From a virus, in the IMG/VR virus record IMGVR_UViG_3300042892_005961, positions 1-64,000 of that record: a stretch of DNA of 64,000 nucleotides. The stretch is one strand, 5' to 3'. Below the pieces are notes generated by a model. That model had not been told where the DNA came from and made no database searches. It saw only the letters and a program-made list of their open reading frames with translations. The position numbers were made by a program, and so were the translations under genes. Below are positions 1 to 64,000 of the stretch, one piece after another. Numbering within the stretch: position 1 is the stretch's first letter; each line of letters starts with the position of its first letter.

Positions 1-177
1 TTAATGACCGATTAAATACTGACCTACGATTTCATCACCCTTTAATTCGGTTTTAATAAGATATCTCTCCATCTCTGAGATATGTTTTAACTTACGTTCA
101 GCCTGTTCAAGTGATTCACACTCAACGACTTCATTACCAATCTCAATGTGGTACTTAACTTTTATTTTTACTTTCAT
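1..177 (-). CDS. Small hypothetical protein
   Basis: A 58-residue acidic/basic mixed protein with no recognised domain; the stop codon is the first three bases of the window. The ATG at 175-177 is preferred over an upstream in-frame TTG because a good Bacteroidota-type promoter lies at 182-213, so the TTG would fall inside the -7 element. The transcript would be almost leaderless. The middle (about residues 15-40) alternates Glu and hydrophobic residues and is probably a short helix. Function unknown. Confidence 0.6.
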   Translation of the reverse strand: MKVKIKVKYHIEIGNEVVECESLEQAERKLKHISEMERYLIKTELKGDEIVGQYLIGH

Positions 178-181
178 GGGA

Positions 182-213
182 CAAATATACAACCCCTATT
201 TGGAATATCCAAA
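182..213 (-). promoter_or_regulatory. Host-type promoter (TTTG-N20-TATATTTG)
   Basis: On the minus strand, TTTG (210-213) is separated by 20 nt from TATATTTG (182-189), matching the Bacteroidota -33/-7 consensus. The -33 box is part of the palindrome TTTGGATATTCCAAA, which recurs at other promoters here. Only CCC lies between... more exactly, TCCC separates the -7 element from the ATG of the gene at 1-177, implying a leaderless or near-leaderless mRNA. Confidence 0.7.
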
Positions 214-215
214 TT

Positions 216-1061
216 TTATTTAGATTTTGGAGTGACGTCTACCTCTGTGTATGTTTCATCAGGGGACACCGAATTAGGACTAAAAATGGAGTATTTTGGA
301 ACTTGTCCTCCCCAATATACGGTTATACCATGTTTCTTAAATTGATCCGTAATTTTACTTGAAACTATATGTTTATCACCGTTTCTCAATGGTTTATCAT
401 TGGTTTTGGTATAATTTATGGTTTCAGTATTTAATAATAATATAGGATAAGTGTCGGCACCGGTAAGTTCAGTTTCTTCTTTATTACGATGTTTAATTTT
501 TACATAAAATTTATTGGGTAGTGTCCAATGTACTTCATGATATGGACTATCAACAGGACTGAACCCTATTTTTCCTCCTTTTTTTAATCCCTTATAAATA
601 AGTTTAGTCTTATTGATTAATTTTTGATCCTCTTCTTTACTTTCATTAACCAAACTTTTCTTTCCTTTTCCGTCTGATTGTCGCATATAACGGAGTTCAA
701 TGTTAAAACTAGCAAACTTATCTTCAATTTTGTTCTCAATTTCCGAAACTAACCAAAGAGGTAATTTTTCTGTTATTTCACTACCGTCTTCATTAAGAAT
801 ATCTATATCATCATAATAACAATCCATTACACAGATAACTTCTCCATTGGTATAGTCAACAATTGATCTAAAGTGTGCGTTGTGTATTTCATATTGAAAT
901 ATAATGTCGGGAACCGTCCCATCTTCATCATACCGACCAACCACAACCTTAACCTTACCTTTTTTAAAAGTTTTGAAGATTAAGTTGCCTCTTTTTCGTT
1001 GGCGTTCTTGTTCTTTCTTAAGGTCTTCACTACTTAATTTAATTGTTGTTAATCCACTCAT
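216..1061 (-). CDS. Hypothetical phage protein, possible virion component
   Basis: A 281-residue soluble protein of no recognised family. The N-terminus (TTIKLSSEDLKKEQ, residues 5-18) resembles a short amphipathic leader seen on several other proteins here (genes at 12478, 15589, 24475). Residues 25-65 look like beta strands, and about residues 130-160 are charged and probably a linker. It is preceded by a TATTTAT box five bases before the ATG, a signal shared with likely structural genes, which is the only hint of a virion role. Confidence 0.6.
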   Translation of the reverse strand: MSGLTTIKLSSEDLKKEQERQRKRGNLIFKTFKKGKVKVVVGRYDEDGTVPDIIFQYEIHNAHFRSIVDYTNGEVICVMDCYYDDIDILNEDGSEITEKLPLWLVSEIENKIEDKFASFNIELRYMRQSDGKGKKSLVNESKEEDQKLINKTKLIYKGLKKGGKIGFSPVDSPYHEVHWTLPNKFYVKIKHRNKEETELTGADTYPILLLNTETINYTKTNDKPLRNGDKHIVSSKITDQFKKHGITVYWGGQVPKYSIFSPNSVSPDETYTEVDVTPKSK

Positions 1062-1066
1062 TAGAT

Positions 1067-1073
1067 ATAAATA
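1067..1073 (-). promoter_or_regulatory. TATTTAT box (putative phage promoter)
   Basis: Minus-strand GGATATTTATATC lies five nucleotides before the ATG of the gene at 216-1061. The same GRTATTTAT core stands upstream of more than ten genes in this window, so it is probably a phage-specific transcription signal. Recognition factor unknown. Confidence 0.5.
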
Positions 1074-1075
1074 TC

Positions 1076-1198
1076 CTATTTACCTCTTCCCGTCTTCTTA
1101 ATTTGGGTATTAGTTTTAACGGGTTTAGTTGTTGCCGGTTTCTTTACCCCTTTATCTATCTTAGATTGTTGTGGGTTGTTAAAAAATTTTGAACTCAT
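1076..1198 (-). CDS. Small basic Lys/Thr/Pro-rich protein
   Basis: A 40-residue ORF (MSSKFFNNPQQSK... ending KKTGRGK) filling the gap between two larger genes. It is very basic, with Lys, Thr and Pro throughout, and probably disordered; a nucleic-acid or virion-packing role is possible but not shown. A TATTTAT box four bases upstream of the ATG supports it as a real gene. The start KFF echoes the F-K-F-F N-terminal motif of neighbouring proteins. Confidence 0.6.
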   Translation of the reverse strand: MSSKFFNNPQQSKIDKGVKKPATTKPVKTNTQIKKTGRGK

Positions 1199-1202
1199 AT
1201 TA

Positions 1203-1209
1203 ATAAATA
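1203..1209 (-). promoter_or_regulatory. TATTTAT box (putative phage promoter)
   Basis: TATTTAT on the minus strand, four nucleotides upstream of the ATG at 1198. Same core and near-identical spacing as the box at 1067-1073. Confidence 0.45.
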
Positions 1210-1210
1210 T

Positions 1211-1546
1211 TTAAACTTCTGGTATCCATCTTAAAAAGGTTATGCGAAGTGGTGTTCCTCCTAATATATTAAAAGGCCATGGGTCATGATCGTTATCTAT
1301 TGTCATCGTTATGTTATCTCCCGTTATGGATAATATAGGTACTATCATTTGTTCAGGAAAGTTCATTAAAAAAGTTCTAATACTTGTGGTGGTCATTACT
1401 TCTTCCACCCAATTTGGTTCTCTATCTAAATAGTCTCTTCCTGTCCACATCCAACTTGCAAACCCATCATGAAGATCGTGAACAAACCCTCCGAATTCTA
1501 ATTCATTAGTCTCATTATCGGTTAAGAATTTGAAGTTTCTAATCAT
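1211..1546 (-). CDS. Hypothetical protein with N-terminal FKFL motif
   Basis: A 111-residue protein starting MIRNFKFLTDNE. The next gene upstream on the strand (1543-1821) starts in a very similar way, and both continue with NE/DNE-type acidic residues, so they may be distant paralogues in their first 15 residues. The remainder is Trp-rich and likely beta-structured. It overlaps the upstream gene by four bases (ATGA-type), implying translational coupling. No family recognised. Confidence 0.65.
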   Translation of the reverse strand: MIRNFKFLTDNETNELEFGGFVHDLHDGFASWMWTGRDYLDREPNWVEEVMTTTSIRTFLMNFPEQMIVPILSITGDNITMTIDNDHDPWPFNILGGTPLRITFLRWIPEV

Positions 1547-1821
1547 AAATCAATATTAACTAAAAATCTTTCGGTTATGTATCCTGGATTTCTTGGTACC
1601 CAACAAACAACAGAATGATAATTATTTTCTCTTTGTTGAACGTAAAGAACTCTCCAAGTTCCTTGAGTATGTGGGTATTCTTTTGGGAATACTGTTGTTT
1701 CCCATTCATCAGTACTAATTAAACTTTCAAGAATATATTTTGCATTGTCATAACAACAATTAGGACTAAATCTCATTGTTGTTTTTTCATTGTCACTAAA
1801 AAATTTGAACTCACTTACCAT
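1543..1821 (-). CDS. Hypothetical protein with N-terminal FKFF motif
   Basis: A 92-residue protein starting MVSEFKFFSDNEK. It contains one CxxxxxCC-like cluster in about residues 22-25 and a WVPRNPGY stretch near the C-terminus. It sits between two other F-x-F-F proteins with short overlaps on both sides (1543-1546, 1815-1821), so the three are one co-translated set. Function unknown; co-assembly in one structure is an inference. Confidence 0.65.
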   Translation of the reverse strand: MVSEFKFFSDNEKTTMRFSPNCCYDNAKYILESLISTDEWETTVFPKEYPHTQGTWRVLYVQQRENNYHSVVCWVPRNPGYITERFLVNIDL

Positions 1822-2258
1822 ATACTTAATATTTTAGCAATTCCAATGATTGTAACGATTGTTGTAAGTGCACTAACAAATACAACACCAATCGGTTCTG
1901 CTCTCCAAGTTTCAATTAAAACCAATTTAACTCTAGTTCCAAATATCTTGACTTTAGTCCATAACGTTGGGTTCAACGTTATGGTTGTTGTTGCTTGAAA
2001 TAATCTAATTCGTTCATCGGTTTCTCTTGAGTGATTTATCATTCCTAATCTTCTTATTCTTTCTTGTTCAATCAACATATCTCTATTTCTCATGTATTGT
2101 TCATGTGATATATTTTGAAAATGTTCAGCATAATATCTTTCCATTTCATTATTGGAATCTAATCTTGGGTAATATAACGATGCTGTCGCATATGTTTCTC
2201 CGTCCATTATATCTAATGTTCCAATATAACCTCTGAAAAAATTGAATTTACTTTTCAT
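1815..2258 (-). CDS. F-N-F-F motif protein with C-terminal membrane segment
   Basis: A 147-residue protein starting MKSKFNFFRGY. A charged helical region rich in Arg/Glu runs from about residue 45 to 85, and the C-terminal 25 residues (PIGVVFVSALTTIVTIIGIA) form a clear transmembrane helix. It overlaps the start of the downstream F-x-F-F protein and the 3' end of the glycosyltransferase-like gene at 2248. It could anchor the F-x-F-F set to a membrane, or be a virion protein with a hydrophobic tail. Confidence 0.65.
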   Translation of the reverse strand: MKSKFNFFRGYIGTLDIMDGETYATASLYYPRLDSNNEMERYYAEHFQNISHEQYMRNRDMLIEQERIRRLGMINHSRETDERIRLFQATTTITLNPTLWTKVKIFGTRVKLVLIETWRAEPIGVVFVSALTTIVTIIGIAKILSIW

Positions 2259-3207
2259 TATTTAAAATATAAGATTTGTTTTTAAAAATTTCTCTAAACT
2301 CGTTATCAAATGATACTTCATAAATAACTTTATTATTATTATCCACCCTAACGTGTGTTATTTCATTGAATTGATCTAAAATTCTTGTAGTCCAAAATCC
2401 TGATTTTGTAATTATCTTAACTACCTTTTCTTTATTTATTATTACAGTAATTTCCTCCGACTTTACCAATTCTAAAGCGTTGTAAAAAATATTTAATGTT
2501 CCATCTTCAGGATTATAATACAACGTAAAATGTAAACCTCTATGTTCGTTTATATTACCTTTTATAAATCTATCTTTTGGTGGTTCGTTTTTAAATAAGA
2601 CATTACCCGACTCGATTAATATTTTTTTAGTTAAAAATTCCAAATGTGTTTGGTCTAACTTCCTCATCTCAGAGTCAATAAAATCTCTATCGTAATTTTT
2701 AAATTTATCAGGTAACGATTTAACTCTAAACGATTTAAATGAACCATATAACCATCCGTTTTTATCGCCGGTATCTGTACTAATTACTGAATCATATTCT
2801 TTTAGACTTTCTATATTTTCAAAAATTAAATTTTCATCTAACAATTCACAATCGTACTCAATATGATGTACGTTTTCATAACCAAAATTTGTAGCAATTT
2901 GACTAGCCATCGAGAACATTCTGTATATTGCAAATCCGTAAAATTTTTTATTAAAAAATCTTGATTGTATTCGTCTATCACCAAAATGAAATGTAAAATG
3001 TCCCAATAAATTGTGGTCTCCACTAACATCGTTATTGTAATCATAGAAATAATAATTACATTTTTTTTGAATGTGGAATGGTATATGTGAATGTGATAAT
3101 AATGCGATATGAAGTCCACACTTCATAACGGAATTTATACAACGTTCCAAGAGTTCTTCTTGTTTTTGAGTTTCACAATAAGCGGTAATAAAAATTAAAT
3201 CTTTCAT
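2248..3207 (-). CDS. Glycosyltransferase-like protein (GT-A type)
   Basis: A 319-residue protein with a GT-A-like start (DLIFITAYCET) and an acidic HHIEYDCEL patch at about residues 111-119 in the position of a DxD metal site. Its whole length can be aligned by eye with residues 1-320 of the BAHT fusion protein at 53714-55843 (shared hYYhYD-NND block, downstream acidic patch, and a beta-rich tail with similar spacing). It is therefore the stand-alone form of that domain. It overlaps the DegT gene by one base. Donor and acceptor unknown. Confidence 0.6.
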   Translation of the reverse strand: MKDLIFITAYCETQKQEELLERCINSVMKCGLHIALLSHSHIPFHIQKKCNYYFYDYNNDVSGDHNLLGHFTFHFGDRRIQSRFFNKKFYGFAIYRMFSMASQIATNFGYENVHHIEYDCELLDENLIFENIESLKEYDSVISTDTGDKNGWLYGSFKSFRVKSLPDKFKNYDRDFIDSEMRKLDQTHLEFLTKKILIESGNVLFKNEPPKDRFIKGNINEHRGLHFTLYYNPEDGTLNIFYNALELVKSEEITVIINKEKVVKIITKSGFWTTRILDQFNEITHVRVDNNNKVIYEVSFDNEFREIFKNKSYILNNEK

Positions 3208-3803
3208 TAAAATTCTTTGAATAAATCGTTTTTTGTTAAATCAGGATAATCCTCAACTGTGTCTTCATTATGTTTTGGTAATGATGACATCAACCATAAT
3301 CCGTCAGCCGCATCTGGTGGTGTCATATACATATTCCAACCTAAAAACTTAATGTTATCTTGGGTATATGGTATTTCATCTCTCCCCTCGTGTCTTGCCC
3401 TTTTAAACCATTTATACGCGTCTTCATTATCTGTCAATATCATTCCACCTTTTCTCATTTGTAATATTTTTTTAGGGTGAAAAGAAAGACACATAAAACT
3501 ATTTGGTATGTACATACCACTTGTGAATCGTCTTGCTGAATCGTATATCTTATACGGTTTTAATTCATAAACACCCTTCCATTCAGTATCATCAAACTTT
3601 ACTTTACCTCCTGAAGACATAATTGCTTGCGGAACGGAAAGATAAGTTTTTTTAGGAATAGTTACTTCGGTTACTTTTGAATAAACGCAACAAAGAAATA
3701 ATGCGTCAGTACAATTATCTAATGCAATTGCGTAAGGGGATCCAGTATATTCCGCAATCTCCTCCTCAAACATTTCAACTATTTTATATGGATTGTGTTT
3801 CAT
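3207..3803 (-). CDS. DegT/DnrJ/EryC1-type PLP aminotransferase, short form
   Basis: A 198-residue PLP-dependent sugar-aminotransferase-like protein. YDSA (Asp88) matches the cofactor-binding Asp, and FHPKKILQMRKGG (about 109-120) contains the expected Schiff-base lysine followed by the Gly pair. GWNMYMTPPDAADGLW matches the family's GxNxRxxxxxAA block. Normal members are about 370 residues, so the C-terminal small domain is missing. It overlaps a NeuD-like acyltransferase gene, consistent with making an N-acylated amino sugar. Whether the short form is active is uncertain. Confidence 0.75.
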   Translation of the reverse strand: MKHNPYKIVEMFEEEIAEYTGSPYAIALDNCTDALFLCCVYSKVTEVTIPKKTYLSVPQAIMSSGGKVKFDDTEWKGVYELKPYKIYDSARRFTSGMYIPNSFMCLSFHPKKILQMRKGGMILTDNEDAYKWFKRARHEGRDEIPYTQDNIKFLGWNMYMTPPDAADGLWLMSSLPKHNEDTVEDYPDLTKNDLFKEF

Positions 3804-4437
3804 ATTGATAATTTATTATTTTACAGGGGCTACCATAGGCAACCACATTATTTGGAATGTCTTTAGTGACTAATGAACCAGCACCTATTACTGTATTATC
3901 TCCTATTGTAATTCCGTCAATTATATTTGCCCCAATACCTATTTGACATCCTCTACCTATGGTTACATTACCGGCAATATTAGTACCTGGATTTATCGAG
4001 GTAAAGTCTCCAATAGTTGTGTGATGACCGATTGATACGTGTCGATTTATTGTAACAAAATTGCCTATTGTTGTGTGAGCAGCGATCGATACTTTTGGGT
4101 TAATTAATATTCCATATCCAAGTGTACTTGTATGTGAAATATCTAATCCTTTGTGAATAACATTAATGAATTTATTTTTATTAGGGTTCAATGTTTCTAA
4201 AATTTTAATTTTATGTTTAGGTTGATAAACCCCTAAAACGTAGGAATCGTAATCATCAATGTTGATCTCATTTAAAACCTCAATATTAAATTTATTGTGG
4301 TCAAATGAATTTAATATTGGTAAATTTAAATTATTATACACAACAATACCTTTTAAATTAAGTGTTGAATAAAGATTGTCTAATATCATTGTAATGATAT
4401 TGTCTCCCTTACCTAATACTAATATTTTTGTTTCCAT
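3784..4437 (-). CDS. NeuD/PglD-type sugar O- or N-acyltransferase
   Basis: A 217-residue protein with an N-terminal Rossmann-like part (KILVLGKGDN) and a C-terminal left-handed beta helix of hexapeptide repeats from about residue 95 to 205 (e.g. IAAHTTIGNF, IGHHTTIGDF, IAGNVTIGRG). This is the layout of NeuD/PglD/PerB acyltransferases, which use an acyl-CoA to modify sialic acids or amino sugars. The GHH pair around residue 138 is the likely catalytic His. It lies between the DegT and BKACE genes with overlaps of 20-30 nt, so all three are probably one pathway. Confidence 0.8.
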   Translation of the reverse strand: METKILVLGKGDNIITMILDNLYSTLNLKGIVVYNNLNLPILNSFDHNKFNIEVLNEINIDDYDSYVLGVYQPKHKIKILETLNPNKNKFINVIHKGLDISHTSTLGYGILINPKVSIAAHTTIGNFVTINRHVSIGHHTTIGDFTSINPGTNIAGNVTIGRGCQIGIGANIIDGITIGDNTVIGAGSLVTKDIPNNVVAYGSPCKIINYQYETQSI

Positions 4438-5236
4438 ATCCTAAATCTCTTAGTTCTTTTGATGATAAAATTTCCAATTCCATTTCATTCATAATGTTAT
4501 GAATTATTTTTAATAATTGTATATTGGTCGCTTTCTCCTTATCTTTATAATATAAATTATCTTCCAACCCAACCCTAACACCATCCGCTTCAAGTAACCC
4601 ATAAACATTACTCCTCAATTGTTGTGAACCAATACCGCCGAAACATACTTTTGCGTTATTAGGTAATGAAGATTTAATGGATGCAATTGTGTAAATATCA
4701 GATTGTGAATTGTATATGTTCCCCAATATCACATTAATGTAGTGTGGTTCTTTCAATATATTTTTTGATATTAAATAATTTGTGTAGTTAATCATTCCAG
4801 AATCAAAACATTCAATTTCAGGATTAACTCCATACTTTTCCATTTCATTAATTAATGATAAAATCATATTTGGTTCATTAACTGACGCACCTGTTGGGAA
4901 GTTTAACGATGACATCGTTAATGATCCCATATCGGGACGTAATTGTAGAACTTCAGTTCTCTTCTCTAACTCAGGAAAGTTTCTACCGGTTAATGAAACA
5001 CAAATTAATAATTCAGGACAATGTTTTTTTATTCCTTCAATAATTTGAGAGTAAACCTCTTTCTTATATGTATTCTTTAATGTTTCTTCATCTCTTGCAT
5101 GTAAATGAACTATAGATATACCTAATTCATTTGCTTCATGAACCTCTTCAATTATCTCATTTGGTAATAATGGAGCATAAGAATTTTCACGAGTAGTTTG
5201 AGTACCTGTTGGTGTGAAATTAATTATTTTTTTCAT
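4409..5236 (-). CDS. BKACE-family beta-keto acid cleavage enzyme (Kce-like)
   Basis: A 275-residue TIM-barrel protein of the DUF849/BKACE family, whose founding member cleaves 3-keto-5-aminohexanoate with acetyl-CoA. IVHLHARDE (43-50) gives the two metal-binding His (44, 46); ECFDSG (142-147) and VGLEDNLY (223-230) supply the conserved acidic residues. Length is normal. In cells this family acts in lysine or carnitine breakdown; here it neighbours a DegT aminotransferase and an acyltransferase, so its product may feed an unusual acyl or amino-sugar group. Substrate cannot be read from sequence. Confidence 0.85.
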   Translation of the reverse strand: MKKIINFTPTGTQTTRENSYAPLLPNEIIEEVHEANELGISIVHLHARDEETLKNTYKKEVYSQIIEGIKKHCPELLICVSLTGRNFPELEKRTEVLQLRPDMGSLTMSSLNFPTGASVNEPNMILSLINEMEKYGVNPEIECFDSGMINYTNYLISKNILKEPHYINVILGNIYNSQSDIYTIASIKSSLPNNAKVCFGGIGSQQLRSNVYGLLEADGVRVGLEDNLYYKDKEKATNIQLLKIIHNIMNEMELEILSSKELRDLGYGNKNISIR

Positions 5237-5605
5237 TTAGTATAATTTAAAACTACTACTTGAATAAGTTGCCGTTCCTGTTGTTAAAGTATTAAGTGTT
5301 CCTGTTGTTGTATATGTTGTTCCGTTAGTATTTGATGTTGTTAAACTATATCCCGTTGCGGTATTGATTGTACCGTTGTAAGGTATTGTATAAGTTCCTG
5401 TGCCAGGTGTTGTGGTTATAGTATAGTTTGGTGGGGTATAGGTTATTAGTCCTGGATTTACAACCCATGTTGGAGTGTATGTTATTCCGCCCCAATTTGG
5501 AGTAATAATAGTGTTGATATTATTCAATCTGTTGATTGCATCCCAATCAATATCCAATAATGGATGTTCTTCTTGGTACCCGTGGAAAAATACAAATCTT
5601 TTCAT
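5237..5605 (-). CDS. Thr/Gly-rich protein with F-V-F-F N-terminus
   Basis: A 122-residue protein starting MKRFVFFHGYQ, followed from about residue 40 by a low-complexity Thr/Gly/Ser/Tyr/Asn tail. The start is unusually well marked for this window: GAAAGGAG lies just upstream of the ATG, a true Shine-Dalgarno sequence. The tail has many hydroxyl side chains and could be an O-glycosylation or surface-exposed region; that is inference. It is another member of the N-terminal F-x-F-F group. Confidence 0.65.
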   Translation of the reverse strand: MKRFVFFHGYQEEHPLLDIDWDAINRLNNINTIITPNWGGITYTPTWVVNPGLITYTPPNYTITTTPGTGTYTIPYNGTINTATGYSLTTSNTNGTTYTTTGTLNTLTTGTATYSSSSFKLY

Positions 5606-5606
5606 G

Positions 5607-5720
5607 TTACTCCTTTCTCTTAAATATCTCGGTTATTTCACTTACGACCACCATCAGGACAAATCCCAAGAAAACGGTAAGGAATGGATGTTCAGCCATT
5701 ACGTCAAATGCTTCTCTCAT
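5607..5720 (-). CDS. 37-residue single-pass membrane protein
   Basis: Short ORF with one hydrophobic helix (FLTVFLGFVLMVVV, about residues 12-25) followed by a charged tail ending EIFKRKE. The end of the gene provides the AAAGGAG ribosome-binding site for the next gene, separated by one base, so the two are coupled. Function unknown; small membrane proteins of this shape in phages can be lysis or superinfection factors, but nothing specific is visible. Confidence 0.6.
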   Translation of the reverse strand: MREAFDVMAEHPFLTVFLGFVLMVVVSEITEIFKRKE

Positions 5721-5738
5721 TTATCTATTTATTTACCT

Positions 5739-5770
5739 TTAATATAAGAAAAATAAATCAATATGTCAAA
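5739..5770 (-). promoter_or_regulatory. Possible host-type promoter with weak -7
   Basis: TTTG at 5767-5770 and TATATTAA at 5739-5746 with a 20-nt spacer on the minus strand. The -7 box lacks the usual TTTG end. It would drive the genes at 5607-5720 and 5237-5605. Confidence 0.35.
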
Positions 5771-6347
5771 TCAATTTTTTACTTGACACGTTCCGTAATT
5801 TTTTAGCTGCGGGATCAATAATATTTAATATGTCGATATATCTTAAACTATTGATTTCCAAATAATTAACTAATTTTTGGATGTCCTTTTTTGTTTCAAA
5901 TATATCTTCATAGGTAACTTGCAAACCATTAATAACATTTAAAATTTCTATTTTTGATTTATTAAGATACTCCTCATTTAAACGAAATTCAGATTCATTT
6001 AAATTTAACCAATCTGTTGTTATGATATTATATTGTTCATATTTATCTTTCCTAATAAATGTCTGTAAACTAATTGCACATTCTTTAATATCATTTCTTG
6101 TTAAACATATTATCTTATCAAATGTATTAAGATATTCCTCATAGTCCAAACCAAATTCTTTAATTGATTCCGGTATTTCCTCAATTAAAACATTGTCACC
6201 ATTTAATGCACGTTCAGCGTTATGTCTATTAAATGGGTTGTCTTCACCTAAAGGTTCGTGATAATGATGAAGTTGTAATTCCGATGCTATCCATTGTGAT
6301 AAAACAAAACCACCCGCTCTTCTATGTTTAAGTATTAATATTCTCAT
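5766..6347 (-). CDS. Sulfotransferase-like P-loop protein
   Basis: A 193-residue protein with an N-terminal loop RRAGGFVLSQW (9-19) in the place of the 5'-phosphosulfate-binding loop, and KIICLTRNDIKECAIS around residues 83-98 resembling the 3'-phosphate-binding strand-loop-helix of PAPS sulfotransferases. It is short for the family. The gene overlaps the SGNH gene upstream by 20 nt. The acceptor is unknown; the surrounding glycan genes suggest a carbohydrate. Two more proteins of this type occur at 26138 and 62258. Confidence 0.6.
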   Translation of the reverse strand: MRILILKHRRAGGFVLSQWIASELQLHHYHEPLGEDNPFNRHNAERALNGDNVLIEEIPESIKEFGLDYEEYLNTFDKIICLTRNDIKECAISLQTFIRKDKYEQYNIITTDWLNLNESEFRLNEEYLNKSKIEILNVINGLQVTYEDIFETKKDIQKLVNYLEINSLRYIDILNIIDPAAKKLRNVSSKKLI

Positions 6348-7125
6348 ATTTTAAAATGTATTCGTAAAATAGTTCTGCCTGTACTTTATGTCCTTTCTCA
6401 CCTAAATGAGTGTCATCTTCAACTACATGGTTTGTTTCCATATATATGGTTTCACCACCTTTAAACATAATCATAGACATAAAGTCACCCCCATGATATT
6501 CCTTAACATACTGACGTGGTGTTATTACATTATGTAATATATATTTCTTTTGGTTGTATTTTTCAGGAGGTAATGAATATATTATATCATTGTCAGTAGA
6601 CCAAAAATAAATTTCAAATCCTCTCGCATCGGCATACTGTTCAATTATGTTCTCATAATTGTAAATCTCATCAATATATAAACTGGTTGATCTGTTAACA
6701 ACTATTTCCTCCTTGGTTGATTTAGAGATATAATTAAAATCGTCAGGATTACCATTATGTGAACTTAACTTTCTCCAAGTGTGTAATGGATTACCTTCTT
6801 TATCTTTATGTGCCCATGATCCGTCAGCGTGTTTTATTAAACATGACCATCTAAACCTATCCCTATATGCCCAATTTACAAACACGATGTCTCCTTTCTT
6901 AAAAGTGTGAGCATTTTCACAAACATCCTGAAATATTTGAACGTTTGAATTACCACCGACTCCGTGGTTGATTGTTTCCATTCCTAACTTTTCACCTAAT
7001 ATATCTACCCAACACGGTGGTAGATTTCCACCTCTTAATTCCCTCCATTGAATAAACGGTGGGTAGGTACATTCGTATGGTTGTCCTTCGGTATAACTAT
7101 CCCCAAATGCATGTATTGTATTCAT
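6328..7125 (-). CDS. SGNH/GDSL hydrolase-like protein
   Basis: A 265-residue protein with block I AFGDSYTEG (nucleophile Ser10), block III GGNSN, and a late DTHLGEKGH (Asp and His of the triad) before the C-terminal helix. This is the SGNH esterase/acyltransferase pattern, normally acting on O-acetyl or other acyl esters of glycans. It is the first of three tandem paralogues (also 7777 and 8548), separated by a 2OG oxygenase gene. No signal peptide is evident, so it acts in the cytoplasm or is carried in the virion. Confidence 0.75.
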   Translation of the reverse strand: MNTIHAFGDSYTEGQPYECTYPPFIQWRELRGGNLPPCWVDILGEKLGMETINHGVGGNSNVQIFQDVCENAHTFKKGDIVFVNWAYRDRFRWSCLIKHADGSWAHKDKEGNPLHTWRKLSSHNGNPDDFNYISKSTKEEIVVNRSTSLYIDEIYNYENIIEQYADARGFEIYFWSTDNDIIYSLPPEKYNQKKYILHNVITPRQYVKEYHGGDFMSMIMFKGGETIYMETNHVVEDDTHLGEKGHKVQAELFYEYILKYENINT

Positions 7126-7126
7126 T

Positions 7127-7777
7127 TTAATCCGGTATTAAATCTATAAAGTTAATATAAGTGTATCTATTCCAATTTTCAACTTTAGATACCTCATGTC
7201 TTAAATTATTATTTGTAAAATCTAAAATTGTATATGTTGTATATTTTGGTTCAACAATAACTTTAATACCATGTGAATCTTCAATTGTTAAACTACCTCC
7301 GATAGCATCTTCAGGTATTTCTTTATTAAGATAAATTAAAACAACACATATTCTGTTTTTAGAATCTTTATCATTATCCACGTGTGAGTCTATAAAACAA
7401 CCATCGTTGAACATGGTATATTCATCGTTGTAAATTAATTTACTATCGTCCTTTAAATCATATAAGTCTTTAATTAATTCAAAAGATAATTTCCTAAGAT
7501 TATCACTTACCGGTATGTCAACACTAAACCATTTTTGGAATACTCCAAAAACATTTTCGTCAGTTTCTTTAACGTATTTATCATACGTTAAACTTTGTTC
7601 ATAAGTGCAACTTTTAGTAAAATGTAATTTAATTAAATCTTTTCCTGCGATGTCATATCTACAAGATAAATTGTTTGTATCTTTTGATTTTTCAATTACT
7701 AAATCAATATCATCTTTAATGATACTATCATAATCAAATGAACCAATTAGATATCCGTTATTAAATAATGTATTCAT
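7127..7777 (-). CDS. 2-oxoglutarate/Fe(II) dioxygenase
   Basis: A 216-residue double-stranded beta-helix oxygenase. HVD (His132, Asp134) and His194 form the Fe(II) triad, and Arg204 in NWNRYTYINF is placed to bind 2-oxoglutarate. GGSLTI (160-165) is the strand typical of prolyl-hydroxylase-like members. It is sandwiched between SGNH paralogues, with a one-base overlap with the upstream gene. Substrate could be a protein side chain, a sugar or a nucleotide base; the context favours glycan or glycoprotein modification. Confidence 0.75.
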   Translation of the reverse strand: MNTLFNNGYLIGSFDYDSIIKDDIDLVIEKSKDTNNLSCRYDIAGKDLIKLHFTKSCTYEQSLTYDKYVKETDENVFGVFQKWFSVDIPVSDNLRKLSFELIKDLYDLKDDSKLIYNDEYTMFNDGCFIDSHVDNDKDSKNRICVVLIYLNKEIPEDAIGGSLTIEDSHGIKVIVEPKYTTYTILDFTNNNLRHEVSKVENWNRYTYINFIDLIPD

Positions 7778-8544
7778 TAAATATTTTTTATAATATAGTT
7801 ATAAAACAAATCACATTGAACCTGATGACCCGTTACACCATAATGCCAATCTCTGACTTTTTCATTTGTTTCTTCCATTATTGTTTTAGCACCTTCTTCT
7901 TTAAATAAACTCATATAATCTCTTTCACCTAAAATATCTGATAATAAATACTTTTTATCATTTTTGATTTCTTTATTCTTATAATTTACAATATTATTAT
8001 CTACTGTCCAATAAAATATATTAAATCCTGTATTATCAGCAAATTGATTTAATAGTTTCTGTTGAATAAATAATTCATTGATCCATAATGGATTTGTTCT
8101 ATTAACAAATATATTCTCCGCTGTATTATTATCGATGTAATCTGGATAATCGGGTATACTAGTACCAGGGACCAACGCGGGATAAACAGATATCATTGAT
8201 TTACCTGTTTCGTTCGCCCATTTAAACCTTTCAATATACGTCCATTCAACAATAACAATGTCTCCTTTCTTAAACTGATTACAATAATAAGCGATGTTGT
8301 TTAATATCGATTGATTACAATTACCTTCCCCAAAATTATTAATCGTGTTTTTATAACCCCCATTACCTGAATAATTTTTAATATCAAATCCTAACTTTTT
8401 AGATAACATCGTTGGCCATGAATCTGGAGCAACACCATTAAAGTATTGTTCAATATAATCAACTCTTGTATTGGGTGATGTTCTTGGTAGTAGAACACTA
8501 AATTCCTCACTAAAACTACAACCAAATGTAAATAATGTGTTCAT
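7777..8544 (-). CDS. SGNH/GDSL hydrolase-like protein
   Basis: A 255-residue paralogue of the neighbours at 6328 and 8548. Block I is TFGCSFSEE (Ser10 nucleophile, with Cys in place of the usual Asp), GNGGYKN replaces the GGNSN block, and DWHYGVTGHQVQ supplies the C-terminal Asp/His. The last codons (YNYIIKNI) and the following 40 nt are almost identical to those of the gene at 8548, showing a fairly recent tandem duplication. Confidence 0.72.
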   Translation of the reverse strand: MNTLFTFGCSFSEEFSVLLPRTSPNTRVDYIEQYFNGVAPDSWPTMLSKKLGFDIKNYSGNGGYKNTINNFGEGNCNQSILNNIAYYCNQFKKGDIVIVEWTYIERFKWANETGKSMISVYPALVPGTSIPDYPDYIDNNTAENIFVNRTNPLWINELFIQQKLLNQFADNTGFNIFYWTVDNNIVNYKNKEIKNDKKYLLSDILGERDYMSLFKEEGAKTIMEETNEKVRDWHYGVTGHQVQCDLFYNYIIKNI

Positions 8545-8547
8545 TCA

Positions 8548-9303
8548 TTAAATATTTTTTATAATATAATTATAAAATAATTCAAATTGAACTCTATGTC
8601 CACTTTCTCCTAAATGTGTGTCGGTACAATTTCCATTTGTTTCTTCTTTAACTATTAACCCACCATATTTTCTAATGGTTTTAAAAAAAGTACCTCCCAC
8701 ATCATCAAAAAATAAAGGATCTCTTTCAATGATTAAATCATTAATTATATATTTTTTTTGGTGTAATTTTTCGGGTGGTAAAGTATAGATAATGTCACTA
8801 TCACCAGACCAATAAAAAACATTAAATCCAATCGATTTAGATAATTGGTCAATTATTTTTTCATAATTATAAATTTCTTCAACATATAAAATTGAAGATC
8901 TGTTTTCAATAATATCTATTTTTGTTTGTTTTTTTATATCTTCACTATTATCGGAAGCGATGGATATTCTTATCCAATCAGGAATATTATATAAACCTTC
9001 TAGCTCTCTATTTCTTAATACCGCCCATCTAAATCTGTTTAAAACAGCCCAATTAATTATTACAATATCTCCATTTTTAAATTGGTCACAATTTTTACAT
9101 ATTGTTTCAAATATTTCTTGATTTGAATTACCTCCATGTCCATAATTCACAACATCCATATTAAGTTTTTTACCTAATAAATCAATCCATATTGGAGGTA
9201 AATTACCTCCCCTATATTCTTTCCATTGTTGATATGGTTTGAATGTCTTATCTTGAAAATGTCCGGCGGTAAAACTATCACCAAATCCAAATAATGTTGC
9301 CAT
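8548..9303 (-). CDS. SGNH/GDSL hydrolase-like protein
   Basis: A 251-residue SGNH protein: GFGDSFTAG (Ser around residue 10), GGNSNQE, and DTHLGESGHRVQ near the end. It is closest to the protein at 6328 (both have an RGGNLPPxWxDxLG block around residues 31-45) while sharing its 3' end with the gene at 7777, so the three genes may have recombined. The ATG at 9301-9303 is preferred to an in-frame TTG 18 bases upstream. Confidence 0.74.
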   Translation of the reverse strand: MATLFGFGDSFTAGHFQDKTFKPYQQWKEYRGGNLPPIWIDLLGKKLNMDVVNYGHGGNSNQEIFETICKNCDQFKNGDIVIINWAVLNRFRWAVLRNRELEGLYNIPDWIRISIASDNSEDIKKQTKIDIIENRSSILYVEEIYNYEKIIDQLSKSIGFNVFYWSGDSDIIYTLPPEKLHQKKYIINDLIIERDPLFFDDVGGTFFKTIRKYGGLIVKEETNGNCTDTHLGESGHRVQFELFYNYIIKNI

Positions 9304-9310
9304 AAATTTA

Positions 9311-9658
9311 TTATTTAACAAATAATTGTACGAGTATTATTGTGAGTCCTAAACCTAAACATATGGCATTTTTAAGGTCTAGTGGCTCTTTAAAAAGATA
9401 ATGTGACATAAGTGTAAATACTATTACACCAACCCCAAAACCAACCAACCTTGACGGCCATATTTGACCACCAAAACCTTGTATGAAGTTATTGACTGAT
9501 AGGATATAGACCCAACCTAAAGGAACACTTGCCAATATAACCAACCACGGGTATTTATCATACCAACCATACTTGTATGAAACTTGTAATTGACAGAAGG
9601 TTCCTGTTTGACCTATTATCCCAAATAGAATACCTAAAAATACTTTACTATAATCCAT
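9311..9658 (-). CDS. Four-helix membrane protein, EamA/SMR-like
   Basis: A 115-residue protein with four predicted transmembrane helices and short loops, the size and shape of half an EamA (drug/metabolite transporter) protein or of an SMR subunit. A WPSRLVGFGVGVIVF helix and an EPLDLKNAICLGLGL ending resemble the EamA C-terminal pattern. The ATG at 9656-9658 overlaps the upstream gene's last codons; a TTG three codons earlier is also possible. Transported substrate unknown. Confidence 0.55.
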   Translation of the reverse strand: MDYSKVFLGILFGIIGQTGTFCQLQVSYKYGWYDKYPWLVILASVPLGWVYILSVNNFIQGFGGQIWPSRLVGFGVGVIVFTLMSHYLFKEPLDLKNAICLGLGLTIILVQLFVK

Positions 9659-9899
9659 TATTTTCAATATTATAATCTACCGATTCAATAACAAATTTAT
9701 CAGTTGGGTATTGTCCAACAATTTGAAAACCTGTTTCAGGTGTTCCATAAAGACCTAACACCTCAACTTTTTTCTGAAATCTTGTGGCACATGTTGAATC
9801 GGGATGTACGGTATCAGCCTCGATTGTGATTGATTTTAATTCACTACCAACAACTAAAAAACAATGATATCTATTCATGTTATAAAATTGAAATTTCAT
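9648..9899 (-). CDS. Hypothetical protein
   Basis: An 83-residue protein starting MKFQFYNMNRYH, with a probable beta-strand-rich body and no recognised domain. An internal ATG at codon 8 (MNRYH) is an alternative start. The first residues faintly resemble the F-x-F-F N-terminal motif. It overlaps the cyclophilin gene by 20 nt and the membrane-protein gene by 11 nt, in one operon. Confidence 0.55.
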   Translation of the reverse strand: MKFQFYNMNRYHCFLVVGSELKSITIEADTVHPDSTCATRFQKKVEVLGLYGTPETGFQIVGQYPTDKFVIESVDYNIENNGL

Positions 9900-10311
9900 T
9901 TATTTTATCTCCTTGTTGGATCATATCTATAACATCTAAACCATCAATAACTTTACCAAAACAAGTATGATTTCTATCTAAATGTTGTGTTCCTTGTCTA
10001 CTATGACAAATAAAAAATTGTGATCCACCTGTGTTTCTTCCAGCGTGTGCCATTGATAATACTCCTTTATCGTGGTATTGTTTTTCGGCTGTAACTTCAC
10101 AAGGAATGTTATACCCAGGTCCACCAGATCCTGTTCCGTTTGGACATCCACCTTGAATTACAAAGTTTGGTAACACTCTATGGAAATTTAATCCGTTATA
10201 AAATCCTTCACTGATTAATTTTTTAAAGTTATTTGTTGTGATTGGTGTTTCGTTGTCGTATAACTCTACGATCATGTCACCTTTACCTGTTGAAATTTTT
10301 ACTTGACTCAT
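9880..10311 (-). CDS. Cyclophilin-type peptidyl-prolyl isomerase
   Basis: A 143-residue cyclophilin. FHRVLPNFVIQGG (43-55) contains the catalytic Arg45, Phe50 and Gln53; SQFFIC (97-102) and HTCFGKV (115-121) are also diagnostic. The Trp of the cyclosporin site is replaced (HLDRNH). It catalyses cis-trans isomerisation of prolyl bonds in the cytoplasm. Phage cyclophilins are uncommon; here it probably assists folding of phage proteins. The stop overlaps the next gene and the start overlaps the stop of the 388-residue gene upstream. Confidence 0.9.
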   Translation of the reverse strand: MSQVKISTGKGDMIVELYDNETPITTNNFKKLISEGFYNGLNFHRVLPNFVIQGGCPNGTGSGGPGYNIPCEVTAEKQYHDKGVLSMAHAGRNTGGSQFFICHSRQGTQHLDRNHTCFGKVIDGLDVIDMIQQGDKINEISIL

Positions 10312-11474
10312 ACTGTTTTATTTATTAATAGATTTATTTCTTTTGTTTTATCTGAATAAATGTATTCCTCTAATTTTATTTTATTTAGTTTACTTTTTTC
10401 GTAGGTTCTATTGAATAGGTCATCTAATTGTTTATCGGACGCATTTTTTAAAAAGTCACAAAACTTTTCATAATTTTCATATCCATATTTACCAAACTCT
10501 TCATTTAAAAAATAAAATCCATAATTTTTTAACACATCATAAACCTCTTCTTGTAATAGAACATAAGCCGGTGTTGCCACTATTAAAGATTTGATTGTTT
10601 TCTCACTAAAGAACTTACATGTTTGTATGTGTTCTTCTCCTGTGTTAGGTTTTAATAATGGTAATGTTTCGGTAACTAAATTAAACTTACATGAATTATA
10701 ATCAATTACAAATGGAGTGTGATAATAGTTGTAGTTGTTAAAATACCAAAAGTAATCCTCATCGGTATATGACTTCTCATAAATTTTACCAGTTTCTAAT
10801 GCTTCATTAATTGATTCTGTCCTATGTCTATTCTGTGTTTTAGAATACAAGAATACTTTATTTTTTCTATTTGCAATTTCAATAATGTGATCTCCCTTTT
10901 GAAAATAACAAAATCCTAATTTTGTGTAGAAATATGTGAATGAATATTTGTAATCTAAAATGAATTTAGTTGGGTTATTGATTGGGAACTTTGAATTTCC
11001 GTGAATATGATTCTTATCTCTTTCTAAAATATTTGTACAAGCAAAGAAATACTTAATTTTTTTATACTCATTTAAATTATGTGGTTCATCATCAAAAACG
11101 ATCTCCGACATATTATTAACTAACGAATAATCAAAATTAAGTAGGTCGTTATTTTCAAAATACATAACTAACTCACGAGTTTCTCTAAACTTCCACATTA
11201 CAAAATGAACGTAGTTATTAACTATAAGTTCATTTATGTATTCAATTACTTTATCTTTATTATCTGTTGTAAAATATACAAAATAAACATCAAACTTTTT
11301 TGAATACGATATTACGTAATTCTTAGATACCGACACCTTTTCATTATCGGAAGCCAAATAATAAACCCAATACATTGCAAAATCAGATATTAAACAAGAT
11401 ATGATCTTCTTATCTCTGATATCACTTAAATTAAGTTTATCATTTAGATGTTCGTATTTTTTTAGTAAGTCCAA
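10308..11474 (-). CDS. Putative glycosyltransferase-like phage protein
   Basis: A 388-residue protein. The C-terminal third (FNLVTETLP, then FFSEKTIKSLIVATPAYVLL, then NYGFYFLNEEFG) matches a pattern common in large marine phages and usually annotated as glycosyltransferase: E-T followed by F-S/T-E-K-x-x-K and a G-F helix. No ATG exists before residue 34, so translation most likely starts at the TTG at 11472-11474, next to the upstream stop. The N-terminal half is unassigned. Confidence 0.5.
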   Translation of the reverse strand: MDLLKKYEHLNDKLNLSDIRDKKIISCLISDFAMYWVYYLASDNEKVSVSKNYVISYSKKFDVYFVYFTTDNKDKVIEYINELIVNNYVHFVMWKFRETRELVMYFENNDLLNFDYSLVNNMSEIVFDDEPHNLNEYKKIKYFFACTNILERDKNHIHGNSKFPINNPTKFILDYKYSFTYFYTKLGFCYFQKGDHIIEIANRKNKVFLYSKTQNRHRTESINEALETGKIYEKSYTDEDYFWYFNNYNYYHTPFVIDYNSCKFNLVTETLPLLKPNTGEEHIQTCKFFSEKTIKSLIVATPAYVLLQEEVYDVLKNYGFYFLNEEFGKYGYENYEKFCDFLKNASDKQLDDLFNRTYEKSKLNKIKLEEYIYSDKTKEINLLINKTV

Positions 11475-11477
11475 TAA

Positions 11478-12023
11478 TTAAGATTTATATAATCTATTAT
11501 TATTATAAAAAGCCACAGGGTTTGTTTCTGCAATCAAACCATATTCTTTCTTTACATTTTCATGTATAAGTTCTTTGTCTTCGTTAATATGTTTTGCTAT
11601 AATATTACAAAATCCATAATTAGATTCGTCAACAATTTCTTGACTCATACCAGGTAAACCACAATAGTTTGCCTCACCTACTTCACTGATGAACATACCA
11701 GAATAAAATCCTTTTAATCCAAATACATCAACAAATTTATCGGCATTACACCAAATATAAACATTGTTTTGTTTTTGTTTTAAATAAGGGATCATAGATT
11801 GATCTATGATATATGCTCCCACATTTTTGAATTGTCCCACCGCAAATAATCCAGCAGGACTGCCGTGACCCATCATCATTATACGATCATGTTCATCAAT
11901 TAATCTAATTAAATCACCTTTAGATACTCCACCAGTTATTAATGTTTTATCTTGGACTGATTCATACACAATATCTAAGAACGATGTACTCGGGTCTGCC
12001 GGATGTATAATTAATGTTTTCAT
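11478..12023 (-). CDS. Possible caspase-like (His/Cys dyad) protein
   Basis: A 181-residue protein. IMMMGHGSPAGLF (48-60) has the hydrophobic strand-His-Gly arrangement of clan CD peptidases, and VYIWCNADKFV (88-98) has a strand-Cys arrangement about 40 residues later (His53, Cys92). This is the order and spacing expected of caspase-fold enzymes, but overall similarity to a named family is not apparent. It is co-directional with the downstream TTG-start gene. It may equally be an inactive alpha/beta protein. Confidence 0.4.
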   Translation of the reverse strand: MKTLIIHPADPSTSFLDIVYESVQDKTLITGGVSKGDLIRLIDEHDRIMMMGHGSPAGLFAVGQFKNVGAYIIDQSMIPYLKQKQNNVYIWCNADKFVDVFGLKGFYSGMFISEVGEANYCGLPGMSQEIVDESNYGFCNIIAKHINEDKELIHENVKKEYGLIAETNPVAFYNNNRLYKS

Positions 12024-12024
12024 A

Positions 12025-12423
12025 TTATTTTGTTATTCCTATTTTGTCATAAACGTTGTGAACTAACATACGATAATGTTCTTCGTTCTGATATCTATCG
12101 TGATATTTTTCAATTGAATGGATAACGGTTGTGTGATCTCTACCCCCAACAAATTCTCCAATTTTTTTTAATGAATATCCAAAATGTTCTTTCATAATGC
12201 CACAGAATATAAAACGACCGTTAATTACTTCTCTTTTTCGTGTTCTATCGGCAATATCACTTACCTTAATACAACATTCTTCGGCAATAATTTCTAAAAT
12301 CTCATCTTTAGATATACGATACCTTAAAGATCTTTGATTGTTTTTAAAATTCTCTCTTTCTCGTTGTGTTAGTTTTAATCCAGGAAAAACATAAGGATTA
12401 ACACATGTAGTTTTTTTACCCAT
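12025..12423 (-). CDS. Stand-alone DnaA domain IV-like DNA-binding protein
   Basis: A 132-residue protein whose residues 38-130 match the DnaA C-terminal DNA-binding domain: the signature GRDHTTVIHS (94-103) follows the helix YSLKKIGEFVG. There is no AAA+ ATPase domain; the first 35 residues are basic and probably a flexible arm. Full-length DnaA binds DnaA boxes via this domain to start replication. A separate domain IV could bind such boxes as a regulator, an origin factor of the phage, or a competitor of host DnaA. It has its own host-type promoter at 12441-12471. Confidence 0.85.
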   Translation of the reverse strand: MGKKTTCVNPYVFPGLKLTQRERENFKNNQRSLRYRISKDEILEIIAEECCIKVSDIADRTRKREVINGRFIFCGIMKEHFGYSLKKIGEFVGGRDHTTVIHSIEKYHDRYQNEEHYRMLVHNVYDKIGITK

Positions 12424-12440
12424 ATTTTTAATTTAGACTA

Positions 12441-12471
12441 CAAAGATAGTGTATTTTTGGAATATACCAAA
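12441..12471 (-). promoter_or_regulatory. Host-type promoter of the DnaA-like gene
   Basis: On the minus strand TTTG (12468-12471) and TATCTTTG (12441-12448) are separated by 19 nt. The region contains the near-palindrome TTTTTGGTATATTCCAAAAA. The untranslated leader would be about 10-17 nt. Confidence 0.7.
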
Positions 12472-12477
12472 AATATT

Positions 12478-12711
12478 TTAGAAATTTCCAAATAAAAATT
12501 GGTGGATAGTTTGGGGGATACGAGTTGCCATTCTAACCTCTCCTTTCTCGTTTTCTACGGGTATATGAGGTAATTTTTTAATATAATCTTTTATGTATTT
12601 AGGACCTTTTCTTAGTCTATCAACGATTTTTTCTCTATCGTACAACTTTTCTCTGTCCCAATCACTCTCTATTAAACGGGTATACTGACTTTCAGTTAAC
12701 ATAACTTTCAT
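12478..12711 (-). CDS. Small protein with N-terminal LTESQ-type leader
   Basis: A 77-residue basic protein starting MKVMLTESQYTRLIESD. This start (basic/hydrophobic, then L-T-E-S, then an amphipathic helix with R-L-I) recurs in other likely virion proteins in the window. The remainder is Lys/Arg-rich with an RKGPKYIKDYIKK helix. The ATG at 12709-12711 is chosen over an upstream TTG because a TATTTAT box lies five bases before it. Function unknown. Confidence 0.6.
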   Translation of the reverse strand: MKVMLTESQYTRLIESDWDREKLYDREKIVDRLRKGPKYIKDYIKKLPHIPVENEKGEVRMATRIPQTIHQFLFGNF

Positions 12712-12716
12712 AATCA

Positions 12717-12723
12717 ATAAATA
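12717..12723 (-). promoter_or_regulatory. TATTTAT box (putative phage promoter)
   Basis: Minus-strand AGATATTTATTG five nucleotides upstream of the ATG of the gene at 12478-12711; same spacing as at 1067 and 1203. Confidence 0.5.
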
Positions 12724-12724
12724 T

Positions 12725-13039
12725 CTACCTGTATCCCTTTTTTAACTCCTCCCTTATTTTATCCTCAGTATCCTTTATTTTACTCGTTAAAGTGGTAACC
12801 CTAACACTTCTACCCCATTTACCCATATTACCTGAAGGTTGGAACTCCACTTCCCAATAGTGGAGATCCTCCTTAAGTTTCTTTAACTTCTGTTGTAGTT
12901 TATCTATCTTAACTGCGTTCACGGGGTGTTCTAATTTCAGTTCTTGATGACCATTGCATTCTATCAATTGTACTTTCGGGTTGTTCGGGTTGATACGATA
13001 TTGTTGGTCCCTCTTCCTCCGTTTCATCACCTCTCTCAT
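12725..13039 (-). CDS. Small coiled-coil protein, overlapping gene
   Basis: A 104-residue basic ORF whose residues 42-62 (VKIDKLQQKLKKLKEDL) form a heptad-type coiled coil. Its first 131 nt overlap, in another frame, the C-terminal end of the gene at 12909-13964. Both frames look protein-like. A GTG at the VNAVKIDK position would give a shorter, barely overlapping gene of about 65 residues. A programmed frameshift joining the two genes is a third option. Start uncertain. Confidence 0.5.
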   Translation of the reverse strand: MREVMKRRKRDQQYRINPNNPKVQLIECNGHQELKLEHPVNAVKIDKLQQKLKKLKEDLHYWEVEFQPSGNMGKWGRSVRVTTLTSKIKDTEDKIREELKKGYR

Positions 13040-13964
13040 CGTAAAATGGTAATTCAGGTTGTTCCATTACTGATTCTTCTATTGGTTCACTTACTTCAAT
13101 CTCTTCTTGTGCTCTTCTTACTGCCGATGCTACTCTCTCACTAATTGCAGCCTTTCTTCCACTTACCAACTCTTTCTTTTTTTGATCTCCACTCAACATT
13201 GCCGTGTTTGATTTAACCTTTGGATCTTTAACATAATCACGAATAAAACCAATTAATTCTAACGGTAAATTAGAATCAGTTGAATCAATACGAGTATCTT
13301 TTTGATTCCAATATGAAAATTCAGGTTCGTTTTTATCTAATGAATAAAATGCGGCAACCTTATAACCAGTCTTCTTATTGATACAATAAACTAACACACC
13401 TCTCTTAGCATATTTGTTATAGTATTCTTGATTGTGTTCTGTTGTTGTGCACCATTTAGTATTTGCACCATACTTACAAGATGATTTGAATGTTAAAGGT
13501 CTAATTAATAACCACTCAGCATCTTCATGTATTTTAATAACTTGTGTTTCTAATTCTTTCTCTTCTGATTTCATTTCAGCAACTCCCATTGCCGCAATCA
13601 TCTGTTCAAATGATTTGTATTTTGTTAAATCATTTTCTTCAATTAAATTTCTTTCGTTGTATTCACAGAACTTTCTATACTTCTGTAAATCTTCTGTATT
13701 AAAAAATCCATCAATAAATTTATATAATAACATCATTTGGATATCACTCATCAAGTCTAACTTACTTTTTTCTATAAATGGAAACTTATCAACTAAGAAC
13801 AATTTAATTTCTTTGGTGTGTTCTTTTAGATTTGGTGTGTTCTTCATCATACGAAGTAATGTCTCCGTATATTTTGATTTACCTTCAGGACTAAACATTT
13901 CTAAAATAGAAACAATGTTTAAGTTGTGATCTTCATTAGTTCTTAAGTCTTTAATTCTCGACAT
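12909..13964 (-). CDS. Phage protein with KYGxxTKWCTT motif
   Basis: A 351-residue protein. The N-terminal 130 residues are helical; residues about 140-240 form a domain with WLLIRPLTFKSS, YGANTKWCTTTE and a strand pair VLVYCINKKTGYKVAAFY. The T-K-W-C motif recalls the conserved His/Cys motif of PcfJ-like proteins at 32689 and 34140, but relation is only suggestive. The last 100 residues are Glu/Pro-rich and probably disordered. Upstream it has both a host-like promoter and a TATTTAT box. Confidence 0.6.
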   Translation of the reverse strand: MSRIKDLRTNEDHNLNIVSILEMFSPEGKSKYTETLLRMMKNTPNLKEHTKEIKLFLVDKFPFIEKSKLDLMSDIQMMLLYKFIDGFFNTEDLQKYRKFCEYNERNLIEENDLTKYKSFEQMIAAMGVAEMKSEEKELETQVIKIHEDAEWLLIRPLTFKSSCKYGANTKWCTTTEHNQEYYNKYAKRGVLVYCINKKTGYKVAAFYSLDKNEPEFSYWNQKDTRIDSTDSNLPLELIGFIRDYVKDPKVKSNTAMLSGDQKKKELVSGRKAAISERVASAVRRAQEEIEVSEPIEESVMEQPELPFYDERGDETEEEGPTISYQPEQPESTIDRMQWSSRTEIRTPRERS

Positions 13965-13982
13965 GGTGTATTGTTTTATTCT

Positions 13983-14013
13983 AAAATATAAATATTTTAA
14001 TTGGTAATTCCAA
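13983..14013 (-). promoter_or_regulatory. Host-type promoter with TATTTAT box
   Basis: TTTG at 14010-14013 and TATATTTT at 13983-13990 on the minus strand, spacer 19 nt. The -33 region reads TTTGGAATTACCAA, a palindrome close to those at the other promoters. A TATTTAT box (13988-13994) overlaps the -7 element, so two recognition systems may use this site. Confidence 0.5.
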
Positions 14014-14015
14014 AT

Positions 14016-14261
14016 TTAGTCCATTAATTCATCCACAGAAATATTATGTTCTTTTAATATTTCATAAATCTTATCAAATACTAACTCTAACGCATCATAT
14101 TTGTCTAACTCTTTACCCTCCATTGACCATTCCAATCCTTTCTTTGTGTTGTGTGTGATATCCCACAATGCGATTGCCATATCAAGGGATTTAACCGCTC
14201 TTAAATGTGCCATTTTATCGTCGTGATCATTTAAATCAAACTCTAATGTTGCCTTTGCCAT
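14016..14261 (-). CDS. Small acidic hypothetical protein
   Basis: An 81-residue acidic helical protein starting MAKATLEFDLND, ending IYEILKEHNISVDELMD. The sequence EFDLND-HDDKMAHLRAVK is typical of small phage proteins that begin with a beta strand then a long helix. The ATG at 14259-14261 sits in the TAATATG junction with the upstream gene; an earlier in-frame ATG lies inside that gene and is less likely. Function unknown. Confidence 0.65.
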   Translation of the reverse strand: MAKATLEFDLNDHDDKMAHLRAVKSLDMAIALWDITHNTKKGLEWSMEGKELDKYDALELVFDKIYEILKEHNISVDELMD

Positions 14262-14262
14262 A

Positions 14263-14412
14263 TTATTTCTTTTTAGTTTTTTCTTCAACAATCTCTCTCT
14301 TAAAGATAAAGATGTTTTGATTTATACATACTAGTTCCCAACCTTCTTGACCTAAGGTGTTAAGATGTTCGGTAGTTTGTAATGGTCTTGATAGGTATTC
14401 GTATTTTTTCAT
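14263..14412 (-). CDS. 49-residue DUF4177-like protein
   Basis: A short ORF (MKKYEYLSRPL ... TEHLNTLGQEGWELVCINQN ...). The pattern LNxLGxEGWELV followed by a beta strand FIFKRE is that of DUF4177, a tiny widespread domain of unknown function found in phages and Firmicutes/Bacteroidota. The Lys-rich tail is an addition. It joins the next gene through a TAATATG junction, so the two are probably co-translated. Confidence 0.65.
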   Translation of the reverse strand: MKKYEYLSRPLQTTEHLNTLGQEGWELVCINQNIFIFKREIVEEKTKKK

Positions 14413-14413
14413 A

Positions 14414-14665
14414 TTAAACGTTTGGGTATTTCATAAACCATTGAGTGAATTTATATAACAACTGAATCGTAGCAACAACAATAAACATTGGTGCTGTTAC
14501 AAACCAACTCAATGAAAAGAATAGATACGCTTCTGCATTATTTTTATAATCATCATAGTCAGGTTCGTGTGGTGGATCGTAATCAATCTCCATTTTCTTA
14601 CCGAATAACTTTAAAAATGTTAGTGTTAGAATAAATCCAACAACATAAATTAAAAAGAATATCAT
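14414..14665 (-). CDS. Two-helix membrane protein
   Basis: An 83-residue protein with transmembrane helices at about residues 2-20 and 50-72, separated by an acidic loop (DYDPPHEPDYDDYKN). The acidic loop between two helices gives a hairpin topology. It is grouped with three other very small genes between 14414 and 15171. A holin-like role is possible from topology alone, but there is no adjacent lysin. Confidence 0.6.
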   Translation of the reverse strand: MIFFLIYVVGFILTLTFLKLFGKKMEIDYDPPHEPDYDDYKNNAEAYLFFSLSWFVTAPMFIVVATIQLLYKFTQWFMKYPNV

Positions 14666-14666
14666 A

Positions 14667-14855
14667 TTATCTACGATTTATTAAATTATAAATTGCGATG
14701 ACTGTAATCATCCCACATAAAATATAACTAAAATAACCGAAGAAAAAAAATGCAATTATAATCCATATCCAACCAACCCTTGCACGTGGATATGTTCCAT
14801 AAAATTCTAAATGAAGAACCAATTCTTTTCTGATAAAATATAATAACTTATCCAT
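14667..14855 (-). CDS. Small membrane protein
   Basis: A 62-residue protein with a strongly hydrophobic segment from about residue 28 to 58 (WIWIIIAFFFFGYFSYILCG and on), probably one long or two short helices. The N-terminal 25 residues are amphipathic. Its ATG overlaps the stop of the upstream small gene by one base. Function unknown. Confidence 0.55.
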   Translation of the reverse strand: MDKLLYFIRKELVLHLEFYGTYPRARVGWIWIIIAFFFFGYFSYILCGMITVIAIYNLINRR

Positions 14856-14989
14856 TATTTATATTTTTTTAGTTTACAATATTCATTGTGCATCCAAAAC
14901 TTTATTTGTAATCTTTTAAAAAACCCTTTAGTTTCGGTTAATAACGTTTCGTAATATAATATTTTCTTTTGGATTAGTCTCTTTGCCAT
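14855..14989 (-). CDS. 44-residue basic protein
   Basis: Short ORF MAKRLIQKKILYYETLLTE... ending CKLKKYK, Lys/Tyr-rich, probably one helix. It begins inside the last codons of the upstream gene (ending KWQRD) and ends at the start of the next, so it is tightly packed in the operon. No function can be inferred. Confidence 0.5.
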   Translation of the reverse strand: MAKRLIQKKILYYETLLTETKGFFKRLQIKFWMHNEYCKLKKYK

Positions 14990-15171
14990 TTGTTTCTTTT
15001 TTCTCGTTTTAAAAATTCAACTCGATAACCAAATAGGTTAAAGGTTTTACGATATCCATATCTTATGGAAAATGGCACAAATCCGTGTTTGAAGGATCTA
15101 AAGGATAATCCATATCCAAAGATCCGGAACCAAAATATCTCTGGTCCTTTGTAGTAAGTTAGTGGTTTCAT
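14974..15171 (-). CDS. Small Phe/Tyr-rich hypothetical protein
   Basis: A 65-residue aromatic and basic protein with internal quasi-repeats (FRIFGYGLSFRSFKHG, FSIRYGYRKTFNLFGYRV). The alternating aromatic/basic pattern suggests a small beta sheet. It follows the ferredoxin gene by two bases in one transcript. Function unknown. Confidence 0.55.
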   Translation of the reverse strand: MKPLTYYKGPEIFWFRIFGYGLSFRSFKHGFVPFSIRYGYRKTFNLFGYRVEFLKREKRNKWQRD

Positions 15172-15173
15172 TT

Positions 15174-15488
15174 TTATCTAGGTTTGTAAGTTTGTCCGTA
15201 AAATTCATAGTTCTTGTTAACATATTCCAACTCACCGTCCTTGATTGCCCATTCTTCAGTTGGGTGGATAGCATCCACAGGACATTCAGGAAGACACGCA
15301 CCACAGTCAATACACACGTCTGGGTTGATATATAGTTGTTTTCCCACCTTCTCCTCATCAGTCAACGTAAGAGACTCTTTACCCATTTTATCGGGGTAAA
15401 TTGGACCGTTAATACAATCAACAGGACACACTTTTAAACATGATCCGTCAACACAACTAACGCACTTACTACCTATAATATAACTCAT
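15174..15488 (-). CDS. Bacterial-type ferredoxin with two Fe-S clusters
   Basis: A 104-residue ferredoxin with two cysteine sets: Cys9, 12, 17, 21 (CVSCVDGSCLKVCP) and Cys59, 62, 65, 69 (CIDCGACLPECP). This is the dicluster ferredoxin pattern, with an insertion in the first site, resembling bacterial FdxA/YfhL-type proteins; full length for the family. It carries electrons for a redox enzyme in the cytoplasm. The window also encodes IscU and IscA-like assembly proteins and many iron oxygenases. It has its own promoter with almost no leader. Confidence 0.9.
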   Translation of the reverse strand: MSYIIGSKCVSCVDGSCLKVCPVDCINGPIYPDKMGKESLTLTDEEKVGKQLYINPDVCIDCGACLPECPVDAIHPTEEWAIKDGELEYVNKNYEFYGQTYKPR

Positions 15489-15492
15489 GGGA

Positions 15493-15524
15493 CAAAGATA
15501 TAAAATATATTTTGGAATATCAAA
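15493..15524 (-). promoter_or_regulatory. Host-type promoter of the ferredoxin gene
   Basis: TTTG (15521-15524) N20 TATCTTTG (15493-15500) on the minus strand, with TTTGATATTCCAAAA in the -33 region. Only TCCC separates the -7 box from the ferredoxin ATG, exactly as at 182-213, so the mRNA is predicted to be leaderless. Confidence 0.75.
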
Positions 15525-15533
15525 GAAAATAAT

Positions 15534-15560
15534 AAAAAAACCCCAAAGTATTTTTTGGGG
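15534..15560 (-). terminator. Rho-independent terminator
   Basis: Minus-strand hairpin with stem CCCCAAA/TTTGGGG (plus-strand 15541-15547 with 15554-15560) followed by seven T. It ends the transcript of the gene at 15589-15798, just before the ferredoxin promoter. Confidence 0.85.
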
Positions 15561-15588
15561 TTCTAAATGTGTGTAAAATGTGTATAAC

Positions 15589-15798
15589 TTATTTCATTCC
15601 TAAAACTTCACCTGTTTTGATGTTAATAACGGCAAACTTACCATCATCACTCTTGGCAACCATAAACTGTTCACCACCCGTATTTTCAGTCATATCTTCT
15701 TCCTTTGCGATTGAATTCTCTTGATCCATCTCATTTGAGACAATATTTTCAACGATACGTTCTATATCTGATTGTTTAATTTTTACTACTTTTGACAT
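15589..15798 (-). CDS. Small protein with conserved N-terminal leader helix
   Basis: A 69-residue protein starting MSKVVKIKQSDIERIVENIV, a leader resembling those on other likely virion proteins here (VVKhxxSDhxRIV type). The middle is acidic, and the C-terminal 25 residues (FMVAKSDDGKFAVINIKTG) look like a small beta hairpin. A TATTTATA box lies 14 nt upstream and a strong terminator follows, making this a single-gene transcription unit. Function unknown. Confidence 0.65.
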   Translation of the reverse strand: MSKVVKIKQSDIERIVENIVSNEMDQENSIAKEEDMTENTGGEQFMVAKSDDGKFAVINIKTGEVLGMK

Positions 15799-15812
15799 AA
15801 TCTTCTTTTTAT

Positions 15813-15819
15813 ATAAATA
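15813..15819 (-). promoter_or_regulatory. TATTTAT box (putative phage promoter)
   Basis: Minus-strand AAGTATTTATATA, 14 nt before the ATG at 15798. With the terminator at 15534 it bounds a monocistronic unit. Confidence 0.5.
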
Positions 15820-15821
15820 CT

Positions 15822-16361
15822 TTATAACGATAAAAAGGTGGGTAGTACTAAATCCTTTTCAGATAATCTTTCTAAGTAACCACTCACCCTCCATTTAATA
15901 TTCAAAGTTGGGTCGTTGTATATTATCCCACCTTCACTTTCTTTGTTGTATGGGTTATCAACTTTATATTGGACTATTGTATTGTCACTTAACGCTGAGA
16001 ATCCGTGAGCACATCCTCTTGGTACGAACACTTGTTTGTTTTTCCCCCAACCAAGTTCAACCTCAACAACCTTACCATAACTTGGAGATTCCTTTCTAAT
16101 ATCAACGATAACGTCCAATACTCGTCCGGTGATACACGTAACAAGTTTAGCTTGTTCGTATCTACCTGTTTGAAAATGAAGTCCTCTAATCGTTCCTATA
16201 TGAGAATACGACATATTATCCTGAACGAACTCCACATCATAACCCACGTTATGGTTGAATATTTCTTTATTGTATGGTACCCCGAAGTACCCACGGTGAT
16301 CCACGAATGTATCGTAAGTTATTATATAACAACCTTCTATGTCTGTCTTGTTAAACTTCAT
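15822..16361 (-). CDS. rfbC: dTDP-4-dehydrorhamnose 3,5-epimerase-like (RmlC)
   Basis: A 179-residue cupin. RGLHFQ (60-64) carries the catalytic His62, VDIRK follows the conserved Asp, FVPRGCAHGF (112-121) and QYKVD (Tyr132) match the RmlC active site. The cellular enzyme converts dTDP-4-keto-6-deoxyglucose to the L-lyxo isomer for L-rhamnose and related sugars; length is normal. RmlA, RmlB and RmlD are not in the window, so the host or another phage region must supply the substrate. Related QdtA/ketoisomerases differ in active-site residues. Confidence 0.85.
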   Translation of the reverse strand: MKFNKTDIEGCYIITYDTFVDHRGYFGVPYNKEIFNHNVGYDVEFVQDNMSYSHIGTIRGLHFQTGRYEQAKLVTCITGRVLDVIVDIRKESPSYGKVVEVELGWGKNKQVFVPRGCAHGFSALSDNTIVQYKVDNPYNKESEGGIIYNDPTLNIKWRVSGYLERLSEKDLVLPTFLSL

Positions 16362-16642
16362 TATTCGTGTCCTCCTAAATCAAAATTATCTTCCCAATCT
16401 TTTACTGATTTGGGTTTGCGTTTTCTGGTTTTTACAAATGGTTCTTCACTTTTAACCCCATCAAATTGTTTTGGATTTGGTTTTGGGGTAAATGTAATCT
16501 TAACCGCGTCCTTTTCTAACTTGGTTAATCTTTCTTCTAACCATCGTAGTCTATCGTTTGTTATCCCTATCTCCATCTTAAAAAAAATGACACCGGGTAC
16601 TACAACAAAAATCACTAATAAAATAACCACAAATAACATCAT
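16361..16642 (-). CDS. Membrane-anchored coiled-coil protein
   Basis: A 93-residue protein with an N-terminal transmembrane helix (residues 1-20, LFVVILLVIFVVVPGVIFF) then a short coiled coil (NDRLRWLEERLTKLE) and a basic, Pro/Lys-rich tail. Type II topology is likely, with the tail outside the membrane or in the cytoplasm depending on orientation. Inner-membrane spanins have a similar plan, but no partner is evident. It precedes rfbC with a one-base overlap. Confidence 0.6.
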   Translation of the reverse strand: MMLFVVILLVIFVVVPGVIFFKMEIGITNDRLRWLEERLTKLEKDAVKITFTPKPNPKQFDGVKSEEPFVKTRKRKPKSVKDWEDNFDLGGHE

Positions 16643-16653
16643 ATAATATAATT

Positions 16654-16896
16654 TTAAATTTCAATAAAAATTGGTGTCTTTTCACCAACATAAGCATTCC
16701 ATGTGTTGTATTCCAAATACTCTATAGCATCAATCTCTTCCATCTCCTCATCTGTCATCAATATACCAATCATCTTATCACGATCATATACTAATCTCAT
16801 ACTATTTGGTTCAACACCAACTATTGCACCATCAAAACCATCTGCGGTTAAGAACTCCTCCTCAGGAAACATTTCAATTATTTCTTCTAAAGTCAT
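16654..16896 (-). CDS. Acidic hypothetical protein
   Basis: An 80-residue acidic protein (MTLEEIIEMFPEEEFLTADG...) with probable alpha/beta structure. The pattern DGFDGAIVGVEPNSMRLVYDRDKMIGILMTDEEM is shared by a common small phage protein family, annotated as hypothetical. An ATATTATATC sequence lies directly before the ATG, with a TATTTAT box a few bases further upstream. Confidence 0.6.
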   Translation of the reverse strand: MTLEEIIEMFPEEEFLTADGFDGAIVGVEPNSMRLVYDRDKMIGILMTDEEMEEIDAIEYLEYNTWNAYVGEKTPIFIEI

Positions 16897-16904
16897 GATA
16901 TAAT

Positions 16905-16911
16905 ATAAATA
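16905..16911 (-). promoter_or_regulatory. TATTTAT box (putative phage promoter)
   Basis: Minus-strand TTATTTATATTATATCATG: the TATTTAT core lies eight nucleotides before the ATG at 16896 and overlaps a TATATTAT element also seen before other genes. Confidence 0.4.
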
Positions 16912-16931
16912 AAAATTACGAAATAAAAAAA

Positions 16932-17162
16932 TTACTCGTAGATATTTCTTAATAATTTAAACGCGGCAATGTTTTCAGGTGACCATCCTGAAGGTGACTG
17001 ATGATTATCTAAATCGTTCTCATAATCGTATAAAGTTTGACGACTAAACCACCCTGGTGATGAATCTATTGATCCTATTTGATAAACATACCCCTCAAAG
17101 ATAAATTTTATTGATCCATCAATATCTTCTTCAAAACTTGCGTCATTGTTAATCATTTTCAT
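16932..17162 (-). CDS. Small hypothetical protein
   Basis: A 76-residue acidic protein; two Met codons (residues 1 and 3) are possible starts. The stretch GYVYQIGSIDSSPGWFSRQTLYDYE has a strand-turn-helix look. It is separated by 11 nt from the F-K-F-F protein at 17174, with an ATATTATATT sequence before the ATG. No family recognised. Confidence 0.55.
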   Translation of the reverse strand: MKMINNDASFEEDIDGSIKFIFEGYVYQIGSIDSSPGWFSRQTLYDYENDLDNHQSPSGWSPENIAAFKLLRNIYE

Positions 17163-17173
17163 AATATAATATT

Positions 17174-17440
17174 TTAAAACGGCATTTCTTCCCCGTTTTC
17201 GTCATAGTGGATTGGATCAACGTGATTGGCCCTTACTTCCTCACACTCTCTTAGATATTCTTGGTATTCAAGGTCTTCTTCTTTTTTGTAATCAAAGGTT
17301 CTAACAACCCAATCATACCATTCCATTTGATTAAAATGATCGGCTACCTGTTCTAAATCCCATATCTTTTCATACCCCCATTTATGAAGGTACTCTTGTA
17401 GAGTAAGTTTACCTGCAAAAAATTTGAAGTCACTATTCAT
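17174..17440 (-). CDS. F-K-F-F motif protein
   Basis: An 88-residue acidic protein starting MNSDFKFFAGKLT, then mostly helical with several Trp and Glu-rich segments. The start is a clear member of the N-terminal F-K-F-F group at 1211, 1543, 1815, 5237, 43175 and 43407, although the rest of these proteins differ. The sharing of only the first 10 residues suggests a docking or sorting tag. Confidence 0.6.
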   Translation of the reverse strand: MNSDFKFFAGKLTLQEYLHKWGYEKIWDLEQVADHFNQMEWYDWVVRTFDYKKEEDLEYQEYLRECEEVRANHVDPIHYDENGEEMPF

Positions 17441-17469
17441 ATATTGAAATATAAGAAAATAAATTGGGA

Positions 17470-20295
17470 TTAGGAAATCTTTTTATTTTTTGGATTTCTT
17501 AAATCTTTAAAAGCCACATCAATTAAAAAATTACCATTCTCGTCTTTAGTTTCTTTCAAATATTTCCACAAAGTGCTTTCTTTTCTACAACAATCTTGTT
17601 TACCTTTGAATTTTTTTGCCATTTTTAATGCTGATTTTGGTGTGTATAATTTTCTATTTGGGTTTCTAAGTTGTCTTTCTTGAAATGTGATAATTGGAAA
17701 TTTACATTCAGTATAAAGTATTTTCATTGCATTTGCATTTTTCCAAGCACTTGGGACGGCTCGTAAATCTTGTGCTTCTTTATAAACTCTTTCCCCATTC
17801 TCATCGACTTTTAACGCTTCCGCCAATATATTCTTTTTAATTGTCCAATATCCTTTTTGTTTTCGCTGAGTTGGTAGATAGATTTGTAACTCATCAATTA
17901 GTCCAAACTTCTCAAAGAAATTATAAATTCTTAATCCTTCAGGTTTTGTTCTTTGTAAATCACTTATGATATTATATTTTCTTTTACCGTTTTCATCCGT
18001 AGACAGTATAGTTTTTATGTATTCTTTTTTTATTTTTTCACTAAATGTAATTTTTTGTGTGGTATCGGGAAAAAAATCTAATATTTTGTTATTTTTTCTT
18101 AACCAAGACCCTAATCCAGACCCCATTTTGAAATTGCTCAAATCTGATATTGTATTTGGTTTATGTTTTTCAATAAAAAACTTTGCTAAATCATCATTCC
18201 AATCTATTTTTTCTAATTGAATTTCATATTTTTTAATAAGTACGTCAATAATTTTATTTCTTTCCGCGTATGATAATGCCTTTGGTTGTTCGTGTTGAAT
18301 TTGTCTTCTATATTTACCTTTATATTGTGAAAATATCTCATCACAATACTTAACATTCATTTCTTTTGATTTTACTTTACAATCAACATTACCAAGTATT
18401 CTGGATTTAAATAAACTATACACCTCTTCTAAATAGAATCTTTGCATAGGTTCTACAGTTGTATCTCTATCTTCAGATATTTCTATTAATTTTTTCTTAG
18501 GTGAACCAATTACTTCTTCATTATTATCAATAATTGTGTCTCCATCGGCAACTTGGTATGGGTTTACATCTTCTCTAAAAAAATTCGCAACCGTTAATAG
18601 AGGAGGTATTTTTTTTGCGTTAGGGTTAGTAACAATATAAATTATTGATTTTTTACCTTCATATCCAATTCTAACGGCTCTTAAAGAACCTTGAGCTCCT
18701 CTTCTAACACTTTTAGAACCATATCCAAAAATCAATGCGTCCGTATTCAATGTGTCCATACCCCTAGTTAACCAAGGACTACCAACAACTATTGCGAATT
18801 TATCATTGTCATATTTTTTTAAGGTTGATTCATCACCGTTTAATGCCAAATAAGGTGTATATTTTTTAGGTATGTATTTCTTTTCAATTAATAGTTTTAA
18901 TAATTCGTAAAATTTTTCACAATCATTAATCATACTGATAATTAACATACAATGTGTCTTTTTATCTTCTTTAATTGATTTTATTAAAGTAACAATAGAA
19001 CGTATAATATTACCTCTTGTTAATTTTGGAATATCTTTATATACTACATCAATAATTCCATTATCGTTTATTAAATCAAACAATGGATGTTGATCACTAA
19101 CTTCAGTTATTTTAAATTCATACGGACAATTGACACCTTCGTTAACTGCTTGGTGTGGTGTAACTATCACACAAATTTTTCCAAAATATTTTTCATCATC
19201 ATTATATATTATTGATTTATTTTTATCTTTATTATTTCTTAATGATAATGTTGCAGTAAAACTAACCAAATAATCTGTTATTGAATTTACAACGGCGTCA
19301 TTAGTATCATTACCTATGTGTCCCGTCATTGAATCCATTTCATCAATAAAACCAATAGTTTTTTTATTATAAGATAATTTATTCTTAATTTTATTGAACA
19401 TCTTTCTAAATGGTTTAGCGCTTTTATTAACAACATAAAAATTAACTTCTTCTCCATTTAACATATAAAGTTCAATAATGTGTTCTAAACTTTTATTAGA
19501 CGCCGATTTATTATCAATATTATATTCCTTTTGATTTTTAATGTATGTTCCATCAGAAGAAATAACAATTCTTTTTACTAATCCTTCTCTGTAAGTTCCC
19601 TCATCATATTGAGCGTGTTTAATAGCCATTTGTTTAGCTAACGATATATTTGGGTGATAAAAAACTTTAATTTTAATATTTTTACAAATACTCCATTCAA
19701 AATTAAAATATTGTAATAATGTTTTTCCGTAACCACCAACAATGTTATTGTAAACCTTATTATATTTTTTAAGAAAATTACCAATTTTTTTTAATACTTC
19801 ATTTTGACTTCCTCTTTTTTTAACTGTATCAGTTTTAACATTTTGATTTTTATTTAAAAATAATAAAGCATATTCAAAAGCATTGTTCCATTCCTCAATT
19901 AATATTTTCTTCCATCCATTTATTGGTAATCTGACAAACTCAGTCCCGACATCTTTAGTTTTAAGTATTTTTCTTAATTGGTAATTTTTTTCATACATAC
20001 TATCCTTAAAAAACATATCCATTTTTAATACAGTTGAATTCGCATCTTCTAAAGATGTACCTTTAGGAAGGTATTTTTTTTCTTCCCATAATGATTCTTG
20101 TATATAACCTTTACCTCTTGTTAAAACCGATTCTTTCATTACATCATCCACCGATGACTTTGTAATTCCCGTTTTAAAATCAAAACTACCGGTTTGTTTT
20201 TTATCGGGTACGACGTGGCACCAAGCATAAGTTATAGTATAATATTGTTTTAATTTTTGATCAAACCCTAGTCCATCAACCATATTATTTTTCAT
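17470..20295 (-). CDS. SF2 helicase-like ATPase with repeat-rich C-terminus
   Basis: A 941-residue protein with superfamily 2 helicase motifs in order: GGYGKT (187-192, motif I), DEMD (318-321, motif II), FTATL (346-350, motif III), VVGSPWLTRGMD (503-514, motif V) and QGSLRAVR (535-542, motif VI, with Ser-Leu instead of the usual Gly-Arg). Such enzymes translocate on nucleic acid. The last 250 residues hold three or four degenerate modules of DENGxxxY-xxxxDLR type, each followed by an aromatic/basic helix, which may bind DNA. Promoter at 20317-20346; leader about 22 nt. Confidence 0.75.
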   Translation of the reverse strand: MKNNMVDGLGFDQKLKQYYTITYAWCHVVPDKKQTGSFDFKTGITKSSVDDVMKESVLTRGKGYIQESLWEEKKYLPKGTSLEDANSTVLKMDMFFKDSMYEKNYQLRKILKTKDVGTEFVRLPINGWKKILIEEWNNAFEYALLFLNKNQNVKTDTVKKRGSQNEVLKKIGNFLKKYNKVYNNIVGGYGKTLLQYFNFEWSICKNIKIKVFYHPNISLAKQMAIKHAQYDEGTYREGLVKRIVISSDGTYIKNQKEYNIDNKSASNKSLEHIIELYMLNGEEVNFYVVNKSAKPFRKMFNKIKNKLSYNKKTIGFIDEMDSMTGHIGNDTNDAVVNSITDYLVSFTATLSLRNNKDKNKSIIYNDDEKYFGKICVIVTPHQAVNEGVNCPYEFKITEVSDQHPLFDLINDNGIIDVVYKDIPKLTRGNIIRSIVTLIKSIKEDKKTHCMLIISMINDCEKFYELLKLLIEKKYIPKKYTPYLALNGDESTLKKYDNDKFAIVVGSPWLTRGMDTLNTDALIFGYGSKSVRRGAQGSLRAVRIGYEGKKSIIYIVTNPNAKKIPPLLTVANFFREDVNPYQVADGDTIIDNNEEVIGSPKKKLIEISEDRDTTVEPMQRFYLEEVYSLFKSRILGNVDCKVKSKEMNVKYCDEIFSQYKGKYRRQIQHEQPKALSYAERNKIIDVLIKKYEIQLEKIDWNDDLAKFFIEKHKPNTISDLSNFKMGSGLGSWLRKNNKILDFFPDTTQKITFSEKIKKEYIKTILSTDENGKRKYNIISDLQRTKPEGLRIYNFFEKFGLIDELQIYLPTQRKQKGYWTIKKNILAEALKVDENGERVYKEAQDLRAVPSAWKNANAMKILYTECKFPIITFQERQLRNPNRKLYTPKSALKMAKKFKGKQDCCRKESTLWKYLKETKDENGNFLIDVAFKDLRNPKNKKIS

Positions 20296-20316
20296 GTTAT
20301 ATATATTTTAACCCTA

Positions 20317-20346
20317 CAAAGATACAATAATTTAGAATATTCCAAA
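20317..20346 (-). promoter_or_regulatory. Host-type promoter of the helicase gene
   Basis: TTTG-type -33 (20343-20346) and TATCTTTG (20317-20324), spacer 18 nt on the minus strand. The region reads TTTTTTGGAATATTCTAAA, again the semi-palindromic extended -33 seen at other promoters. Confidence 0.7.
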
Positions 20347-20364
20347 AAATATTTTGATTATTTT

Positions 20365-20390
20365 AATAAAAAGTAGGATTTTACCTACTT
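20365..20390 (-). terminator. Possible hairpin terminator
   Basis: Stem AAGTAGG/CCTACTT around a six-base loop (20371-20390), followed on the minus strand by five T. It would stop minus-strand readthrough from 21.1-23.5 kb before the helicase promoter, and also lies in the leader of the plus-strand RHH gene. Confidence 0.5.
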
Positions 20391-20396
20391 ATTGGA

Positions 20397-20403
20397 TATT
20401 TAT
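20397..20403 (+). promoter_or_regulatory. TATTTAT box (putative phage promoter)
   Basis: Plus-strand GGATATTTATTATAT, with the core five nucleotides before the ATG at 20409. Spacing is the same as for the minus-strand boxes at 1067 and 12717. Confidence 0.5.
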
Positions 20404-20408
20404 TATAT

Positions 20409-20561
20409 ATGAAACAGCCAAAGAAAGAGGAAGAAAAGAAGGTTAAAATATCAATTACTTTAAATCCAGATCTAAATGCCCGTATGGAAAGGGAACTAAC
20501 CAATAAATCTCGTTTAATAGAAAAACTTCTAACTGAACATTATGGAAAGAAAAATATGTAG
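20409..20561 (+). CDS. Ribbon-helix-helix DNA-binding protein
   Basis: A 50-residue protein with a basic arm, then VKISITLNPDLNARMEREL and a second helix NKSRLIEKLLTEHY: the beta strand-helix-helix plan of CopG/Arc-type repressors. The likely role is autoregulation by binding the leader hairpin or promoter region just upstream. It overlaps the HNH gene by 20 nt, so regulator and nuclease are translated together. Confidence 0.7.
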   Translation: MKQPKKEEEKKVKISITLNPDLNARMERELTNKSRLIEKLLTEHYGKKNM

Positions 20562-21180
20562 TAAGTGTTTGATTGATAAGGAGTTATGTGAATTTAACAA
20601 AAATTCTTATGGTCTTAACTCATCCTGTAAAGAATGTAAAAAAGAATACGATAAAGAATATCGTAAAAAGAATAAACAAAGGATCGATCAACGAGTTGAT
20701 AATTGGAACAAACAGAATAAGGAATGGGTTAGTCAAAGAAAATTAAATTGGTCTAGAACAAATAAAGATAGAATTAATAAAAGAATTAAGGCTAGAAAAG
20801 AAATTGATCCTGTTTACAAATTAAAATTATTATTTAGAAGTAAATTAAATAAAATATTAAAATGTAAAAAAGAAAAAACATTTGATATAATTGGTTGTAC
20901 ACCTAACGAATTAAAACAACATCTTGAGTCTCAATTTAAAGAAGGGATGACATGGGAAAATCATGGAGTGTTTGGTTGGCACATCGACCACATTAAACCT
21001 TTATACTTTGGTGAAGATGACACAGAATTAAAGTTATTATCCCATTACACTAATCTACAACCGTTGTGGTGGAATGAAAACTTAGACAAAAGAATGGTAG
21101 ATAAAACATTTCCTTTTAACCAACCACGTTCTTTAACTCATCAACATGATGATCTTCTACCCCAAGTTCAGAACCAATAG
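20542..21180 (+). CDS. HNH endonuclease with N-terminal zinc finger
   Basis: A 212-residue nuclease. Cys6, 9, 29 and 32 form an N-terminal zinc finger; a highly basic helical linker runs to residue 110; GWHIDHIKPL (146-153) gives the HNH His/Asp/His, with NLQPLWWNENLDKR (171-184) completing the finger. Free-standing HNH enzymes of this type are homing nucleases in phages. The last 20 residues are antisense to the 3' end of the metallophosphoesterase gene, so the cassette looks inserted on the opposite strand to all neighbours. Confidence 0.9.
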   Translation: MERKICSKCLIDKELCEFNKNSYGLNSSCKECKKEYDKEYRKKNKQRIDQRVDNWNKQNKEWVSQRKLNWSRTNKDRINKRIKARKEIDPVYKLKLLFRSKLNKILKCKKEKTFDIIGCTPNELKQHLESQFKEGMTWENHGVFGWHIDHIKPLYFGEDDTELKLLSHYTNLQPLWWNENLDKRMVDKTFPFNQPRSLTHQHDDLLPQVQNQ

Positions 21181-21769
21181 GTCTTTTCTTCATATCGTTT
21201 ATCACCTTTCTTAAATCATAAGGTGCAAAGTCTGGATTACCATCCACACCAACGTCCATTCTACGACCATTACCATACTTTTTATGATTAGGTAAGTGAA
21301 CGTGTCCGTGAAGATGAATACGTCCCTTATTCAGTCCGTTCCATGATGCAATTGGAAAGTGCATACACTCTATCGTCTCTCCCAAATAATTCAATTGTAA
21401 GAACCATTGGGTTGATGCAAATAAACTTTGTATATTATCTTTGTTATTGACTTGGAAATGATCGTGATTACCAAAAATTAAATGAATTTCTTGCACTATC
21501 AATCTATTTCTAAATTCCTCTATCTTCTCAAATCCACCGAATGACCAATCACCAAAATGTATCAACACATCGTCCTGACCAACGACCTCGTTGATGTTAT
21601 TCACAATTGATGCATTCATCTTATCCAATGTTTCAAATGGGCGTGTTTGTTTCTCTGGTACATCACCATTAGGCAATCTCCAATTAGTTATTCCACGACA
21701 TATGTTTGTGTGTGAATAGTGTGTGTCCGAAGTCACCCATACTTTTCTATCGTTATCAATCTTTAACAT
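21116..21769 (-). CDS. Calcineurin-like metallophosphoesterase
   Basis: A 217-residue phosphoesterase with all metal-binding blocks: DTH (Asp15, His17), GDW (Asp74), GNHDH (Asn101, His102), His137 and HGHVH (154-158). Small phage enzymes of this group hydrolyse phosphodiesters or nucleotides, in some cases cyclic nucleotides, but the substrate cannot be read here. The last 65 nt overlap the convergent HNH gene. The start overlaps the stop of the upstream membrane-protein gene by 14 nt. Confidence 0.85.
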   Translation of the reverse strand: MLKIDNDRKVWVTSDTHYSHTNICRGITNWRLPNGDVPEKQTRPFETLDKMNASIVNNINEVVGQDDVLIHFGDWSFGGFEKIEEFRNRLIVQEIHLIFGNHDHFQVNNKDNIQSLFASTQWFLQLNYLGETIECMHFPIASWNGLNKGRIHLHGHVHLPNHKKYGNGRRMDVGVDGNPDFAPYDLRKVINDMKKRPIGSELGVEDHHVDELKNVVG

Positions 21770-22169
21770 TACTCCTCAAAAATTTGAAGTCTTTTAATTT
21801 ATTTTTATCTATTCTTTCTATTGCCGACCTAACTGCTTCATCTCTCTCTGATTGTGCTTGGGCAATTCGTGATATTGGTGGTGGAGGTGGAATGGACCTA
21901 CCAAAACTTGTCATTCGTTGTCTATTAATTTCTGACATTGTTCTAAACCATCCTCTATGTCTATCATTACTCTCCTGTTCCATTACCCCATAATATTTCT
22001 TCTTCTCTTCAACATCCTTTCCCACTATTAAAGCTAATATTGGTCCTAACAATATTGCACCTATTACCATATCCAAACCTAATGTGTAATGTTTATTATG
22101 ATAATACATCACATATACCGATGAGGTTGTCCAAACCAATATTAGAAAAATTAATAGTAATGTATTCAT
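21756..22169 (-). CDS. Membrane protein with C-terminal FKFL motif
   Basis: A 137-residue protein with two N-terminal transmembrane helices (LLLIFLILVWTTSSVYVMYY and DMVIGAILLGPILALIVG), a basic/Pro linker and a C-terminal helix ending DFKFLRSNVKD. The ATG at 22167-22169 is set by the promoter at 22175-22205, which excludes upstream codons. The last residues carry F-K-F-L, which otherwise occurs at N-termini in this window. Function unknown. Confidence 0.6.
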   Translation of the reverse strand: MNTLLLIFLILVWTTSSVYVMYYHNKHYTLGLDMVIGAILLGPILALIVGKDVEEKKKYYGVMEQESNDRHRGWFRTMSEINRQRMTSFGRSIPPPPPISRIAQAQSERDEAVRSAIERIDKNKLKDFKFLRSNVKD

Positions 22170-22174
22170 ACCAA

Positions 22175-22205
22175 CAAAGATATTAAATGTTTTTGAATAT
22201 ACAAA
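22175..22205 (-). promoter_or_regulatory. Host-type promoter
   Basis: TTTG (22202-22205) N19 TATCTTTG (22175-22182) on the minus strand, with TTTTGTATATTCAAAAA in the -33 region. Five nucleotides lie between the -7 box and the ATG at 22169, so a leaderless or very short-leader mRNA is predicted. Confidence 0.7.
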
Positions 22206-22211
22206 ATAATA

Positions 22212-22242
22212 CAAAAAAAAATCCCCAAATTTCTTTGGGGAT
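22212..22242 (-). terminator. Rho-independent terminator
   Basis: Minus-strand hairpin ATCCCCAAA/TTTGGGGAT (22221-22242) followed by nine T. It ends the transcript of the gene at 22297-23532. Between gene and hairpin there is a perfect 12-base palindrome ACACGTACGTGT at about 22252-22263. Confidence 0.88.
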
Positions 22243-22296
22243 CAGGGCGAAACACGTACGTGTGTCAATCCAGGGATACTATCCAAGGAGGGGCTC

Positions 22297-23532
22297 TTAT
22301 TTTTTACGTTTAATTATATTATTAATTTTATTAATAACTTGTTTTGCTACATTAACACTTTCGTTAACGTTATTTTTCTTGGTAATATCGTATTGTTTAA
22401 CGTTAGCTTTCTTCAACATCTCAACTGGTTTGAATTGGGTCATGATCATGTCCTTTAATTCGTCCAATGCTTCGATGAGTGCGGTCTTGATAGGTAAACT
22501 ATCCATAACCGTCATTTTATCGTTAAAATCAGTCCCTGGTTCCAATTCAGCCGTCTTTCTAATGGTTTCATCTCTATCTAATTCCAAACCATTATTAACC
22601 CATCTGTCTTCCTTAAGTTTTCTACCGAATTTAGTTTTAAATCTAACAGTCCAAAGATATTGATTATCAAGTAATTGTCCTTTAATTGATAAGTCCATTC
22701 TAACCGTTACATCTAAATTTGCTTCATCAAAACCATAAGCGTCCAACATATATGACGGGGTTTTACCCAAATATTGTTGGCTATTCTTCTTGGTCTCTTC
22801 CCAATTCATGTATTGTTGGTTAAACTGACGAGCCAAATGGTATGATTTATATTCATCTTCTAACTTCTTACCACTAATTCTCGCCGTCACAAACTTTAAA
22901 AATTGAGTTGATGATGAATAAGAATTGAACGTATGTGTTTGATAATTGATTTGATCATTATCTACTCTACCATATCTATTTAAGTGTTTTCTATCTCTTG
23001 ATTTAATCTCAGGGATACTCAATCTTTCTAAACGAGCAGACACTTCAGGATTACCTAAGTATTCTTCAACCGTACGGTTAAGTTCTATTTTGATTTTAGT
23101 TGTTGCTGGTTTGTTAACACCTGAGTGTTGGTATGTTGTTCCCGCCTTACCACTTCTTGGTTGATCTTTAACTTTTTTAGCCGCCACCAATTCAGGTTCC
23201 ATTCCATATTGATCAGCTAAACTATCTAACCATTCTTGGTTCGCCTCTTTAAAAGCTTCCAATTCCATTCCGTCTAATGGGATCCATATACGTTCACTAC
23301 CAGGAACAAGTTCCTTTCTCTTTAAACCTGTGTTAGGATCTTCAATTGTATTTAACTTTTTAAGTTCCCATCCATCAGGTATATTCGTGTTATTCCCATC
23401 TCTAAAAATAGGTCTAAACGCTGCAAGTTTATTAGATGTGTCCTGTGTTCCTTTTTTAGTATAGGCGAACTCATCCACTTCACCTTGTTCTCTTAATTGA
23501 ACTAATAAGTCTTTCTTTGATATTTCTTTCAT
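22297..23532 (-). CDS. Hypothetical protein, probable virion component
   Basis: A 411-residue soluble protein with no recognised domain. It starts MKEISKKDLLVQLREQ, an amphipathic leader similar in kind to those at 216, 12478, 15589 and 24475, and ends with the basic helix VAKQVINKINNIIKRKK. It is a single transcription unit: TATTTATA box 22 nt upstream and a strong terminator downstream. Size and expression signals suggest a structural or packaging-associated protein; this is inference. Confidence 0.6.
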   Translation of the reverse strand: MKEISKKDLLVQLREQGEVDEFAYTKKGTQDTSNKLAAFRPIFRDGNNTNIPDGWELKKLNTIEDPNTGLKRKELVPGSERIWIPLDGMELEAFKEANQEWLDSLADQYGMEPELVAAKKVKDQPRSGKAGTTYQHSGVNKPATTKIKIELNRTVEEYLGNPEVSARLERLSIPEIKSRDRKHLNRYGRVDNDQINYQTHTFNSYSSSTQFLKFVTARISGKKLEDEYKSYHLARQFNQQYMNWEETKKNSQQYLGKTPSYMLDAYGFDEANLDVTVRMDLSIKGQLLDNQYLWTVRFKTKFGRKLKEDRWVNNGLELDRDETIRKTAELEPGTDFNDKMTVMDSLPIKTALIEALDELKDMIMTQFKPVEMLKKANVKQYDITKKNNVNESVNVAKQVINKINNIIKRKK

Positions 23533-23554
23533 TTGAGTATACTTCTATGTCTAT

Positions 23555-23561
23555 ATAAATA
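23555..23561 (-). promoter_or_regulatory. TATTTAT box (putative phage promoter)
   Basis: Minus-strand GGAGTATTTATATAG, 22 nt before the ATG at 23532. It falls between two genes and is paired with the terminator at 22212. Confidence 0.5.
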
Positions 23562-23572
23562 CTCCGATTATA

Positions 23573-24034
23573 TTAATTAAACCAACTTGGGATGTCTCTA
23601 TTCTTCCAAGTACAGAACAGTCTTTTCTCCCCCATATAATAATCTCTATATGATTGAATGGTATTCACTCCTTTGTACTCGTCTGGCATGGCCATAGGAG
23701 GTGGTGTAAATTTAACATCAGGGATTTTAGGGTGATTATCACAACACCACAGGATCACATCATAGGACTTATGTGTCTTCCCATATCTATGGGTATATTC
23801 ATAACAAAGGTGGATACCAAGTTCACATAACCATATGTAATTATGGAGATCTTGTCTAACCCATTTTGCTGATGGATGATTAACGTGGGATAATTTATAT
23901 TGTGCCTGACCTCCCGTTGCCCAATGAGATCCACAAAGTAATTGGGCAGTTTCTAATATCATTTTAACAACGTGTTTATCGTTATGATATTGTGCACATT
24001 TTGTTGGGGACTTATCTAAATAAAATATATTCAT
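23573..24034 (-). CDS. Conserved phage protein, HCDKHVVKM-like family
   Basis: A 153-residue protein of a family common in large marine and Bacteroidota phages: MNIFYLDKSPTKCAQYHNDK, HVVKMILETAQLLCGSHW, and a Trp/His-rich body ending CTWKNRDIPSWF. Conserved His, Cys and Trp residues suggest metal or nucleotide binding, but no activity is established to my knowledge. The ATG at 24032-24034, overlapping the upstream stop (TAATG), is preferred to an upstream GTG. Confidence 0.7.
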   Translation of the reverse strand: MNIFYLDKSPTKCAQYHNDKHVVKMILETAQLLCGSHWATGGQAQYKLSHVNHPSAKWVRQDLHNYIWLCELGIHLCYEYTHRYGKTHKSYDVILWCCDNHPKIPDVKFTPPPMAMPDEYKGVNTIQSYRDYYMGEKRLFCTWKNRDIPSWFN

Positions 24035-24420
24035 TATACATTCATTTTCAATACACACTCTAAATGATCGGTATTAACTAAGTAGTCATATTCAATCTCA
24101 GACGTATCTCTACCACAATAACTACAAGTCATTTGTGGTTCAGGTGTTTCTCCTGTGATCTCCCAACATTTTTGTCTAACCTTTGCACCGAGTTCTTGGT
24201 CGTTAGATGTGTTTAGGATGTCTTCGGCCGAAATAGTAATAAGGGTTGTTCTGTTTCTCATAGTCCTACTTACATAATCATCAGATGGTCCATAGGTTCT
24301 GTCGTAACATTGTTTACAACATTGACCAGCTCCTTCAACATAACCATATCTTAAATCGATATGTGTGTTTACATCAATCGTAGTTTGCTTTCCGCAGATA
24401 ATACAAATTTCATTTGGCAT
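24034..24420 (-). CDS. Zinc-ribbon protein
   Basis: A 128-residue protein with two CxxC zinc-binding pairs near the N-terminus (CIICG at 6-10 and CCKQC at 34-38) and one in the C-terminal third (CSYCG). The middle is helical. Probably a small nucleic-acid or protein-binding zinc protein. Its ATG directly follows the T-tract of a hairpin, so its mRNA may begin inside or read through that hairpin. It is translationally coupled to the downstream gene. Confidence 0.6.
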   Translation of the reverse strand: MPNEICIICGKQTTIDVNTHIDLRYGYVEGAGQCCKQCYDRTYGPSDDYVSRTMRNRTTLITISAEDILNTSNDQELGAKVRQKCWEITGETPEPQMTCSYCGRDTSEIEYDYLVNTDHLECVLKMNV

Positions 24421-24458
24421 AAAAAAAAGTTTAGATTATAAATTTAAACTTCTTTTTT
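24421..24458 (-). terminator. Hairpin with T-tract, possible terminator
   Basis: Minus-strand stem AAGTTTA/TAAACTT with an A/T loop followed by eight T that run directly into the ATG at 24420. It lies just after the tail-lysin gene and could end its transcript, but there is then no room for a promoter of the next gene; partial readthrough or mRNA processing is possible. Confidence 0.5.
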
Positions 24459-24474
24459 GATATAACGAAATATT

Positions 24475-25875
24475 TTAAGAATTTGTTCCTAAATTTTTAG
24501 CAATTTTATTTACTTGTCTTGCGATTGATCCAACCACCTTTTCGTAGTTAGGAGCCCCCGCGTATCTTAAATTTTTTTGGTTAACAAAATTGTTAATTAG
24601 GTCTTGTGCGGTTCTACCTTTACCTATATAATCTTTTGCTATAAGATTATAATATGCATCAATACCCGATTGTGTTGAACTATGGTTTATCGTACCTCCA
24701 TCATCTGTGTTTCCAACGTTAAATGGATTTTTTGTTTTTATTGGTAGACTATTTGCATCGGGGTTTCCAATACCTCCTTCAGCTGCCAATTGTCCTAAAG
24801 CCAATTCAGGTGGGATATATTTGTTACGTTTCTCAAATGTTCTTTTAGCACTTGATGCCATCATATCTCCCGTGATATTCAATAAGTTAGGGGTTCTTGA
24901 TTTTATGAATACATCACATATTTCACTATACATCTTATAACCTTCTTCCGTTGTTAAATCTAAATCAGTAAAGACATCGCTTCCTCCTGTTGTAACCTTA
25001 TCTATTAATTGACTTAATTGTTCTTTAGTTACACCCTTTAATTCTAATTTAGATGCCATTGATTGAGCCATCTCAGGTGTAACCGATTCCACTGGACTTT
25101 TATTGGTGTCCGAGTTACTCATAGTGACTGACTCTCCACCACCTATTTCGGTTGATACCCAATTAAATAATTCTTCCATTTTACCCGCATCACCACTAAC
25201 ATCTAAACCTTCACCTACCTTTTTACCATTAACAGTTTGACTAAATGTATTATAATGATGACTATTACCCACATGTACGGGGTTAACTTTAGATGTGTAA
25301 GGATTCTCACCAGCGTGTAAACCTAATTCTAATGCCTTTTCCATTACTTTAACAGCAACTTGAGCATCCGTAAACCCAAAATGGATATGTGTATCGTGAT
25401 TTGACCATTTAATACCGTCTACTTTATTACCAGCATCAATACCCCATGGCATCTTATTCCACACCATTTCATCAATACCTGATATAAAACCTTCACTTAT
25501 AATATTATTATCTGTCTTATATTTTTTAACCGCATCCGCAGTCTCGGGACCAAACAACCCATCAACACCATGTCTTGGTAATTCATACCCTAATAGGACT
25601 AATCCAATTTGAATTGTTTCCACTTCTTTTTGATGTTGCATTGAACCTAACTTCTGTTGGGTAACCGGTTCTTTGATTGATTTAAGATCGGTAAGGAATT
25701 TTCTAACATCATCATCTACAAAATCCGCCTTTGACGGAACGTCTATTGGTTTAATGGCATTCGTGTCTCCTCCTTGAATTAACTTAGTTAGTAAGTCGTC
25801 CTCCAACAATACTTTCTTACCATAAGTGATACTGTGTATTCTTTCCAGTTCTTCTTTTAAGGTTCTTTTCTTCAT
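24475..25875 (-). CDS. Peptidoglycan-active tail protein (PG-binding + glucosaminidase-like)
   Basis: A 466-residue protein. The N-terminal leader (KRTLKEELERIHSI) is followed by a peptidoglycan-binding repeat (VDGLFGPETADAVKKYK, about 115-130), a His-rich middle (DTHIHFGF; VGNSHHY then GEGLDVSG, which resembles the SxHxxGxAxD pattern of M15-type peptidases), and a C-terminal glucosaminidase-like domain (LALGQLAAEGGIGN, NPFNVGNTDDGG, IDAYYNLIAKDYI; about 350-460). It lacks a signal peptide, so it is most likely carried on the virion to open the cell wall at infection. TATTTAT box six bases upstream. Confidence 0.75.
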   Translation of the reverse strand: MKKRTLKEELERIHSITYGKKVLLEDDLLTKLIQGGDTNAIKPIDVPSKADFVDDDVRKFLTDLKSIKEPVTQQKLGSMQHQKEVETIQIGLVLLGYELPRHGVDGLFGPETADAVKKYKTDNNIISEGFISGIDEMVWNKMPWGIDAGNKVDGIKWSNHDTHIHFGFTDAQVAVKVMEKALELGLHAGENPYTSKVNPVHVGNSHHYNTFSQTVNGKKVGEGLDVSGDAGKMEELFNWVSTEIGGGESVTMSNSDTNKSPVESVTPEMAQSMASKLELKGVTKEQLSQLIDKVTTGGSDVFTDLDLTTEEGYKMYSEICDVFIKSRTPNLLNITGDMMASSAKRTFEKRNKYIPPELALGQLAAEGGIGNPDANSLPIKTKNPFNVGNTDDGGTINHSSTQSGIDAYYNLIAKDYIGKGRTAQDLINNFVNQKNLRYAGAPNYEKVVGSIARQVNKIAKNLGTNS

Positions 25876-25881
25876 ACGAAT

Positions 25882-25888
25882 ATAAATA
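25882..25888 (-). promoter_or_regulatory. TATTTAT box (putative phage promoter)
   Basis: Minus-strand GGGATATTTATATTC, six nucleotides before the ATG of the tail-lysin gene. Association with a near-certain virion gene supports a late-promoter reading. Confidence 0.55.
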
Positions 25889-25903
25889 TCCCAAATTGTG
25901 GTT

Positions 25904-26065
25904 TTATCCTAAATAATCCTTGTCCTCGTCGTCAAAATCTCCGAACAAGTCTTCTCCCTTATAATCAGGATGATTCTCTTTCATATGGTCAATACCTCTA
26001 ACCCAAAAGAAAGAAACTATCGCCGCTAAAACAAAACTACATCCAATACCAATTACGTATCCCAT
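25904..26065 (-). CDS. 53-residue membrane protein with acidic tail
   Basis: Short ORF with an N-terminal transmembrane helix (YVIGIGCSFVLAAIVSFFWV) and a strongly acidic C-terminus (GDFDDEDKDYLG). It sits between the tail lysin and the sulfotransferase gene. A TATATTTG sequence at 26097-26104, without a clear -33 box, could be its promoter. Position next to a lytic enzyme makes a lysis-related role possible; no direct evidence. Confidence 0.6.
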   Translation of the reverse strand: MGYVIGIGCSFVLAAIVSFFWVRGIDHMKENHPDYKGEDLFGDFDDEDKDYLG

Positions 26066-26137
26066 AACTTATTTAATTATTTTTTTAAATATATAACAAA
26101 TATATACAAAATTTAGTAATTGTATATGTTTTAATTA

Positions 26138-26860
26138 TTAAAATAAAGTTTTAATTGTTTTTGTTAAATCAAACCTATCATATATTGTGTTGTATTTTTC
26201 AATAAAATTGTCATTCATCTTTAAATTACCGGTAAAATGTTTACTTGAATTTATTTTTTCTAATTTAAAATTAATATTAAGTTTATTAGACACCCATTCT
26301 TCAAGTTCGTATAATTTATCGATATCAAACCAAATAATTTTTTTATGATGTTGGTGCCACGTTGAACATGGTAGAAATAATACTGATAACATATTTGCCA
26401 GTCGGCCTTCATACTCAATAAGTTTATGTTTTATAATAAAGTGGGACACATATTCTTGATGGGTATCACGCAATACATCAGATGGTGTGATATCAAAAAA
26501 TATATCATTTTCATCCATTTTAATTAATTTATTATAATTTTCTACCAAGCCTGTTCTATTTTCCTCATCAATAATATGATACCATAATGATAAAAATCGT
26601 TCGTATCTATTACGTTTAACCGAAATTACTTCATAATTATTTCCGAATTTAGATTCTAAATAATCTAATGGTTCGTGCATATGATAGAATGTATCTGCAA
26701 TTATTTCATTATCAAGTGTTATATCAATATTATTATATTCAATTTGATGTTCATTCATTAAAGTTTTTACATTTAATTTATTTTTAGCACAGGAAATAGC
26801 AAATGATGTGGATGCACATCTGGGTAAACTAATGTATATGAATTTGTTTTCTACTAACAC
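26138..26860 (-). CDS. Sulfotransferase family protein
   Basis: A 240-residue PAPS-dependent sulfotransferase-like protein. SLPRCASTSF (11-20) is the 5'-phosphosulfate loop and EVISVKRNRYERFLSLW (about 77-93) the 3'-phosphate-binding motif; length is right for the carbohydrate sulfotransferase group. It would transfer sulfate to a hydroxyl, probably on a glycan. The only usable start is GTG at 26858-26860. It ends TKTIKTLF, and the next gene upstream also ends in KTLF. Confidence 0.8.
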   Translation of the reverse strand: MLVENKFIYISLPRCASTSFAISCAKNKLNVKTLMNEHQIEYNNIDITLDNEIIADTFYHMHEPLDYLESKFGNNYEVISVKRNRYERFLSLWYHIIDEENRTGLVENYNKLIKMDENDIFFDITPSDVLRDTHQEYVSHFIIKHKLIEYEGRLANMLSVLFLPCSTWHQHHKKIIWFDIDKLYELEEWVSNKLNINFKLEKINSSKHFTGNLKMNDNFIEKYNTIYDRFDLTKTIKTLF

Positions 26861-26875
26861 AATAATAATTTTAAA

Positions 26876-27145
26876 TTAAAATAAAGTTTTGGTAGTCTTT
26901 GTGGGTGGAAAATATAGACTATCCACCGATTCCCATTTTTTTAATGGACAATCATTAAATGTTGCACTAAATATTTTTTTGGAAAGTGGACATCCACATT
27001 CATTGCATTTATAATACGATAAAATAGTTTTAACTTTGGATGGACATGTATTGCATATATCATGTCTTTTTTCAGCCAATTCTAATTGTTTATCAGTTGG
27101 GTTTGCGGATGCAATCCAAGCTTTTGCAATTTTTAAAAAATCCAT
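26876..27145 (-). CDS. Zinc-ribbon phage protein
   Basis: An 89-residue protein with cysteines in the pattern CNTCP ... CNECGCPL ... CPLKKW, a two-metal-site or single zinc-ribbon family that is frequent in large marine phages. It starts with a helix AKAWIASANPTDKQ. It ends in KTLF like its neighbour, with identical nucleotides around the stop. Function not established. Confidence 0.65.
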   Translation of the reverse strand: MDFLKIAKAWIASANPTDKQLELAEKRHDICNTCPSKVKTILSYYKCNECGCPLSKKIFSATFNDCPLKKWESVDSLYFPPTKTTKTLF

Positions 27146-27165
27146 GTAACTTATTTTTTATTTGA

Positions 27166-27243
27166 TTAAGAATTTGCAGTGATAATTAATGCACCAATTT
27201 GTGTCATTGTACTATCTATTGTTTGCTTTTCTATTAATGTCAT
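27166..27243 (-). CDS. Possible 25-residue ORF
   Basis: MTLIEKQTIDSTMTQIGALIITANS, with an AT-rich leader (AATAATATAAAATG) like those of other genes here, fills the gap between two genes on the same strand. The amphipathic composition fits a tiny protein, but size alone gives little support; it could be leader sequence of the zinc-ribbon gene. Confidence 0.35.
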   Translation of the reverse strand: MTLIEKQTIDSTMTQIGALIITANS

Positions 27244-27266
27244 TTTATATTATTTTAAATTTTTTA

Positions 27267-28793
27267 TTAGAACCATCCGTAACATGCAGGACAAAAAGTA
27301 TTTTCTACTCTACATAGTCCATTACCATCGGTATAACAACAGATGTAACCTTTATTACAAGATGCCTGTGCACACGCTGGTCCGCCGGTACAATCTTGTG
27401 CATTGTGTTCAATTGAAACATATGTTTTATTTGCATCAACATCCGATTTAGTTAAGAATAAGTGAGCGTTTTCAACACTAATTTCAAATCCACCAAAAAA
27501 TTGATGAAGTTGTTCTATGTTTGAAATTTCTTTAGTTACGAATGATGGTGTCGTTGGATTTGTTGTATCTAATAATAAAATACTATCTCCAATTATCATT
27601 TTGTATTCACTAGTTACAACATCACCCAATATCAAAAATCTAACTTCGTTGTTTCTAATTGATAGATAAGATGATCCCGTATTATCATACCAATCACTAC
27701 CATCTGCAAATGTTAATTTAATAACATTAGTATAGGTATTTACTCTTTTTAGTGCCGTAATCGCATTTGTGCTATATGTGGTTCCAGTTTGTAATTCGGA
27801 TAACGATATCCTATAATTGGTTGTATCATTTAAATTATCCGCATCGAATGGATTTGGTACATCAATTGTTTTAATAATATCACCAACCACCAATTCAGTT
27901 GCAAGTTTGGTACTACCATCTGCCATTTCCACTAAATCCGTATCTAATAATTTTGGTAACCTCATTTGATAATCACCACTAATGTATTTATTTCTATCTT
28001 GTGTTAATTCAAATGTTGTAACATCAAATATAGAATCTGTTTCTACTGAGTTATCACACACTCTTGTATAACCACCCAATGATATTGACTCTAAATTAGG
28101 AGGGAATAATAAATTTAAACCTCTAAATACTTTTATATGATTTTCAAATAATTGTGTTGCATTAAAATAAAATTCCATTAAAAAATAATCATCCGTAACT
28201 ACATTTGAAATAAGTGTATTAAGCTCTTCTTGTGTTGTTACTTTGTAAAATTTAGGATATACTTCTCTGTCGTATTGTGGTAATCTATCTTTTAATATAA
28301 AATTAGGATGTCCACCATTATCATTGATGGTTGTTATATTATTAACTAAATTATTGTTTTCATCCATATACGCAAATTGAGAACCAAATGACGACTCTTT
28401 AATTAAATTTAAAAAATTAATTTTATCTTTACAATATGTATCGTCCACTAACGCTGTCGTATCGTAAGCACTTCTAATGATTAATGTTTGGTCGGTGTCT
28501 TCAACAGATGGTATAGTTATTGCATTTGATGCGACGATGTGGTCTTCAAATTCAATTCCTAATGTTTGACATGAAGATGATAAATTATTTTTAAAAACCG
28601 TCATTCCACCTATATAAATAACTTTAGTAAACCCGTTTTCAGTTATAAATGAATTAAGTGTTGTTAAATCGATACAATCAATATCATCTTCGATTTTATT
28701 ACGATGCCAACCAACTGCGGTATTGATTTCAATTGGTACTAAATTACCAATTTTATTGTACATAAAGTCCGATCCAATTAAGACTGTTCTCAT
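27267..28793 (-). CDS. ATP-grasp-like protein fused to a Hint-like domain and Cys-rich tail
   Basis: A 508-residue protein. Residues 1-265 have ATP-grasp-like features (VPIEINTAVGWH at 19-30; FILKDRLPQYD and LMEFYF later). Residues about 293-450 resemble a Hint/intein domain: LVEMADGSTKLATELVVGDII at the start and ISVENAHLFLT at the end, but without the usual N-terminal Cys, so splicing is unlikely. The last 40 residues contain nine cysteines (CTGGPACAQASC, ICCYT, CPAC), perhaps disulfide- or metal-bound. A secreted or virion-surface role is plausible. Confidence 0.6.
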   Translation of the reverse strand: MRTVLIGSDFMYNKIGNLVPIEINTAVGWHRNKIEDDIDCIDLTTLNSFITENGFTKVIYIGGMTVFKNNLSSSCQTLGIEFEDHIVASNAITIPSVEDTDQTLIIRSAYDTTALVDDTYCKDKINFLNLIKESSFGSQFAYMDENNNLVNNITTINDNGGHPNFILKDRLPQYDREVYPKFYKVTTQEELNTLISNVVTDDYFLMEFYFNATQLFENHIKVFRGLNLLFPPNLESISLGGYTRVCDNSVETDSIFDVTTFELTQDRNKYISGDYQMRLPKLLDTDLVEMADGSTKLATELVVGDIIKTIDVPNPFDADNLNDTTNYRISLSELQTGTTYSTNAITALKRVNTYTNVIKLTFADGSDWYDNTGSSYLSIRNNEVRFLILGDVVTSEYKMIIGDSILLLDTTNPTTPSFVTKEISNIEQLHQFFGGFEISVENAHLFLTKSDVDANKTYVSIEHNAQDCTGGPACAQASCNKGYICCYTDGNGLCRVENTFCPACYGWF

Positions 28794-28819
28794 AATTTAC
28801 TAATTTTTAAATAAAATAG

Positions 28820-28827
28820 CAAATATA
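28820..28827 (-). promoter_or_regulatory. Possible -7 element (TATATTTG)
   Basis: TATATTTG on the minus strand about 26 nt before the ATG at 28793, without a matching -33 TTTG. A small palindrome GGATTTCTTGAATCC lies at 28846-28860 just upstream. Confidence 0.3.
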
Positions 28828-28962
28828 AAGTGTCTATGCTAGATGGATTTCTTGAATCCTTTGGGTTATTATAGATAAATATACATAAATTGTTTAAATA
28901 ATCAATATCATTAAATTAAATTATCAAAACAATTTGTTATTTATGACTGTAATTGGGTGTTT

Positions 28963-29646
28963 TTACTTGTTAAATTTACAAAAATTACGTTTAAACTCCT
29001 TTTCGTACACTTTTAATTCCTTTGTGTTTAACCCATTATATAGTCCTGTGGACATAAATGCTTGGATTTCATCATCAATAATTTTCTTATCATCAACATA
29101 TCCCATCTTAATAAGTTTCTTTTTTAACTTATTATAATGAGTTAATTTAATGTTACCAATCAGTTCATTTACCTTTTTCTTATAATCTTTGTTGGTAAAA
29201 TATAGTCCGTGAGCAATTTCGTGATTCATAGTTCCTTTATCTTTAGAACTTGCACCAATCAAATACCAATCACATCTTGTTCCGTTATTTTTATTTTGTG
29301 AATCAATTGCACAATAAAAATAAATGTCATTCATTATCACATCATACTCGGTTTCTTTATAAAACGCATCCACCCCTCCGTCCAATATATTTGATGGGAT
29401 ATTATATCCAGCCCAATCATCAGGATATGTAAATGTTCTTTTCTTCCACATATCTTTGTAATGTCTCATATATTCCATCCAAGTAAAACGTTTACCTCTA
29501 AACTTTTTATATGGTGATTCATAATATTCTTGATAACGACAGAATAACATTGCACGATCATAATCATCATCAATTTGGGCACAATATATTTGTGGAACAA
29601 TCTCTTTAACCACACCTTTAACTAAAGGATGTTTAATTTTTTTCAT
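28963..29646 (-). CDS. Putative HExxH zinc metallopeptidase
   Basis: A 227-residue protein with MNHEIAHGLYF (140-150), a zincin active-site helix with His142, Glu143, His146, and a downstream acidic helix DDEIQAFMSTG (about 188-198) that could supply the third ligand. No signal peptide. Members of this loose family occur in large phages as uncharacterised peptidases. It overlaps the SGNH gene upstream by 14 nt. It could process virion proteins; target unknown. Confidence 0.65.
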   Translation of the reverse strand: MKKIKHPLVKGVVKEIVPQIYCAQIDDDYDRAMLFCRYQEYYESPYKKFRGKRFTWMEYMRHYKDMWKKRTFTYPDDWAGYNIPSNILDGGVDAFYKETEYDVIMNDIYFYCAIDSQNKNNGTRCDWYLIGASSKDKGTMNHEIAHGLYFTNKDYKKKVNELIGNIKLTHYNKLKKKLIKMGYVDDKKIIDDEIQAFMSTGLYNGLNTKELKVYEKEFKRNFCKFNK

Positions 29647-30394
29647 ATATTAAATCTATTATTCTTTGAGCAACTATTTTATTACCCTCAATACCTAAAT
29701 GTTCATCTTTAGATAGTCCCTTTGTTTCATGTTTAATTAATATTTCATGTTTATTCATCCAATTACATAATGCGTCTTTATCGAACCAAATAAAATTAAA
29801 ATCGTCATTTGATAAATTATGATTCTTAAGATACATCTGAAAGTCTCCACTATCAATAATCAAATAGTCTAATCCTAATAATTTAATATAGGAAACTAAA
29901 CCAAAAAAAGTGGACATCATTTTATTTTTTTCAAAATCATCTTCAACAAAATTATAAAAATAATTTGTTAAATCTTTATAAATTCTTGGTAAATCTTCTC
30001 TTGGATTACCATTAGCAAAATCCGTAATATCTGTGTATGAATGTATACTTGATATCGTTAAGTTAATGGTTCTTTTTAATTCATTTGAATATAATTCATC
30101 TCTCCAATATGGTGGTATTTCTAATATAAAAAACGTACCTTCTAAATTGTCTTTATTTTCATACAGATATTCATAGGTTGTTCTAACCAGTCTATTAGAA
30201 GACCCTCCTGGTACTGAGTTATTTACTACATCAACACCTAATTCTTTACCAATTACATTAGGGTAAGCATAATCTAAATGATTAACTATTTCAATACCTA
30301 AATTTGCTTTGTATATTTCCTTAACATCCTCCCAATGTAATCCACCTGCATAAGTGAAACTACAACCATTTGCAAAAATTTTATTTATTTTCAT
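29633..30394 (-). CDS. SGNH hydrolase-like protein
   Basis: A 253-residue protein with NGCSFTYAGG (9-18, Ser12 nucleophile), PGGSSNRL (block III) and DEHLGIEGNKIVAQ at the C-terminus (Asp/His). It lacks the canonical GDS and belongs to the GCS-type subgroup, like the proteins at 39324 and 59269. Its last residues and first codons overlap neighbours, forming a four-gene set with the HExxH peptidase. Confidence 0.7.
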   Translation of the reverse strand: MKINKIFANGCSFTYAGGLHWEDVKEIYKANLGIEIVNHLDYAYPNVIGKELGVDVVNNSVPGGSSNRLVRTTYEYLYENKDNLEGTFFILEIPPYWRDELYSNELKRTINLTISSIHSYTDITDFANGNPREDLPRIYKDLTNYFYNFVEDDFEKNKMMSTFFGLVSYIKLLGLDYLIIDSGDFQMYLKNHNLSNDDFNFIWFDKDALCNWMNKHEILIKHETKGLSKDEHLGIEGNKIVAQRIIDLIYEKN

Positions 30395-30488
30395 CTGACA
30401 ATTTATTAATTTGTCTAATCATATTAATAAAAGAAAATACTGACAGTGTTGCAAATCCAAAATATCCTAATATAATTAACATTTGCAT
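30381..30488 (-). CDS. 35-residue single-pass membrane protein
   Basis: Short ORF with one transmembrane helix (LIILGYFGFATLSVFSFI) and a short polar tail NKLSDENK. Its last 14 bases overlap the start of the SGNH gene at 30394, so translation is coupled. No function recognised. Confidence 0.55.
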   Translation of the reverse strand: MQMLIILGYFGFATLSVFSFINMIRQINKLSDENK

Positions 30489-30493
30489 ATTAT

Positions 30494-30691
30494 TTAACTT
30501 TTAATTTTAAAATCTTTGTTATAAATGTTGTTGTCTTTGATGAATTTGACAATATTTCTAATTTCTGTGGATCTAACACCACTATAAGCATCGTCCATTT
30601 CACTTAAATCATCTGCACGTTTAAGTAATTCATCTAATGCTGTTCTTTCTAATACTACAAATTGTTTGTAATCACCTATTATTTGTTCCAT
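30494..30691 (-). CDS. Small hypothetical protein
   Basis: A 65-residue helical protein (MEQIIGDYKQFVVLERTALDELLKRADDLSEMDD...) with a C-terminal basic end. The first strand-helix layout recalls small DNA-mimic or regulatory proteins but nothing specific. An ATTATATTATACC leader precedes the ATG. Confidence 0.6.
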   Translation of the reverse strand: MEQIIGDYKQFVVLERTALDELLKRADDLSEMDDAYSGVRSTEIRNIVKFIKDNNIYNKDFKIKS

Positions 30692-30727
30692 AGGTATAAT
30701 ATAATAAAAATAAATGAGAAATAAAAA

Positions 30728-31057
30728 TTAGAGAGCAAAACTTTCTCCACATCCACAAGTCCGACTTGCTTGGGGGTTAACCCAATTGAATCCTTTTCCG
30801 TTTAATCCATCGGAATAATCTAATTCGGTTCCATATAGATATAGAACTGATTTTTTATCTATAATCACTTTCAAGACCTTTAAATCAACAACTTCATCCA
30901 TATCTGTTATTGTATCATCAAAATCCATGGCGTAAGATAATCCACTACAACCACCTCCCTTAACCCCAACACGAAGAAAGTGGGTATCTGGTGTTATTCC
31001 TTTTTCCGTCATTAATTCAACAACATGATTAAGTGCTTTCTCTGATATTGTAACCAT
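30728..31057 (-). CDS. A-type Fe-S carrier (IscA/ErpA/HesB family)
   Basis: A 109-residue Fe-S scaffold/carrier with the three conserved cysteines: Cys37 in GGGCSGLSY, and Cys101 and Cys103 in CGCGESF near the C-terminus. A-type carriers pass [2Fe-2S] or [4Fe-4S] clusters from IscU to target proteins. The ATG at 31055-31057 is preferred to an upstream TTG. It lies one base after the iscU stop, so scaffold and carrier are made together. Confidence 0.9.
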   Translation of the reverse strand: MVTISEKALNHVVELMTEKGITPDTHFLRVGVKGGGCSGLSYAMDFDDTITDMDEVVDLKVLKVIIDKKSVLYLYGTELDYSDGLNGKGFNWVNPQASRTCGCGESFAL

Positions 31058-31058
31058 C

Positions 31059-31460
31059 TTAATGTTCAAATACTAATACATCCATACCATTCTTAACACG
31101 GTAATCGTTTATTGCAGATTTGATGGCGTCCTCCGCCAAAACTGAACAGTGAATCTTAACTGGTGGTAGGTTTAATTCTTCCACTAAATCCATATTATCA
31201 ATTGTCAATGCCTCATCAACGCTCTTTCCTTTTAACCATTCAGTTGCAACGGATGATGATGCAATTGCTGAACCACATCCAAAGGTTTTAAATTTTGCGT
31301 CGATAATGATGTTATCCACAACTTCAATTTGTAATCTCATCACATCACCACACTCAGGTGCACCAACCAAACCAGTTCCTACGTTTGATTTGGACTTATC
31401 TAATGTTCCCACATTTTGTGGGTTGGAGTAATGATTCAATACTTTATCTGAATATGCCAT
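31059..31460 (-). CDS. iscU: IscU-type Fe-S cluster scaffold
   Basis: A 133-residue IscU with GAPECGD (Cys37, Asp39), FGCGSAIASSS (Cys62) and KIHCSVLAEDAI (His104, Cys105), the full ligand set; length normal. In cells IscU receives sulfur from the desulfurase IscS and builds clusters. No iscS, hscA or hscB lies in the window, so host partners would be used. With IscA and ferredoxin genes it makes a small phage Fe-S module. A TATTTAT box lies 16 nt upstream. Confidence 0.92.
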   Translation of the reverse strand: MAYSDKVLNHYSNPQNVGTLDKSKSNVGTGLVGAPECGDVMRLQIEVVDNIIIDAKFKTFGCGSAIASSSVATEWLKGKSVDEALTIDNMDLVEELNLPPVKIHCSVLAEDAIKSAINDYRVKNGMDVLVFEH

Positions 31461-31476
31461 ATTAGTTGTTTATATG

Positions 31477-31483
31477 ATAAATA
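31477..31483 (-). promoter_or_regulatory. TATTTAT box (putative phage promoter)
   Basis: Minus-strand GATGATATTTATCATATAAAC, 16 nt before the iscU ATG; the flanks (GATGATA/TATCATA) make it nearly palindromic. It overlaps the stop of the upstream 46-residue gene. Confidence 0.45.
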
Positions 31484-31624
31484 TCATCTTTTCTTTTTAA
31501 ATAAATCTGATAGTTTATTACCTGGTTTAGTTATTCTACCGTCGTCATCCATCATAGGTGCGGTGTACATTTCGTATACCATCCAAAGAGTGGTTCCAAC
31601 AATACCAATTATAAAATAGATCAT
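31484..31624 (-). CDS. 46-residue single-pass membrane protein
   Basis: Short ORF with one N-terminal transmembrane helix (MIYFIIGIVGTTLWMVYEMY) and a basic C-terminal tail ending FKKKR, giving a positive-inside, N-out orientation. It overlaps the stop of the upstream 102-residue gene (ATGA). No family recognised. Confidence 0.6.
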   Translation of the reverse strand: MIYFIIGIVGTTLWMVYEMYTAPMMDDDGRITKPGNKLSDLFKKKR

Positions 31625-31929
31625 ATACTTAAAGTTTTACTTTTCCAAAATTGGTACCATTTACGTTTAGGTGCGGGTTGACATTGTGAGAATGGATTAT
31701 CCCCAAATGAAACTCTACCTAAATATTTTGTAGACATCATGTTTAAAAATACTTCATGATATTCTTGGGGTATTGTGTTAAAATCTGCTGATATTTCAAC
31801 ATTCAAACTTATCGCTCCGTTTTCGGGTGTGGTTAAATGTAATGTTTGGTATGTATTAACATATTGAGATGATTTCATTTCCATATTATTCCCTGCACCT
31901 AAAAATATTTCAGTTTCTTTATTTTTCAT
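31621..31929 (-). CDS. Hypothetical protein
   Basis: A 102-residue protein. The middle (LHLTTPENGAISLNVEISADFNTIPQEYHEVFLNMM) looks like a beta sandwich edge followed by a helix; the C-terminus is basic and Trp-rich (KRKWYQFWKSK). It overlaps the coiled-coil membrane protein gene upstream by 11 nt and the membrane protein downstream by 4 nt. Function unknown. Confidence 0.6.
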   Translation of the reverse strand: MKNKETEIFLGAGNNMEMKSSQYVNTYQTLHLTTPENGAISLNVEISADFNTIPQEYHEVFLNMMSTKYLGRVSFGDNPFSQCQPAPKRKWYQFWKSKTLSI

Positions 31930-32215
31930 ATGATAATCCTTCTGTATTTTTTAAAACTTTATTCACTACTTTGGGGGTTTCTTGTTTCATTTCATAAACC
32001 GCCATTTCATATTTACCAATTTGATCGTCTTTAAATTCACATTCTTGTTTCAAAGAATCTATTATTTGATTGGAGTATTTCACACTGTCAGTTAATATTT
32101 GTCTTTCGGCCGTCATGGTTCTATTAATAACCGAAGCTGATGCTAATGTGATTAACGCAAATAAAACTAGTGATAATCTTAACCACCAATTTTCTGATTT
32201 ATTTATTATTCCCAT
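31919..32215 (-). CDS. Membrane-anchored coiled-coil protein, spanin-like layout
   Basis: A 98-residue protein with one transmembrane helix (LRLSLVLFALITLASASVI, about residues 12-30) followed by a coiled-coil region (residues 38-85) with a single Cys. Inner-membrane spanins have this size and plan, and the phage host is Gram-negative, but no outer-membrane partner lipoprotein is visible. It is in an operon of five small genes from 31484 to 32622. Confidence 0.5.
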   Translation of the reverse strand: MGIINKSENWWLRLSLVLFALITLASASVINRTMTAERQILTDSVKYSNQIIDSLKQECEFKDDQIGKYEMAVYEMKQETPKVVNKVLKNTEGLSYEK

Positions 32216-32218
32216 ATT

Positions 32219-32455
32219 TTATTTTTGTATTTCTATCATTTTATTTGATATTTGTTCTTCAGTCAATTCCATAATAACGGTCGTACCAACCACTTCGTCG
32301 TTAAACAATTCAGCCGCTTCATACAAGTTATTATCACCTATATGTATATGTCCTTGAACAACACTTATTCCTCTCCCGTTATTAAATTGTAATCTTGCGA
32401 TTCTACCATAACCCGCAGGGTGTGGTATAAATTCTAAATCTTTAAATGTTTTCAT
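32219..32455 (-). CDS. Hypothetical protein
   Basis: A 78-residue alpha/beta protein with IPHPAGYGRIARLQFNNGRGISVV (a beta hairpin) and a C-terminal helix EEQISNKMIEIQ. It is reminiscent of small phage proteins with a G-hairpin, but no function is known. It follows the 54-residue ORF with a two-base gap. Confidence 0.6.
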   Translation of the reverse strand: MKTFKDLEFIPHPAGYGRIARLQFNNGRGISVVQGHIHIGDNNLYEAAELFNDEVVGTTVIMELTEEQISNKMIEIQK

Positions 32456-32457
32456 AA

Positions 32458-32622
32458 TTAAAATATTTCTTCAGCAATTCCAAGTGCTTCGGCTATAATT
32501 AGTAATCCTCCCGCATCTACAAAAGATCCGTCAATTAAAGCAACACCCGCACAAATTCTAAAAAAAGATTTAACTAAACTAATCCAAAAGTGTGTACTGG
32601 TTTTTGATTCTTTTTCTTGCAT
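32458..32622 (-). CDS. 54-residue hydrophobic protein
   Basis: Short ORF (MQEKESKTSTHFW ... EALGIAEEIF) with a hydrophobic central region (about residues 14-48) that could form two short transmembrane segments. It is the first gene after a possible promoter at 32639-32646. The SD-less leader is A/T-rich. No function recognised. Confidence 0.55.
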   Translation of the reverse strand: MQEKESKTSTHFWISLVKSFFRICAGVALIDGSFVDAGGLLIIAEALGIAEEIF

Positions 32623-32638
32623 ATCATTACTGTTTATA

Positions 32639-32646
32639 CAAATATA
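32639..32646 (-). promoter_or_regulatory. Possible -7 element (TATATTTG)
   Basis: TATATTTG 16 nt before the ATG at 32622 on the minus strand. No TTTG is visible at the -33 position, so the promoter would be weak or activated. Confidence 0.35.
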
Positions 32647-32688
32647 TCAAAATATTTTTGAAATAAAAAATGGATGTGGATAAAATTA

Positions 32689-34104
32689 CTAACTTATTGA
32701 TTGTGAGTTAGTTAGGAAATCATATTTCTCTTTTTTCCATTCCACCGTTGGGTGTTTCTTAAATCTTTCTGTCAAGATATTTGTTGGGTCTTCAAATATT
32801 TTAATAACAGGAGTGTTAGCTTTACCATATGATTGTATTAAACTACCCTTCCTATATTGTAAATTAATTCTCTTTCTCTTGTGTTGTAATGATACAAATA
32901 TGTAGATAGCTCCATGTGCAAATTGTTTGGACATACAGTTCTTCATATTAAATCCCTCTATTCTAAAATCATCTTCAGTAAGTAATATTTTTGGTTTGAA
33001 TGTCTCATCTCTAATTACAATGTCTTCTTCTATTTCTTTTATGAAGTCTTCGGGTATAAGATATTTTACTTTATACCCACGTGCGAAGTGTAATTTTAAT
33101 CCTGACCATATCTCCATTACATTATCAAACTCACTATCATTCTTTGCTTTGAACTTAAGATTAACTCCTCTTTGTTCTAATAGATCTCTAATTGAGAATA
33201 GTTTATTTAATGTGTAAATTAATGAGTCGGTCTTAATTGTGTCTATCTCCCAATCATTGATGACTTTAACTAAAAAGTCTTTTTCAGATTCATTCTTTAA
33301 GTAATGTAATTTCTTGTTGGGCGGTGTGTCATAACAATGTATCTCCCAAATAAATTTCTTTAAATATTCAATGTGATTGTCCCCAAATAATTTACAAAAG
33401 TAATTTAACGTACTAATTTGAATCTGTCTGACGTTTTGACTTAATTCTTTTATTAGATATTTTGATTTAATACCGTAATGATCTAAAACTGCCGGTAGAA
33501 ATTTATTATCATTTTTATCTAACCATTTCTTTTTAGGGTAATCATTTTGAATATCATAGTATACCGCATTATGTCCTTTAATACCTTTAATGTCTAAGTG
33601 ATAATCAACTAACATATCATAGATAGTATTATAGAAGGGTTTTAAATCGTAATTCTTTTCTTTATAAAATTGTGATTTAAAATTTGGTACTGTTTGTTGA
33701 ACAAACAAACTACTTATCTTTTCAACTGCTCTTTCATATTTCACTCCCCAATACCCCCTTCGTTTTTCTCCACGTATAATACCATTCTCAATTAAATCAA
33801 ACAATAACTTAAAATCATTTTTCTTTTCTCTGTCGGTGTTCCTAAACATCTTAACATCCGTATCTAAATTATTTTTGATTTTATATTTTATAAACACATC
33901 GCCACTAATTAAATTAATAACTAAATTATGTTCAAAAGTTATTTGTTGTGCCTTACCGTATCTATCATAGTCAAATTCAAATATACCTTCATAGGTTAAT
34001 TCGTCATTATGTTTATGTAATCTCAATAAACACTGACTAACTGATTCATCTCTCTTTCTATTCTTATCCTTTTTTTGTTGGGAGTACGAAAATAATAAAT
34101 CCAT
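32689..34104 (-). CDS. PcfJ-like protein, paralogue A
   Basis: A 471-residue protein. The C-terminal 120 residues have the PcfJ-type pattern: IEGFNMKNCMSKQFAHGAIYIF (Asn-Cys in place of His-Cys), then RINLQYRKGSLIQSYGKAN, in which relative order and spacing match paralogue B at 34140. Residues about 200-250 (KNDNKFLPAVLDHYGIKSK ... FCKLFGDNH) are also shared by the pair. PcfJ was first seen on enterococcal conjugative plasmids; its role is not established. Confidence 0.65.
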   Translation of the reverse strand: MDLLFSYSQQKKDKNRKRDESVSQCLLRLHKHNDELTYEGIFEFDYDRYGKAQQITFEHNLVINLISGDVFIKYKIKNNLDTDVKMFRNTDREKKNDFKLLFDLIENGIIRGEKRRGYWGVKYERAVEKISSLFVQQTVPNFKSQFYKEKNYDLKPFYNTIYDMLVDYHLDIKGIKGHNAVYYDIQNDYPKKKWLDKNDNKFLPAVLDHYGIKSKYLIKELSQNVRQIQISTLNYFCKLFGDNHIEYLKKFIWEIHCYDTPPNKKLHYLKNESEKDFLVKVINDWEIDTIKTDSLIYTLNKLFSIRDLLEQRGVNLKFKAKNDSEFDNVMEIWSGLKLHFARGYKVKYLIPEDFIKEIEEDIVIRDETFKPKILLTEDDFRIEGFNMKNCMSKQFAHGAIYIFVSLQHKRKRINLQYRKGSLIQSYGKANTPVIKIFEDPTNILTERFKKHPTVEWKKEKYDFLTNSQSIS

Positions 34105-34139
34105 ATAGTAATATATATGGATTTAATGAAAATGTGTAG

Positions 34140-36068
34140 TTAAAATGGTAATGGTTCCGCGTCGTCTAAATCTAAAATATCTATTAGTCTTCTTGGTTCT
34201 CTCATTTCTGGCGCAATTTCAATTCCATTTATCATAACAGGTACTCTATCCTTCTTTAACCAGTTAAGTGTTCCAAATCTCGCATGCATTCTAATCAAAT
34301 CACTTACATCATCTATCGCATTTTGATAATGTTTTGGTGGTTGTGCGTTTGAGAAATATTTTGATTGCACCATTCTTCCATCTGATATTTTAAACTCACA
34401 CGTAACTCTATCTTGTTTATCTTCGGTCCTCAATGATACAATGATTGATGTGTCTGTCTCCGCATATGATGCGACACAGTGATGCATAAACCTACCTTCT
34501 TCAACGTATTCCTCTTCTCTTGTTAGAACATATGGATGTATCATTATTTCACCATCACTTACAGTGGTAATGAGTTCTTTATTACCGTTACTACTGTGTT
34601 TCCACAACTCACTTTTTTTCTCACAACTAATTGGTTGTTGAATTTGTCTCACCGTTTCTTCGGGATAAAAATATTGAATGACCCAACCTTTTTTAATTGC
34701 TGATATCATTCTAGATAATTCATTGTGTTCACTATGAAACTTAACTCTAGTATTTGCTCTCATTCTAATATTAGGATCATACTCTCTTATTTTACTCAAC
34801 ATCCTAAAATGATCCATCACTAACCCCATAAAATTTTCATCTACCGATATTCCTTTTTCTGTTTCACTTGTTAACACCGATAATAAATTTTCTTTTTCAA
34901 TATCAGATATGTCATATCCGTGATTTTTAATTCTGTCACGTATATTTTCCATCATTTTTAATGATGATGCACCAATTAAATGTCCCTTATCGTTATCGGA
35001 TGTTGTTCCAAATAAATCTTTATTTATGGAACCGATATATTTTTGGTAGTTATTACCAAACAAATAACATAACATATATAAAGAACCTAAATCAATGTTA
35101 GGTTTCTCATGTAATAGTTTTATTGTCACTTTAGATTTTATTTGATAAACATCTAATACTGACGCAATTAATTTTCTATCGTTTTTCTTTAAGTATTTTT
35201 CTGTTGGGTAATAATGAACTAATAGTTTTTTATAGTCATTCGGTATCTTTATTTTCTTAGTATTAATAAACCATCTTATCACCTCTTCATAAAAAAAAGT
35301 TTTAAAAAATGACCCATCTGTTGGAAAATTAATATTAAACACCTTACTCAATACGTCATTAAATTCTTTATCTTTAAAAATATTTTTTAATTCTTTATAC
35401 AATGGATTATTTTTACCCATATGATTTCTTAAAAACTTAAATGGTCCATCACTACTATCTAAAAAATTATTAAATTGTTGAAATCCGTTCTTTCTAAATT
35501 TAGGTTTGGTTTTAGTTCTTCCATGTTTACCGCTATCAACTAATAAAAAATCCCCTTTAATCATATCAAAAGTAACTGATGTGGTGTATTTGTTTGTTTT
35601 AAAATACTTACAGTTAAATCCTCTACATTTTGTGAATTTGTTTGTTTTAATTGTAACCTTATCTCCTTTTTTTATTATTGACCTTTCTAATATGTGAACT
35701 GATATTTCACTAAGGGGTTCGTTATAGTATTTCTTGATGTGCCTATCCTTCGTAGTATAAAACTCCCCCGGTGTTCCATTTAGTTTATGAGTGGAAGCGT
35801 ACATAATAATCGGAGCATTTTTATATTCATCGTCCCAATAAAAAAATCTTGTTTTTTTCTTTTTGATTTCATCTGTAAGTGGTGATATTGGAACCCCACT
35901 ACCCCCATCATAATATTCAGTGGTCGTACTACCACCATACTTGTCTTCATACGATAATTGTTTATGGATACCACTATGTGATGTGTCCACTCTTGGGAAC
36001 TTAGAATAGTTCTTATATGGGGTAATTCTCGCGTAAGTATATGTTTGGTAGAGTAATATTTCCTCCAT
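34140..36068 (-). CDS. PcfJ-like protein, paralogue B
   Basis: A 642-residue protein. EGRFMHHCVASYAETDTSII (around residues 520-540) is the characteristic PcfJ motif with His-His-Cys; VTCEFKISDGRMVQSKYFSNAQPPKHY follows, matching the usual substrate-like beta hairpin and helix. The central region aligns by eye with paralogue A, while about 200 N-terminal residues are extra. Adjacent tandem duplication is likely. Promoter -7 element at 36086. Confidence 0.7.
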   Translation of the reverse strand: MEEILLYQTYTYARITPYKNYSKFPRVDTSHSGIHKQLSYEDKYGGSTTTEYYDGGSGVPISPLTDEIKKKKTRFFYWDDEYKNAPIIMYASTHKLNGTPGEFYTTKDRHIKKYYNEPLSEISVHILERSIIKKGDKVTIKTNKFTKCRGFNCKYFKTNKYTTSVTFDMIKGDFLLVDSGKHGRTKTKPKFRKNGFQQFNNFLDSSDGPFKFLRNHMGKNNPLYKELKNIFKDKEFNDVLSKVFNINFPTDGSFFKTFFYEEVIRWFINTKKIKIPNDYKKLLVHYYPTEKYLKKNDRKLIASVLDVYQIKSKVTIKLLHEKPNIDLGSLYMLCYLFGNNYQKYIGSINKDLFGTTSDNDKGHLIGASSLKMMENIRDRIKNHGYDISDIEKENLLSVLTSETEKGISVDENFMGLVMDHFRMLSKIREYDPNIRMRANTRVKFHSEHNELSRMISAIKKGWVIQYFYPEETVRQIQQPISCEKKSELWKHSSNGNKELITTVSDGEIMIHPYVLTREEEYVEEGRFMHHCVASYAETDTSIIVSLRTEDKQDRVTCEFKISDGRMVQSKYFSNAQPPKHYQNAIDDVSDLIRMHARFGTLNWLKKDRVPVMINGIEIAPEMREPRRLIDILDLDDAEPLPF

Positions 36069-36085
36069 AAAGTAAGTTTAGATGT

Positions 36086-36093
36086 CAAATATA
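36086..36093 (-). promoter_or_regulatory. Possible promoter -7 element
   Basis: TATATTTG on the minus strand, 17 nt before the ATG at 36068. Upstream, CGTATATTC resembles the half-palindrome of the other promoters, but the -33 TTTG is missing. Confidence 0.4.
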
Positions 36094-36116
36094 CGAAAAA
36101 AGTTAGAATATACGCC

Positions 36117-36123
36117 TATTTAT
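36117..36123 (+). promoter_or_regulatory. TATTTAT box (putative phage promoter)
   Basis: Plus-strand CCTATTTATTAA, 16 nt before the ATG at 36140. It sits back-to-back with the minus-strand promoter of the PcfJ-like gene, so this gap is a divergent regulatory region. Confidence 0.5.
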
Positions 36124-36139
36124 TAAAAAACACACAATT

Positions 36140-36265
36140 ATGGCGAAAGGAAAAAGTGCTAGCAACAACAAAGTCTCTTTTGGTAAGAGAAAGAGAGGTT
36201 CGGCAACAAAAACTCACAACAAACACGATAGAACTGAAAAGAACTACCGTGGACAAGGAAGATAA
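36140..36265 (+). CDS. 41-residue highly basic protein
   Basis: Short plus-strand ORF MAKGKSASNNKVSFGKRK... ending NYRGQGR, with more than a quarter Lys/Arg and no hydrophobic core. It is an isolated monocistronic unit: TATTTAT box upstream and strong terminator downstream, both facing away from the flanking minus-strand genes. It is likely a small abundant nucleic-acid-binding or virion protein. No named family recognised. Confidence 0.65.
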   Translation: MAKGKSASNNKVSFGKRKRGSATKTHNKHDRTEKNYRGQGR

Positions 36266-36276
36266 TAATTCCTTAT

Positions 36277-36314
36277 AAAACCCTGACAACTAACAACTAA
36301 CGTCAGGGTTTTTT
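36277..36314 (+). terminator. Rho-independent terminator
   Basis: Stem AACCCTGAC/GTCAGGGTT (36279-36287 with 36302-36310) around a 14-base loop, followed by six T. It ends the transcript of the basic-protein gene. The reverse side (GGGTTTTAT) may weakly terminate the minus-strand SGNH gene. Confidence 0.85.
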
Positions 36315-36945
36315 ATATTATTTTCTTATAATTACCATTTATTTTACTTAATAAAATTTCAGATAACTGTTTTTGTCCCTTTTCACTAAAATGTGCGTCT
36401 TTTATAACACCATTGGTTTCGTTTGTAATTTGTTCAATATCCTTAACAAAAATACCATCTATTTTACCTTGATTAAATGTTGACCAATTAATAACTTTAA
36501 AATTTTTTACGGTTTTTTTAATAAAATTAATCCATATATTGATCTCACTAATATAAACATCAGATAACCTATTAACACATAATTCCATTATTGTTTGATT
36601 ACTAATGTTTTCCATATCTGTATAATTATTTTCATGATTTGGAACAAAAGAATTCCATGAGTTATTTTTAGTTGCTAATCTAAATCTACCAATATCAGAC
36701 CAACCTATTATTACAATATCTCCGTCTTTGATGTTATCTATGTTTTTAATAAATGATTCAAATATTGTGTTATTATCTGATCCACCCTTACCTAAATTAA
36801 TTAGATTGTAATTTAATTTTTTAGATATAATTTCACCATATGTTAATGGAATGTAACCTTTCCATTCAACATATTTTTTCGCCCATATGTTATCAGATCT
36901 AAATCCATCGGTTAAACTATCTCCAAATGTCCATACTGTATTCAT
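36313..36945 (-). CDS. SGNH hydrolase-like protein
   Basis: A 210-residue SGNH protein: TFGDSLTDG (Ser10), GKGGSDNN (block III) and DAHFSEKGQKQL (Asp/His). It is clearly closest to the protein at 60533 (both share the NIWxKKYVEWKGY-type segment, IGWSDIGRFRL and a similar C-terminus). Three bases separate it from the next gene. The C-terminus ends KKII, like other proteins here. Confidence 0.75.
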   Translation of the reverse strand: MNTVWTFGDSLTDGFRSDNIWAKKYVEWKGYIPLTYGEIISKKLNYNLINLGKGGSDNNTIFESFIKNIDNIKDGDIVIIGWSDIGRFRLATKNNSWNSFVPNHENNYTDMENISNQTIMELCVNRLSDVYISEINIWINFIKKTVKNFKVINWSTFNQGKIDGIFVKDIEQITNETNGVIKDAHFSEKGQKQLSEILLSKINGNYKKII

Positions 36946-36948
36946 CTA

Positions 36949-37131
36949 TTATGATGGTCTTTTTGTGGTTATAAAAACCTCCATTGGAATATCAATTTCA
37001 GGTACTTCTGGTGTTACATATATTTCTAATCCAACACATTCTCCATCATTATAGAGGGGATGTAAACTAAAATGTTCTATATCATACCCTAATGTTTTTT
37101 CTATCTGTTCTTTTTTAATCTCTATTTTCAT
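36949..37131 (-). CDS. Small acidic protein
   Basis: A 60-residue protein (MKIEIKKEQIEKTLGYDIEHFSL...), probably a beta-alpha-beta fold with an acidic Pro-rich C-terminus. It overlaps the upstream gene by 17 nt. No family recognised. Confidence 0.55.
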   Translation of the reverse strand: MKIEIKKEQIEKTLGYDIEHFSLHPLYNDGECVGLEIYVTPEVPEIDIPMEVFITTKRPS

Positions 37132-37315
37132 TAATTTTCTGTATTTGAAATCCTATCATGTAGGTTAACCATCTTATTGTTAAACCCCACGAAGGTGAAG
37201 TTTTACCATCATCATAATAAGATTCTTTATCATAATAAAATATGACGGCAGGGATAATATACCAATGATGTTTCTTATTGTAAATAAAAAAATCTTTATA
37301 ATAATTCTTTAACAT
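37115..37315 (-). CDS. Small aromatic protein
   Basis: A 66-residue protein rich in Tyr, Trp and Lys with a possible hydrophobic strand IIPAVIFYYD and a second segment TIRWLTYMIGF. It could be peripheral to membranes, but no clear helix is predicted. It lies four bases downstream of the acidic 188-residue gene. Confidence 0.5.
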   Translation of the reverse strand: MLKNYYKDFFIYNKKHHWYIIPAVIFYYDKESYYDDGKTSPSWGLTIRWLTYMIGFQIQKINENRD

Positions 37316-37319
37316 AAAA

Positions 37320-37886
37320 TTAAATTGATTCGTATTCTATATCACCATAATCATAATATTCACTATCATCATTATGTTTTATACCTACTTGGTCTTCGTC
37401 CTGTTCTAACATTTTGATAGCTTCACACGCACTTATCGCCGTTACGGTGTATGTCCACGATTCGGTTAATGATCTTTCGGCCTTAATTTCCCATTCTTGT
37501 TCTTCAGCATCTTCGTCATCATCGCAATTATCAGTATCAACAACAACTTTTTCTTTCACTAGTGGTCTTTGGAATGTATCAATTGCTTTCATTAATTCAT
37601 TTCTTAATTCAATTAATTTTTTCAATTCTGTTATTGAAAAATCAACGCTAATGATACTACCATTAAATCTAATATCAACTTTATCTCCGTAATCGTATAT
37701 ACTATAATCACCCAATACCCCAAAATCAATTTCACTTTCCTTTGGGGTCATATAATTTATTGACCATTCATCAGGATTTGTATCCTTCATTTCTTTATAT
37801 TCAGCCTCCAAATTTTTTAATTCGAGAACCGCAGTGGAATATCTTTTCTCAAATTCCTTCTGCCATTTTTTTGTAAACTTTGACAT
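37320..37886 (-). CDS. Acidic hypothetical protein
   Basis: A 188-residue protein. The N-terminal 35 residues form a helical/coiled-coil segment (MSKFTKKWQKEFEKRYST...), residues 40-110 an alpha/beta region, and residues 118-130 a run of Asp/Glu with a Cys. The C-terminal WTYTVTAISACEAIKMLEQ has a strand-helix look. No named family recognised. Confidence 0.6.
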   Translation of the reverse strand: MSKFTKKWQKEFEKRYSTAVLELKNLEAEYKEMKDTNPDEWSINYMTPKESEIDFGVLGDYSIYDYGDKVDIRFNGSIISVDFSITELKKLIELRNELMKAIDTFQRPLVKEKVVVDTDNCDDDEDAEEQEWEIKAERSLTESWTYTVTAISACEAIKMLEQDEDQVGIKHNDDSEYYDYGDIEYESI

Positions 37887-37887
37887 A

Positions 37888-38034
37888 TTATTTCTTTTTA
37901 GGTTTTCTAATGTAATCTAATACTAAATTGAATGAACCGAGGCTAATCACCCCCCATCCAAAGTATTTTACCAATTCAGGATCCGCACCTTTAAGTCCGT
38001 ATTTCTCAACCAATATCCCCGTTAGTATCATCAT
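37888..38034 (-). CDS. 48-residue protein with a hydrophobic segment
   Basis: Short ORF (MMILTGILVEKYGLKGADPELVKYFG..., ending IRKPKKK). Residues 27-41 (YFGWGVISLGSFNLVLDYI) form a probable membrane-associated helix followed by a basic tail. Its start lies inside the 3' end of the gene at 38006-38257, in another frame, giving a 29-nt overlap. Function unknown. Confidence 0.5.
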   Translation of the reverse strand: MMILTGILVEKYGLKGADPELVKYFGWGVISLGSFNLVLDYIRKPKKK

Positions 38035-38257
38035 TATGTAGATGATCTCTTTGATTTTTATTTGCATCGTCTTTTAATTTTTTTAAACATTTATAAATAA
38101 AATACGTTTCTTGCACCGTATATAAATTATTATGATGACCATATTCAAGAGCCTTTTCAATAATTGAAAGTGCGTTTTTTTCATTGATGTCTTTAACAAA
38201 TTCATCAAAGTCATTTTCAGTATTAAATTCTATTAAACCTCCGAATATACTTTCCAT
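38006..38257 (-). CDS. Small acidic helical protein
   Basis: An 83-residue protein, mostly helical and acidic, with TEND-FDEFVKDINEKNALSIIEKALEYG near the start and a Lys-rich, then His/Asp/Asn-rich end. It is expressed from a host-type promoter with a very short leader, so it may be an early regulatory gene. No family recognised. Confidence 0.6.
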   Translation of the reverse strand: MESIFGGLIEFNTENDFDEFVKDINEKNALSIIEKALEYGHHNNLYTVQETYFIYKCLKKLKDDANKNQRDHLHNDDTNGDIG

Positions 38258-38261
38258 AGTT

Positions 38262-38293
38262 CAAATATAATAATATATTTTGATAATTCCAAA
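38262..38293 (-). promoter_or_regulatory. Host-type promoter
   Basis: TTTG (38290-38293) N20 TATATTTG (38262-38269) on the minus strand, with TTTGGAATTATCAAAAT. Only AAC/T separates the -7 box from the ATG at 38257, so the transcript is predicted leaderless. The divergent DUF192 gene starts 12 nt beyond the -33 box. Confidence 0.7.
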
Positions 38294-38304
38294 TAATTAT
38301 AGTT

Positions 38305-38670
38305 ATGTCAGTTCACATTAATAACAAAACATTCCCCGCCGAATACTTATCCACACCTGAGGATATTGAAAGAGGTATGATGGGTAGAGAAGAATTAAAC
38401 GGTTGTATGGTATTCAAAATGGGTAGAGGTCATCATTCGTTTTGGATGAAGAACTGTTTAATCCCATTAGATATCGTTTTTATCCTCAATAAACACATCA
38501 GTCATATTCATCGTAATTGTCCCGTTGAAGATCCTCATCGTATGACCTTACCCCGTTACACAGGTATTGGTGACCATGTAATTGAATTCCCTGCCGGTTC
38601 CACCGATGGATGGAAAATTGGTGACAAAGTTGCTATGTATTTGGGATCTCCTCAGAATCCAGTTCAATAA
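38305..38670 (+). CDS. DUF192 family protein
   Basis: A 121-residue DUF192 protein, full length apart from the signal sequence: STPEDIERGMMGRE (residues 17-30), GHHSFWMKNCLIPLDIVFI (about 43-61) and VIEFPAGSTDGWKIGD (about 92-107) are all family blocks. Cellular members are mostly exported and uncharacterised. It is on the plus strand between two minus-strand genes and its last 38 nt overlap the convergent DNA methyltransferase gene. Confidence 0.85.
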   Translation: MSVHINNKTFPAEYLSTPEDIERGMMGREELNGCMVFKMGRGHHSFWMKNCLIPLDIVFILNKHISHIHRNCPVEDPHRMTLPRYTGIGDHVIEFPAGSTDGWKIGDKVAMYLGSPQNPVQ

Positions 38671-39322
38671 GTGGGGTTAGAAAATTATACTTAACCCTTG
38701 GTTTCACTTTCTCAAACACCCAATAATAACTGTGGTATTTCCTTGCATGTTCTTGTTTAGTCCATTTAGTTCCGAAACTGTTGATCCTCACCTTGTTATG
38801 TAGGATAAACATATCTCTTGGATAAAATCCTATCTCCATTGCCATATTCATAATAAGACAATGAGTAAAGTGATTCTTACCACCTGATACTGTGTCCTGA
38901 CATTTCATTACTACATACCCACCTTTCTCACATACCCGATATAATTCCTTTAATGTATTGTAATAATTTTCAGTTAATTCTTTATAGTTGGTATAACCCT
39001 CAAATCTTTTCGCAATGATTGAACTACCCTCTTTATTGTTCTTATAGGATGCACCCGCCACAACGAATGGAGGATCGTACATAATGGTTCTCATTGACCC
39101 GTCCTCAAATGGTAAGTTCTCAGAATTAGCCTCAACTACTGTATCGTTTGCTGGTATCAAATCTGTCTTATAAACGGGTCCAGGTAGGTCTTTCCAAAAA
39201 CTACCCTTAGAATATGTACAGTCTAAATCAAACCTTTCTATGTTATAGAGGTGCATTATGTTTGTAATCACGTCGTAGTTTGAGGTGTAGACACTTTTCA
39301 CCATTTTGAAATCCTTATCCAT
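38633..39322 (-). CDS. DNA adenine methyltransferase-like protein
   Basis: A 229-residue SAM-dependent methyltransferase with motif IV DPPF (MYDPPFVVAG, about 82-91), the signature of N6-adenine (or N4-cytosine) DNA methyltransferases, and a KGGYVVMKCQDT strand (motif V region). The canonical FxGxG motif I is poor. A solitary phage methyltransferase normally protects DNA from host restriction or marks it for other processes. Recognition site unknown. Confidence 0.7.
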   Translation of the reverse strand: MDKDFKMVKSVYTSNYDVITNIMHLYNIERFDLDCTYSKGSFWKDLPGPVYKTDLIPANDTVVEANSENLPFEDGSMRTIMYDPPFVVAGASYKNNKEGSSIIAKRFEGYTNYKELTENYYNTLKELYRVCEKGGYVVMKCQDTVSGGKNHFTHCLIMNMAMEIGFYPRDMFILHNKVRINSFGTKWTKQEHARKYHSYYWVFEKVKPRVKYNFLTPLIELDSEEIPNT

Positions 39323-39323
39323 T

Positions 39324-39998
39324 TTATATTATATTTTTTAATTGTAGGTTTATAAATTCTTCAAATATTTGTTTGTGTTCTTCCGATCCATAATGTCCGT
39401 TACCCGGTATTCCTTTGATATTATTATCATTTATAAAATTATTAACCGACCCTTTTAGTATATTCATTTTATCTAATATATTACCATATCCTATTTCATT
39501 TGCAAGTGATTGTAAATCAATGTACCAACTAAAAATAATCAACTTTACACCATAAAAATTACATATATATTGAATTGACATTAAAGTATGGAATATTTTA
39601 TATTTTTGATTCAAATCTGAAGTTAGTACATGTTTTTTAAAGAAATCATGTATGTGATAGTCCTTTTTAAAATGATTTTTAAGTTCGTTGTCGTCGTTTG
39701 ATAACCTAATTGTGTAATGTCTCAAATCACCTAATTCTTTATCTCTACTATCCCATTCATAATCAACATTATCAATACCAAAATCAAATCTAGATGGGTC
39801 GGTAAGCTGTAAAATAAAGGTTTTCATATCAGGATAACGATTTATTAACATTTTAACCTTCTCAATGTTGATTTCATTACCTGAACCTGAGGAGGCTCCA
39901 AATTTAATATCTGCACCGTATTCTTGACCTAAATAATAATGCCACGGGTGTCCGTAAGTGTCAGAAGAATGGGAACAACCCTGAACACCTATTTTCAT
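39324..39998 (-). CDS. SGNH hydrolase-like protein
   Basis: A 224-residue GCS-type SGNH protein: QGCSHSSDTYG (Ser10 region), SSGSGNEIN (block III) and a C-terminal NGHYGSEEHK with His. It is most like 29633 and 59269 in replacing GDS by GCS. An upstream host-like promoter (40037-40068) gives a leader of about 38 nt. Substrate unknown. Confidence 0.65.
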   Translation of the reverse strand: MKIGVQGCSHSSDTYGHPWHYYLGQEYGADIKFGASSGSGNEINIEKVKMLINRYPDMKTFILQLTDPSRFDFGIDNVDYEWDSRDKELGDLRHYTIRLSNDDNELKNHFKKDYHIHDFFKKHVLTSDLNQKYKIFHTLMSIQYICNFYGVKLIIFSWYIDLQSLANEIGYGNILDKMNILKGSVNNFINDNNIKGIPGNGHYGSEEHKQIFEEFINLQLKNII

Positions 39999-40036
39999 AT
40001 TTTTTATTGATTTTAAGAATTATTTTCTGTATTATT

Positions 40037-40068
40037 AAAATATAAGAAATAAAAAACAATAAACCAAA
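40037..40068 (-). promoter_or_regulatory. Host-type promoter with weak -7
   Basis: TTTG (40065-40068) N20 TATATTTT (40037-40044) on the minus strand, upstream of the SGNH gene at 39324. It is back-to-back with the plus-strand TATTTAT box at 40070. Confidence 0.45.
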
Positions 40069-40069
40069 A

Positions 40070-40076
40070 TATTTAT
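40070..40076 (+). promoter_or_regulatory. TATTTAT box (putative phage promoter)
   Basis: Plus-strand AATATTTATAAAA, 15 nt before the ATG at 40092 of a small Cys-motif protein gene. Confidence 0.45.
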
Positions 40077-40091
40077 AAAAAAAGAAATACT

Positions 40092-40262
40092 ATGGGATGC
40101 GGATGTAAAAAAAACAAGAACACAGAAGTGGTTTCACAACCAACAGAAATTAAGGTTAGTTTAGACGAAGCTCAGATTACTAACCAAACTCCAACGTTGA
40201 CTGAAGAACAACAAAAAACAGTTGACGCGATTGTTGCGAAATTAAATCAACTTAATTCGTAA
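40092..40262 (+). CDS. 56-residue protein with N-terminal MGCGCKK
   Basis: Short ORF starting MGCGCKKNKN, then an acidic/Gln-rich helical tail (LTEEQQKTVDAIVAKL). The GCGC start could bind metal or be lipid-modified, though there is no signal peptide. I recall similar MGCGCK-starting small proteins in other phages but cannot name a family. It is a single-gene unit with a TATTTAT box before and a terminator after. Confidence 0.65.
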   Translation: MGCGCKKNKNTEVVSQPTEIKVSLDEAQITNQTPTLTEEQQKTVDAIVAKLNQLNS

Positions 40263-40284
40263 TATCCTCAACATTAATGATAAT

Positions 40285-40317
40285 CAAAAATATCGTCTTA
40301 ATTGATGATATTTTTTT
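40285..40317 (+). terminator. Rho-independent terminator
   Basis: Hairpin AAAAATATCGTC/GATGATATTTTT (one G-U pair) with a seven-T tract. It separates the MGCGCKK gene from the glycan operon; its end overlaps the -33 box of the operon promoter. Confidence 0.7.
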
Positions 40318-40349
40318 GGTTATCTAATATATCAATAAATATATATTTG
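40315..40349 (+). promoter_or_regulatory. Host-type promoter of the glycan operon
   Basis: Plus-strand TTTG (40315-40318) N23 TATATTTG (40342-40349), three nucleotides before the ATG at 40353, so the mRNA would be leaderless. It is the only clear promoter before the plus-strand operon 40353-50905. Spacer is at the long end of the accepted range. Confidence 0.55.
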
Positions 40350-40352
40350 AAT

Positions 40353-40550
40353 ATGAAAGTAGAAAAAAAATTAACGAGTGTCCATGTATTGGAAGACGTT
40401 TACAGAAAATTTAAAATAAATGCAATTGATGGTAATATTAATTTACAAAAGTTAGTTAATCGTACGTTAGATCTTTATGTTAAAGATGATGTGTTTAGAA
40501 ATAAAATAAATAACTACACAGATTTATCTGTGAGTGGATCAAAATATTAA
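40353..40550 (+). CDS. Ribbon-helix-helix-like protein heading the glycan operon
   Basis: A 65-residue protein (MKVEKKLTSVHVLEDVYRKF... NLQKLVNRTLDLYVKDD). The strand LTSVHV followed by two helices matches the ribbon-helix-helix fold. The ATG at 40353 is chosen because it directly follows the promoter; an earlier in-frame ATG lies in the terminator. As first gene of the operon it may autoregulate glycan genes. The next gene starts two bases after its stop. Confidence 0.6.
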   Translation: MKVEKKLTSVHVLEDVYRKFKINAIDGNINLQKLVNRTLDLYVKDDVFRNKINNYTDLSVSGSKY

Positions 40551-40551
40551 T

Positions 40552-41913
40552 ATGGGTAAACCAAGAATATTATTACTATCAGATGATTTACGAATGACAT
40601 CAGGTATTTCCACAATGTCTAGAGAATTTGTAATGGGTACTTTGGATAGATTTAATTGGGTTCAATTGGGTGCTGGAATTAATCATCATGAAGCTGGTAA
40701 ATTTGTTGACGTTAACGAAGATGCTAGACAAAAGACAGGAGTTAAAGATGCTGAATTAAAAATTATACCATATAATTCATATGGTGATATTGTAATGTTA
40801 AGAAAGATATTATCAGAAATGAAAATAGATGCTATCTTACATTTTACTGATCCCCATTATTGGCAATGGTTATATGACTCCGAACATGAAATAAGACAAC
40901 AAGTCCCAATTTTATATTATCATATATGGGACAATTTACCTGACCCAATGTATAATAAAGATTACTACGAAAGTTGTGATTGGTTAGGATGTATCTCTAA
41001 ATTAACATATGGTATTGTTAATCGTGTTGGTAAAATGGAAGATGAGTTTCGTAAACCATTACAAGATTGGCAAATTAGTTATGTTCCTCATGGAATAAAT
41101 CCAGATACATTTAAACCATTAGAAGATAAAGAATTGATTGATGTTAAAAAGGGTTTATTCGGTGATAAAGAATATGACTTTGTTTTATTTTTTAACAGTA
41201 GAAATATTCGTAGAAAACAACCTTCAGATGTTATTGAATCATTTAAATTATTTTGTGATAAGTTAACCAAAGAACAATCAGACAAATGTGTTTTAGTTAT
41301 GCATACAACTCCGATTGATAACAATGGTACAGATTTATATGCGGTTAGAGATAAAATATGTCCTAATTATGATGTGGTCTTCTCAACCAATAAAATAGAA
41401 AGTGATATTTTAAATAAATTATATAATATCGCCGATTGTACAATTAACATTGCAAATAATGAAGGATTTGGTTTAGGTACCGCCGAAAGTATTATGGCTG
41501 GCACACCCATCATTGTAAGTGTAACAGGTGGTTTACAAGATCAATGTGGTTTTAATTACACTGCAGATGATTACATCAATATTAAAACTTTACACAATAA
41601 ACAAATTCATAAAGATACACCTCACGGTGTGTGGGCTAAACCGATATGGCCTTCCGCAATTAACATTAATGGTTCTCCATTAACACCTTACATTTATGAT
41701 GATAGAGTTAATGATGAAGAAGTTGCTGATGCTATTACTGAAATGTATTTGTTAGGTAAAGAAAAAAGAAAAGAGAATGGTCAAGTGGGAAGAGAGTGGG
41801 CAATCAATAACTTATCGTCAAAAGTTATGTGTGATGCTATGAGTGAAGGAATACAAAAAACAATAAAGAATTTTACACCACGTGAAAGATTTAATTTATA
41901 TAAAGTAGTTTAA
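40552..41913 (+). CDS. GT4-type glycosyltransferase
   Basis: A 453-residue GT-B glycosyltransferase. RILLLSDDLRMTSGISTM begins the N-terminal domain; VPHGINPDTFKPL and FVLFFNSRNIRRKQPSDVI begin the C-terminal domain; NEGFGLGTAESIMAGTPIIV contains the E-x7-E donor-binding motif. Full length. The ATG at 40552 in a TAATATG junction is preferred to one 18 bases earlier. Retaining mechanism is expected from the family. Donor and acceptor unknown. Confidence 0.85.
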   Translation: MGKPRILLLSDDLRMTSGISTMSREFVMGTLDRFNWVQLGAGINHHEAGKFVDVNEDARQKTGVKDAELKIIPYNSYGDIVMLRKILSEMKIDAILHFTDPHYWQWLYDSEHEIRQQVPILYYHIWDNLPDPMYNKDYYESCDWLGCISKLTYGIVNRVGKMEDEFRKPLQDWQISYVPHGINPDTFKPLEDKELIDVKKGLFGDKEYDFVLFFNSRNIRRKQPSDVIESFKLFCDKLTKEQSDKCVLVMHTTPIDNNGTDLYAVRDKICPNYDVVFSTNKIESDILNKLYNIADCTINIANNEGFGLGTAESIMAGTPIIVSVTGGLQDQCGFNYTADDYINIKTLHNKQIHKDTPHGVWAKPIWPSAININGSPLTPYIYDDRVNDEEVADAITEMYLLGKEKRKENGQVGREWAINNLSSKVMCDAMSEGIQKTIKNFTPRERFNLYKVV

Positions 41914-43175
41914 TGAAACCAACAATATTATTTAGAGGACCAGTTAAAACAAGAAGTGGTTATGGTTCACACTCAAGAGATTTATTAGAGGCACTATATC
42001 AAATGAATATATTTGATATTAAAATTGATAGTTGTATGTGGGGGAATACTCCCATGACTGCTTTGGAACCGGATAATACATTTCATAAATGGATTGAAAG
42101 TAATATCGTTTATAAATTTGACGGTCTACCTGATATCTATATACAAGTAACGGTACCTAATGAATTTAAAAGATTTGGTAAATTTAATATAGGTATCACC
42201 GCAGGAATTGAAACAACTGTTGCACCTAAAGATTGGATTGATGGTTGTAATCAAATGGATTTAATAATTACAACATCTAATTTTTCTAAAGATGTTTTAT
42301 TATCTACAGTTTATGATGAAAGAAATAAAACAACAAATGAATTAACTAATCAACATAAGATAACAAAACCAATTGAAGTGTTATTTGAAGGTGTTGATAC
42401 ATCAATCTTTAATGATGTAATCAATAAAGATTTTAAATTAGATATTAAAGAAAACTTCGCATTTTTATTTGTTGGTCATTGGTTAAAGGGAAACATAGGT
42501 CAAGACAGGAAAGACATTGGTATGTTGATTAAATGTTTTGTTGAGGCATTTAAGGATGGTAATGATATGCCGGCGTTGGTATTAAAAACATCATCATCAA
42601 GTTTTTCAATTAAAGAAAGAGAAGTTTTTACTAAAAGAATAAAAGATATTGTTTCTGATATTAAAAATCCTCCGTCAATTTATTTATTATTTGGTGATTT
42701 AAGTAATAAAGAAATGAATGATCTATATAACCATCCAAAAATTAAACTAATGGTTTCACTAACTAAAGGTGAGGGATTTGGTAGACCTTTATTAGAATTT
42801 ACAATGACTGGTAAACCTGTAATGGCTTCCAATTGGTCGGGTCATAAAGATTTTTTATCTGTTGATAAATCAATTATGATTGGTGGTAAATTAACAGATG
42901 TTGACGATAGTGCAATTGATCAGTTTATTATTAAAGGATCTAAATGGTTTACCGCAAATTATGGTGAAGTTGCTGAAATTATGAAAATAGCTAGAAACGA
43001 TTATAGTAATTTCTTACTAAAATCTTTAAAACTTAAAGAAGAGAATAAACAAAACTTTTCTTTAGAAAAAATGAAAGAACGTTTTGAGGAGATATTAAAA
43101 CCATATTCAATTGCGTTTCAACCTCCTCCACAACAAACCAAATTAATTTTACCTAAATTAAATAAAGTTAAATAA
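41913..43175 (+). CDS. GT4-type glycosyltransferase
   Basis: A 420-residue GT-B enzyme: TRSGYGSHSRDLL near the start (loop before the first helix), EGVDTSIFN and LFVGHWLKG, then KGEGFGRPLLEFTMTGKPVMASNWSGH with the E-x7-E motif. The C-terminal end is basic and Pro-rich. The start overlaps the stop of the preceding GT by one base. Together with the previous gene it could add two successive sugars to the same acceptor. Confidence 0.85.
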   Translation: MKPTILFRGPVKTRSGYGSHSRDLLEALYQMNIFDIKIDSCMWGNTPMTALEPDNTFHKWIESNIVYKFDGLPDIYIQVTVPNEFKRFGKFNIGITAGIETTVAPKDWIDGCNQMDLIITTSNFSKDVLLSTVYDERNKTTNELTNQHKITKPIEVLFEGVDTSIFNDVINKDFKLDIKENFAFLFVGHWLKGNIGQDRKDIGMLIKCFVEAFKDGNDMPALVLKTSSSSFSIKEREVFTKRIKDIVSDIKNPPSIYLLFGDLSNKEMNDLYNHPKIKLMVSLTKGEGFGRPLLEFTMTGKPVMASNWSGHKDFLSVDKSIMIGGKLTDVDDSAIDQFIIKGSKWFTANYGEVAEIMKIARNDYSNFLLKSLKLKEENKQNFSLEKMKERFEEILKPYSIAFQPPPQQTKLILPKLNKVK

Positions 43176-43405
43176 TGAACTTCAAATTTTTTAAAGGTGA
43201 TGAAACACCTACATTATGTTTTACACCTCATAGATATGAACCAGAAAATGCTGAATTTTGTTTTCAATTTGGTGATGAAGAACCCGTTGTTTTCGCTTCG
43301 GGTCCAAATGATTGTAGTATTCGTTTAAGTCCAACGAGTAATACTGAAATGACGTTTAATGATAATGGTAGAGTATTTAAATTATTCGCAAGAGAAAGAC
43401 AATAA
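43175..43405 (+). CDS. F-K-F-F motif protein
   Basis: A 76-residue protein starting MNFKFFKGDE, then a beta-rich body (CFQFGDEEPVVFASGPNDCSIRLSP). It is embedded in the glycan operon, with one-base overlap upstream, and is immediately followed by another F-x-F-F protein. Both resemble at their first 10 residues the proteins at 1211-2258, 5237 and 17174. Confidence 0.6.
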   Translation: MNFKFFKGDETPTLCFTPHRYEPENAEFCFQFGDEEPVVFASGPNDCSIRLSPTSNTEMTFNDNGRVFKLFARERQ

Positions 43406-43406
43406 T

Positions 43407-43649
43407 ATGGGAGTTAGAGAGTTTAGATTTTTTCACGGGATCACAATTCAATCGGAAGGTATTCAAAATATCGTTAGAACACTACGTGCTCAATGGAGAC
43501 CTGAGTTGGTTGATGATTTAAATACTGTTTACTCAATTGATGCTGAGGCAGAATTAACAAGATTAATGTCGGAACAAATTGTGGAAGAAATTGACAACGA
43601 AGTAATAAATATATTAACGGGAAGAATAAACGGAGGACAAAGAGCATAA
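43407..43649 (+). CDS. F-R-F-F motif protein
   Basis: An 80-residue protein starting MGVREFRFFHGITIQ, then helical. The FFHG block is also in the protein at 5237 (FVFFHGY). The ATG at 43407, in a TAATATG junction, is preferred to upstream in-frame codons inside the previous gene. Association of two such proteins with the glycan operon suggests they could be acceptors or structural partners of the modification system. Confidence 0.6.
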   Translation: MGVREFRFFHGITIQSEGIQNIVRTLRAQWRPELVDDLNTVYSIDAEAELTRLMSEQIVEEIDNEVINILTGRINGGQRA

Positions 43650-43650
43650 T

Positions 43651-44271
43651 ATGAAAATAAGTTTTGCAATTACAGTTTGTAATGAATTAGAGGAAATAAA
43701 AAAATTGGTTTCATTTTTATTTAAACATAAAAGAAAGGAAGACGAGATTGTTATTCTCTATGATGAGAAGAACGGCAATCCCGAAATATTAGATTTCTTA
43801 TTACCATATAATAAATTCCCTCACGTTCAAACGTGGAGAGGGTTTGATTTTGAAAGTAACTTTGCAGATTGGAAAAATAAATTAAATGACTACTGTCAGG
43901 GAGATTATATCTATCAAATAGATGCCGATGAAATGGTTAGTGAATATATAGTTAAAAATCTTAATCAAATATTAGAATTAAATCCAAAGGTTGATTTAAT
44001 ATTTGTTCCTCGTATTAATACAGTTAATGGTATAACACAAGAACACATTAATAAATGGGGTTGGAATGTTAATGAAAAAGGATGGGTAAACTTTCCCGAT
44101 GCTCAAGGACGAATATATCGTAAAGGTATGAGTTGGTATGGTAAGGTTCACGAACGAATAATAGGTGGTCAAAAATTTTCATCATTACCTTTAGATGAAG
44201 AATATTGTATACAACACCATAAGACGATTGATCGTCAAGAAAAACAAAACAATTACTATAGTTCATTATGA
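43651..44271 (+). CDS. GT2-type glycosyltransferase
   Basis: A 206-residue GT-A enzyme of the WaaE/Alg5-like branch: ISFAITVCNELEEIKKLV at the start, IYQIDADEMVS (DxD-like metal site, about 88-98), and the acceptor-side WYGKVHERIIGG near residue 168. It is short, with no membrane segments. The start follows the F-R-F-F gene by one base, and the stop overlaps the next gene. Confidence 0.8.
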   Translation: MKISFAITVCNELEEIKKLVSFLFKHKRKEDEIVILYDEKNGNPEILDFLLPYNKFPHVQTWRGFDFESNFADWKNKLNDYCQGDYIYQIDADEMVSEYIVKNLNQILELNPKVDLIFVPRINTVNGITQEHINKWGWNVNEKGWVNFPDAQGRIYRKGMSWYGKVHERIIGGQKFSSLPLDEEYCIQHHKTIDRQEKQNNYYSSL

Positions 44272-44882
44272 GTTATCAATACCCAAAACATTTTAAGTAC
44301 CCAGAAGGAGAACGTTATTTCTTTTTAAATCATGTAGATTCATGGAAACATTTCTTACCTAACTATGGTGATGAACCAAGAGTGTGTTTAGAGATAGGTG
44401 CATTGTATGGTGGATCTTCAGTTTATATTTTAGATGAATTCTGTAAAAAAGAAGGTTCACATCATTATATAATGGATATCAATACAAATGAATTTATTGA
44501 AAATAATATTAAACCATATAAAGATAAGGTAACATATATTTTAGGTGAATCGGCCGATAGTTTTAAAACATTTAACCATAATGGTGAAACTAAAGAGTTT
44601 TTAGACTTTGTTTACATAGATGGTAATCATATGTGTAAATATGTTTTAGAAGATGCTGTAAATGCATTTTACTGTTTGAAAGATTATGGTTATATTATCT
44701 TTGATGATTACGGTGGAGGACTTGAACAAGATCAATATTTACAAGTTAAAACTGGTGCTGACGCGTTTTATCATGGATATCACAAATATTTAGAAATAGT
44801 GTATAACGGTTATCAAGTCATTATGAAAAAAATAAATTATATAAATGAAAATGATTTAAAAGAAAATTATTATAAAGTATGA
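44268..44882 (+). CDS. Class I SAM methyltransferase (CmcI/TylF-like)
   Basis: A 204-residue methyltransferase: CLEIGALYGGSSVYILDEF (motif I, about 42-60), YIMDIN (motif II) and FVYIDGNHMCKYVLEDA then GYIIFDDYGGG (motif IV/V region with the conserved DD). This is the O-methyltransferase type that caps sugars or small molecules. Overlaps neighbours by four bases on both sides. Confidence 0.78.
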   Translation: MSYQYPKHFKYPEGERYFFLNHVDSWKHFLPNYGDEPRVCLEIGALYGGSSVYILDEFCKKEGSHHYIMDINTNEFIENNIKPYKDKVTYILGESADSFKTFNHNGETKEFLDFVYIDGNHMCKYVLEDAVNAFYCLKDYGYIIFDDYGGGLEQDQYLQVKTGADAFYHGYHKYLEIVYNGYQVIMKKINYINENDLKENYYKV

Positions 44883-45874
44883 AAATATTAATTACAGGAG
44901 TTGCGGGATTGTTAGGTTCAAGATTATCGGATTACATTATTGAAAATCATTCAGATGTTTATATCGTTGGTATTGATGATATGAGTGGTGGATATAGGGA
45001 GAATGTTAATCCAAAGGTTGAGTTATGGGAAATGAATTTAGTTAATGGTAATATTAGTGAATGTTTTGAAAGACATCAATTTGATTATGTTTACCATTTC
45101 GCAGCATATGCCGCTGAGGGATTATCCCCATTCATTAGAACATATAACTATCAAAACAATTTAGTTGCAACGTCGCGCATTATTACACAATGTATTAAAC
45201 ACAATATTAAAAGATTAGTATTCACGTCTACATTGGCGGTATATGGTCACCAGGATGGTAATATATTTGACGAAATTCAAGTACCTAAGCCTATTGACCC
45301 GTACGGTGTTGCTAAATATGGTTGTGAAATGGATATACAGATTGCTGGTGAGCAACATGGACTTGATTGGTGTATTATTAGACCACACAACGTTTACGGT
45401 GTTAAACAGAACGTATGGGACAAATATAGAAACGTATTAGGTATATGGATGTATCAACATACAATCAACGAACCTATGACAATATTTGGTGACGGTACAC
45501 AAACAAGAGCTTTCAGTTATATTGATGACAGTCTTGAACCATTATGGAAAGCATCTCAAGATATTAGAGCATCAAAAGAAATAATTAACTTAGGTGGTGT
45601 TAAAGAATACTCAATAAACGAAGCTAATGAAATTTTACGTGAAGTAGTTGGTGGAGGTGAGGTAAAATATTTTGAAGGTAGACATGAAGTGAAACACTCA
45701 ATACCTACTTGGCAAAAATCAATTGACTTATTAGACTTTGAACATAAAACAGATTTGAAGGAAGGTTTAACTAAAATGTGGGAGTGGGTTAAAAGTCAAC
45801 CAGTTAGAGAGAGGTTCGTGTGGCCGTTCTACGAATTAGATAAAGGAATTTATTCATTTTGGAAAACAAAGTAA
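44879..45874 (+). CDS. NAD-dependent NDP-sugar epimerase/dehydratase
   Basis: A 331-residue extended SDR. GVAGLLG (7-13) binds NAD; TST (116-118), Tyr142 and Lys146 (PYGVAKYG) form the catalytic set; FTSTLAVYGH and the FGDGTQTRAFSYIDD block match UDP-glucose/GlcNAc 4-epimerases and dTDP-glucose 4,6-dehydratases. Without a specific residue test, 4-epimerase is the better guess. It provides an activated sugar for the operon's transferases. Confidence 0.8.
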   Translation: MKILITGVAGLLGSRLSDYIIENHSDVYIVGIDDMSGGYRENVNPKVELWEMNLVNGNISECFERHQFDYVYHFAAYAAEGLSPFIRTYNYQNNLVATSRIITQCIKHNIKRLVFTSTLAVYGHQDGNIFDEIQVPKPIDPYGVAKYGCEMDIQIAGEQHGLDWCIIRPHNVYGVKQNVWDKYRNVLGIWMYQHTINEPMTIFGDGTQTRAFSYIDDSLEPLWKASQDIRASKEIINLGGVKEYSINEANEILREVVGGGEVKYFEGRHEVKHSIPTWQKSIDLLDFEHKTDLKEGLTKMWEWVKSQPVRERFVWPFYELDKGIYSFWKTK

Positions 45875-45875
45875 T

Positions 45876-46898
45876 ATGAAAAAAGTATTAGTATTAGGTG
45901 CTGGTGGATTCATCGGTTCACATTTAGTAAAAAAATTAAAAGAACAAGGATGTTGGGTTAGAGGAGTTGATTTAAAATATCCTGAATATGAAACAAGTGT
46001 TGCAGATGATTTTGTTATTCGTGATTTAAGAGACCCAAGAAATGTTGAGTCTGTGATTAAATTAGAGTCATATAATAATCATCCTTTACCATATAAGTTT
46101 GACCTTTATCCATTCTCAGATAAATTACAATTTGATGAAGTGTATCAATTAGCTGCCGATATGGGTGGAGCTGGTTATATTTTTAGTGGTGATAATGATG
46201 CAAATGTGATGCACAATTCTGCAATGATTAATTTAAATGTTGCATATGAATGTTCAAGACAGGAAGTTAAAAAAGTATTTTATTCTTCTTCCGCTTGTAT
46301 GTATCCAGAACATAATCAATTAGATCCAACTAATCCAAATTGTGAAGAATCTTCAGCCTATCCAGCAAATCCAGATTCAGAATATGGATGGGAAAAATTA
46401 TTTAGTGAAAGAATGTTTTTAGCTTTTCATAGAAATTATAATTTAGATATTAGAATTGCTAGATTTCATAACATATTTGGACCATATGGAACATATAAAG
46501 ATGGAAAAGAAAAGGCACCTGCAGCTATATGTAGAAAAGTTGCTGAGTGTTTAGATGGTGGTGAAATTGAAGTATGGGGAGATGGTGAACAAACTCGTTC
46601 TTTTTTATACATCGATGAATGTATTGAAGGAGTATTAAAATTAATGGAATCAGATTTTATTGGTCCAGTAAATATTGGTAGTGATGAAATGGTAACCATA
46701 AATGATATGGTAAATAGTGTAATCGACATTAGTGGTAAAACGGTACATGTTAAACATGTCGACGGTCCAACTGGTGTTAGAGGTAGAAATAGTGACAATA
46801 CTTTAATTAAAGAAAAATTAAATTGGTCACCAAAACAACCTTTATATGATGGACTAATAAAAACATTTAATTGGATAAACAAAGAAATTATTAAATGA
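45876..46898 (+). CDS. GDP-mannose 3,5-epimerase-like
   Basis: A 340-residue extended SDR closely resembling plant GDP-D-mannose 3,5-epimerase: GAGGFIG (8-14), LAADMGGAG, SSSACMYPE with Cys141, EYGWEKL with Tyr170/Lys174, KEKAPAAICRK, GDGEQTRSFLYIDECIEGV, and GVRGRNSDNTLIKEKLNW. The plant enzyme turns GDP-mannose into GDP-L-galactose and GDP-L-gulose. All active-site residues appear present. Such an enzyme in a phage is unusual and implies an L-galactose- or L-gulose-type sugar in the product. Confidence 0.9.
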   Translation: MKKVLVLGAGGFIGSHLVKKLKEQGCWVRGVDLKYPEYETSVADDFVIRDLRDPRNVESVIKLESYNNHPLPYKFDLYPFSDKLQFDEVYQLAADMGGAGYIFSGDNDANVMHNSAMINLNVAYECSRQEVKKVFYSSSACMYPEHNQLDPTNPNCEESSAYPANPDSEYGWEKLFSERMFLAFHRNYNLDIRIARFHNIFGPYGTYKDGKEKAPAAICRKVAECLDGGEIEVWGDGEQTRSFLYIDECIEGVLKLMESDFIGPVNIGSDEMVTINDMVNSVIDISGKTVHVKHVDGPTGVRGRNSDNTLIKEKLNWSPKQPLYDGLIKTFNWINKEIIK

Positions 46899-47470
46899 AA
46901 ATAGAATTTATTATACCGACATACAATAGACCTCATCAATTAATGGGTGTGATAAGTTCTATATATTCACAAACATCACCTAATTGGAAAATACACGTTG
47001 TTGCAGATGCTGTTTATGATGGTTATCAAAAAGTAAAAGATTATTTTAACGGTGACGATAGAATAAGATTTACAGAATTAAATGGTCCACATAAAGATTG
47101 GGGACATACCCCAAGAAATTATGGATTACAACATGCAACGGAAGAATGGGTTGTTATGACAGGTGACGATAATTACTATATGCCAATCTTTGTCGAAGAT
47201 TTTTTAAATTCTGTGGAAAAAAACACACATTTTGTTTATTGTAATATGGTTCACAATTGGGTTAATAATCAATACATTGTTTTAAATTCAATTCCTAAAT
47301 TAGGTGCCATAGACATCGGTAATTTTATGTCTAAAACAGATTTGGCTAAAAATATAAAATTAGATATTACATATGAACAATCTGATGGTTTATTTGTTGA
47401 GGAGTATCTAAGAAAATATCCTCACGGAACTATTAAAAAAATAAATAAACCACTATACGTACATAATTAA
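46895..47470 (+). CDS. GT2-type glycosyltransferase
   Basis: A 191-residue GT-A enzyme: EFIIPTYNRPHQLMGVISSI at the start, WGHTPRNYGL (conserved R/N before the DxD) and VVMTGDDNYYMP (about 87-98) as the metal-binding site. The ending is short with an HGTIKKINKP strand. Four-base overlap upstream, three-base gap downstream. Confidence 0.78.
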   Translation: MKIEFIIPTYNRPHQLMGVISSIYSQTSPNWKIHVVADAVYDGYQKVKDYFNGDDRIRFTELNGPHKDWGHTPRNYGLQHATEEWVVMTGDDNYYMPIFVEDFLNSVEKNTHFVYCNMVHNWVNNQYIVLNSIPKLGAIDIGNFMSKTDLAKNIKLDITYEQSDGLFVEEYLRKYPHGTIKKINKPLYVHN

Positions 47471-47473
47471 ATT

Positions 47474-47953
47474 ATGAAACAACAAACAAAACAAGAATTA
47501 GAGGATTGGTATAAAAAAAATGATCCTTGGTCATATAAAACAACTAATGATGATATTATTAGAAAAGAAAAAATATTATCATTATTAGAAAACTATAATA
47601 CGGCATTAGATATTGGTTGCGGTGAAGGATTTATTACGACAGATTTACCCGCAAACAAAATTTACGGAATAGAATTATCTGATAATGCGTCCTTAAGATT
47701 ACCAAATAACATTATTAGATTAATGAAACCAATGGAAAAATATGATTTGGTAATGACAACCGGTACATTATATACTCAATATAATAATGAACAAATAAGA
47801 AATTGGATTTTTGAGTCATCAAAAAAACACATACTGGTTGGTGGAATTAAAGATTGGATGTTGTGGTCCGACTATGGTAAAATAATAAAAGAAATAGAAT
47901 TTAAGTATAGAGAATATACACAAATAATTAGATTATATGAGGTTACTACATAA
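47474..47953 (+). CDS. SAM methyltransferase, short class I
   Basis: A 159-residue protein with motif I ALDIGCGEGF (about 43-52), acidic IYGIELSDN after it, and MTTGTLYTQY in place of motif IV. It resembles the NodS-type sugar N-methyltransferases in order with a deacetylase gene next to it, as in nodS/nodB systems, although that similarity is only suggestive. It overlaps the deacetylase gene by 17 nt. Confidence 0.65.
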   Translation: MKQQTKQELEDWYKKNDPWSYKTTNDDIIRKEKILSLLENYNTALDIGCGEGFITTDLPANKIYGIELSDNASLRLPNNIIRLMKPMEKYDLVMTTGTLYTQYNNEQIRNWIFESSKKHILVGGIKDWMLWSDYGKIIKEIEFKYREYTQIIRLYEVTT

Positions 47954-48449
47954 TATAGGAGATATAAGACATTCAAATTATCACACTCGTGATCAAATTT
48001 TAAAATCAAACGAACCATTAGGTTTTGATGGAATATATCTTAATGTTTATGAAAACAAGGATGTGTTAAAAGAGAAGATCGGAATTTTTTTTGTAATGGG
48101 TAATTACATCGGTGGAGACAATTCATTTGATTTAAAATATGTACCGAAGTTAGAAAAATATTGTACATGGGAACAAATACATGAAATGTGTGAAGAGTTT
48201 GATTTTGAAATAGGTTGGCATACTTGGAGTCATCCAGATTTAAGGACATTATCAAAAGAAGAAATAATAAAGGAAATTACTCCCCCATTTCCTATGAGAT
48301 ATTTTGCATATCCATACGGACACTTTAATGATTTAGTTATCGAATGTGTTAAGGAAGTTGGTTTTGAAAAAGCATGGAGTGTTCACCAAGGTTCAAGAAA
48401 TCCAAATGAAAAGGATTATAATTTTAAAATATACAGACCATACTTATGA
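47937..48449 (+). CDS. Polysaccharide deacetylase-like (NodB domain)
   Basis: A 170-residue CE4-type protein with GIFFVMGNYIG, HTWSH (His95, His99; metal-binding pair) and RYFAYPYG (121-128). The usual TFDDG motif is replaced by LGFDGIYLNVYE, so the catalytic Asp pair is reduced to Asp31. It may deacetylate an N-acetyl sugar or be a degenerate form. No signal peptide, so it works on cytoplasmic intermediates. Confidence 0.75.
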   Translation: MRLLHNIGDIRHSNYHTRDQILKSNEPLGFDGIYLNVYENKDVLKEKIGIFFVMGNYIGGDNSFDLKYVPKLEKYCTWEQIHEMCEEFDFEIGWHTWSHPDLRTLSKEEIIKEITPPFPMRYFAYPYGHFNDLVIECVKEVGFEKAWSVHQGSRNPNEKDYNFKIYRPYL

Positions 48450-49180
48450 TTAATTTTGAACAACTTAAGAAAGAATATAACGAAAAAGGTATTATAGTTA
48501 TGTCAAATGTTTTTACGTCAGAAGAGTGTGACGAAATTAAAAAGAATGCTTATTCTGTGAGAGATGAGGATATTAAAAAAAGTGGTTATCCACACGTACC
48601 AAGTGAAAAGAAAAATGGTAAAAGATTGTTAGTTTTTTTTCCGTCACTTGTTAACGAATATCTGAATAAAATTAGAACGGATGAAAGGATGATTAATTTG
48701 GTTAAAAATTTTATTGGTGATGATGTTAAACAAATAAATAATCAAATTTATTTTAGAGAAAGTGGTGACCAAGATCAATTTGCGTGGCATCAAGACGTTA
48801 TGTTTAGAGAGGATATAAATTTCAATAACGATGTAGAGGATGATTATTTCCAAACAATAATTGCCGTTGATGATATAACAGAGGACAATGGTGCAATTGA
48901 ATTTATTGATGGTTCACATAAGACAATGAGGATTCCGATTCCAAATAATTTACGAGAATTTAAAAGAGGTGACTTAAGTGGTAAGAAATATACCGCAAAT
49001 AAAGGTGATGTTTTGATATGGTCAGTTTTATCTGTTCATGGTAGTGAGCCAAATCAATCAAAGAAAGATAGAATGACATATATGAATGGATTCTGTAGGT
49101 CAAAATCAACAAAAACATATCCTGATTACTTGAAAAATGGTGAAATAATTCGTAATATTAATGTAAACCATATACCATGA
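48446..49180 (+). CDS. PhyH-type 2-oxoglutarate/Fe(II) dioxygenase
   Basis: A 244-residue phytanoyl-CoA dioxygenase-like enzyme: FAWHQDVMF (His115, Asp117), SVHGSEPN (His198) and DRM (Arg209) make up the Fe and 2-oxoglutarate sites. Bacterial PhyH relatives hydroxylate small molecules, including sugars and lipid precursors. Within the glycan operon it probably hydroxylates a sugar or acyl group. Overlaps neighbours by four bases. Confidence 0.8.
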   Translation: MINFEQLKKEYNEKGIIVMSNVFTSEECDEIKKNAYSVRDEDIKKSGYPHVPSEKKNGKRLLVFFPSLVNEYLNKIRTDERMINLVKNFIGDDVKQINNQIYFRESGDQDQFAWHQDVMFREDINFNNDVEDDYFQTIIAVDDITEDNGAIEFIDGSHKTMRIPIPNNLREFKRGDLSGKKYTANKGDVLIWSVLSVHGSEPNQSKKDRMTYMNGFCRSKSTKTYPDYLKNGEIIRNINVNHIP

Positions 49181-49791
49181 GTACTATAACAGTTGTGATT
49201 GCTTCATATCAATATGGACATTTAGCCGCACATTGTATTGAAAGTGTTTTATGTCAATCGAGAAAACCTGATAAGATTTTATTTGTAGATGACGGTGTTG
49301 GTGATTGTAGTCACCTACCAAAAATATATCCTGAAGTTGAATATGTGTTGAGGGAAAAAAACATGGGTACTGTTGCAAATTTTCAGGATATGTTGATGAG
49401 AGTGACAACCGATAAATGTATGTTTTTAGGTGCAGATAATTGGTTAAGGGCAGATACTTTAGAAATATTAGACAAAATTGATGCTGATGTTGTTGTTTAT
49501 GATATAGTAGTTACCGGCGATTCAAAAAAAGGTTTACATGATAGACACGGGAATGAAATGACATCATATCAAGGGGATTTATATTGGACTAGATATAAAC
49601 AACATCATGGCTCAATGTTATATAAAACAAAATTAGCACAATCAATTGGTTACAAGGGAACCGGTGGTAAACATTCAGAAGAAGATTTATATCTTTTTAG
49701 AGAAATGAAAAATCGCGGTGCAAAAATGGAATGGGTTAAAGAAGGTCTTTTATATTACAGAAGACATAGAGAAAATTTTATAAAAACATAA
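49177..49791 (+). CDS. GT2-type glycosyltransferase
   Basis: A 204-residue GT-A enzyme: TITVVIASYQYGHLAAHCIESV, then KILFVDDGVGDCS (nucleotide-binding Asp pair), CMFLGADNWLRAD (about 82-94, DxD equivalent) and KHSEEDLYLFREM (catalytic ED motif). Complete but compact. Confidence 0.82.
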   Translation: MSTITVVIASYQYGHLAAHCIESVLCQSRKPDKILFVDDGVGDCSHLPKIYPEVEYVLREKNMGTVANFQDMLMRVTTDKCMFLGADNWLRADTLEILDKIDADVVVYDIVVTGDSKKGLHDRHGNEMTSYQGDLYWTRYKQHHGSMLYKTKLAQSIGYKGTGGKHSEEDLYLFREMKNRGAKMEWVKEGLLYYRRHRENFIKT

Positions 49792-49792
49792 T

Positions 49793-50905
49793 ATGAAAAT
49801 AAGTTTAGTGCTAGCGGTTTACAATAAATTAGATTTAACAACGGAATGTTACAAAAGATTACGTCAGTTATATCCCAACGCACCATTAGTTATTAGTAGT
49901 GGTGGATCAAGTGATGGAACCAAAGAATGGTTAGAATCATTAGAAGATGAAAACCTATCTTTCTTTCATGATGATGATCGTTTAACATTCTCAGAAACAT
50001 ATAACGCAGGTATTGATCTTGTTGATACGGAAAAAATTGTTCTTATCCATAACGATATGGTTATTGGTGAAGGTTTCTTAGAGGCAATAGAAAGACTATT
50101 AACTGAAAATATGATCTTATCCTACACAACAATTGAACCTCCTATTTTTAAAGGTCATTCAAGACCTGGTAAAGTATTGTTAGATTTGGGTAGTGGGTTT
50201 GATAACTTTGATCAAACTAATTTTAATAATTACATTCAAAAATGGAAAGATACTGATACACTACACGATGGTGCGGTCTTCTTTATGTCAGCATATAAGA
50301 AAACATTTATTGACTTAGGTGGTTTTGATGGATTTAGTTTTGTTCCATGTTTTTGTGAAGATGATGACTTTTTAATCCGTGCGAAACTAAAAGGGTATGA
50401 ATTAAAAACTTGTGATTCTGCAATTACCTATCATTTTGTTTCGCAGACATCAAGGTTCAGTGATGAAATGAAAGATGTACGTGGAACAATTGAAGCTCAT
50501 TCAATTAGAAACTTTATAAGAAAATGGGGGATTAGTATTCCAATGTTTAACGCGATGGATTATCAAACAACAGATAACTTTACATACGTTAAGAAAATTG
50601 TTGGTGTTAAATTAAGTAGTACCAAACATATTGAATTATTGGAACCATTCTTTGATAAGATTGAGATTGATGAGTTCCCAACGGAATATGTTGAAAAGGA
50701 ACAAGGATCTACTCGTTACAATTTAACTAAGAAATTTGAAGATGTTAATGATGTTGATATTAAAGTATTTGTTACCGATAACTTTAATCAGGATGATTTT
50801 AACATGGTCAACGCATTGAGAGTATCTCTTGATGATTACGGACCTGGTGTTTATGAAAATGGTAATATAACAGTGTTGATAATAGATAAGGATCAAAAGG
50901 CATAA
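49793..50905 (+). CDS. GT2-type glycosyltransferase with extra C-terminal domain
   Basis: A 370-residue enzyme: ISLVLAVYNKLDLTTECYKRL, LIHNDMVIG (metal site, about 81-89), GGFDGFSFVPCFCEDDDFLIRAKL (acceptor and ED motifs, about 180-203). The last 150 residues (from about 215) form an additional alpha/beta part of unknown role. It is the last gene of the plus-strand operon, meeting the minus-strand gene at 50893 with a 13-nt overlap. Confidence 0.82.
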   Translation: MKISLVLAVYNKLDLTTECYKRLRQLYPNAPLVISSGGSSDGTKEWLESLEDENLSFFHDDDRLTFSETYNAGIDLVDTEKIVLIHNDMVIGEGFLEAIERLLTENMILSYTTIEPPIFKGHSRPGKVLLDLGSGFDNFDQTNFNNYIQKWKDTDTLHDGAVFFMSAYKKTFIDLGGFDGFSFVPCFCEDDDFLIRAKLKGYELKTCDSAITYHFVSQTSRFSDEMKDVRGTIEAHSIRNFIRKWGISIPMFNAMDYQTTDNFTYVKKIVGVKLSSTKHIELLEPFFDKIEIDEFPTEYVEKEQGSTRYNLTKKFEDVNDVDIKVFVTDNFNQDDFNMVNALRVSLDDYGPGVYENGNITVLIIDKDQKA

Positions 50906-51528
50906 TTGCCGACGTGTTTAACCATCATACTTAAGTATGTGTCAATAAACACTTCATATCCTAATTCTCTTAACTTACCTAATAAAATAAAGTCTTCACC
51001 GAAGTAATCTTCGGTGTTTTCTTTATATCTAAATTCAAAATATGGTTTTTCTAATTTATCGAATGTATCTAATTTCATTAACATACATCCCATACCTACT
51101 CCCTCCACTTTAACGAGGTCTTCCTGTATTTCCATTGGTAACCAACTATTCCAATCATTTAAATCGGTGTATGCAACCGTTTTAAGGGGTTTTGAACGTC
51201 TCATATAGTTACATGCTACAATGTCCTTATTGTGTTCTAAAAGACGTAATGCGGTGGTTGGTGGGAACATCATATCACTATCTAACCAAAGGACATAATC
51301 TGAATTTACTTCCTTTGCTTTCTTAATAAGATTGTTTCTTTGATTTAATAATATTGTACTTGAATCGTAGAATAAATAAGCATCTATACCTGCCTCTCTT
51401 GTTGTATTAAATAATTGAGTTATACAATAAGAGAACTGACTATGAACAGTATCCCTCGTTGGGACTAATATTGATAACTTAAGTGGTTTTACCTCCCACA
51501 TTGAGCTATTGTTGATTGATTTACTCAT
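50893..51528 (-). CDS. GT-A glycosyltransferase-like protein
   Basis: A 211-residue protein: KLSILVPTRDTVHSQFSY near residue 16, YVLWLDSDMMFPP (about 82-94; DSD metal site), VGMGCMLMKL and EDFILLGKLRELGYEV (ED motif). Similar proteins are frequent in large phages. It overlaps the next gene by four bases. Donor unknown. Confidence 0.75.
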   Translation of the reverse strand: MSKSINNSSMWEVKPLKLSILVPTRDTVHSQFSYCITQLFNTTREAGIDAYLFYDSSTILLNQRNNLIKKAKEVNSDYVLWLDSDMMFPPTTALRLLEHNKDIVACNYMRRSKPLKTVAYTDLNDWNSWLPMEIQEDLVKVEGVGMGCMLMKLDTFDKLEKPYFEFRYKENTEDYFGEDFILLGKLRELGYEVFIDTYLSMMVKHVGNYAF

Positions 51529-51968
51529 AATCCCGGTATGTTGTCTGTTATGGTGTTATTTTGATATGTTATGTTTCTACCCGCTTCAACCATTTCTTCA
51601 ACCCTTTTAGATATAAGTTGAAAGTCTTTAATTGGGAGATTACTAATTGTTGTGTAAGTTAATCTTGAATATGTATTTGTTAGTAAGATATCTACAGCAC
51701 CAATCCTTGCCCATTTCTCAATAAAACACATTCTTAATATGTTCTCATCCCCACATAATAAACCTTCAATACGAACCTTATCGTACGTGTTTAATATCTC
51801 CACAAGTATTTGATGTTCCCTTCTGTAATAGGGTATAAAAGATAAAAAATACGTTAATTTGAGACGTTTAACAAACTTGATGAGTCTTTCTCTATCAAAG
51901 TTAATTCCGTTCCATTTAACGTACTGTAATTCGTATTTTGAGGGGTGATATTTATAACGTAAATCCAT
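51525..51968 (-). CDS. Hypothetical protein
   Basis: A 147-residue basic, helical protein (MDLRYKYHPSKYELQYVKWNG...). No recognised domain. It is co-translated with the GT-A gene downstream (ATGA overlap) and lies next to the fibre genes; an ATTATATTATAATG leader precedes it. Confidence 0.6.
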   Translation of the reverse strand: MDLRYKYHPSKYELQYVKWNGINFDRERLIKFVKRLKLTYFLSFIPYYRREHQILVEILNTYDKVRIEGLLCGDENILRMCFIEKWARIGAVDILLTNTYSRLTYTTISNLPIKDFQLISKRVEEMVEAGRNITYQNNTITDNIPGL

Positions 51969-52005
51969 ACATTATAATATAATAAAAAAAGGTGAAAATG
52001 TAAAA

Positions 52006-52224
52006 TTAATATGTACCTGAACCTGATAAACCACCAAAAGATGCTCCTTCAGCAGTTTCAGATCCACTTGGGATACTTGCAACCCCCGAATACGATCTAT
52101 TACGACCAACACCTAAAGTTGAATTTAAACCCACCTCTATTGAACCGGCAGTAGCTGTTAATCCTAAAACTACACTAATTCTTCCCATACTTACTTCGGT
52201 TCCCGTTGCTGGTACTGTACCCAT
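52006..52224 (-). CDS. Small Gly/Ser-rich putative virion protein
   Basis: A 72-residue protein: MGTVPATGTEVSMGRISVVLGL..., with LTATAGSIEVGLNSTLGVG and a Gly/Ser-rich tail. Small proteins of this style are commonly placed next to tail fibres in marine phages. A TATTTATA box (52255-52261) lies 30 nt upstream, partly inside a long hairpin. No function known. Confidence 0.6.
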   Translation of the reverse strand: MGTVPATGTEVSMGRISVVLGLTATAGSIEVGLNSTLGVGRNRSYSGVASIPSGSETAEGASFGGLSGSGTY

Positions 52225-52257
52225 GATATATTTCTTTTAACTAAGTTCTTTGTTATA

Positions 52258-52294
52258 AATACTTACCACATTTTTTTAAGACGTGGTAAGTATT
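52258..52294 (-). promoter_or_regulatory. Long perfect hairpin with embedded TATTTAT box
   Basis: A 12-bp perfect inverted repeat AATACTTACCAC/GTGGTAAGTATT around a 13-base loop, between the fibre gene and the 72-residue gene. No U-tract follows on the minus strand, so it may be a processing or stability signal. One arm, with the next bases, contains the TATTTAT promoter-like box. Confidence 0.6.
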
Positions 52295-52306
52295 CATTTA
52301 ATGTAA

Positions 52307-53653
52307 TTATTTTATTTTAGCTTCTAAAGCTTCAACACGAATTAATAATTCTTTGTTTGTTTCAATTAACAAAGCAACTAATTTTTCATATTTAACAGCC
52401 ATATAACCGTTGTCTCTTGTTGTTACAATTTCAGGTAAAACTGCATCAATTTCTTGTGCAATAACTCCTATATCGTGACCTTCGTTCTCATGTATACCCG
52501 GCATTTCTTTCCAATCAAAATAATAACCGTTGATTTGTTTTAATATATCTAAAGAACCTGTAATTGAATGAATGTTTTCTTTTAGTCTTTCATCAGAACT
52601 GTAAAATGCAATAACGTCATTTGTCGCTCTAATTAAACCGACAGTTGTTGGTGTTGACGTACCTACACCCAAAGCTCCTGTTAATGATACTGTTGTTCCG
52701 TTATCAGTTATTGATGAGTTACCCACAGTCGATGCTGATGTGAATTTAGTCAATATATTGGTAGTACCTGATGTTGTGATTGAAGTTCCTGAAGAACCAT
52801 TTGATCCTGAAGAACCTGATGTTCCTGAAGAACCATTTGATCCTGAAGAACCTGATGTTCCTGATGAACCTGAAGAACCACTTGTTCCTGAAGAACCTGA
52901 TGTTCCTGAAGAACCGTTAGAACCTGAAGAACCACTTGTTCCTGAAGAACCACTTGTTCCTGAAGAACCTGAAGAACCATTAGATCCTGAAGATCCACTT
53001 GTTCCTGAAGAACCATTAGATCCTGAAGATCCACTTGTTCCTGAAGAACCTGAAGAACCACTTGTTCCTGAAGAACCTGAAGAACCACTTGTTCCTGATG
53101 TTGCTGCAGTATATGATGTTCCATTAATGAATAATGAACCAGTCACAACCATACTACCACTAACAGACATGCTACCTGTGATAGATTGACTACCAGTAAT
53201 ATTTTGACTACCTACTAATGTACTTTGACTTGATCCTGCAGAACCTGTTGGAGGAACTGGTAGACCTACCGCCGCCAAACTTGCTGAAGTTTGTACAACT
53301 TGAGTACCTATTTGGATTGTACCATCAGTGTTTGTACTGATAGCTTTTATACCACCAATAAAGATAGATCCTGTAGATACATAGATGTCCTTCCACCAAT
53401 GTGTCGCATCACCCAAATCGTAAGCATTATTAACAGATGGGATTATAGATCCGCTAATTGTTTGGTTTGCTGTGAATAGGTTACTACCTGTGGTAGCGAA
53501 ACGAGCAGAACCCGTTGTGTTTAGGGATAGTGCGTTTGTGGATGTACCACTAATCGCAGCATTTATTGTTCCGTCTACCGTAAGATCTCCAAAAAAACGA
53601 GCCGAGCCCGATACGTTTAGTGATCCAGAGACATTTGCGTCAAATATTTTCAT
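52307..53653 (-). CDS. Tail fibre with Gly-Ser/Thr triplet shaft and S74 chaperone
   Basis: A 448-residue fibre protein. Residues 1-186 have repeated VSGS-type beta segments and NNAYDLGDATHWWKDIYVSTG, typical of phage fibres. Residues 187-291 are about 35 consecutive G-(S/T)-(S/N) triplets. From about residue 350, SSDERLKENI begins the S74 intramolecular chaperone (Ser/Lys of autocleavage present), ending in a coiled coil LIRVEALEAKIK-like segment. The chaperone trimerises and is then cleaved off. It is directly downstream of a BAHT heptosyltransferase gene, a likely enzyme for the Ser-rich shaft. Confidence 0.85.
   Translation of the reverse strand: MKIFDANVSGSLNVSGSARFFGDLTVDGTINAAISGTSTNALSLNTTGSARFATTGSNLFTANQTISGSIIPSVNNAYDLGDATHWWKDIYVSTGSIFIGGIKAISTNTDGTIQIGTQVVQTSASLAAVGLPVPPTGSAGSSQSTLVGSQNITGSQSITGSMSVSGSMVVTGSLFINGTSYTAATSGTSGSSGSSGTSGSSGSSGTSGSSGSNGSSGTSGSSGSNGSSGSSGTSGSSGTSGSSGSNGSSGTSGSSGTSGSSGSSGTSGSSGSNGSSGTSGSSGSNGSSGTSITTSGTTNILTKFTSASTVGNSSITDNGTTVSLTGALGVGTSTPTTVGLIRATNDVIAFYSSDERLKENIHSITGSLDILKQINGYYFDWKEMPGIHENEGHDIGVIAQEIDAVLPEIVTTRDNGYMAVKYEKLVALLIETNKELLIRVEALEAKIK
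52781..53095 (-). repeat. Gly-X-Y triplet repeat (GSS/GTS/GSN) in the fibre gene
   Basis: About 315 bp of 9-nt units encode 35 Gly-(Ser/Thr)-(Ser/Asn) triplets. Around 60% of residues carry a hydroxyl. No Pro or Lys is present, so collagen stability must come from other forces. The DNA periodicity favours slippage, so repeat number is likely variable between strains. Confidence 0.9.
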
Positions 53654-53674
53654 AGGTTATATTGTTATACCCTA

Positions 53675-53681
53675 ATAAATA
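53675..53681 (-). promoter_or_regulatory. TATTTAT box (putative phage promoter) of the fibre gene
   Basis: Minus-strand AAAGTATTTATTAGG, 21 nt before the fibre ATG. A palindrome TTTGAACTTTCAAA lies just upstream (53683-53696). Confidence 0.5.
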
Positions 53682-53713
53682 CTTTGAACTTTCAAATTGT
53701 ATAAAAAATATCT

Positions 53714-55843
53714 CTAAATTGGTAGAAGTTTTTCGAGTTTTTCTATAACTTCTCCTCCTGTAATAGTTTTTGAACATTCAAATTGGTTTTCTGTCTTTTC
53801 ATGAATAGGACACCAATTCCAATTACCTGGATCAAATTCATGGTTAGACCAACAACTATTACATACATTTTTATTGATTACCCTTGTTACACCGTCTAAT
53901 GGTTCTAAATCTACGTCAGTAAAACCTGAAATAATTACTGTAGGGGTTCCTGACGCCCAAGATAACCAACTTAATCCACTGCTTATACCTATAAATAATT
54001 CAGACTCTTGTAAAACTTTTATGATATCGGTCAGTTTACCCTTAGGTTGTACCGTAATTCCTTTAGGATGTTTGTTACCCATGTAACCATCTTCCTCACG
54101 AGATAAGAGTCTGACTTCATAATTCTTAGCTTTAAGATAATCTACCACCTCCTGCCAACCGGTTGGATTATTCCAATATTTACATTGAGCTGTTGAATGA
54201 ATAGCAATTGAAACCAATTTTTTCTTCTTCTTACCTAATTTCTTTAATTTAGGTTTAAGTTCCACATAATCCAATCCGAGAATATCGGATGCCACTTTCA
54301 TTAATGGTTCCTTTTTAGGGTCGTTGTAATGTTTTGTATAATCAATTTTACGTTCATTAGTATAAAATAACCCCAAACGATATAACGCGTGTATATTATT
54401 TACGTTTGATCCAGGTAAAACAAACTCAATATCGGGATACTGATCTTTGAATAGATCATTATTGAATGATGAACAAATTACTTTACATTTATTATCTGTT
54501 CTAAATTTCTCAACATATGGTATCCAAGCTAAACTATCTCCTAATGATTTAGATTCAAAACATATCATTACTCTTTTATCCGTTAAATCAAAATTATACT
54601 CTTGGTAGAAATTATTATCAACACCTTTAATTTTAATTAACCAATCTACATAGTATTTTTTAGACGATCTAACCCAATGATTACTCTTTAAATTAAACTC
54701 AAATTCTAATTTACCATTTTTCTTATCTATAAATTGAACGTTGTAAAGATAATCACCTTCTTCTAATACCTCAACAAATGGACCATCAACAAAATGAATG
54801 TTTGTTCTTCTATTTGTGTTAACATTATTTCTTGATAGTTTATTCTTTCTTCTAAACTCATTCATTTCATCTTTAAGTTCCTGTGTGAATATTTCCAATC
54901 CTTGATGACGTACTTCAACTACTTCATTTTGTTTATATTCACCGAGTCTTTCTAATTTGTATTCACCCTTTTTAACTGTATGGAATTTTTTATATGTTCC
55001 ATAGTTAACTTCAATTAAATAATCCTTATCAGCTGGTTGTTCTGAAAATCCGGATATAAAATGAATAAACAATTGTCCCGCATCATCAACACCTAAATAA
55101 GTTTGTAAACGAGCACCATTTTTTAATATACCATTCCTATTCCATACCGCAAACATATTAAGTTCATTATCATTAGGGATATACTTACTAACAAATATAC
55201 TATTGGTAACCTTCTTAATTGATTGGTATAATTGTTTTTCTAATTGCCATCTATCGGGTTTACCCTTGAAGTATTCTTCTTTACTATTAATAAGACTAAT
55301 CATCTTTAACGCAACATCGGTCTTAATTGAAAAGATATAAGCTGAACTATATGGATTACTTTCTTTTGTTGATCCTTCTGAATACTCGTAAACTACGGCA
55401 TCATTACTTCTAATATATTCCATAAATGCTTGACGATACTGAATTTCATCTGGTAAGTTATCATACTCTAAGAAATGAATATATTGTTTACCTAATTGTT
55501 TAACAAGATTGAAAGCATTTTTCATTGTCAACCAAATTGCATAGTCGTGATGAAAATCTATTTTATTAGTTATCTTATACGTTCCCATATCAGTCCATCT
55601 ATCACTATTAATACCATACTCAGCAAAATCCTTTTCTAATAATATGTCGTTATTACCATCATATAGATAGTAATCCGCTAACACTTGTATCTCAGGTGAA
55701 ACTGCATAATGTCCACATAATATAATGGGACAATTATAAACCTTTAAACTTATAAGTAATTTCTTTAAAACATTTTCTTTATCTTTATTATCAGGCCAGC
55801 AGTCAACTACAAAAACATCATCATTAAATTGTGTATATCCCAT
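53714..55843 (-). CDS. BAHT-family protein O-heptosyltransferase fused to a GT-A-like domain
   Basis: A 709-residue fusion. Residues 1-320 are homologous to the stand-alone protein at 2248-3207. From about 350 the protein matches bacterial autotransporter heptosyltransferases (TibC/Aah): IHFVDGPFVEVLEEGD, FDLTDKRVMICFESKSLGDS, AWIPYVEKF, a GT9 fold (GISSGLSWLSWASGTP), and the iron-finger cysteines CNSC ... NWNWCP ... FECSKTI near the end. TibC/Aah attach heptose from ADP-heptose to serines of autotransporter repeats. The neighbouring gene is a Ser-rich fibre, the obvious candidate substrate. No signal peptide; cytoplasmic. Confidence 0.85.
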   Translation of the reverse strand: MGYTQFNDDVFVVDCWPDNKDKENVLKKLLISLKVYNCPIILCGHYAVSPEIQVLADYYLYDGNNDILLEKDFAEYGINSDRWTDMGTYKITNKIDFHHDYAIWLTMKNAFNLVKQLGKQYIHFLEYDNLPDEIQYRQAFMEYIRSNDAVVYEYSEGSTKESNPYSSAYIFSIKTDVALKMISLINSKEEYFKGKPDRWQLEKQLYQSIKKVTNSIFVSKYIPNDNELNMFAVWNRNGILKNGARLQTYLGVDDAGQLFIHFISGFSEQPADKDYLIEVNYGTYKKFHTVKKGEYKLERLGEYKQNEVVEVRHQGLEIFTQELKDEMNEFRRKNKLSRNNVNTNRRTNIHFVDGPFVEVLEEGDYLYNVQFIDKKNGKLEFEFNLKSNHWVRSSKKYYVDWLIKIKGVDNNFYQEYNFDLTDKRVMICFESKSLGDSLAWIPYVEKFRTDNKCKVICSSFNNDLFKDQYPDIEFVLPGSNVNNIHALYRLGLFYTNERKIDYTKHYNDPKKEPLMKVASDILGLDYVELKPKLKKLGKKKKKLVSIAIHSTAQCKYWNNPTGWQEVVDYLKAKNYEVRLLSREEDGYMGNKHPKGITVQPKGKLTDIIKVLQESELFIGISSGLSWLSWASGTPTVIISGFTDVDLEPLDGVTRVINKNVCNSCWSNHEFDPGNWNWCPIHEKTENQFECSKTITGGEVIEKLEKLLPI

Positions 55844-56505
55844 TATCTTTTTCTTATTAAAATTATTCCATTAAGGAAGGTTATTGATTCTATATCAGTT
55901 CTACAATCAGGTTGTACTTTATTTGAATATGGTATTAGTTTATCTTCTCGTCGATCCCATACTGCGGCTTGATCATCTAAGTTCTCAACACCTCTAAAGT
56001 TAATATCATCCGTTAATTTCTTGAAGTATTCCATCATACTCTTAGGGTCATTTAAACCTCCACCGTACCAAGGGAAATAGGATGTTGCAACATCTTCAAC
56101 AATGTACATACCACCCGATTTAACGTATTGAAATAGTGTTTTAAATGAATAAATAACATGTTCATTCAAATGTGATCCGTCATCTAATATAAAATCAAAT
56201 GGACCATATTCATTTGAAATTTGATTTAAAAACTTATCATCATCTTGTGAACCTATTTCAACAAAAATTCTATCTTCCTCATATTTTTTACAATCAGGAT
56301 TGATGTCAATACCTAAAATATTAGAACGATAATAATAATCCTTCCAAGTTAATAGTGATTTACCATCTAAGACACCAATCTCCAATATGTTTAATTTATC
56401 ATATCTGTTAAATGGTAAATACTTTTCATATTTAACACAATAATTGTGATTGTCGGAAGACTTATCAGTTCCGTATACTTTAGCCAAATTATCTAATGTA
56501 CTCAT
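55843..56505 (-). CDS. SAM methyltransferase (MycE/macrocin-type)
   Basis: A 220-residue methyltransferase: LAKVYGTDKSSDNHNYCVKYE at the start, ILEIGVLDGKSLLTWKDYY (motif I), GIDINPDCKKYE, and FDFILDDGSHLNEHVIYSFK with MYIVEDVATSYFPW, all typical of macrocin/MycE-like sugar O-methyltransferases. ATG at 56503-56505 preferred to an upstream TTG. It overlaps both neighbours, lying between the BAHT fusion and the three-domain protein. Confidence 0.8.
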   Translation of the reverse strand: MSTLDNLAKVYGTDKSSDNHNYCVKYEKYLPFNRYDKLNILEIGVLDGKSLLTWKDYYYRSNILGIDINPDCKKYEEDRIFVEIGSQDDDKFLNQISNEYGPFDFILDDGSHLNEHVIYSFKTLFQYVKSGGMYIVEDVATSYFPWYGGGLNDPKSMMEYFKKLTDDINFRGVENLDDQAAVWDRREDKLIPYSNKVQPDCRTDIESITFLNGIILIRKR

Positions 56506-59237
56506 TTCCAAAAATATATCATTTGTAAACTGTTATTATTACCCATAAATAATAGATATGAATTGAATCCTAATCCATTCATTTTATTTATAAAATTTGT
56601 TCTTAATTCATCATCAAAATCAAAATGACTATGATGATATTCCATTGCTATGGTTTTAACTTTTTGTAAGTTCTCATCACTGATACCCGCAAATGCTGCA
56701 TGTTCTGCTCCTTCAATATCGACCTTAAGGAAATCAATATGATCCACCAAACCACTTTCAAAAAGATAGTTTAATGTATATGTTTTAACACTATATCCTT
56801 CCTGACCTTCAATACCAAAAACATTTGATCCTCCTAAGTGAGTACTCTCATATAAATTCAATTCTCCAATTTCATGTGCAGCAGCCGCATTAAATAATAT
56901 TGAACGTGGGTCAGCATTAAGTGACAGTAATTTAAAATATCGTCTATCTGGTTCAAATGAAATTACTTTACTCGCACCTTGATGATATGCCCACCTATTG
57001 AAGATACCCATATTACCTCCCAAATCAACCACAATATCTCCTTCATGTATTCTTCTTTCATTACCACCTTTATAGTAATCGTGTAAGTTAAAAATTTCAT
57101 GGTAGATAGCTCTTGCCCACCCATACTTATCTGCAACTTCAATGGTTCCACCTTGTACATCTTTAATATCACCTAAGTTCTCTAACTTATATGTGTTAAC
57201 ATCTAATGATGTGTAAAATTGTTCTGATTTATAAAAACTATTATCACGTTTCATCTTAATGAAGTCCATCATGAAATCAGACATCTGTGCATTCTTATTA
57301 CCGTGGAAATAAAGAATTTGATTCTTATCTTTTGGTATTGCTTGGTACCCAAATATTCTATTGAAATTCTGAGGTCCTTCCTCGTTCCAAAACTTTAAGA
57401 AATGATGTTGCGTTTCATTTGTCATTCCATCATCACCATCGTAAGATGATGTATCAAAATTTGATAGTGGTAAATGTTTTTTAAAGTTGTATTTCCATCT
57501 CATCACATTATCAATACCCTCATCGTTCCATAGGTATAAACGTTTGTAATCTTTACCTCCGTCTTCCATTACTTTTACATAATGACTAAGAATCTCTTCA
57601 AACCACCATTTACATTCTTTATTATAGATATACATACAAACGTGCATATAAGGTTGTTGTTTTTGAACTCCCCATTCTTTTGCAACTTGTTCGTTAAATA
57701 GTTGTGAATTTTTTCCATCATCATACCAACCAAAGAATTCTTCCTGAACATGTATATCGGATATCGGATAGTTTTCAATCTGTTTGAAATAAGATTTAAT
57801 ATTATCTACGTTGTAGTTTACGACAACATCACCATCCATCCAAACGTAATTATCAAATCCTTCATTAATAGATTCAATACATGCCATTTGTTTCCAATAC
57901 CATTTATCGTGTTCAGATATCTTTGGTGTTGTTATCGTTCTTTTGATAATATTTGGATAGTCAAATGGAACCTCACAATCAATACCGTATACTATAATCT
58001 TACGTTTAGAAAATTCTAATAATGATTGAACTAACTTTTCAATAACCGGCATGTATCCGATATTACCAGTTGTGATGAAAGCAAAGTCATCAAATTTATT
58101 TTCAAGTATATCTGAAGCACCCTTTGCAACAGTACTCCAATTAAACTCTTCATGTATTTCTTTTGATTCAACCACAGCAAATGATTTATGTCGTTTATAT
58201 TCGTTAAATGCACTTAACATTTGTTCTCCCAAATTATTCCAATCAGGTTCACAATATTCACCAGGGAAATCTTTATGTTCCACATTAGCAGGTTTTAATC
58301 CATCTATCTTTACAGGAATACCTTTACCTTCCGCAAACTGTAACTGACCTCCCCAATCTGAATAGATCGACGGTGTTCCACAAGCCATAGCTTCAATCAA
58401 CGGTAAGTTCCATCCTTCACTACGTGCACATGTAACAAACACATCACCCTCTTGCAAATATTTTACATATTCTTCCTGTGGTGTGAATTTTATAAACTTG
58501 ATATTCGTTGTATCTATGTTGTGATGTTTAACTCTTTCTTCGGTTGTTTTAAGTCCGTCAAATGGATATGGGTTTTCAACTGATGCAATTAACTCCACAT
58601 CATCTCTATCTTTAAATGTCTCACTAAACGCTCTTAAAACCTCTGTAGTTCCCTTTCTATAATCCCATCTACCAAAATGTAAGAACCTAAATTTGTCCTT
58701 CTTTGATGTCTTAGTTAACGGTTTAAATGTATCTACATCAACTCCCTCAGGAACTATTGATATTTTATGTGATGGATAACCCTGTTCAACCAAACAATCA
58801 AATTGCCATTGTGTTGGAACCCATACCTCGTCAAAGTAATGTAATCTTTTAAAGAAATTATCGGGATAACGTGTTGATTCCCAAACATTATAAGCTATTT
58901 TATAACCATCATAGTCATCATAAAAATAACGATTGTTAGTATCAACCAAAACAATATGAACGTCAGGTTTATAACCACCATCATATCCATAGATTGGGTA
59001 ATCCGATCTACTACCATCCGAATTATTAAGAGTTTGAAGAATTAACATATCCTTCATCTCATCTGTAATATAAGGTTCATTATCGTGTGGGGTATCATTC
59101 ATACCCTTCCAACCACCTCCGATTGTTGAATTCCTAACTTTAACTGTGTGGTATTTGTTCAGAGCACAAAAAAAGGACTTTGCGTGATTAGCATATCCTG
59201 TTACTCCGATAAAACATGTATGTGCAAGTATTTTCAT
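56502..59237 (-). CDS. Three-domain GT4 / GT-A / FkbM methyltransferase protein
   Basis: A 911-residue fusion. Residues 1-390: GT4 domain (VPEGVDVDTFKPL, FLHFGRWDYRKGT, CARSEGWNLPLIEAMACGTPSIYSD with E-x7-E). Residues 390-690: a second GT with a GT-A fold (YVWMDGDVVVN, the DxD site; GMA12/GT34-like). Residues 700-911: FkbM-type methyltransferase (VVDLGGNMGIF, SFEPDRRYF, FLKVDIEGAEHAAF). It could add two sugars and cap with a methyl group, perhaps as one assembly. Starts four bases into the upstream junction with a possible promoter at 59243. Confidence 0.85.
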   Translation of the reverse strand: MKILAHTCFIGVTGYANHAKSFFCALNKYHTVKVRNSTIGGGWKGMNDTPHDNEPYITDEMKDMLILQTLNNSDGSRSDYPIYGYDGGYKPDVHIVLVDTNNRYFYDDYDGYKIAYNVWESTRYPDNFFKRLHYFDEVWVPTQWQFDCLVEQGYPSHKISIVPEGVDVDTFKPLTKTSKKDKFRFLHFGRWDYRKGTTEVLRAFSETFKDRDDVELIASVENPYPFDGLKTTEERVKHHNIDTTNIKFIKFTPQEEYVKYLQEGDVFVTCARSEGWNLPLIEAMACGTPSIYSDWGGQLQFAEGKGIPVKIDGLKPANVEHKDFPGEYCEPDWNNLGEQMLSAFNEYKRHKSFAVVESKEIHEEFNWSTVAKGASDILENKFDDFAFITTGNIGYMPVIEKLVQSLLEFSKRKIIVYGIDCEVPFDYPNIIKRTITTPKISEHDKWYWKQMACIESINEGFDNYVWMDGDVVVNYNVDNIKSYFKQIENYPISDIHVQEEFFGWYDDGKNSQLFNEQVAKEWGVQKQQPYMHVCMYIYNKECKWWFEEILSHYVKVMEDGGKDYKRLYLWNDEGIDNVMRWKYNFKKHLPLSNFDTSSYDGDDGMTNETQHHFLKFWNEEGPQNFNRIFGYQAIPKDKNQILYFHGNKNAQMSDFMMDFIKMKRDNSFYKSEQFYTSLDVNTYKLENLGDIKDVQGGTIEVADKYGWARAIYHEIFNLHDYYKGGNERRIHEGDIVVDLGGNMGIFNRWAYHQGASKVISFEPDRRYFKLLSLNADPRSILFNAAAAHEIGELNLYESTHLGGSNVFGIEGQEGYSVKTYTLNYLFESGLVDHIDFLKVDIEGAEHAAFAGISDENLQKVKTIAMEYHHSHFDFDDELRTNFINKMNGLGFNSYLLFMGNNNSLQMIYFWK

Positions 59238-59242
59238 TAACG

Positions 59243-59273
59243 ATAATATAACGAAAATAAATGAAAAATCAAA
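59243..59273 (-). promoter_or_regulatory. Possible promoter with TATATTAT -7
   Basis: TTTG (59270-59273) N19 TATATTAT (59243-59250) on the minus strand, six nucleotides before the ATG at 59237. The -7 box differs from TAnnTTTG, but the same TATATTAT occurs before several other genes. Confidence 0.4.
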
Positions 59274-60039
59274 TCAAATTTTGTATATTTTTTGATACGA
59301 AATCGTATAGTTTATGTGAGTAGGTTTTATTATGTATAGGACCTGGATGATAATTATCCACACCTAAATCTAAATATTCTCCGTAATCCCCATCAAACCT
59401 ATTAGGTTCATCATATTCAAGTGATTTTAATTCTCCACCATTCCAAATCCAATTACATTTTTTTGATTCTAAAAAATATTTTATTAATAAATGATTTTTA
59501 TACCAATTTATTGTGTCCTCATTATTATTTTGTAAATAAGTTAAATATTCTTGTGTTTTAATACCGTCATCCGTCTCCTTTAAATAACCCCAAGAAGTTG
59601 TTGGAATAAATGGTTCAATTCCACCATCTTCGGTATAAATTTCTCTTCTATGTGGGAATGTATACATTATTAAAACCAAATCTGGTTTAATCAAATCATA
59701 ATAACTCATTAAACATCTACATATAAAATCATTACTTCTTCCACCTGTTCCGAAATTAAAATTTACCGCATTTTCCATATGACTACAAAATTGTGCAGGC
59801 CAAGTTTCATTATCATTTACACCAACTCCTTCCGTAATTGAACAACCCAAAGACATTACTTTAAATCCTTCTTTTTTTATACTATCCCCCCTAAATCCTA
59901 ATTCATTATAGGTGTATGTACATAAACCTGTATTATCTGATCCCGATGTTGTATATGTTCTGCCGACCCTTTCTTTTAGAGAATATTTATAAGATGATAT
60001 TTCAAATCCTTCTGGATTCCAATATTTTATTACTTTCAT
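59269..60039 (-). CDS. SGNH hydrolase-like protein
   Basis: A 256-residue protein with block I SLGCSITEGVGV (about 63-74, Ser66), GTGGRSNDF (block III) and a C-terminal DNYHPGPIHNKTYS with Asp/His. The first 60 residues are an extra beta region (RTYTTSGSDNTGLCTYTYNELGFRGD) typical of sugar-acetylesterase-like SGNH proteins that begin with an LGFRGD strand. It is in an operon with 2OG oxygenases. Confidence 0.75.
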   Translation of the reverse strand: MKVIKYWNPEGFEISSYKYSLKERVGRTYTTSGSDNTGLCTYTYNELGFRGDSIKKEGFKVMSLGCSITEGVGVNDNETWPAQFCSHMENAVNFNFGTGGRSNDFICRCLMSYYDLIKPDLVLIMYTFPHRREIYTEDGGIEPFIPTTSWGYLKETDDGIKTQEYLTYLQNNNEDTINWYKNHLLIKYFLESKKCNWIWNGGELKSLEYDEPNRFDGDYGEYLDLGVDNYHPGPIHNKTYSHKLYDFVSKNIQNLI

Positions 60040-60536
60040 ATTAATTTATTTATATCAAATTTTACATGTTCACTTTGTAAAAACCAAAGTAATGAGTATC
60101 TTTCCCCACTTAAAATAGGTGTAATTTCATGTTCAATTCTCACATCAAATAAATAAGTATTTCCCATTTCTTTATTTAACATATATTCATTTGGATTATA
60201 TAATTTAAAATCTCCTCCCTCAAAGTCATCATTTAATAAAACTCCCACCGCATATACTCTATTATTTCTAATATCATTATGTTTTCCAAACCAATCACCA
60301 TTTGTAAATTTATGAAAATGTATTGTTTTTTTTATTGTTCCAATTTTAATGTTTGTTTCTTTTTCCACAAAAACCTTCAACTTATCAAATAACCAAATAG
60401 TATTTTTATTATATTCTATGCTCGTTGATTCATATATTCTATCTTTATAGTTCCAATTTTGTTTTTTTGATTTTGTTATATCAATAATAGATTGACACTC
60501 TTGTTGATTAAATAATATTTTTTGTATTAAAATCAT
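60036..60536 (-). CDS. 2-oxoglutarate/Fe(II) dioxygenase
   Basis: A 166-residue prolyl-hydroxylase-like domain: HND (His86, Asp88), His136 (RIEHEI) and Arg146 (GERYSLLWF) form the active site, with LLNDDFEGGDFKLY (100-113) as the core strand. Co-transcribed with flanking SGNH genes by four-base overlaps. Substrate unknown. Confidence 0.78.
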   Translation of the reverse strand: MILIQKILFNQQECQSIIDITKSKKQNWNYKDRIYESTSIEYNKNTIWLFDKLKVFVEKETNIKIGTIKKTIHFHKFTNGDWFGKHNDIRNNRVYAVGVLLNDDFEGGDFKLYNPNEYMLNKEMGNTYLFDVRIEHEITPILSGERYSLLWFLQSEHVKFDINKLI

Positions 60537-61162
60537 AATAACATTTTATTTTTCTTTTTAAATTTATTTATAAATAAATCGGATAATTGTAGATGACCAT
60601 TTTCACTAAAATGCCAATCATTTAATTCACCATTTGTTTCTATAAATATGGTTTCAAATTTATTTAAAAACATACAATCCAATCGTTGGTCAAATGGTGT
60701 CCAATGAATTATTTTTTTATCTAAATTGTTTAATAATTTAATCCAACTATTTACTTCATTACAATATCTTATATCATCTCTGTTTAAAAGAATCTCAATA
60801 AGAGTAGATTCGGATATTTTTGTTTTGTCAATTTCTTTAGTTGAAAATTTATCGTAATTTGGTAAAATTGTTATCCAATCATTAGAAACTAACCTAAATC
60901 TCAACGGAGATGACCATCCAATTATTACTAAATCGTTTTTTTTAATATTTTTTACGTTATCACAAAATTTTTGTAATATAGAATAATTGTCAGATGCATT
61001 ATCAGCTAGATTAATTAATTCTAAATTTAATTTTTGTGAAATGATTTCACTAAACCCTTTTGGTGTATAACCTTTCCAATTTACATAATTATTTGTCCAA
61101 TTAGATTCAAATGAAAATCCAGCAGAAAAACTATCTCCAAATATATAAAGTTTTTGTTTCAT
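60533..61162 (-). CDS. SGNH hydrolase-like protein
   Basis: A 209-residue protein starting MKQKLYIFGDSFSAGF (Ser11), with DNASDNY (block III) and DWHFSENGHLQLS (Asp/His). Clear paralogue of 36313 over the whole length, including NNYVNWKGYTPKGFSEIIS and IGWSSPLRFRLV segments. A 2OG oxygenase gene follows with a four-base overlap. Confidence 0.75.
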   Translation of the reverse strand: MKQKLYIFGDSFSAGFSFESNWTNNYVNWKGYTPKGFSEIISQKLNLELINLADNASDNYSILQKFCDNVKNIKKNDLVIIGWSSPLRFRLVSNDWITILPNYDKFSTKEIDKTKISESTLIEILLNRDDIRYCNEVNSWIKLLNNLDKKIIHWTPFDQRLDCMFLNKFETIFIETNGELNDWHFSENGHLQLSDLFINKFKKKNKMLL

Positions 61163-61176
61163 TTAAATTAAATAAT

Positions 61177-61764
61177 TTATATTAGATGCATTTTTTCTAA
61201 TATATCTCTTTTCAATATAGTTAAAACAATTGACCACCTTTCACCATCAACTATTTCTTTTATTTCATGTAAGGTTGTGGCATCATATGCAATCGCATTG
61301 CCCACTTCTTTACTTAACAAAATTTCTTTATTGTTTTCATCGTAACAAATATATTCACCACCAATATAATTGTCATTTAATTGTATTCCCAAATTCCATC
61401 TTCTATTTGGAAAGTTACTATTAAAATCCATATGTTTCATAAATGAATCACCTTTTGAATACTTGTGTAGTGAACAACCAACTGGCTTATTATCGGGATT
61501 ACGTTCAACTTTTGAAACCATTAAAAACCAACTAAAAAGTTTTTCAAACATCCATTCCGATTCTGTATCATTTACTATATCCCAAACATTAAAAAATTTT
61601 CCCAATTTTTTACCATTCTCCATTTTTGTAAATTCGTTAATTCTTCTATTATCCAAATCTAATCTATATTCTGATTTTCTAAATGGTAAATCGGTATAAA
61701 TTTTTGTATATGATAATATTTTATCACATTCTTCTTTTGTAAATATTTTTTCTTGATAAATCAT
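61177..61764 (-). CDS. 2-oxoglutarate/Fe(II) dioxygenase
   Basis: A 195-residue prolyl-4-hydroxylase-like enzyme: HMD (His111, Asp113), TLHEIKEI (His166) and GERWS (Arg176). IQLNDNYIGGEYICYD (127-142) is the strand before the last His. Distant paralogue of 60036 and 61775; the three share the D-x-x-x-GGE/D pattern. Confidence 0.78.
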   Translation of the reverse strand: MIYQEKIFTKEECDKILSYTKIYTDLPFRKSEYRLDLDNRRINEFTKMENGKKLGKFFNVWDIVNDTESEWMFEKLFSWFLMVSKVERNPDNKPVGCSLHKYSKGDSFMKHMDFNSNFPNRRWNLGIQLNDNYIGGEYICYDENNKEILLSKEVGNAIAYDATTLHEIKEIVDGERWSIVLTILKRDILEKMHLI

Positions 61765-61774
61765 ATTAATTTAA

Positions 61775-62251
61775 TTATATAATATTTTTTATTTTTTTAC
61801 TAACCCATACTACCATCATCTCTCTACGGCCTGATTTTATCTCTTTAACTTCATGATATTCTTTCTGTCCATCGAATACTACCACATCTCCTTTTTTAAA
61901 GGGAATTAAATTGTCATTAACATATAACTCCCCTCCTTCGAAACTATCATTTAACATAATCAAATACGTTTTATTTGCTTTAATATCTAGATGTTTTTTG
62001 GCATAATAACCGGATTCATATTTAATATAGTGTAATGAATATATTATTTCATCTTCTTCTAATGTTACATATTTTAATAATGTATCAACTAATATCTTAT
62101 TAGTTAAATCACAATAAAATATTTCTTTTAAATGAATTACATTTTTAAAATCGTGATATGATTTTATTTTTTTATTTTCATTTCCAAAATTATAATTTTT
62201 TAACATTATATCAATGTCATCATAATTAATTTTATTTTTAAATATATTCAT
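61775..62251 (-). CDS. 2-oxoglutarate/Fe(II) dioxygenase
   Basis: A 158-residue compact oxygenase: HLD (His87, Asp89), EYHEVKEI (His133) and Arg142/143 (SGRREM). IMLNDSFEGGELYVND (98-113) and KKGDVVVFDG are the core strands. No extra domains. Follows the sulfotransferase-like gene by six bases. Confidence 0.8.
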   Translation of the reverse strand: MNIFKNKINYDDIDIMLKNYNFGNENKKIKSYHDFKNVIHLKEIFYCDLTNKILVDTLLKYVTLEEDEIIYSLHYIKYESGYYAKKHLDIKANKTYLIMLNDSFEGGELYVNDNLIPFKKGDVVVFDGQKEYHEVKEIKSGRREMMVVWVSKKIKNII

Positions 62252-62257
62252 TATGTA

Positions 62258-62815
62258 CTAAATAAGTGTTTTTGTTTTATTAATTCTATATTTGTTACCA
62301 ATTGGAAATCCTATATTTTTAACTTCTTCTATATTAAGATAATTAACAATTTTTTTAAATCCATTATTATAATATAATTCTTCGTAAGAAATTGTAAAAA
62401 AATCTTTATTAACATATTTTTCTTTAAATTCAGATTTTAATATCTTAAAATATTCTGTTTTTTCTTTGGTAATTGAATTTTCTGATGTTTTATAAACATA
62501 TGGTAGATGCCAGTTATCCGTATTTACCGCATTTAAAAATGATTCCAATTGTTCTTGTGTATTTTCTCTATATAGTACAATAATTTTATCGGATACATTT
62601 AACAATGAATTCCAATTTAAAGTAGGATAATATATTTCTTTAATACAAAGATGTTTAGTTTTATATTTATAATCTTTTGGGTCAATATTATTTTGAAACC
62701 ATTTACTATTAGGATTTTCCGGTTCAAATAGTGTGGTAAAGTTTTTATTAAAATAAAACCAATTCGTAAGATTTGTTGAACCACTTCTCGGTTCTGCTAA
62801 AATTGTGATAATCAT
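62258..62815 (-). CDS. Sulfotransferase-like P-loop protein
   Basis: A 185-residue protein starting MIITILAEPRSGSTNLTNWF, with the 5'-phosphosulfate loop EPRSGSTNL at 8-16, and KIIVLYRENTQEQLESF (about 78-94) as the 3'-phosphate-binding region. Similar in size to the protein at 5766 and smaller than the one at 26138. It ends NKTKTLI. Acceptor unknown. Confidence 0.65.
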   Translation of the reverse strand: MIITILAEPRSGSTNLTNWFYFNKNFTTLFEPENPNSKWFQNNIDPKDYKYKTKHLCIKEIYYPTLNWNSLLNVSDKIIVLYRENTQEQLESFLNAVNTDNWHLPYVYKTSENSITKEKTEYFKILKSEFKEKYVNKDFFTISYEELYYNNGFKKIVNYLNIEEVKNIGFPIGNKYRINKTKTLI

Positions 62816-62833
62816 ATTAATAATATTTTTATA

Positions 62834-63421
62834 TTAAAGTATTGTTTTTTTTTCCTTTAAAATCGGAAAATCAAATAATACATTTGCGGCAATTACAATT
62901 CTATCGATAGTAGAATTAATTGAAGTATCAGGTCTATGATATACATCTGCAGGGAAAATAACAAGTTCATTTTCTTCTGGTAAAAACATCCTTTGTACAT
63001 TATCTTCTTTATCCATAAAAAATAATTTACCATCGTTCCCAGTTAAATTATTTGGCATTTGTACATAATAAGTGAATGTGCAATTGCTTTCTATTGATTT
63101 TTTTACATGTGGAGCAAACATTGTGTGGTTATGATAATGAGATTGTGTATCCTCATCCCTAGAAATAAAAATCCAAGAATATAAACAATAATCAACTTCT
63201 TCAACTTTTTTATCTTTTTTAAATAATTCTATACATCTCTTAACACCATAATTTAAAATAAAATCAATTTCTTTACATGTTAATACTATGTTAGTTTGAA
63301 TACCTGGTGTCAGATGTGATGGTTCATAATTAAATAATGATACGTTTTGATATATTTTTTTTATCAAAATTTCTTTTTCATATGGATATTTTATTTTTTC
63401 TCTATATATTTTATCAATCAT
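62834..63421 (-). CDS. 2-oxoglutarate/Fe(II) dioxygenase-like
   Basis: A 195-residue protein with SHYHNHTMF (His95/97/99, about 94-102) in the place of the HxD motif, NELVIFPADVYHRPDTS (His162) and TIDRIVIAANV (Arg174). The metal carboxylate may be His/Asn-substituted; compare related Tyr-hydroxylase-like families with H-x-N or H-x-H. The N-terminal 45 residues are extra. Ends KKTIL. Confidence 0.65.
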   Translation of the reverse strand: MIDKIYREKIKYPYEKEILIKKIYQNVSLFNYEPSHLTPGIQTNIVLTCKEIDFILNYGVKRCIELFKKDKKVEEVDYCLYSWIFISRDEDTQSHYHNHTMFAPHVKKSIESNCTFTYYVQMPNNLTGNDGKLFFMDKEDNVQRMFLPEENELVIFPADVYHRPDTSINSTIDRIVIAANVLFDFPILKEKKTIL

Positions 63422-64000
63422 AGTAAACTAATTATATTTTTTGTTTTAAGATTTGTTTCATAAATCCACCCACTTATAGAATATCTTTTATAATTTTTAT
63501 CAATAATTTCATCTACACAATGTAAATCTTTTATATTTTCAACATCAAAAATATTTAAACTATTAAATTTGGGTAATAATTTGTATGTAATATTATTTTT
63601 ATCATCTATGAAGTTTAAGCAACCACCTTTTTTTTCATCTGCATCTTTTGTTAAATTGTAAACAAAAGCATATTTTCTACCCAAAGATACATCGTTATGT
63701 GGAGATAAAAAATGGCCATATGTATATTTTGAGACAAATACACTCTGTGCTGTAAAAAACTTATCTTCTAACAATTTACTAATTTCTAATTCCAAATTTA
63801 ATAGAAAAAATAAGTTTTGTATAAATTCTTTGTTTTCAATACTACTATACCAATATGAAAATTCACCTTCTTTAAATTTTGATTTTTCATATTCATAAGA
63901 TTTTTTATGTTTTGAATTTGTAATCCAATCAGTTTGAGAATCGATTATATCATATACATTATTTGCAATACCATCAGATAAAAAATTTTCTATTTGTATT
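63418..64000 (-). CDS. 2-oxoglutarate/Fe(II) dioxygenase, 5' end beyond the window
   Basis: The frame is open from the stop at 63418 to the window edge, giving at least 193 residues; an internal TTG would be the only start inside the window, so the gene continues past 64000. The visible part has HND (about 95 residues before the stop), YNLTKDADEKKGGCLNF, LHCVDEI (last Fe ligand) and KRYSISGW (Arg), as in prolyl hydroxylases. It overlaps the next gene by four bases. Confidence 0.75.
   Translation of the reverse strand, partial: IQIENFLSDGIANNVYDIIDSQTDWITNSKHKKSYEYEKSKFKEGEFSYWYSSIENKEFIQNLFFLLNLELEISKLLEDKFFTAQSVFVSKYTYGHFLSPHNDVSLGRKYAFVYNLTKDADEKKGGCLNFIDDKNNITYKLLPKFNSLNIFDVENIKDLHCVDEIIDKNYKRYSISGWIYETNLKTKNIISLL

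Follow-up and report, generated by a model that had tools for sequence, protein, structure and literature searches.

The locus and its neighbouring genes

The window analysed here is a stretch of 64,000 nucleotides from a large aquatic phage, whose virus record runs to 211,168 bp. An open reading frame on its minus strand (positions 53714-55843) encodes a product of 709 amino acid residues. The next gene downstream on the same strand, after a gap of 60 nt, encodes a tail fibre. Both frames are open and their arrangement is as described in an earlier sequence-only reading of this DNA. The features of the locus are presented in Table 1.

Table 1. Features at the enzyme and fibre locus (window coordinates)
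Feature	Position	Strand	Details
Convergent glycan cluster	40534..50905	+	two GT4, four GT2, two NAD-sugar epimerases/dehydratases, methyltransferase, deacetylase, PhyH-type oxygenase
Small GT2/Anp1-like glycosyltransferase	50893..51528	-	far side of fibre; PF03452 E 2.5e-8
Tail-fibre protein, 448 aa	52307..53653	-	PHROG tail-fibre/baseplate families, best E 2.9e-39; Collagen and Peptidase_S74
Peptidase_S74 chaperone domain	52424..52597	-	fibre C-terminal end; PF13884 E 2.5e-17, 63.4 bits
35 Gly-X-X triplets, candidate acceptor region	52781..53095	-	GSS 19, GTS 11, GSN 5
AAGTATTTAT box, putative own (late) promoter of fibre	53675..53684	-	30 nt before fibre start; conserved upstream of fibre in L003-L019
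BAHT domain, residues 346-709	53717..54808	-	TibC-like barrel, GT-B core, thumb, four-Cys iron finger; TIGR04414, 4rap, Foldseek
N-terminal domain, residues 1-345	54809..55843	-	predicted GT-A-like nucleotide-sugar-transferase fold (~1-220), then beta-rich domain
Methyltransferase	55843..56511	-	overlaps start of BAHT-fusion gene; Methyltransf_24, PHROG 21658
GT4 glycosyltransferase/FkbM methyltransferase fusion	56502..59237	-	upstream of methyltransferase; Glycos_transf_1 E 5.6e-15, FkbM E 5.2e-15

The Collagen domain of the fibre scores 54.5 bits (PF01391). The sequence-only reading had estimated about 35 Gly-Ser/Thr-Ser/Asn triplets in the shaft, and the number is exactly 35, with Ser or Thr at 65 of the 70 X and Y positions (93%). 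Glycan enzymes flank the fibre on either side, and the enzyme gene is probably part of the upstream GT4/FkbM-methyltransferase run, whose genes overlap it. Judged by its position in the genome, the motif AGTATTTAT looks like a late-promoter element: 8 of its 15 copies are located 22-42 nt before same-strand genes, compared with 1.6% for permuted motifs. One copy precedes the adjacent fibre by about 30 nt and is conserved at this place in near relatives. Directly upstream of the enzyme gene no exact copy of AGTATTTAT was observed. As the fibre has a promoter-like box of its own, it need not be transcribed together with the enzyme. The T4-type late promoter TATAAATA was also tested and is not enriched.

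The two domains of the enzyme

The C-terminal part of the protein is a BAHT-fold enzyme encoded by a phage. In the profile search, residues 351-705 match TIGR04414 (hepto_Aah_TibC) with 285.5 bits and an E-value of 5.6e-85, the curated cut-off being 200 bits. Comparison of the BAHT part with TibC (PDB code 4rap) by phmmer gives E 2e-55. An AlphaFold model of the enzyme was built with 25 relatives and has a mean pLDDT of 84. The best 21 Foldseek matches of this model are TibC chains (E 4.6e-32, TMt 0.84 by TibC length), and the next are the LPS heptosyltransferase WaaC and other GT9 enzymes. The BAHT identity proposed in the sequence-only reading is thus borne out by both profile search and structure prediction. 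BAHT domains of other phages have different fusion partners, as in a 1226-aa FkbM-annotated protein of Microcystis phage Mel-JY01, the single cultured relative whose genome is annotated, and in metagenomic contigs such fusion proteins reach 1606 aa.

It is important to compare the active site with that of the functionally characterized TibC, in which Asp110 is the catalytic base, Thr226 and Lys230 are located at the beta-phosphate, Trp305 at the sugar and Arg286 at adenine N1, Pro300 is the stereoselectivity residue and four Cys residues bind iron (PMC4358343). Replacement of Asp110, Arg286, Trp305 or Lys230 by alanine left TibC with little or no activity, and each of its iron-finger Cys mutants failed (PMC4358343). 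In the alignment Asp110, Thr226, Lys230 and Trp305 correspond to D436, T551, K555 and W626 of the phage enzyme, and all four are kept. Residues C661, C664, C678 and C690 align with C339, C342, C358 and C370 of TibC, so that the predicted iron finger is complete in Cys, as had been claimed. The base, Thr, Lys, Trp and the four Cys are kept, with few exceptions, in the aligned set down to about 31% identity. The phage enzyme is predicted from these residues to be catalytically competent.

The earlier claim of a complete BAHT signature holds for the base, the phosphate contacts, the Trp and the four Cys, but not for the adenine contact Arg286, the residue of ADP specificity, which is replaced by I607. 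An alignment slip at this position is unlikely, because there are no gaps in the alignment between residue 607 and W626. The position is occupied by I, L or V in the whole group of near relatives, in loci L024 and L025 and in Microcystis phage Mel-JY01, and by I, M or V in methanotroph BAHTs. Arginine is found in 11 of 11 sampled bacterial sequences from the Paraburkholderia/Bradyrhizobium/Franconibacter BAHT branch, many of which adjoin autotransporter-like genes, and also in some distant phage groups. At TibC position 300 the phage enzyme has Ser, as does AAH, which accepts both ADP-heptose epimers. The residues Y587-M588, aligned with the hydrophobic pair Phe265-Val266 of the TibC beta-hairpin thumb, are conserved in the near group and variable elsewhere.

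With Arg286 replaced by Ile607, ADP-heptose cannot be assumed as the donor. The nucleotidyltransferase domain of HldE (TIGR02199, rfaE_dom_II) has no match in the 211-kb record, and elsewhere only sub-cut-off matches were obtained, in 7 of 18 records, which are weak and of a generic cytidylyltransferase type. With the arginine lost and no rfaE_dom_II match in the genome record, heptose, which the sequence-only reading had taken to be the sugar, is not supported. The term "heptosyltransferase" is used here as a family name, and the sugar may differ from heptose.

The 345 residues that precede the BAHT part, on which the sequence-only reading was silent, constitute a separate domain. They have no counterpart in TibC and recur in phages, either alone or within other fusions. 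No Pfam family and no PDB sequence match was found for this domain. In its AlphaFold model (pLDDT 85.9, pTM 0.78) the fold is likely GT-A-like. Foldseek gave many weak GT-A matches (E 1e-5 to 1e-3, TMq about 0.35), which include a Desulfovibrio sugar transferase, COLGALT1 and the PBCV-1 capsid glycosyltransferase. Asp57 and Asp128 are invariant in 22 relatives, and in the model Asp128 comes after a core strand, in the place of the metal-binding acid of GT-A enzymes. The whole 709-residue protein is probably a double transferase. A collagen galactosyltransferase was considered on account of the COLGALT1 match, and this assignment was rejected because many unrelated GT-A proteins score equally.

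Gene order and candidate acceptors

A set of 77 loci was collected by the enzyme alone. Within L002-L019, 16 loci lie on a contig that continues beyond the enzyme, and in 15 of these, all except L017, the enzyme gene is directly followed by the Gly-X-X (GXX) fibre. Among the near relatives that deviate, the GXX gene lies about 2 kb further in L017 and L023 and elsewhere in the locus in L021 and L022, while L020 has none. The fibre is also found immediately downstream in L024 and L025, which the tree groups with the methanotroph BAHTs, apart from the group of the window. In L036, L040, L046, L055, L063, L065 and G073 a Ser/Thr-rich GXX gene is located one gene further; in G073 the BAHT gene lies within a run of Ser-rich genes. 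The distant group of L036, L042, L046, L058 and L063 has the BAHT-then-GXX order with one small gene between. The loci with this order belong to separate branches of the tree. Four of about 13 phage branches have a GXX gene within two positions, for which a hand calculation gives a chance of about 0.01, a moderate figure; 3.2% of the genes in the dereplicated BAHT loci (23 of 719) directly precede a Ser/Thr-rich GXX gene.

Bacterial BAHTs served as a positive control. Many of them (Paraburkholderia, Bradyrhizobium, Kosakonia, Franconibacter and others) precede a large Ser/Gly/Thr-rich gene on the same strand that starts no more than about 200 nt downstream, as expected of an autotransporter. 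The phage fibre occupies the slot of this autotransporter substrate. The autotransporter acceptor repeats TIGR04415 (strand-loop-strand) were found in none of 34 records at E <= 1, and therefore the known BAHT substrate is absent from these records.

When the search was started from the fibre end, Ser/Thr-rich GXX fibres mostly had a BAHT in the record, whereas hardly any S74 fibre that lacks these repeats had one. The association of BAHT with Ser-rich GXX proteins gave a Fisher p of 2.5e-4 in a hand-grouped table of 23 groups that retains the relatedness between them. A neutral control consisted of 30 contigs chosen by the DnaB of the window phage and the terminase of Mel-JY01. Collagen-type repeats are present in 16 of the 30 and BAHT in 2; these contigs are mostly fragments of genomes of about 200 kb, and therefore the absence of BAHT means little. 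After this control, the occurrence of both BAHT and Ser-rich GXX proteins in the same phage was no longer accepted as proof by itself. Many aquatic phages have Ser-rich GXX fibres, so that co-presence is weak evidence and the conserved order is the stronger. In several BAHT phages the GXX proteins contain little Ser/Thr (0-24%), or no GXX protein was found.

The sequence-only reading was also silent on four larger Ser-rich collagen-like GXX proteins of the same genome. They are encoded at record positions 104001-122166, with 112, 140, 216 and 57 triplets, and contain 525 of the 560 S/T-rich triplets of the genome. The AGTATTTAT motif precedes three of the four, two at 29-30 nt and the third at 70 nt. 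The adjacent fibre is therefore the smallest of five candidate substrates.

Proposed virion glycosylation and alternative explanations

The enzyme of the window has in common with TibC and AAH (TIGR04414) the sequence, the predicted fold, the catalytic Asp, the Thr/Lys phosphate contacts, the Trp, the four Cys and a substrate-like gene directly downstream. Unlike them, it is phage-encoded, is fused to a second domain, has Ile for Arg286, and adjoins a collagen-like fibre instead of an autotransporter, with no TIGR04415 repeats. The best explanation of these features, which we hold to be probable though far from certain, is virion self-glycosylation, in which the 709-residue double glycosyltransferase acts on the phage's own Ser-rich shafts. 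The activity, donor, acceptor and purpose that we infer would be as follows. The C-terminal BAHT-fold half would take a sugar from a nucleotide donor and attach it to serine hydroxyls in the Gly-X-X shafts of the adjacent fibre and probably of the four larger GXX proteins too. The N-terminal GT-A-like half, together with the products of the neighbouring GT4/FkbM and methyltransferase genes, would probably extend or cap this first sugar. New fibres would be decorated in the cytoplasm, ahead of assembly, and the sugar could stiffen or protect the proline-free collagen-like shafts, or alter the recognition of the particle.

The recurrence of the BAHT-then-fibre pairing in separate phage lineages suggests that phages sugar-coat their own fibres. 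The earlier proposal that this phage glycosylates its own fibre gains from the conserved and recurring order, but there are candidate substrates besides the adjacent fibre. Several observations stand against self-glycosylation: the change of Arg286 to Ile, the absence of TIGR04415 repeats, the frequency of Ser-rich GXX fibres in general, the existence of BAHT phages with low-Ser GXX proteins or none found, and the separate promoter-like box of the fibre. In addition, the substrate of TibC is a beta-helix rather than a collagen-like rod (PMC4358343).

A wider proposal can be put forward tentatively, namely that the fused GT-A-like and BAHT enzyme starts and extends O-glycans on Ser-rich proline-free shafts as a widespread phage system, using a non-ADP donor in view of the changed base pocket, and that the sugars stabilise the shafts as hydroxyproline does in animal collagen. 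Bacillus BclA carries O-glycans on Gly-X-Thr/Ser collagen-like stalks, and in the cuticle collagen of Riftia galactosyl-threonine stabilises a triple helix short of hydroxyproline. These O-glycans make a role for sugars on proline-free GSS triplets plausible. BclA shares with our proposal the O-glycans on a collagen-like stalk, but its sugars and enzymes are others and it is located on the spore surface.

The main rival, which appears rather unlikely, is that the target of the enzyme in the infected cell is the host surface, be it LPS, capsule or adhesins, and that its action serves, for instance, to block superinfection; it would adjoin the fibre genes because phages gather host-interaction genes in one variable region. 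Such is the usual interpretation for pelagimyophages, aquatic T4-like phages in which glycosyltransferase genes are likewise packed beside tail fibres: their host-recognition clusters were read by the authors as a means of host O-chain modification (PMC7029224; the word heptosyltransferase does not occur in this paper). Host-surface modification would also agree with the epimerases, GT2 and GT4 enzymes, deacetylase and oxygenase nearby, and with the many distant phage BAHTs that have no GXX neighbour. However, the known acceptor of the BAHT family is serine in proteins, rather than lipid or polysaccharide (PMC4358343), and loose accumulation of genes would not predict a BAHT-then-GXX order that is kept in the near group and recurs elsewhere.

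It is also conceivable, but improbable, that the enzyme does glycosylate virion proteins, but chiefly the four large GXX proteins or some other structural protein, and that the adjacent fibre is a minor substrate or none at all. The large share of the S/T-rich triplets found in those four proteins, and the AGTATTTAT box that three of them have in common with the adjacent fibre, point in this direction; the conserved neighbour of the enzyme, however, is the S74 fibre and not the large GXX proteins. Very improbable, finally, is a BAHT part that has lost donor binding through the change of Arg286 to Ile and is no longer a protein sugar transferase, serving as a scaffold or acting on another target. 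The effect of alanine at Arg286 in TibC (PMC4358343) and the I, L or V at this position throughout the near group would be in line with such a loss. On the other side is the retention of the catalytic residues and the iron-finger cysteines among distant relatives, with which a changed base pocket fits better than decay.

The literature search, conducted mainly outside the subscription journals, gave no paper joining an O-heptosyltransferase or BAHT to a phage fibre. The pair is new to the literature searched, in agreement with the sequence-only reading, which knew of none described. That phages can glycosylate virion proteins is known from earlier reports on mycobacteriophages (Che8; Freeman et al. 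2023, as cited in PMC11256854 and PMC12619734). By these accounts, Che8 likewise decorates its own virion proteins with phage-encoded glycosyltransferases, whereas for the present phage the target and activity are predicted; the targets in Che8 are the C-termini of capsid and tail-tube proteins, and its enzyme families differ as far as known. The system proposed here would be a second route to glycosylated virions, unrelated to that of the mycobacteriophages, and would carry the BAHT family beyond autotransporters. It would also put in question the default reading of glycosyltransferases beside phage fibres as modifiers of the host O-antigen. Aquatic phages very commonly carry Ser-rich Gly-X-X shafts, for which no partner chemistry has been explained; a protein-serine glycosyltransferase conserved beside them offers a direct, testable hypothesis for the role of the shaft serines.

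A repeated box before the Ser-rich genes

The box AGTATTTAT is most often located 22-42 nt before genes of the same strand (examples from the window are listed in the table). It is common to the fibre gene and three other genes for Ser-rich Gly-X-X proteins, and probably serves the phage as a promoter element. The same box is found in front of a small gene that codes for a Gly/Ser-rich protein of 72 residues and lies between the fibre and a 147-aa gene. In the relatives, a counterpart of similar length (72-75 aa) occupies the same place.

Positions of the features discussed
Feature	Position	Strand
AGTATTTAT, example copies	53675-53683, 52255-52263, 23555-23563, 15813-15821	(-)
72-aa Gly/Ser-rich protein	52006-52224	(-)
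96-aa capsid-like protein	43359-43649	(+)
2OG-Fe(II) oxygenase run	60036-63421	(-)
1055-aa Thr/Pro-rich protein	record 107622-110786 (L175:3622-6786)	(-)
Phage BAHT relative	L168 (G030:C1:74496-75584)	
Long Gly-X-X phage protein	L107:2-10465	

Candidate acceptors and variant BAHT relatives

Among the Ser-rich Gly-X-X genes of the same record lies a gene for a Thr/Pro-rich protein with TPTPTP repeats, which may be another kind of O-glycan acceptor.

BAHT-like genes also occur as tandem pairs (loci L042, L046, L070, L072, L075, L099 and L107), the second copy having about 29-36% identity to the query domain and no N-terminal barrel. In L107, the pair lies 6 kb downstream of a gene whose protein contains 1108 Gly-X-X triplets, 95% Ser/Thr, in a single uninterrupted run. 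In the L168 relative all four iron-finger cysteines are lost, being replaced by T, Y, Y and S, and the base, Lys and Trp are retained.

Genes near the glycan and fibre genes

A row of small genes for 2OG-Fe(II) oxygenases lies near the fibre and the glycan genes; three of them exceed the Pfam cut-off and one falls just short of it. Their location near a collagen-like protein recalls, by analogy, collagen hydroxylation. However, the shaft of the adjacent fibre contains neither proline nor lysine.

Midway through the glycan cluster stands an isolated gene whose 96-aa product matches an internal stretch of 60 residues in the major capsid protein of T4 type (Gp23, PHROG 138); the 211-kb record has no other match of this kind.
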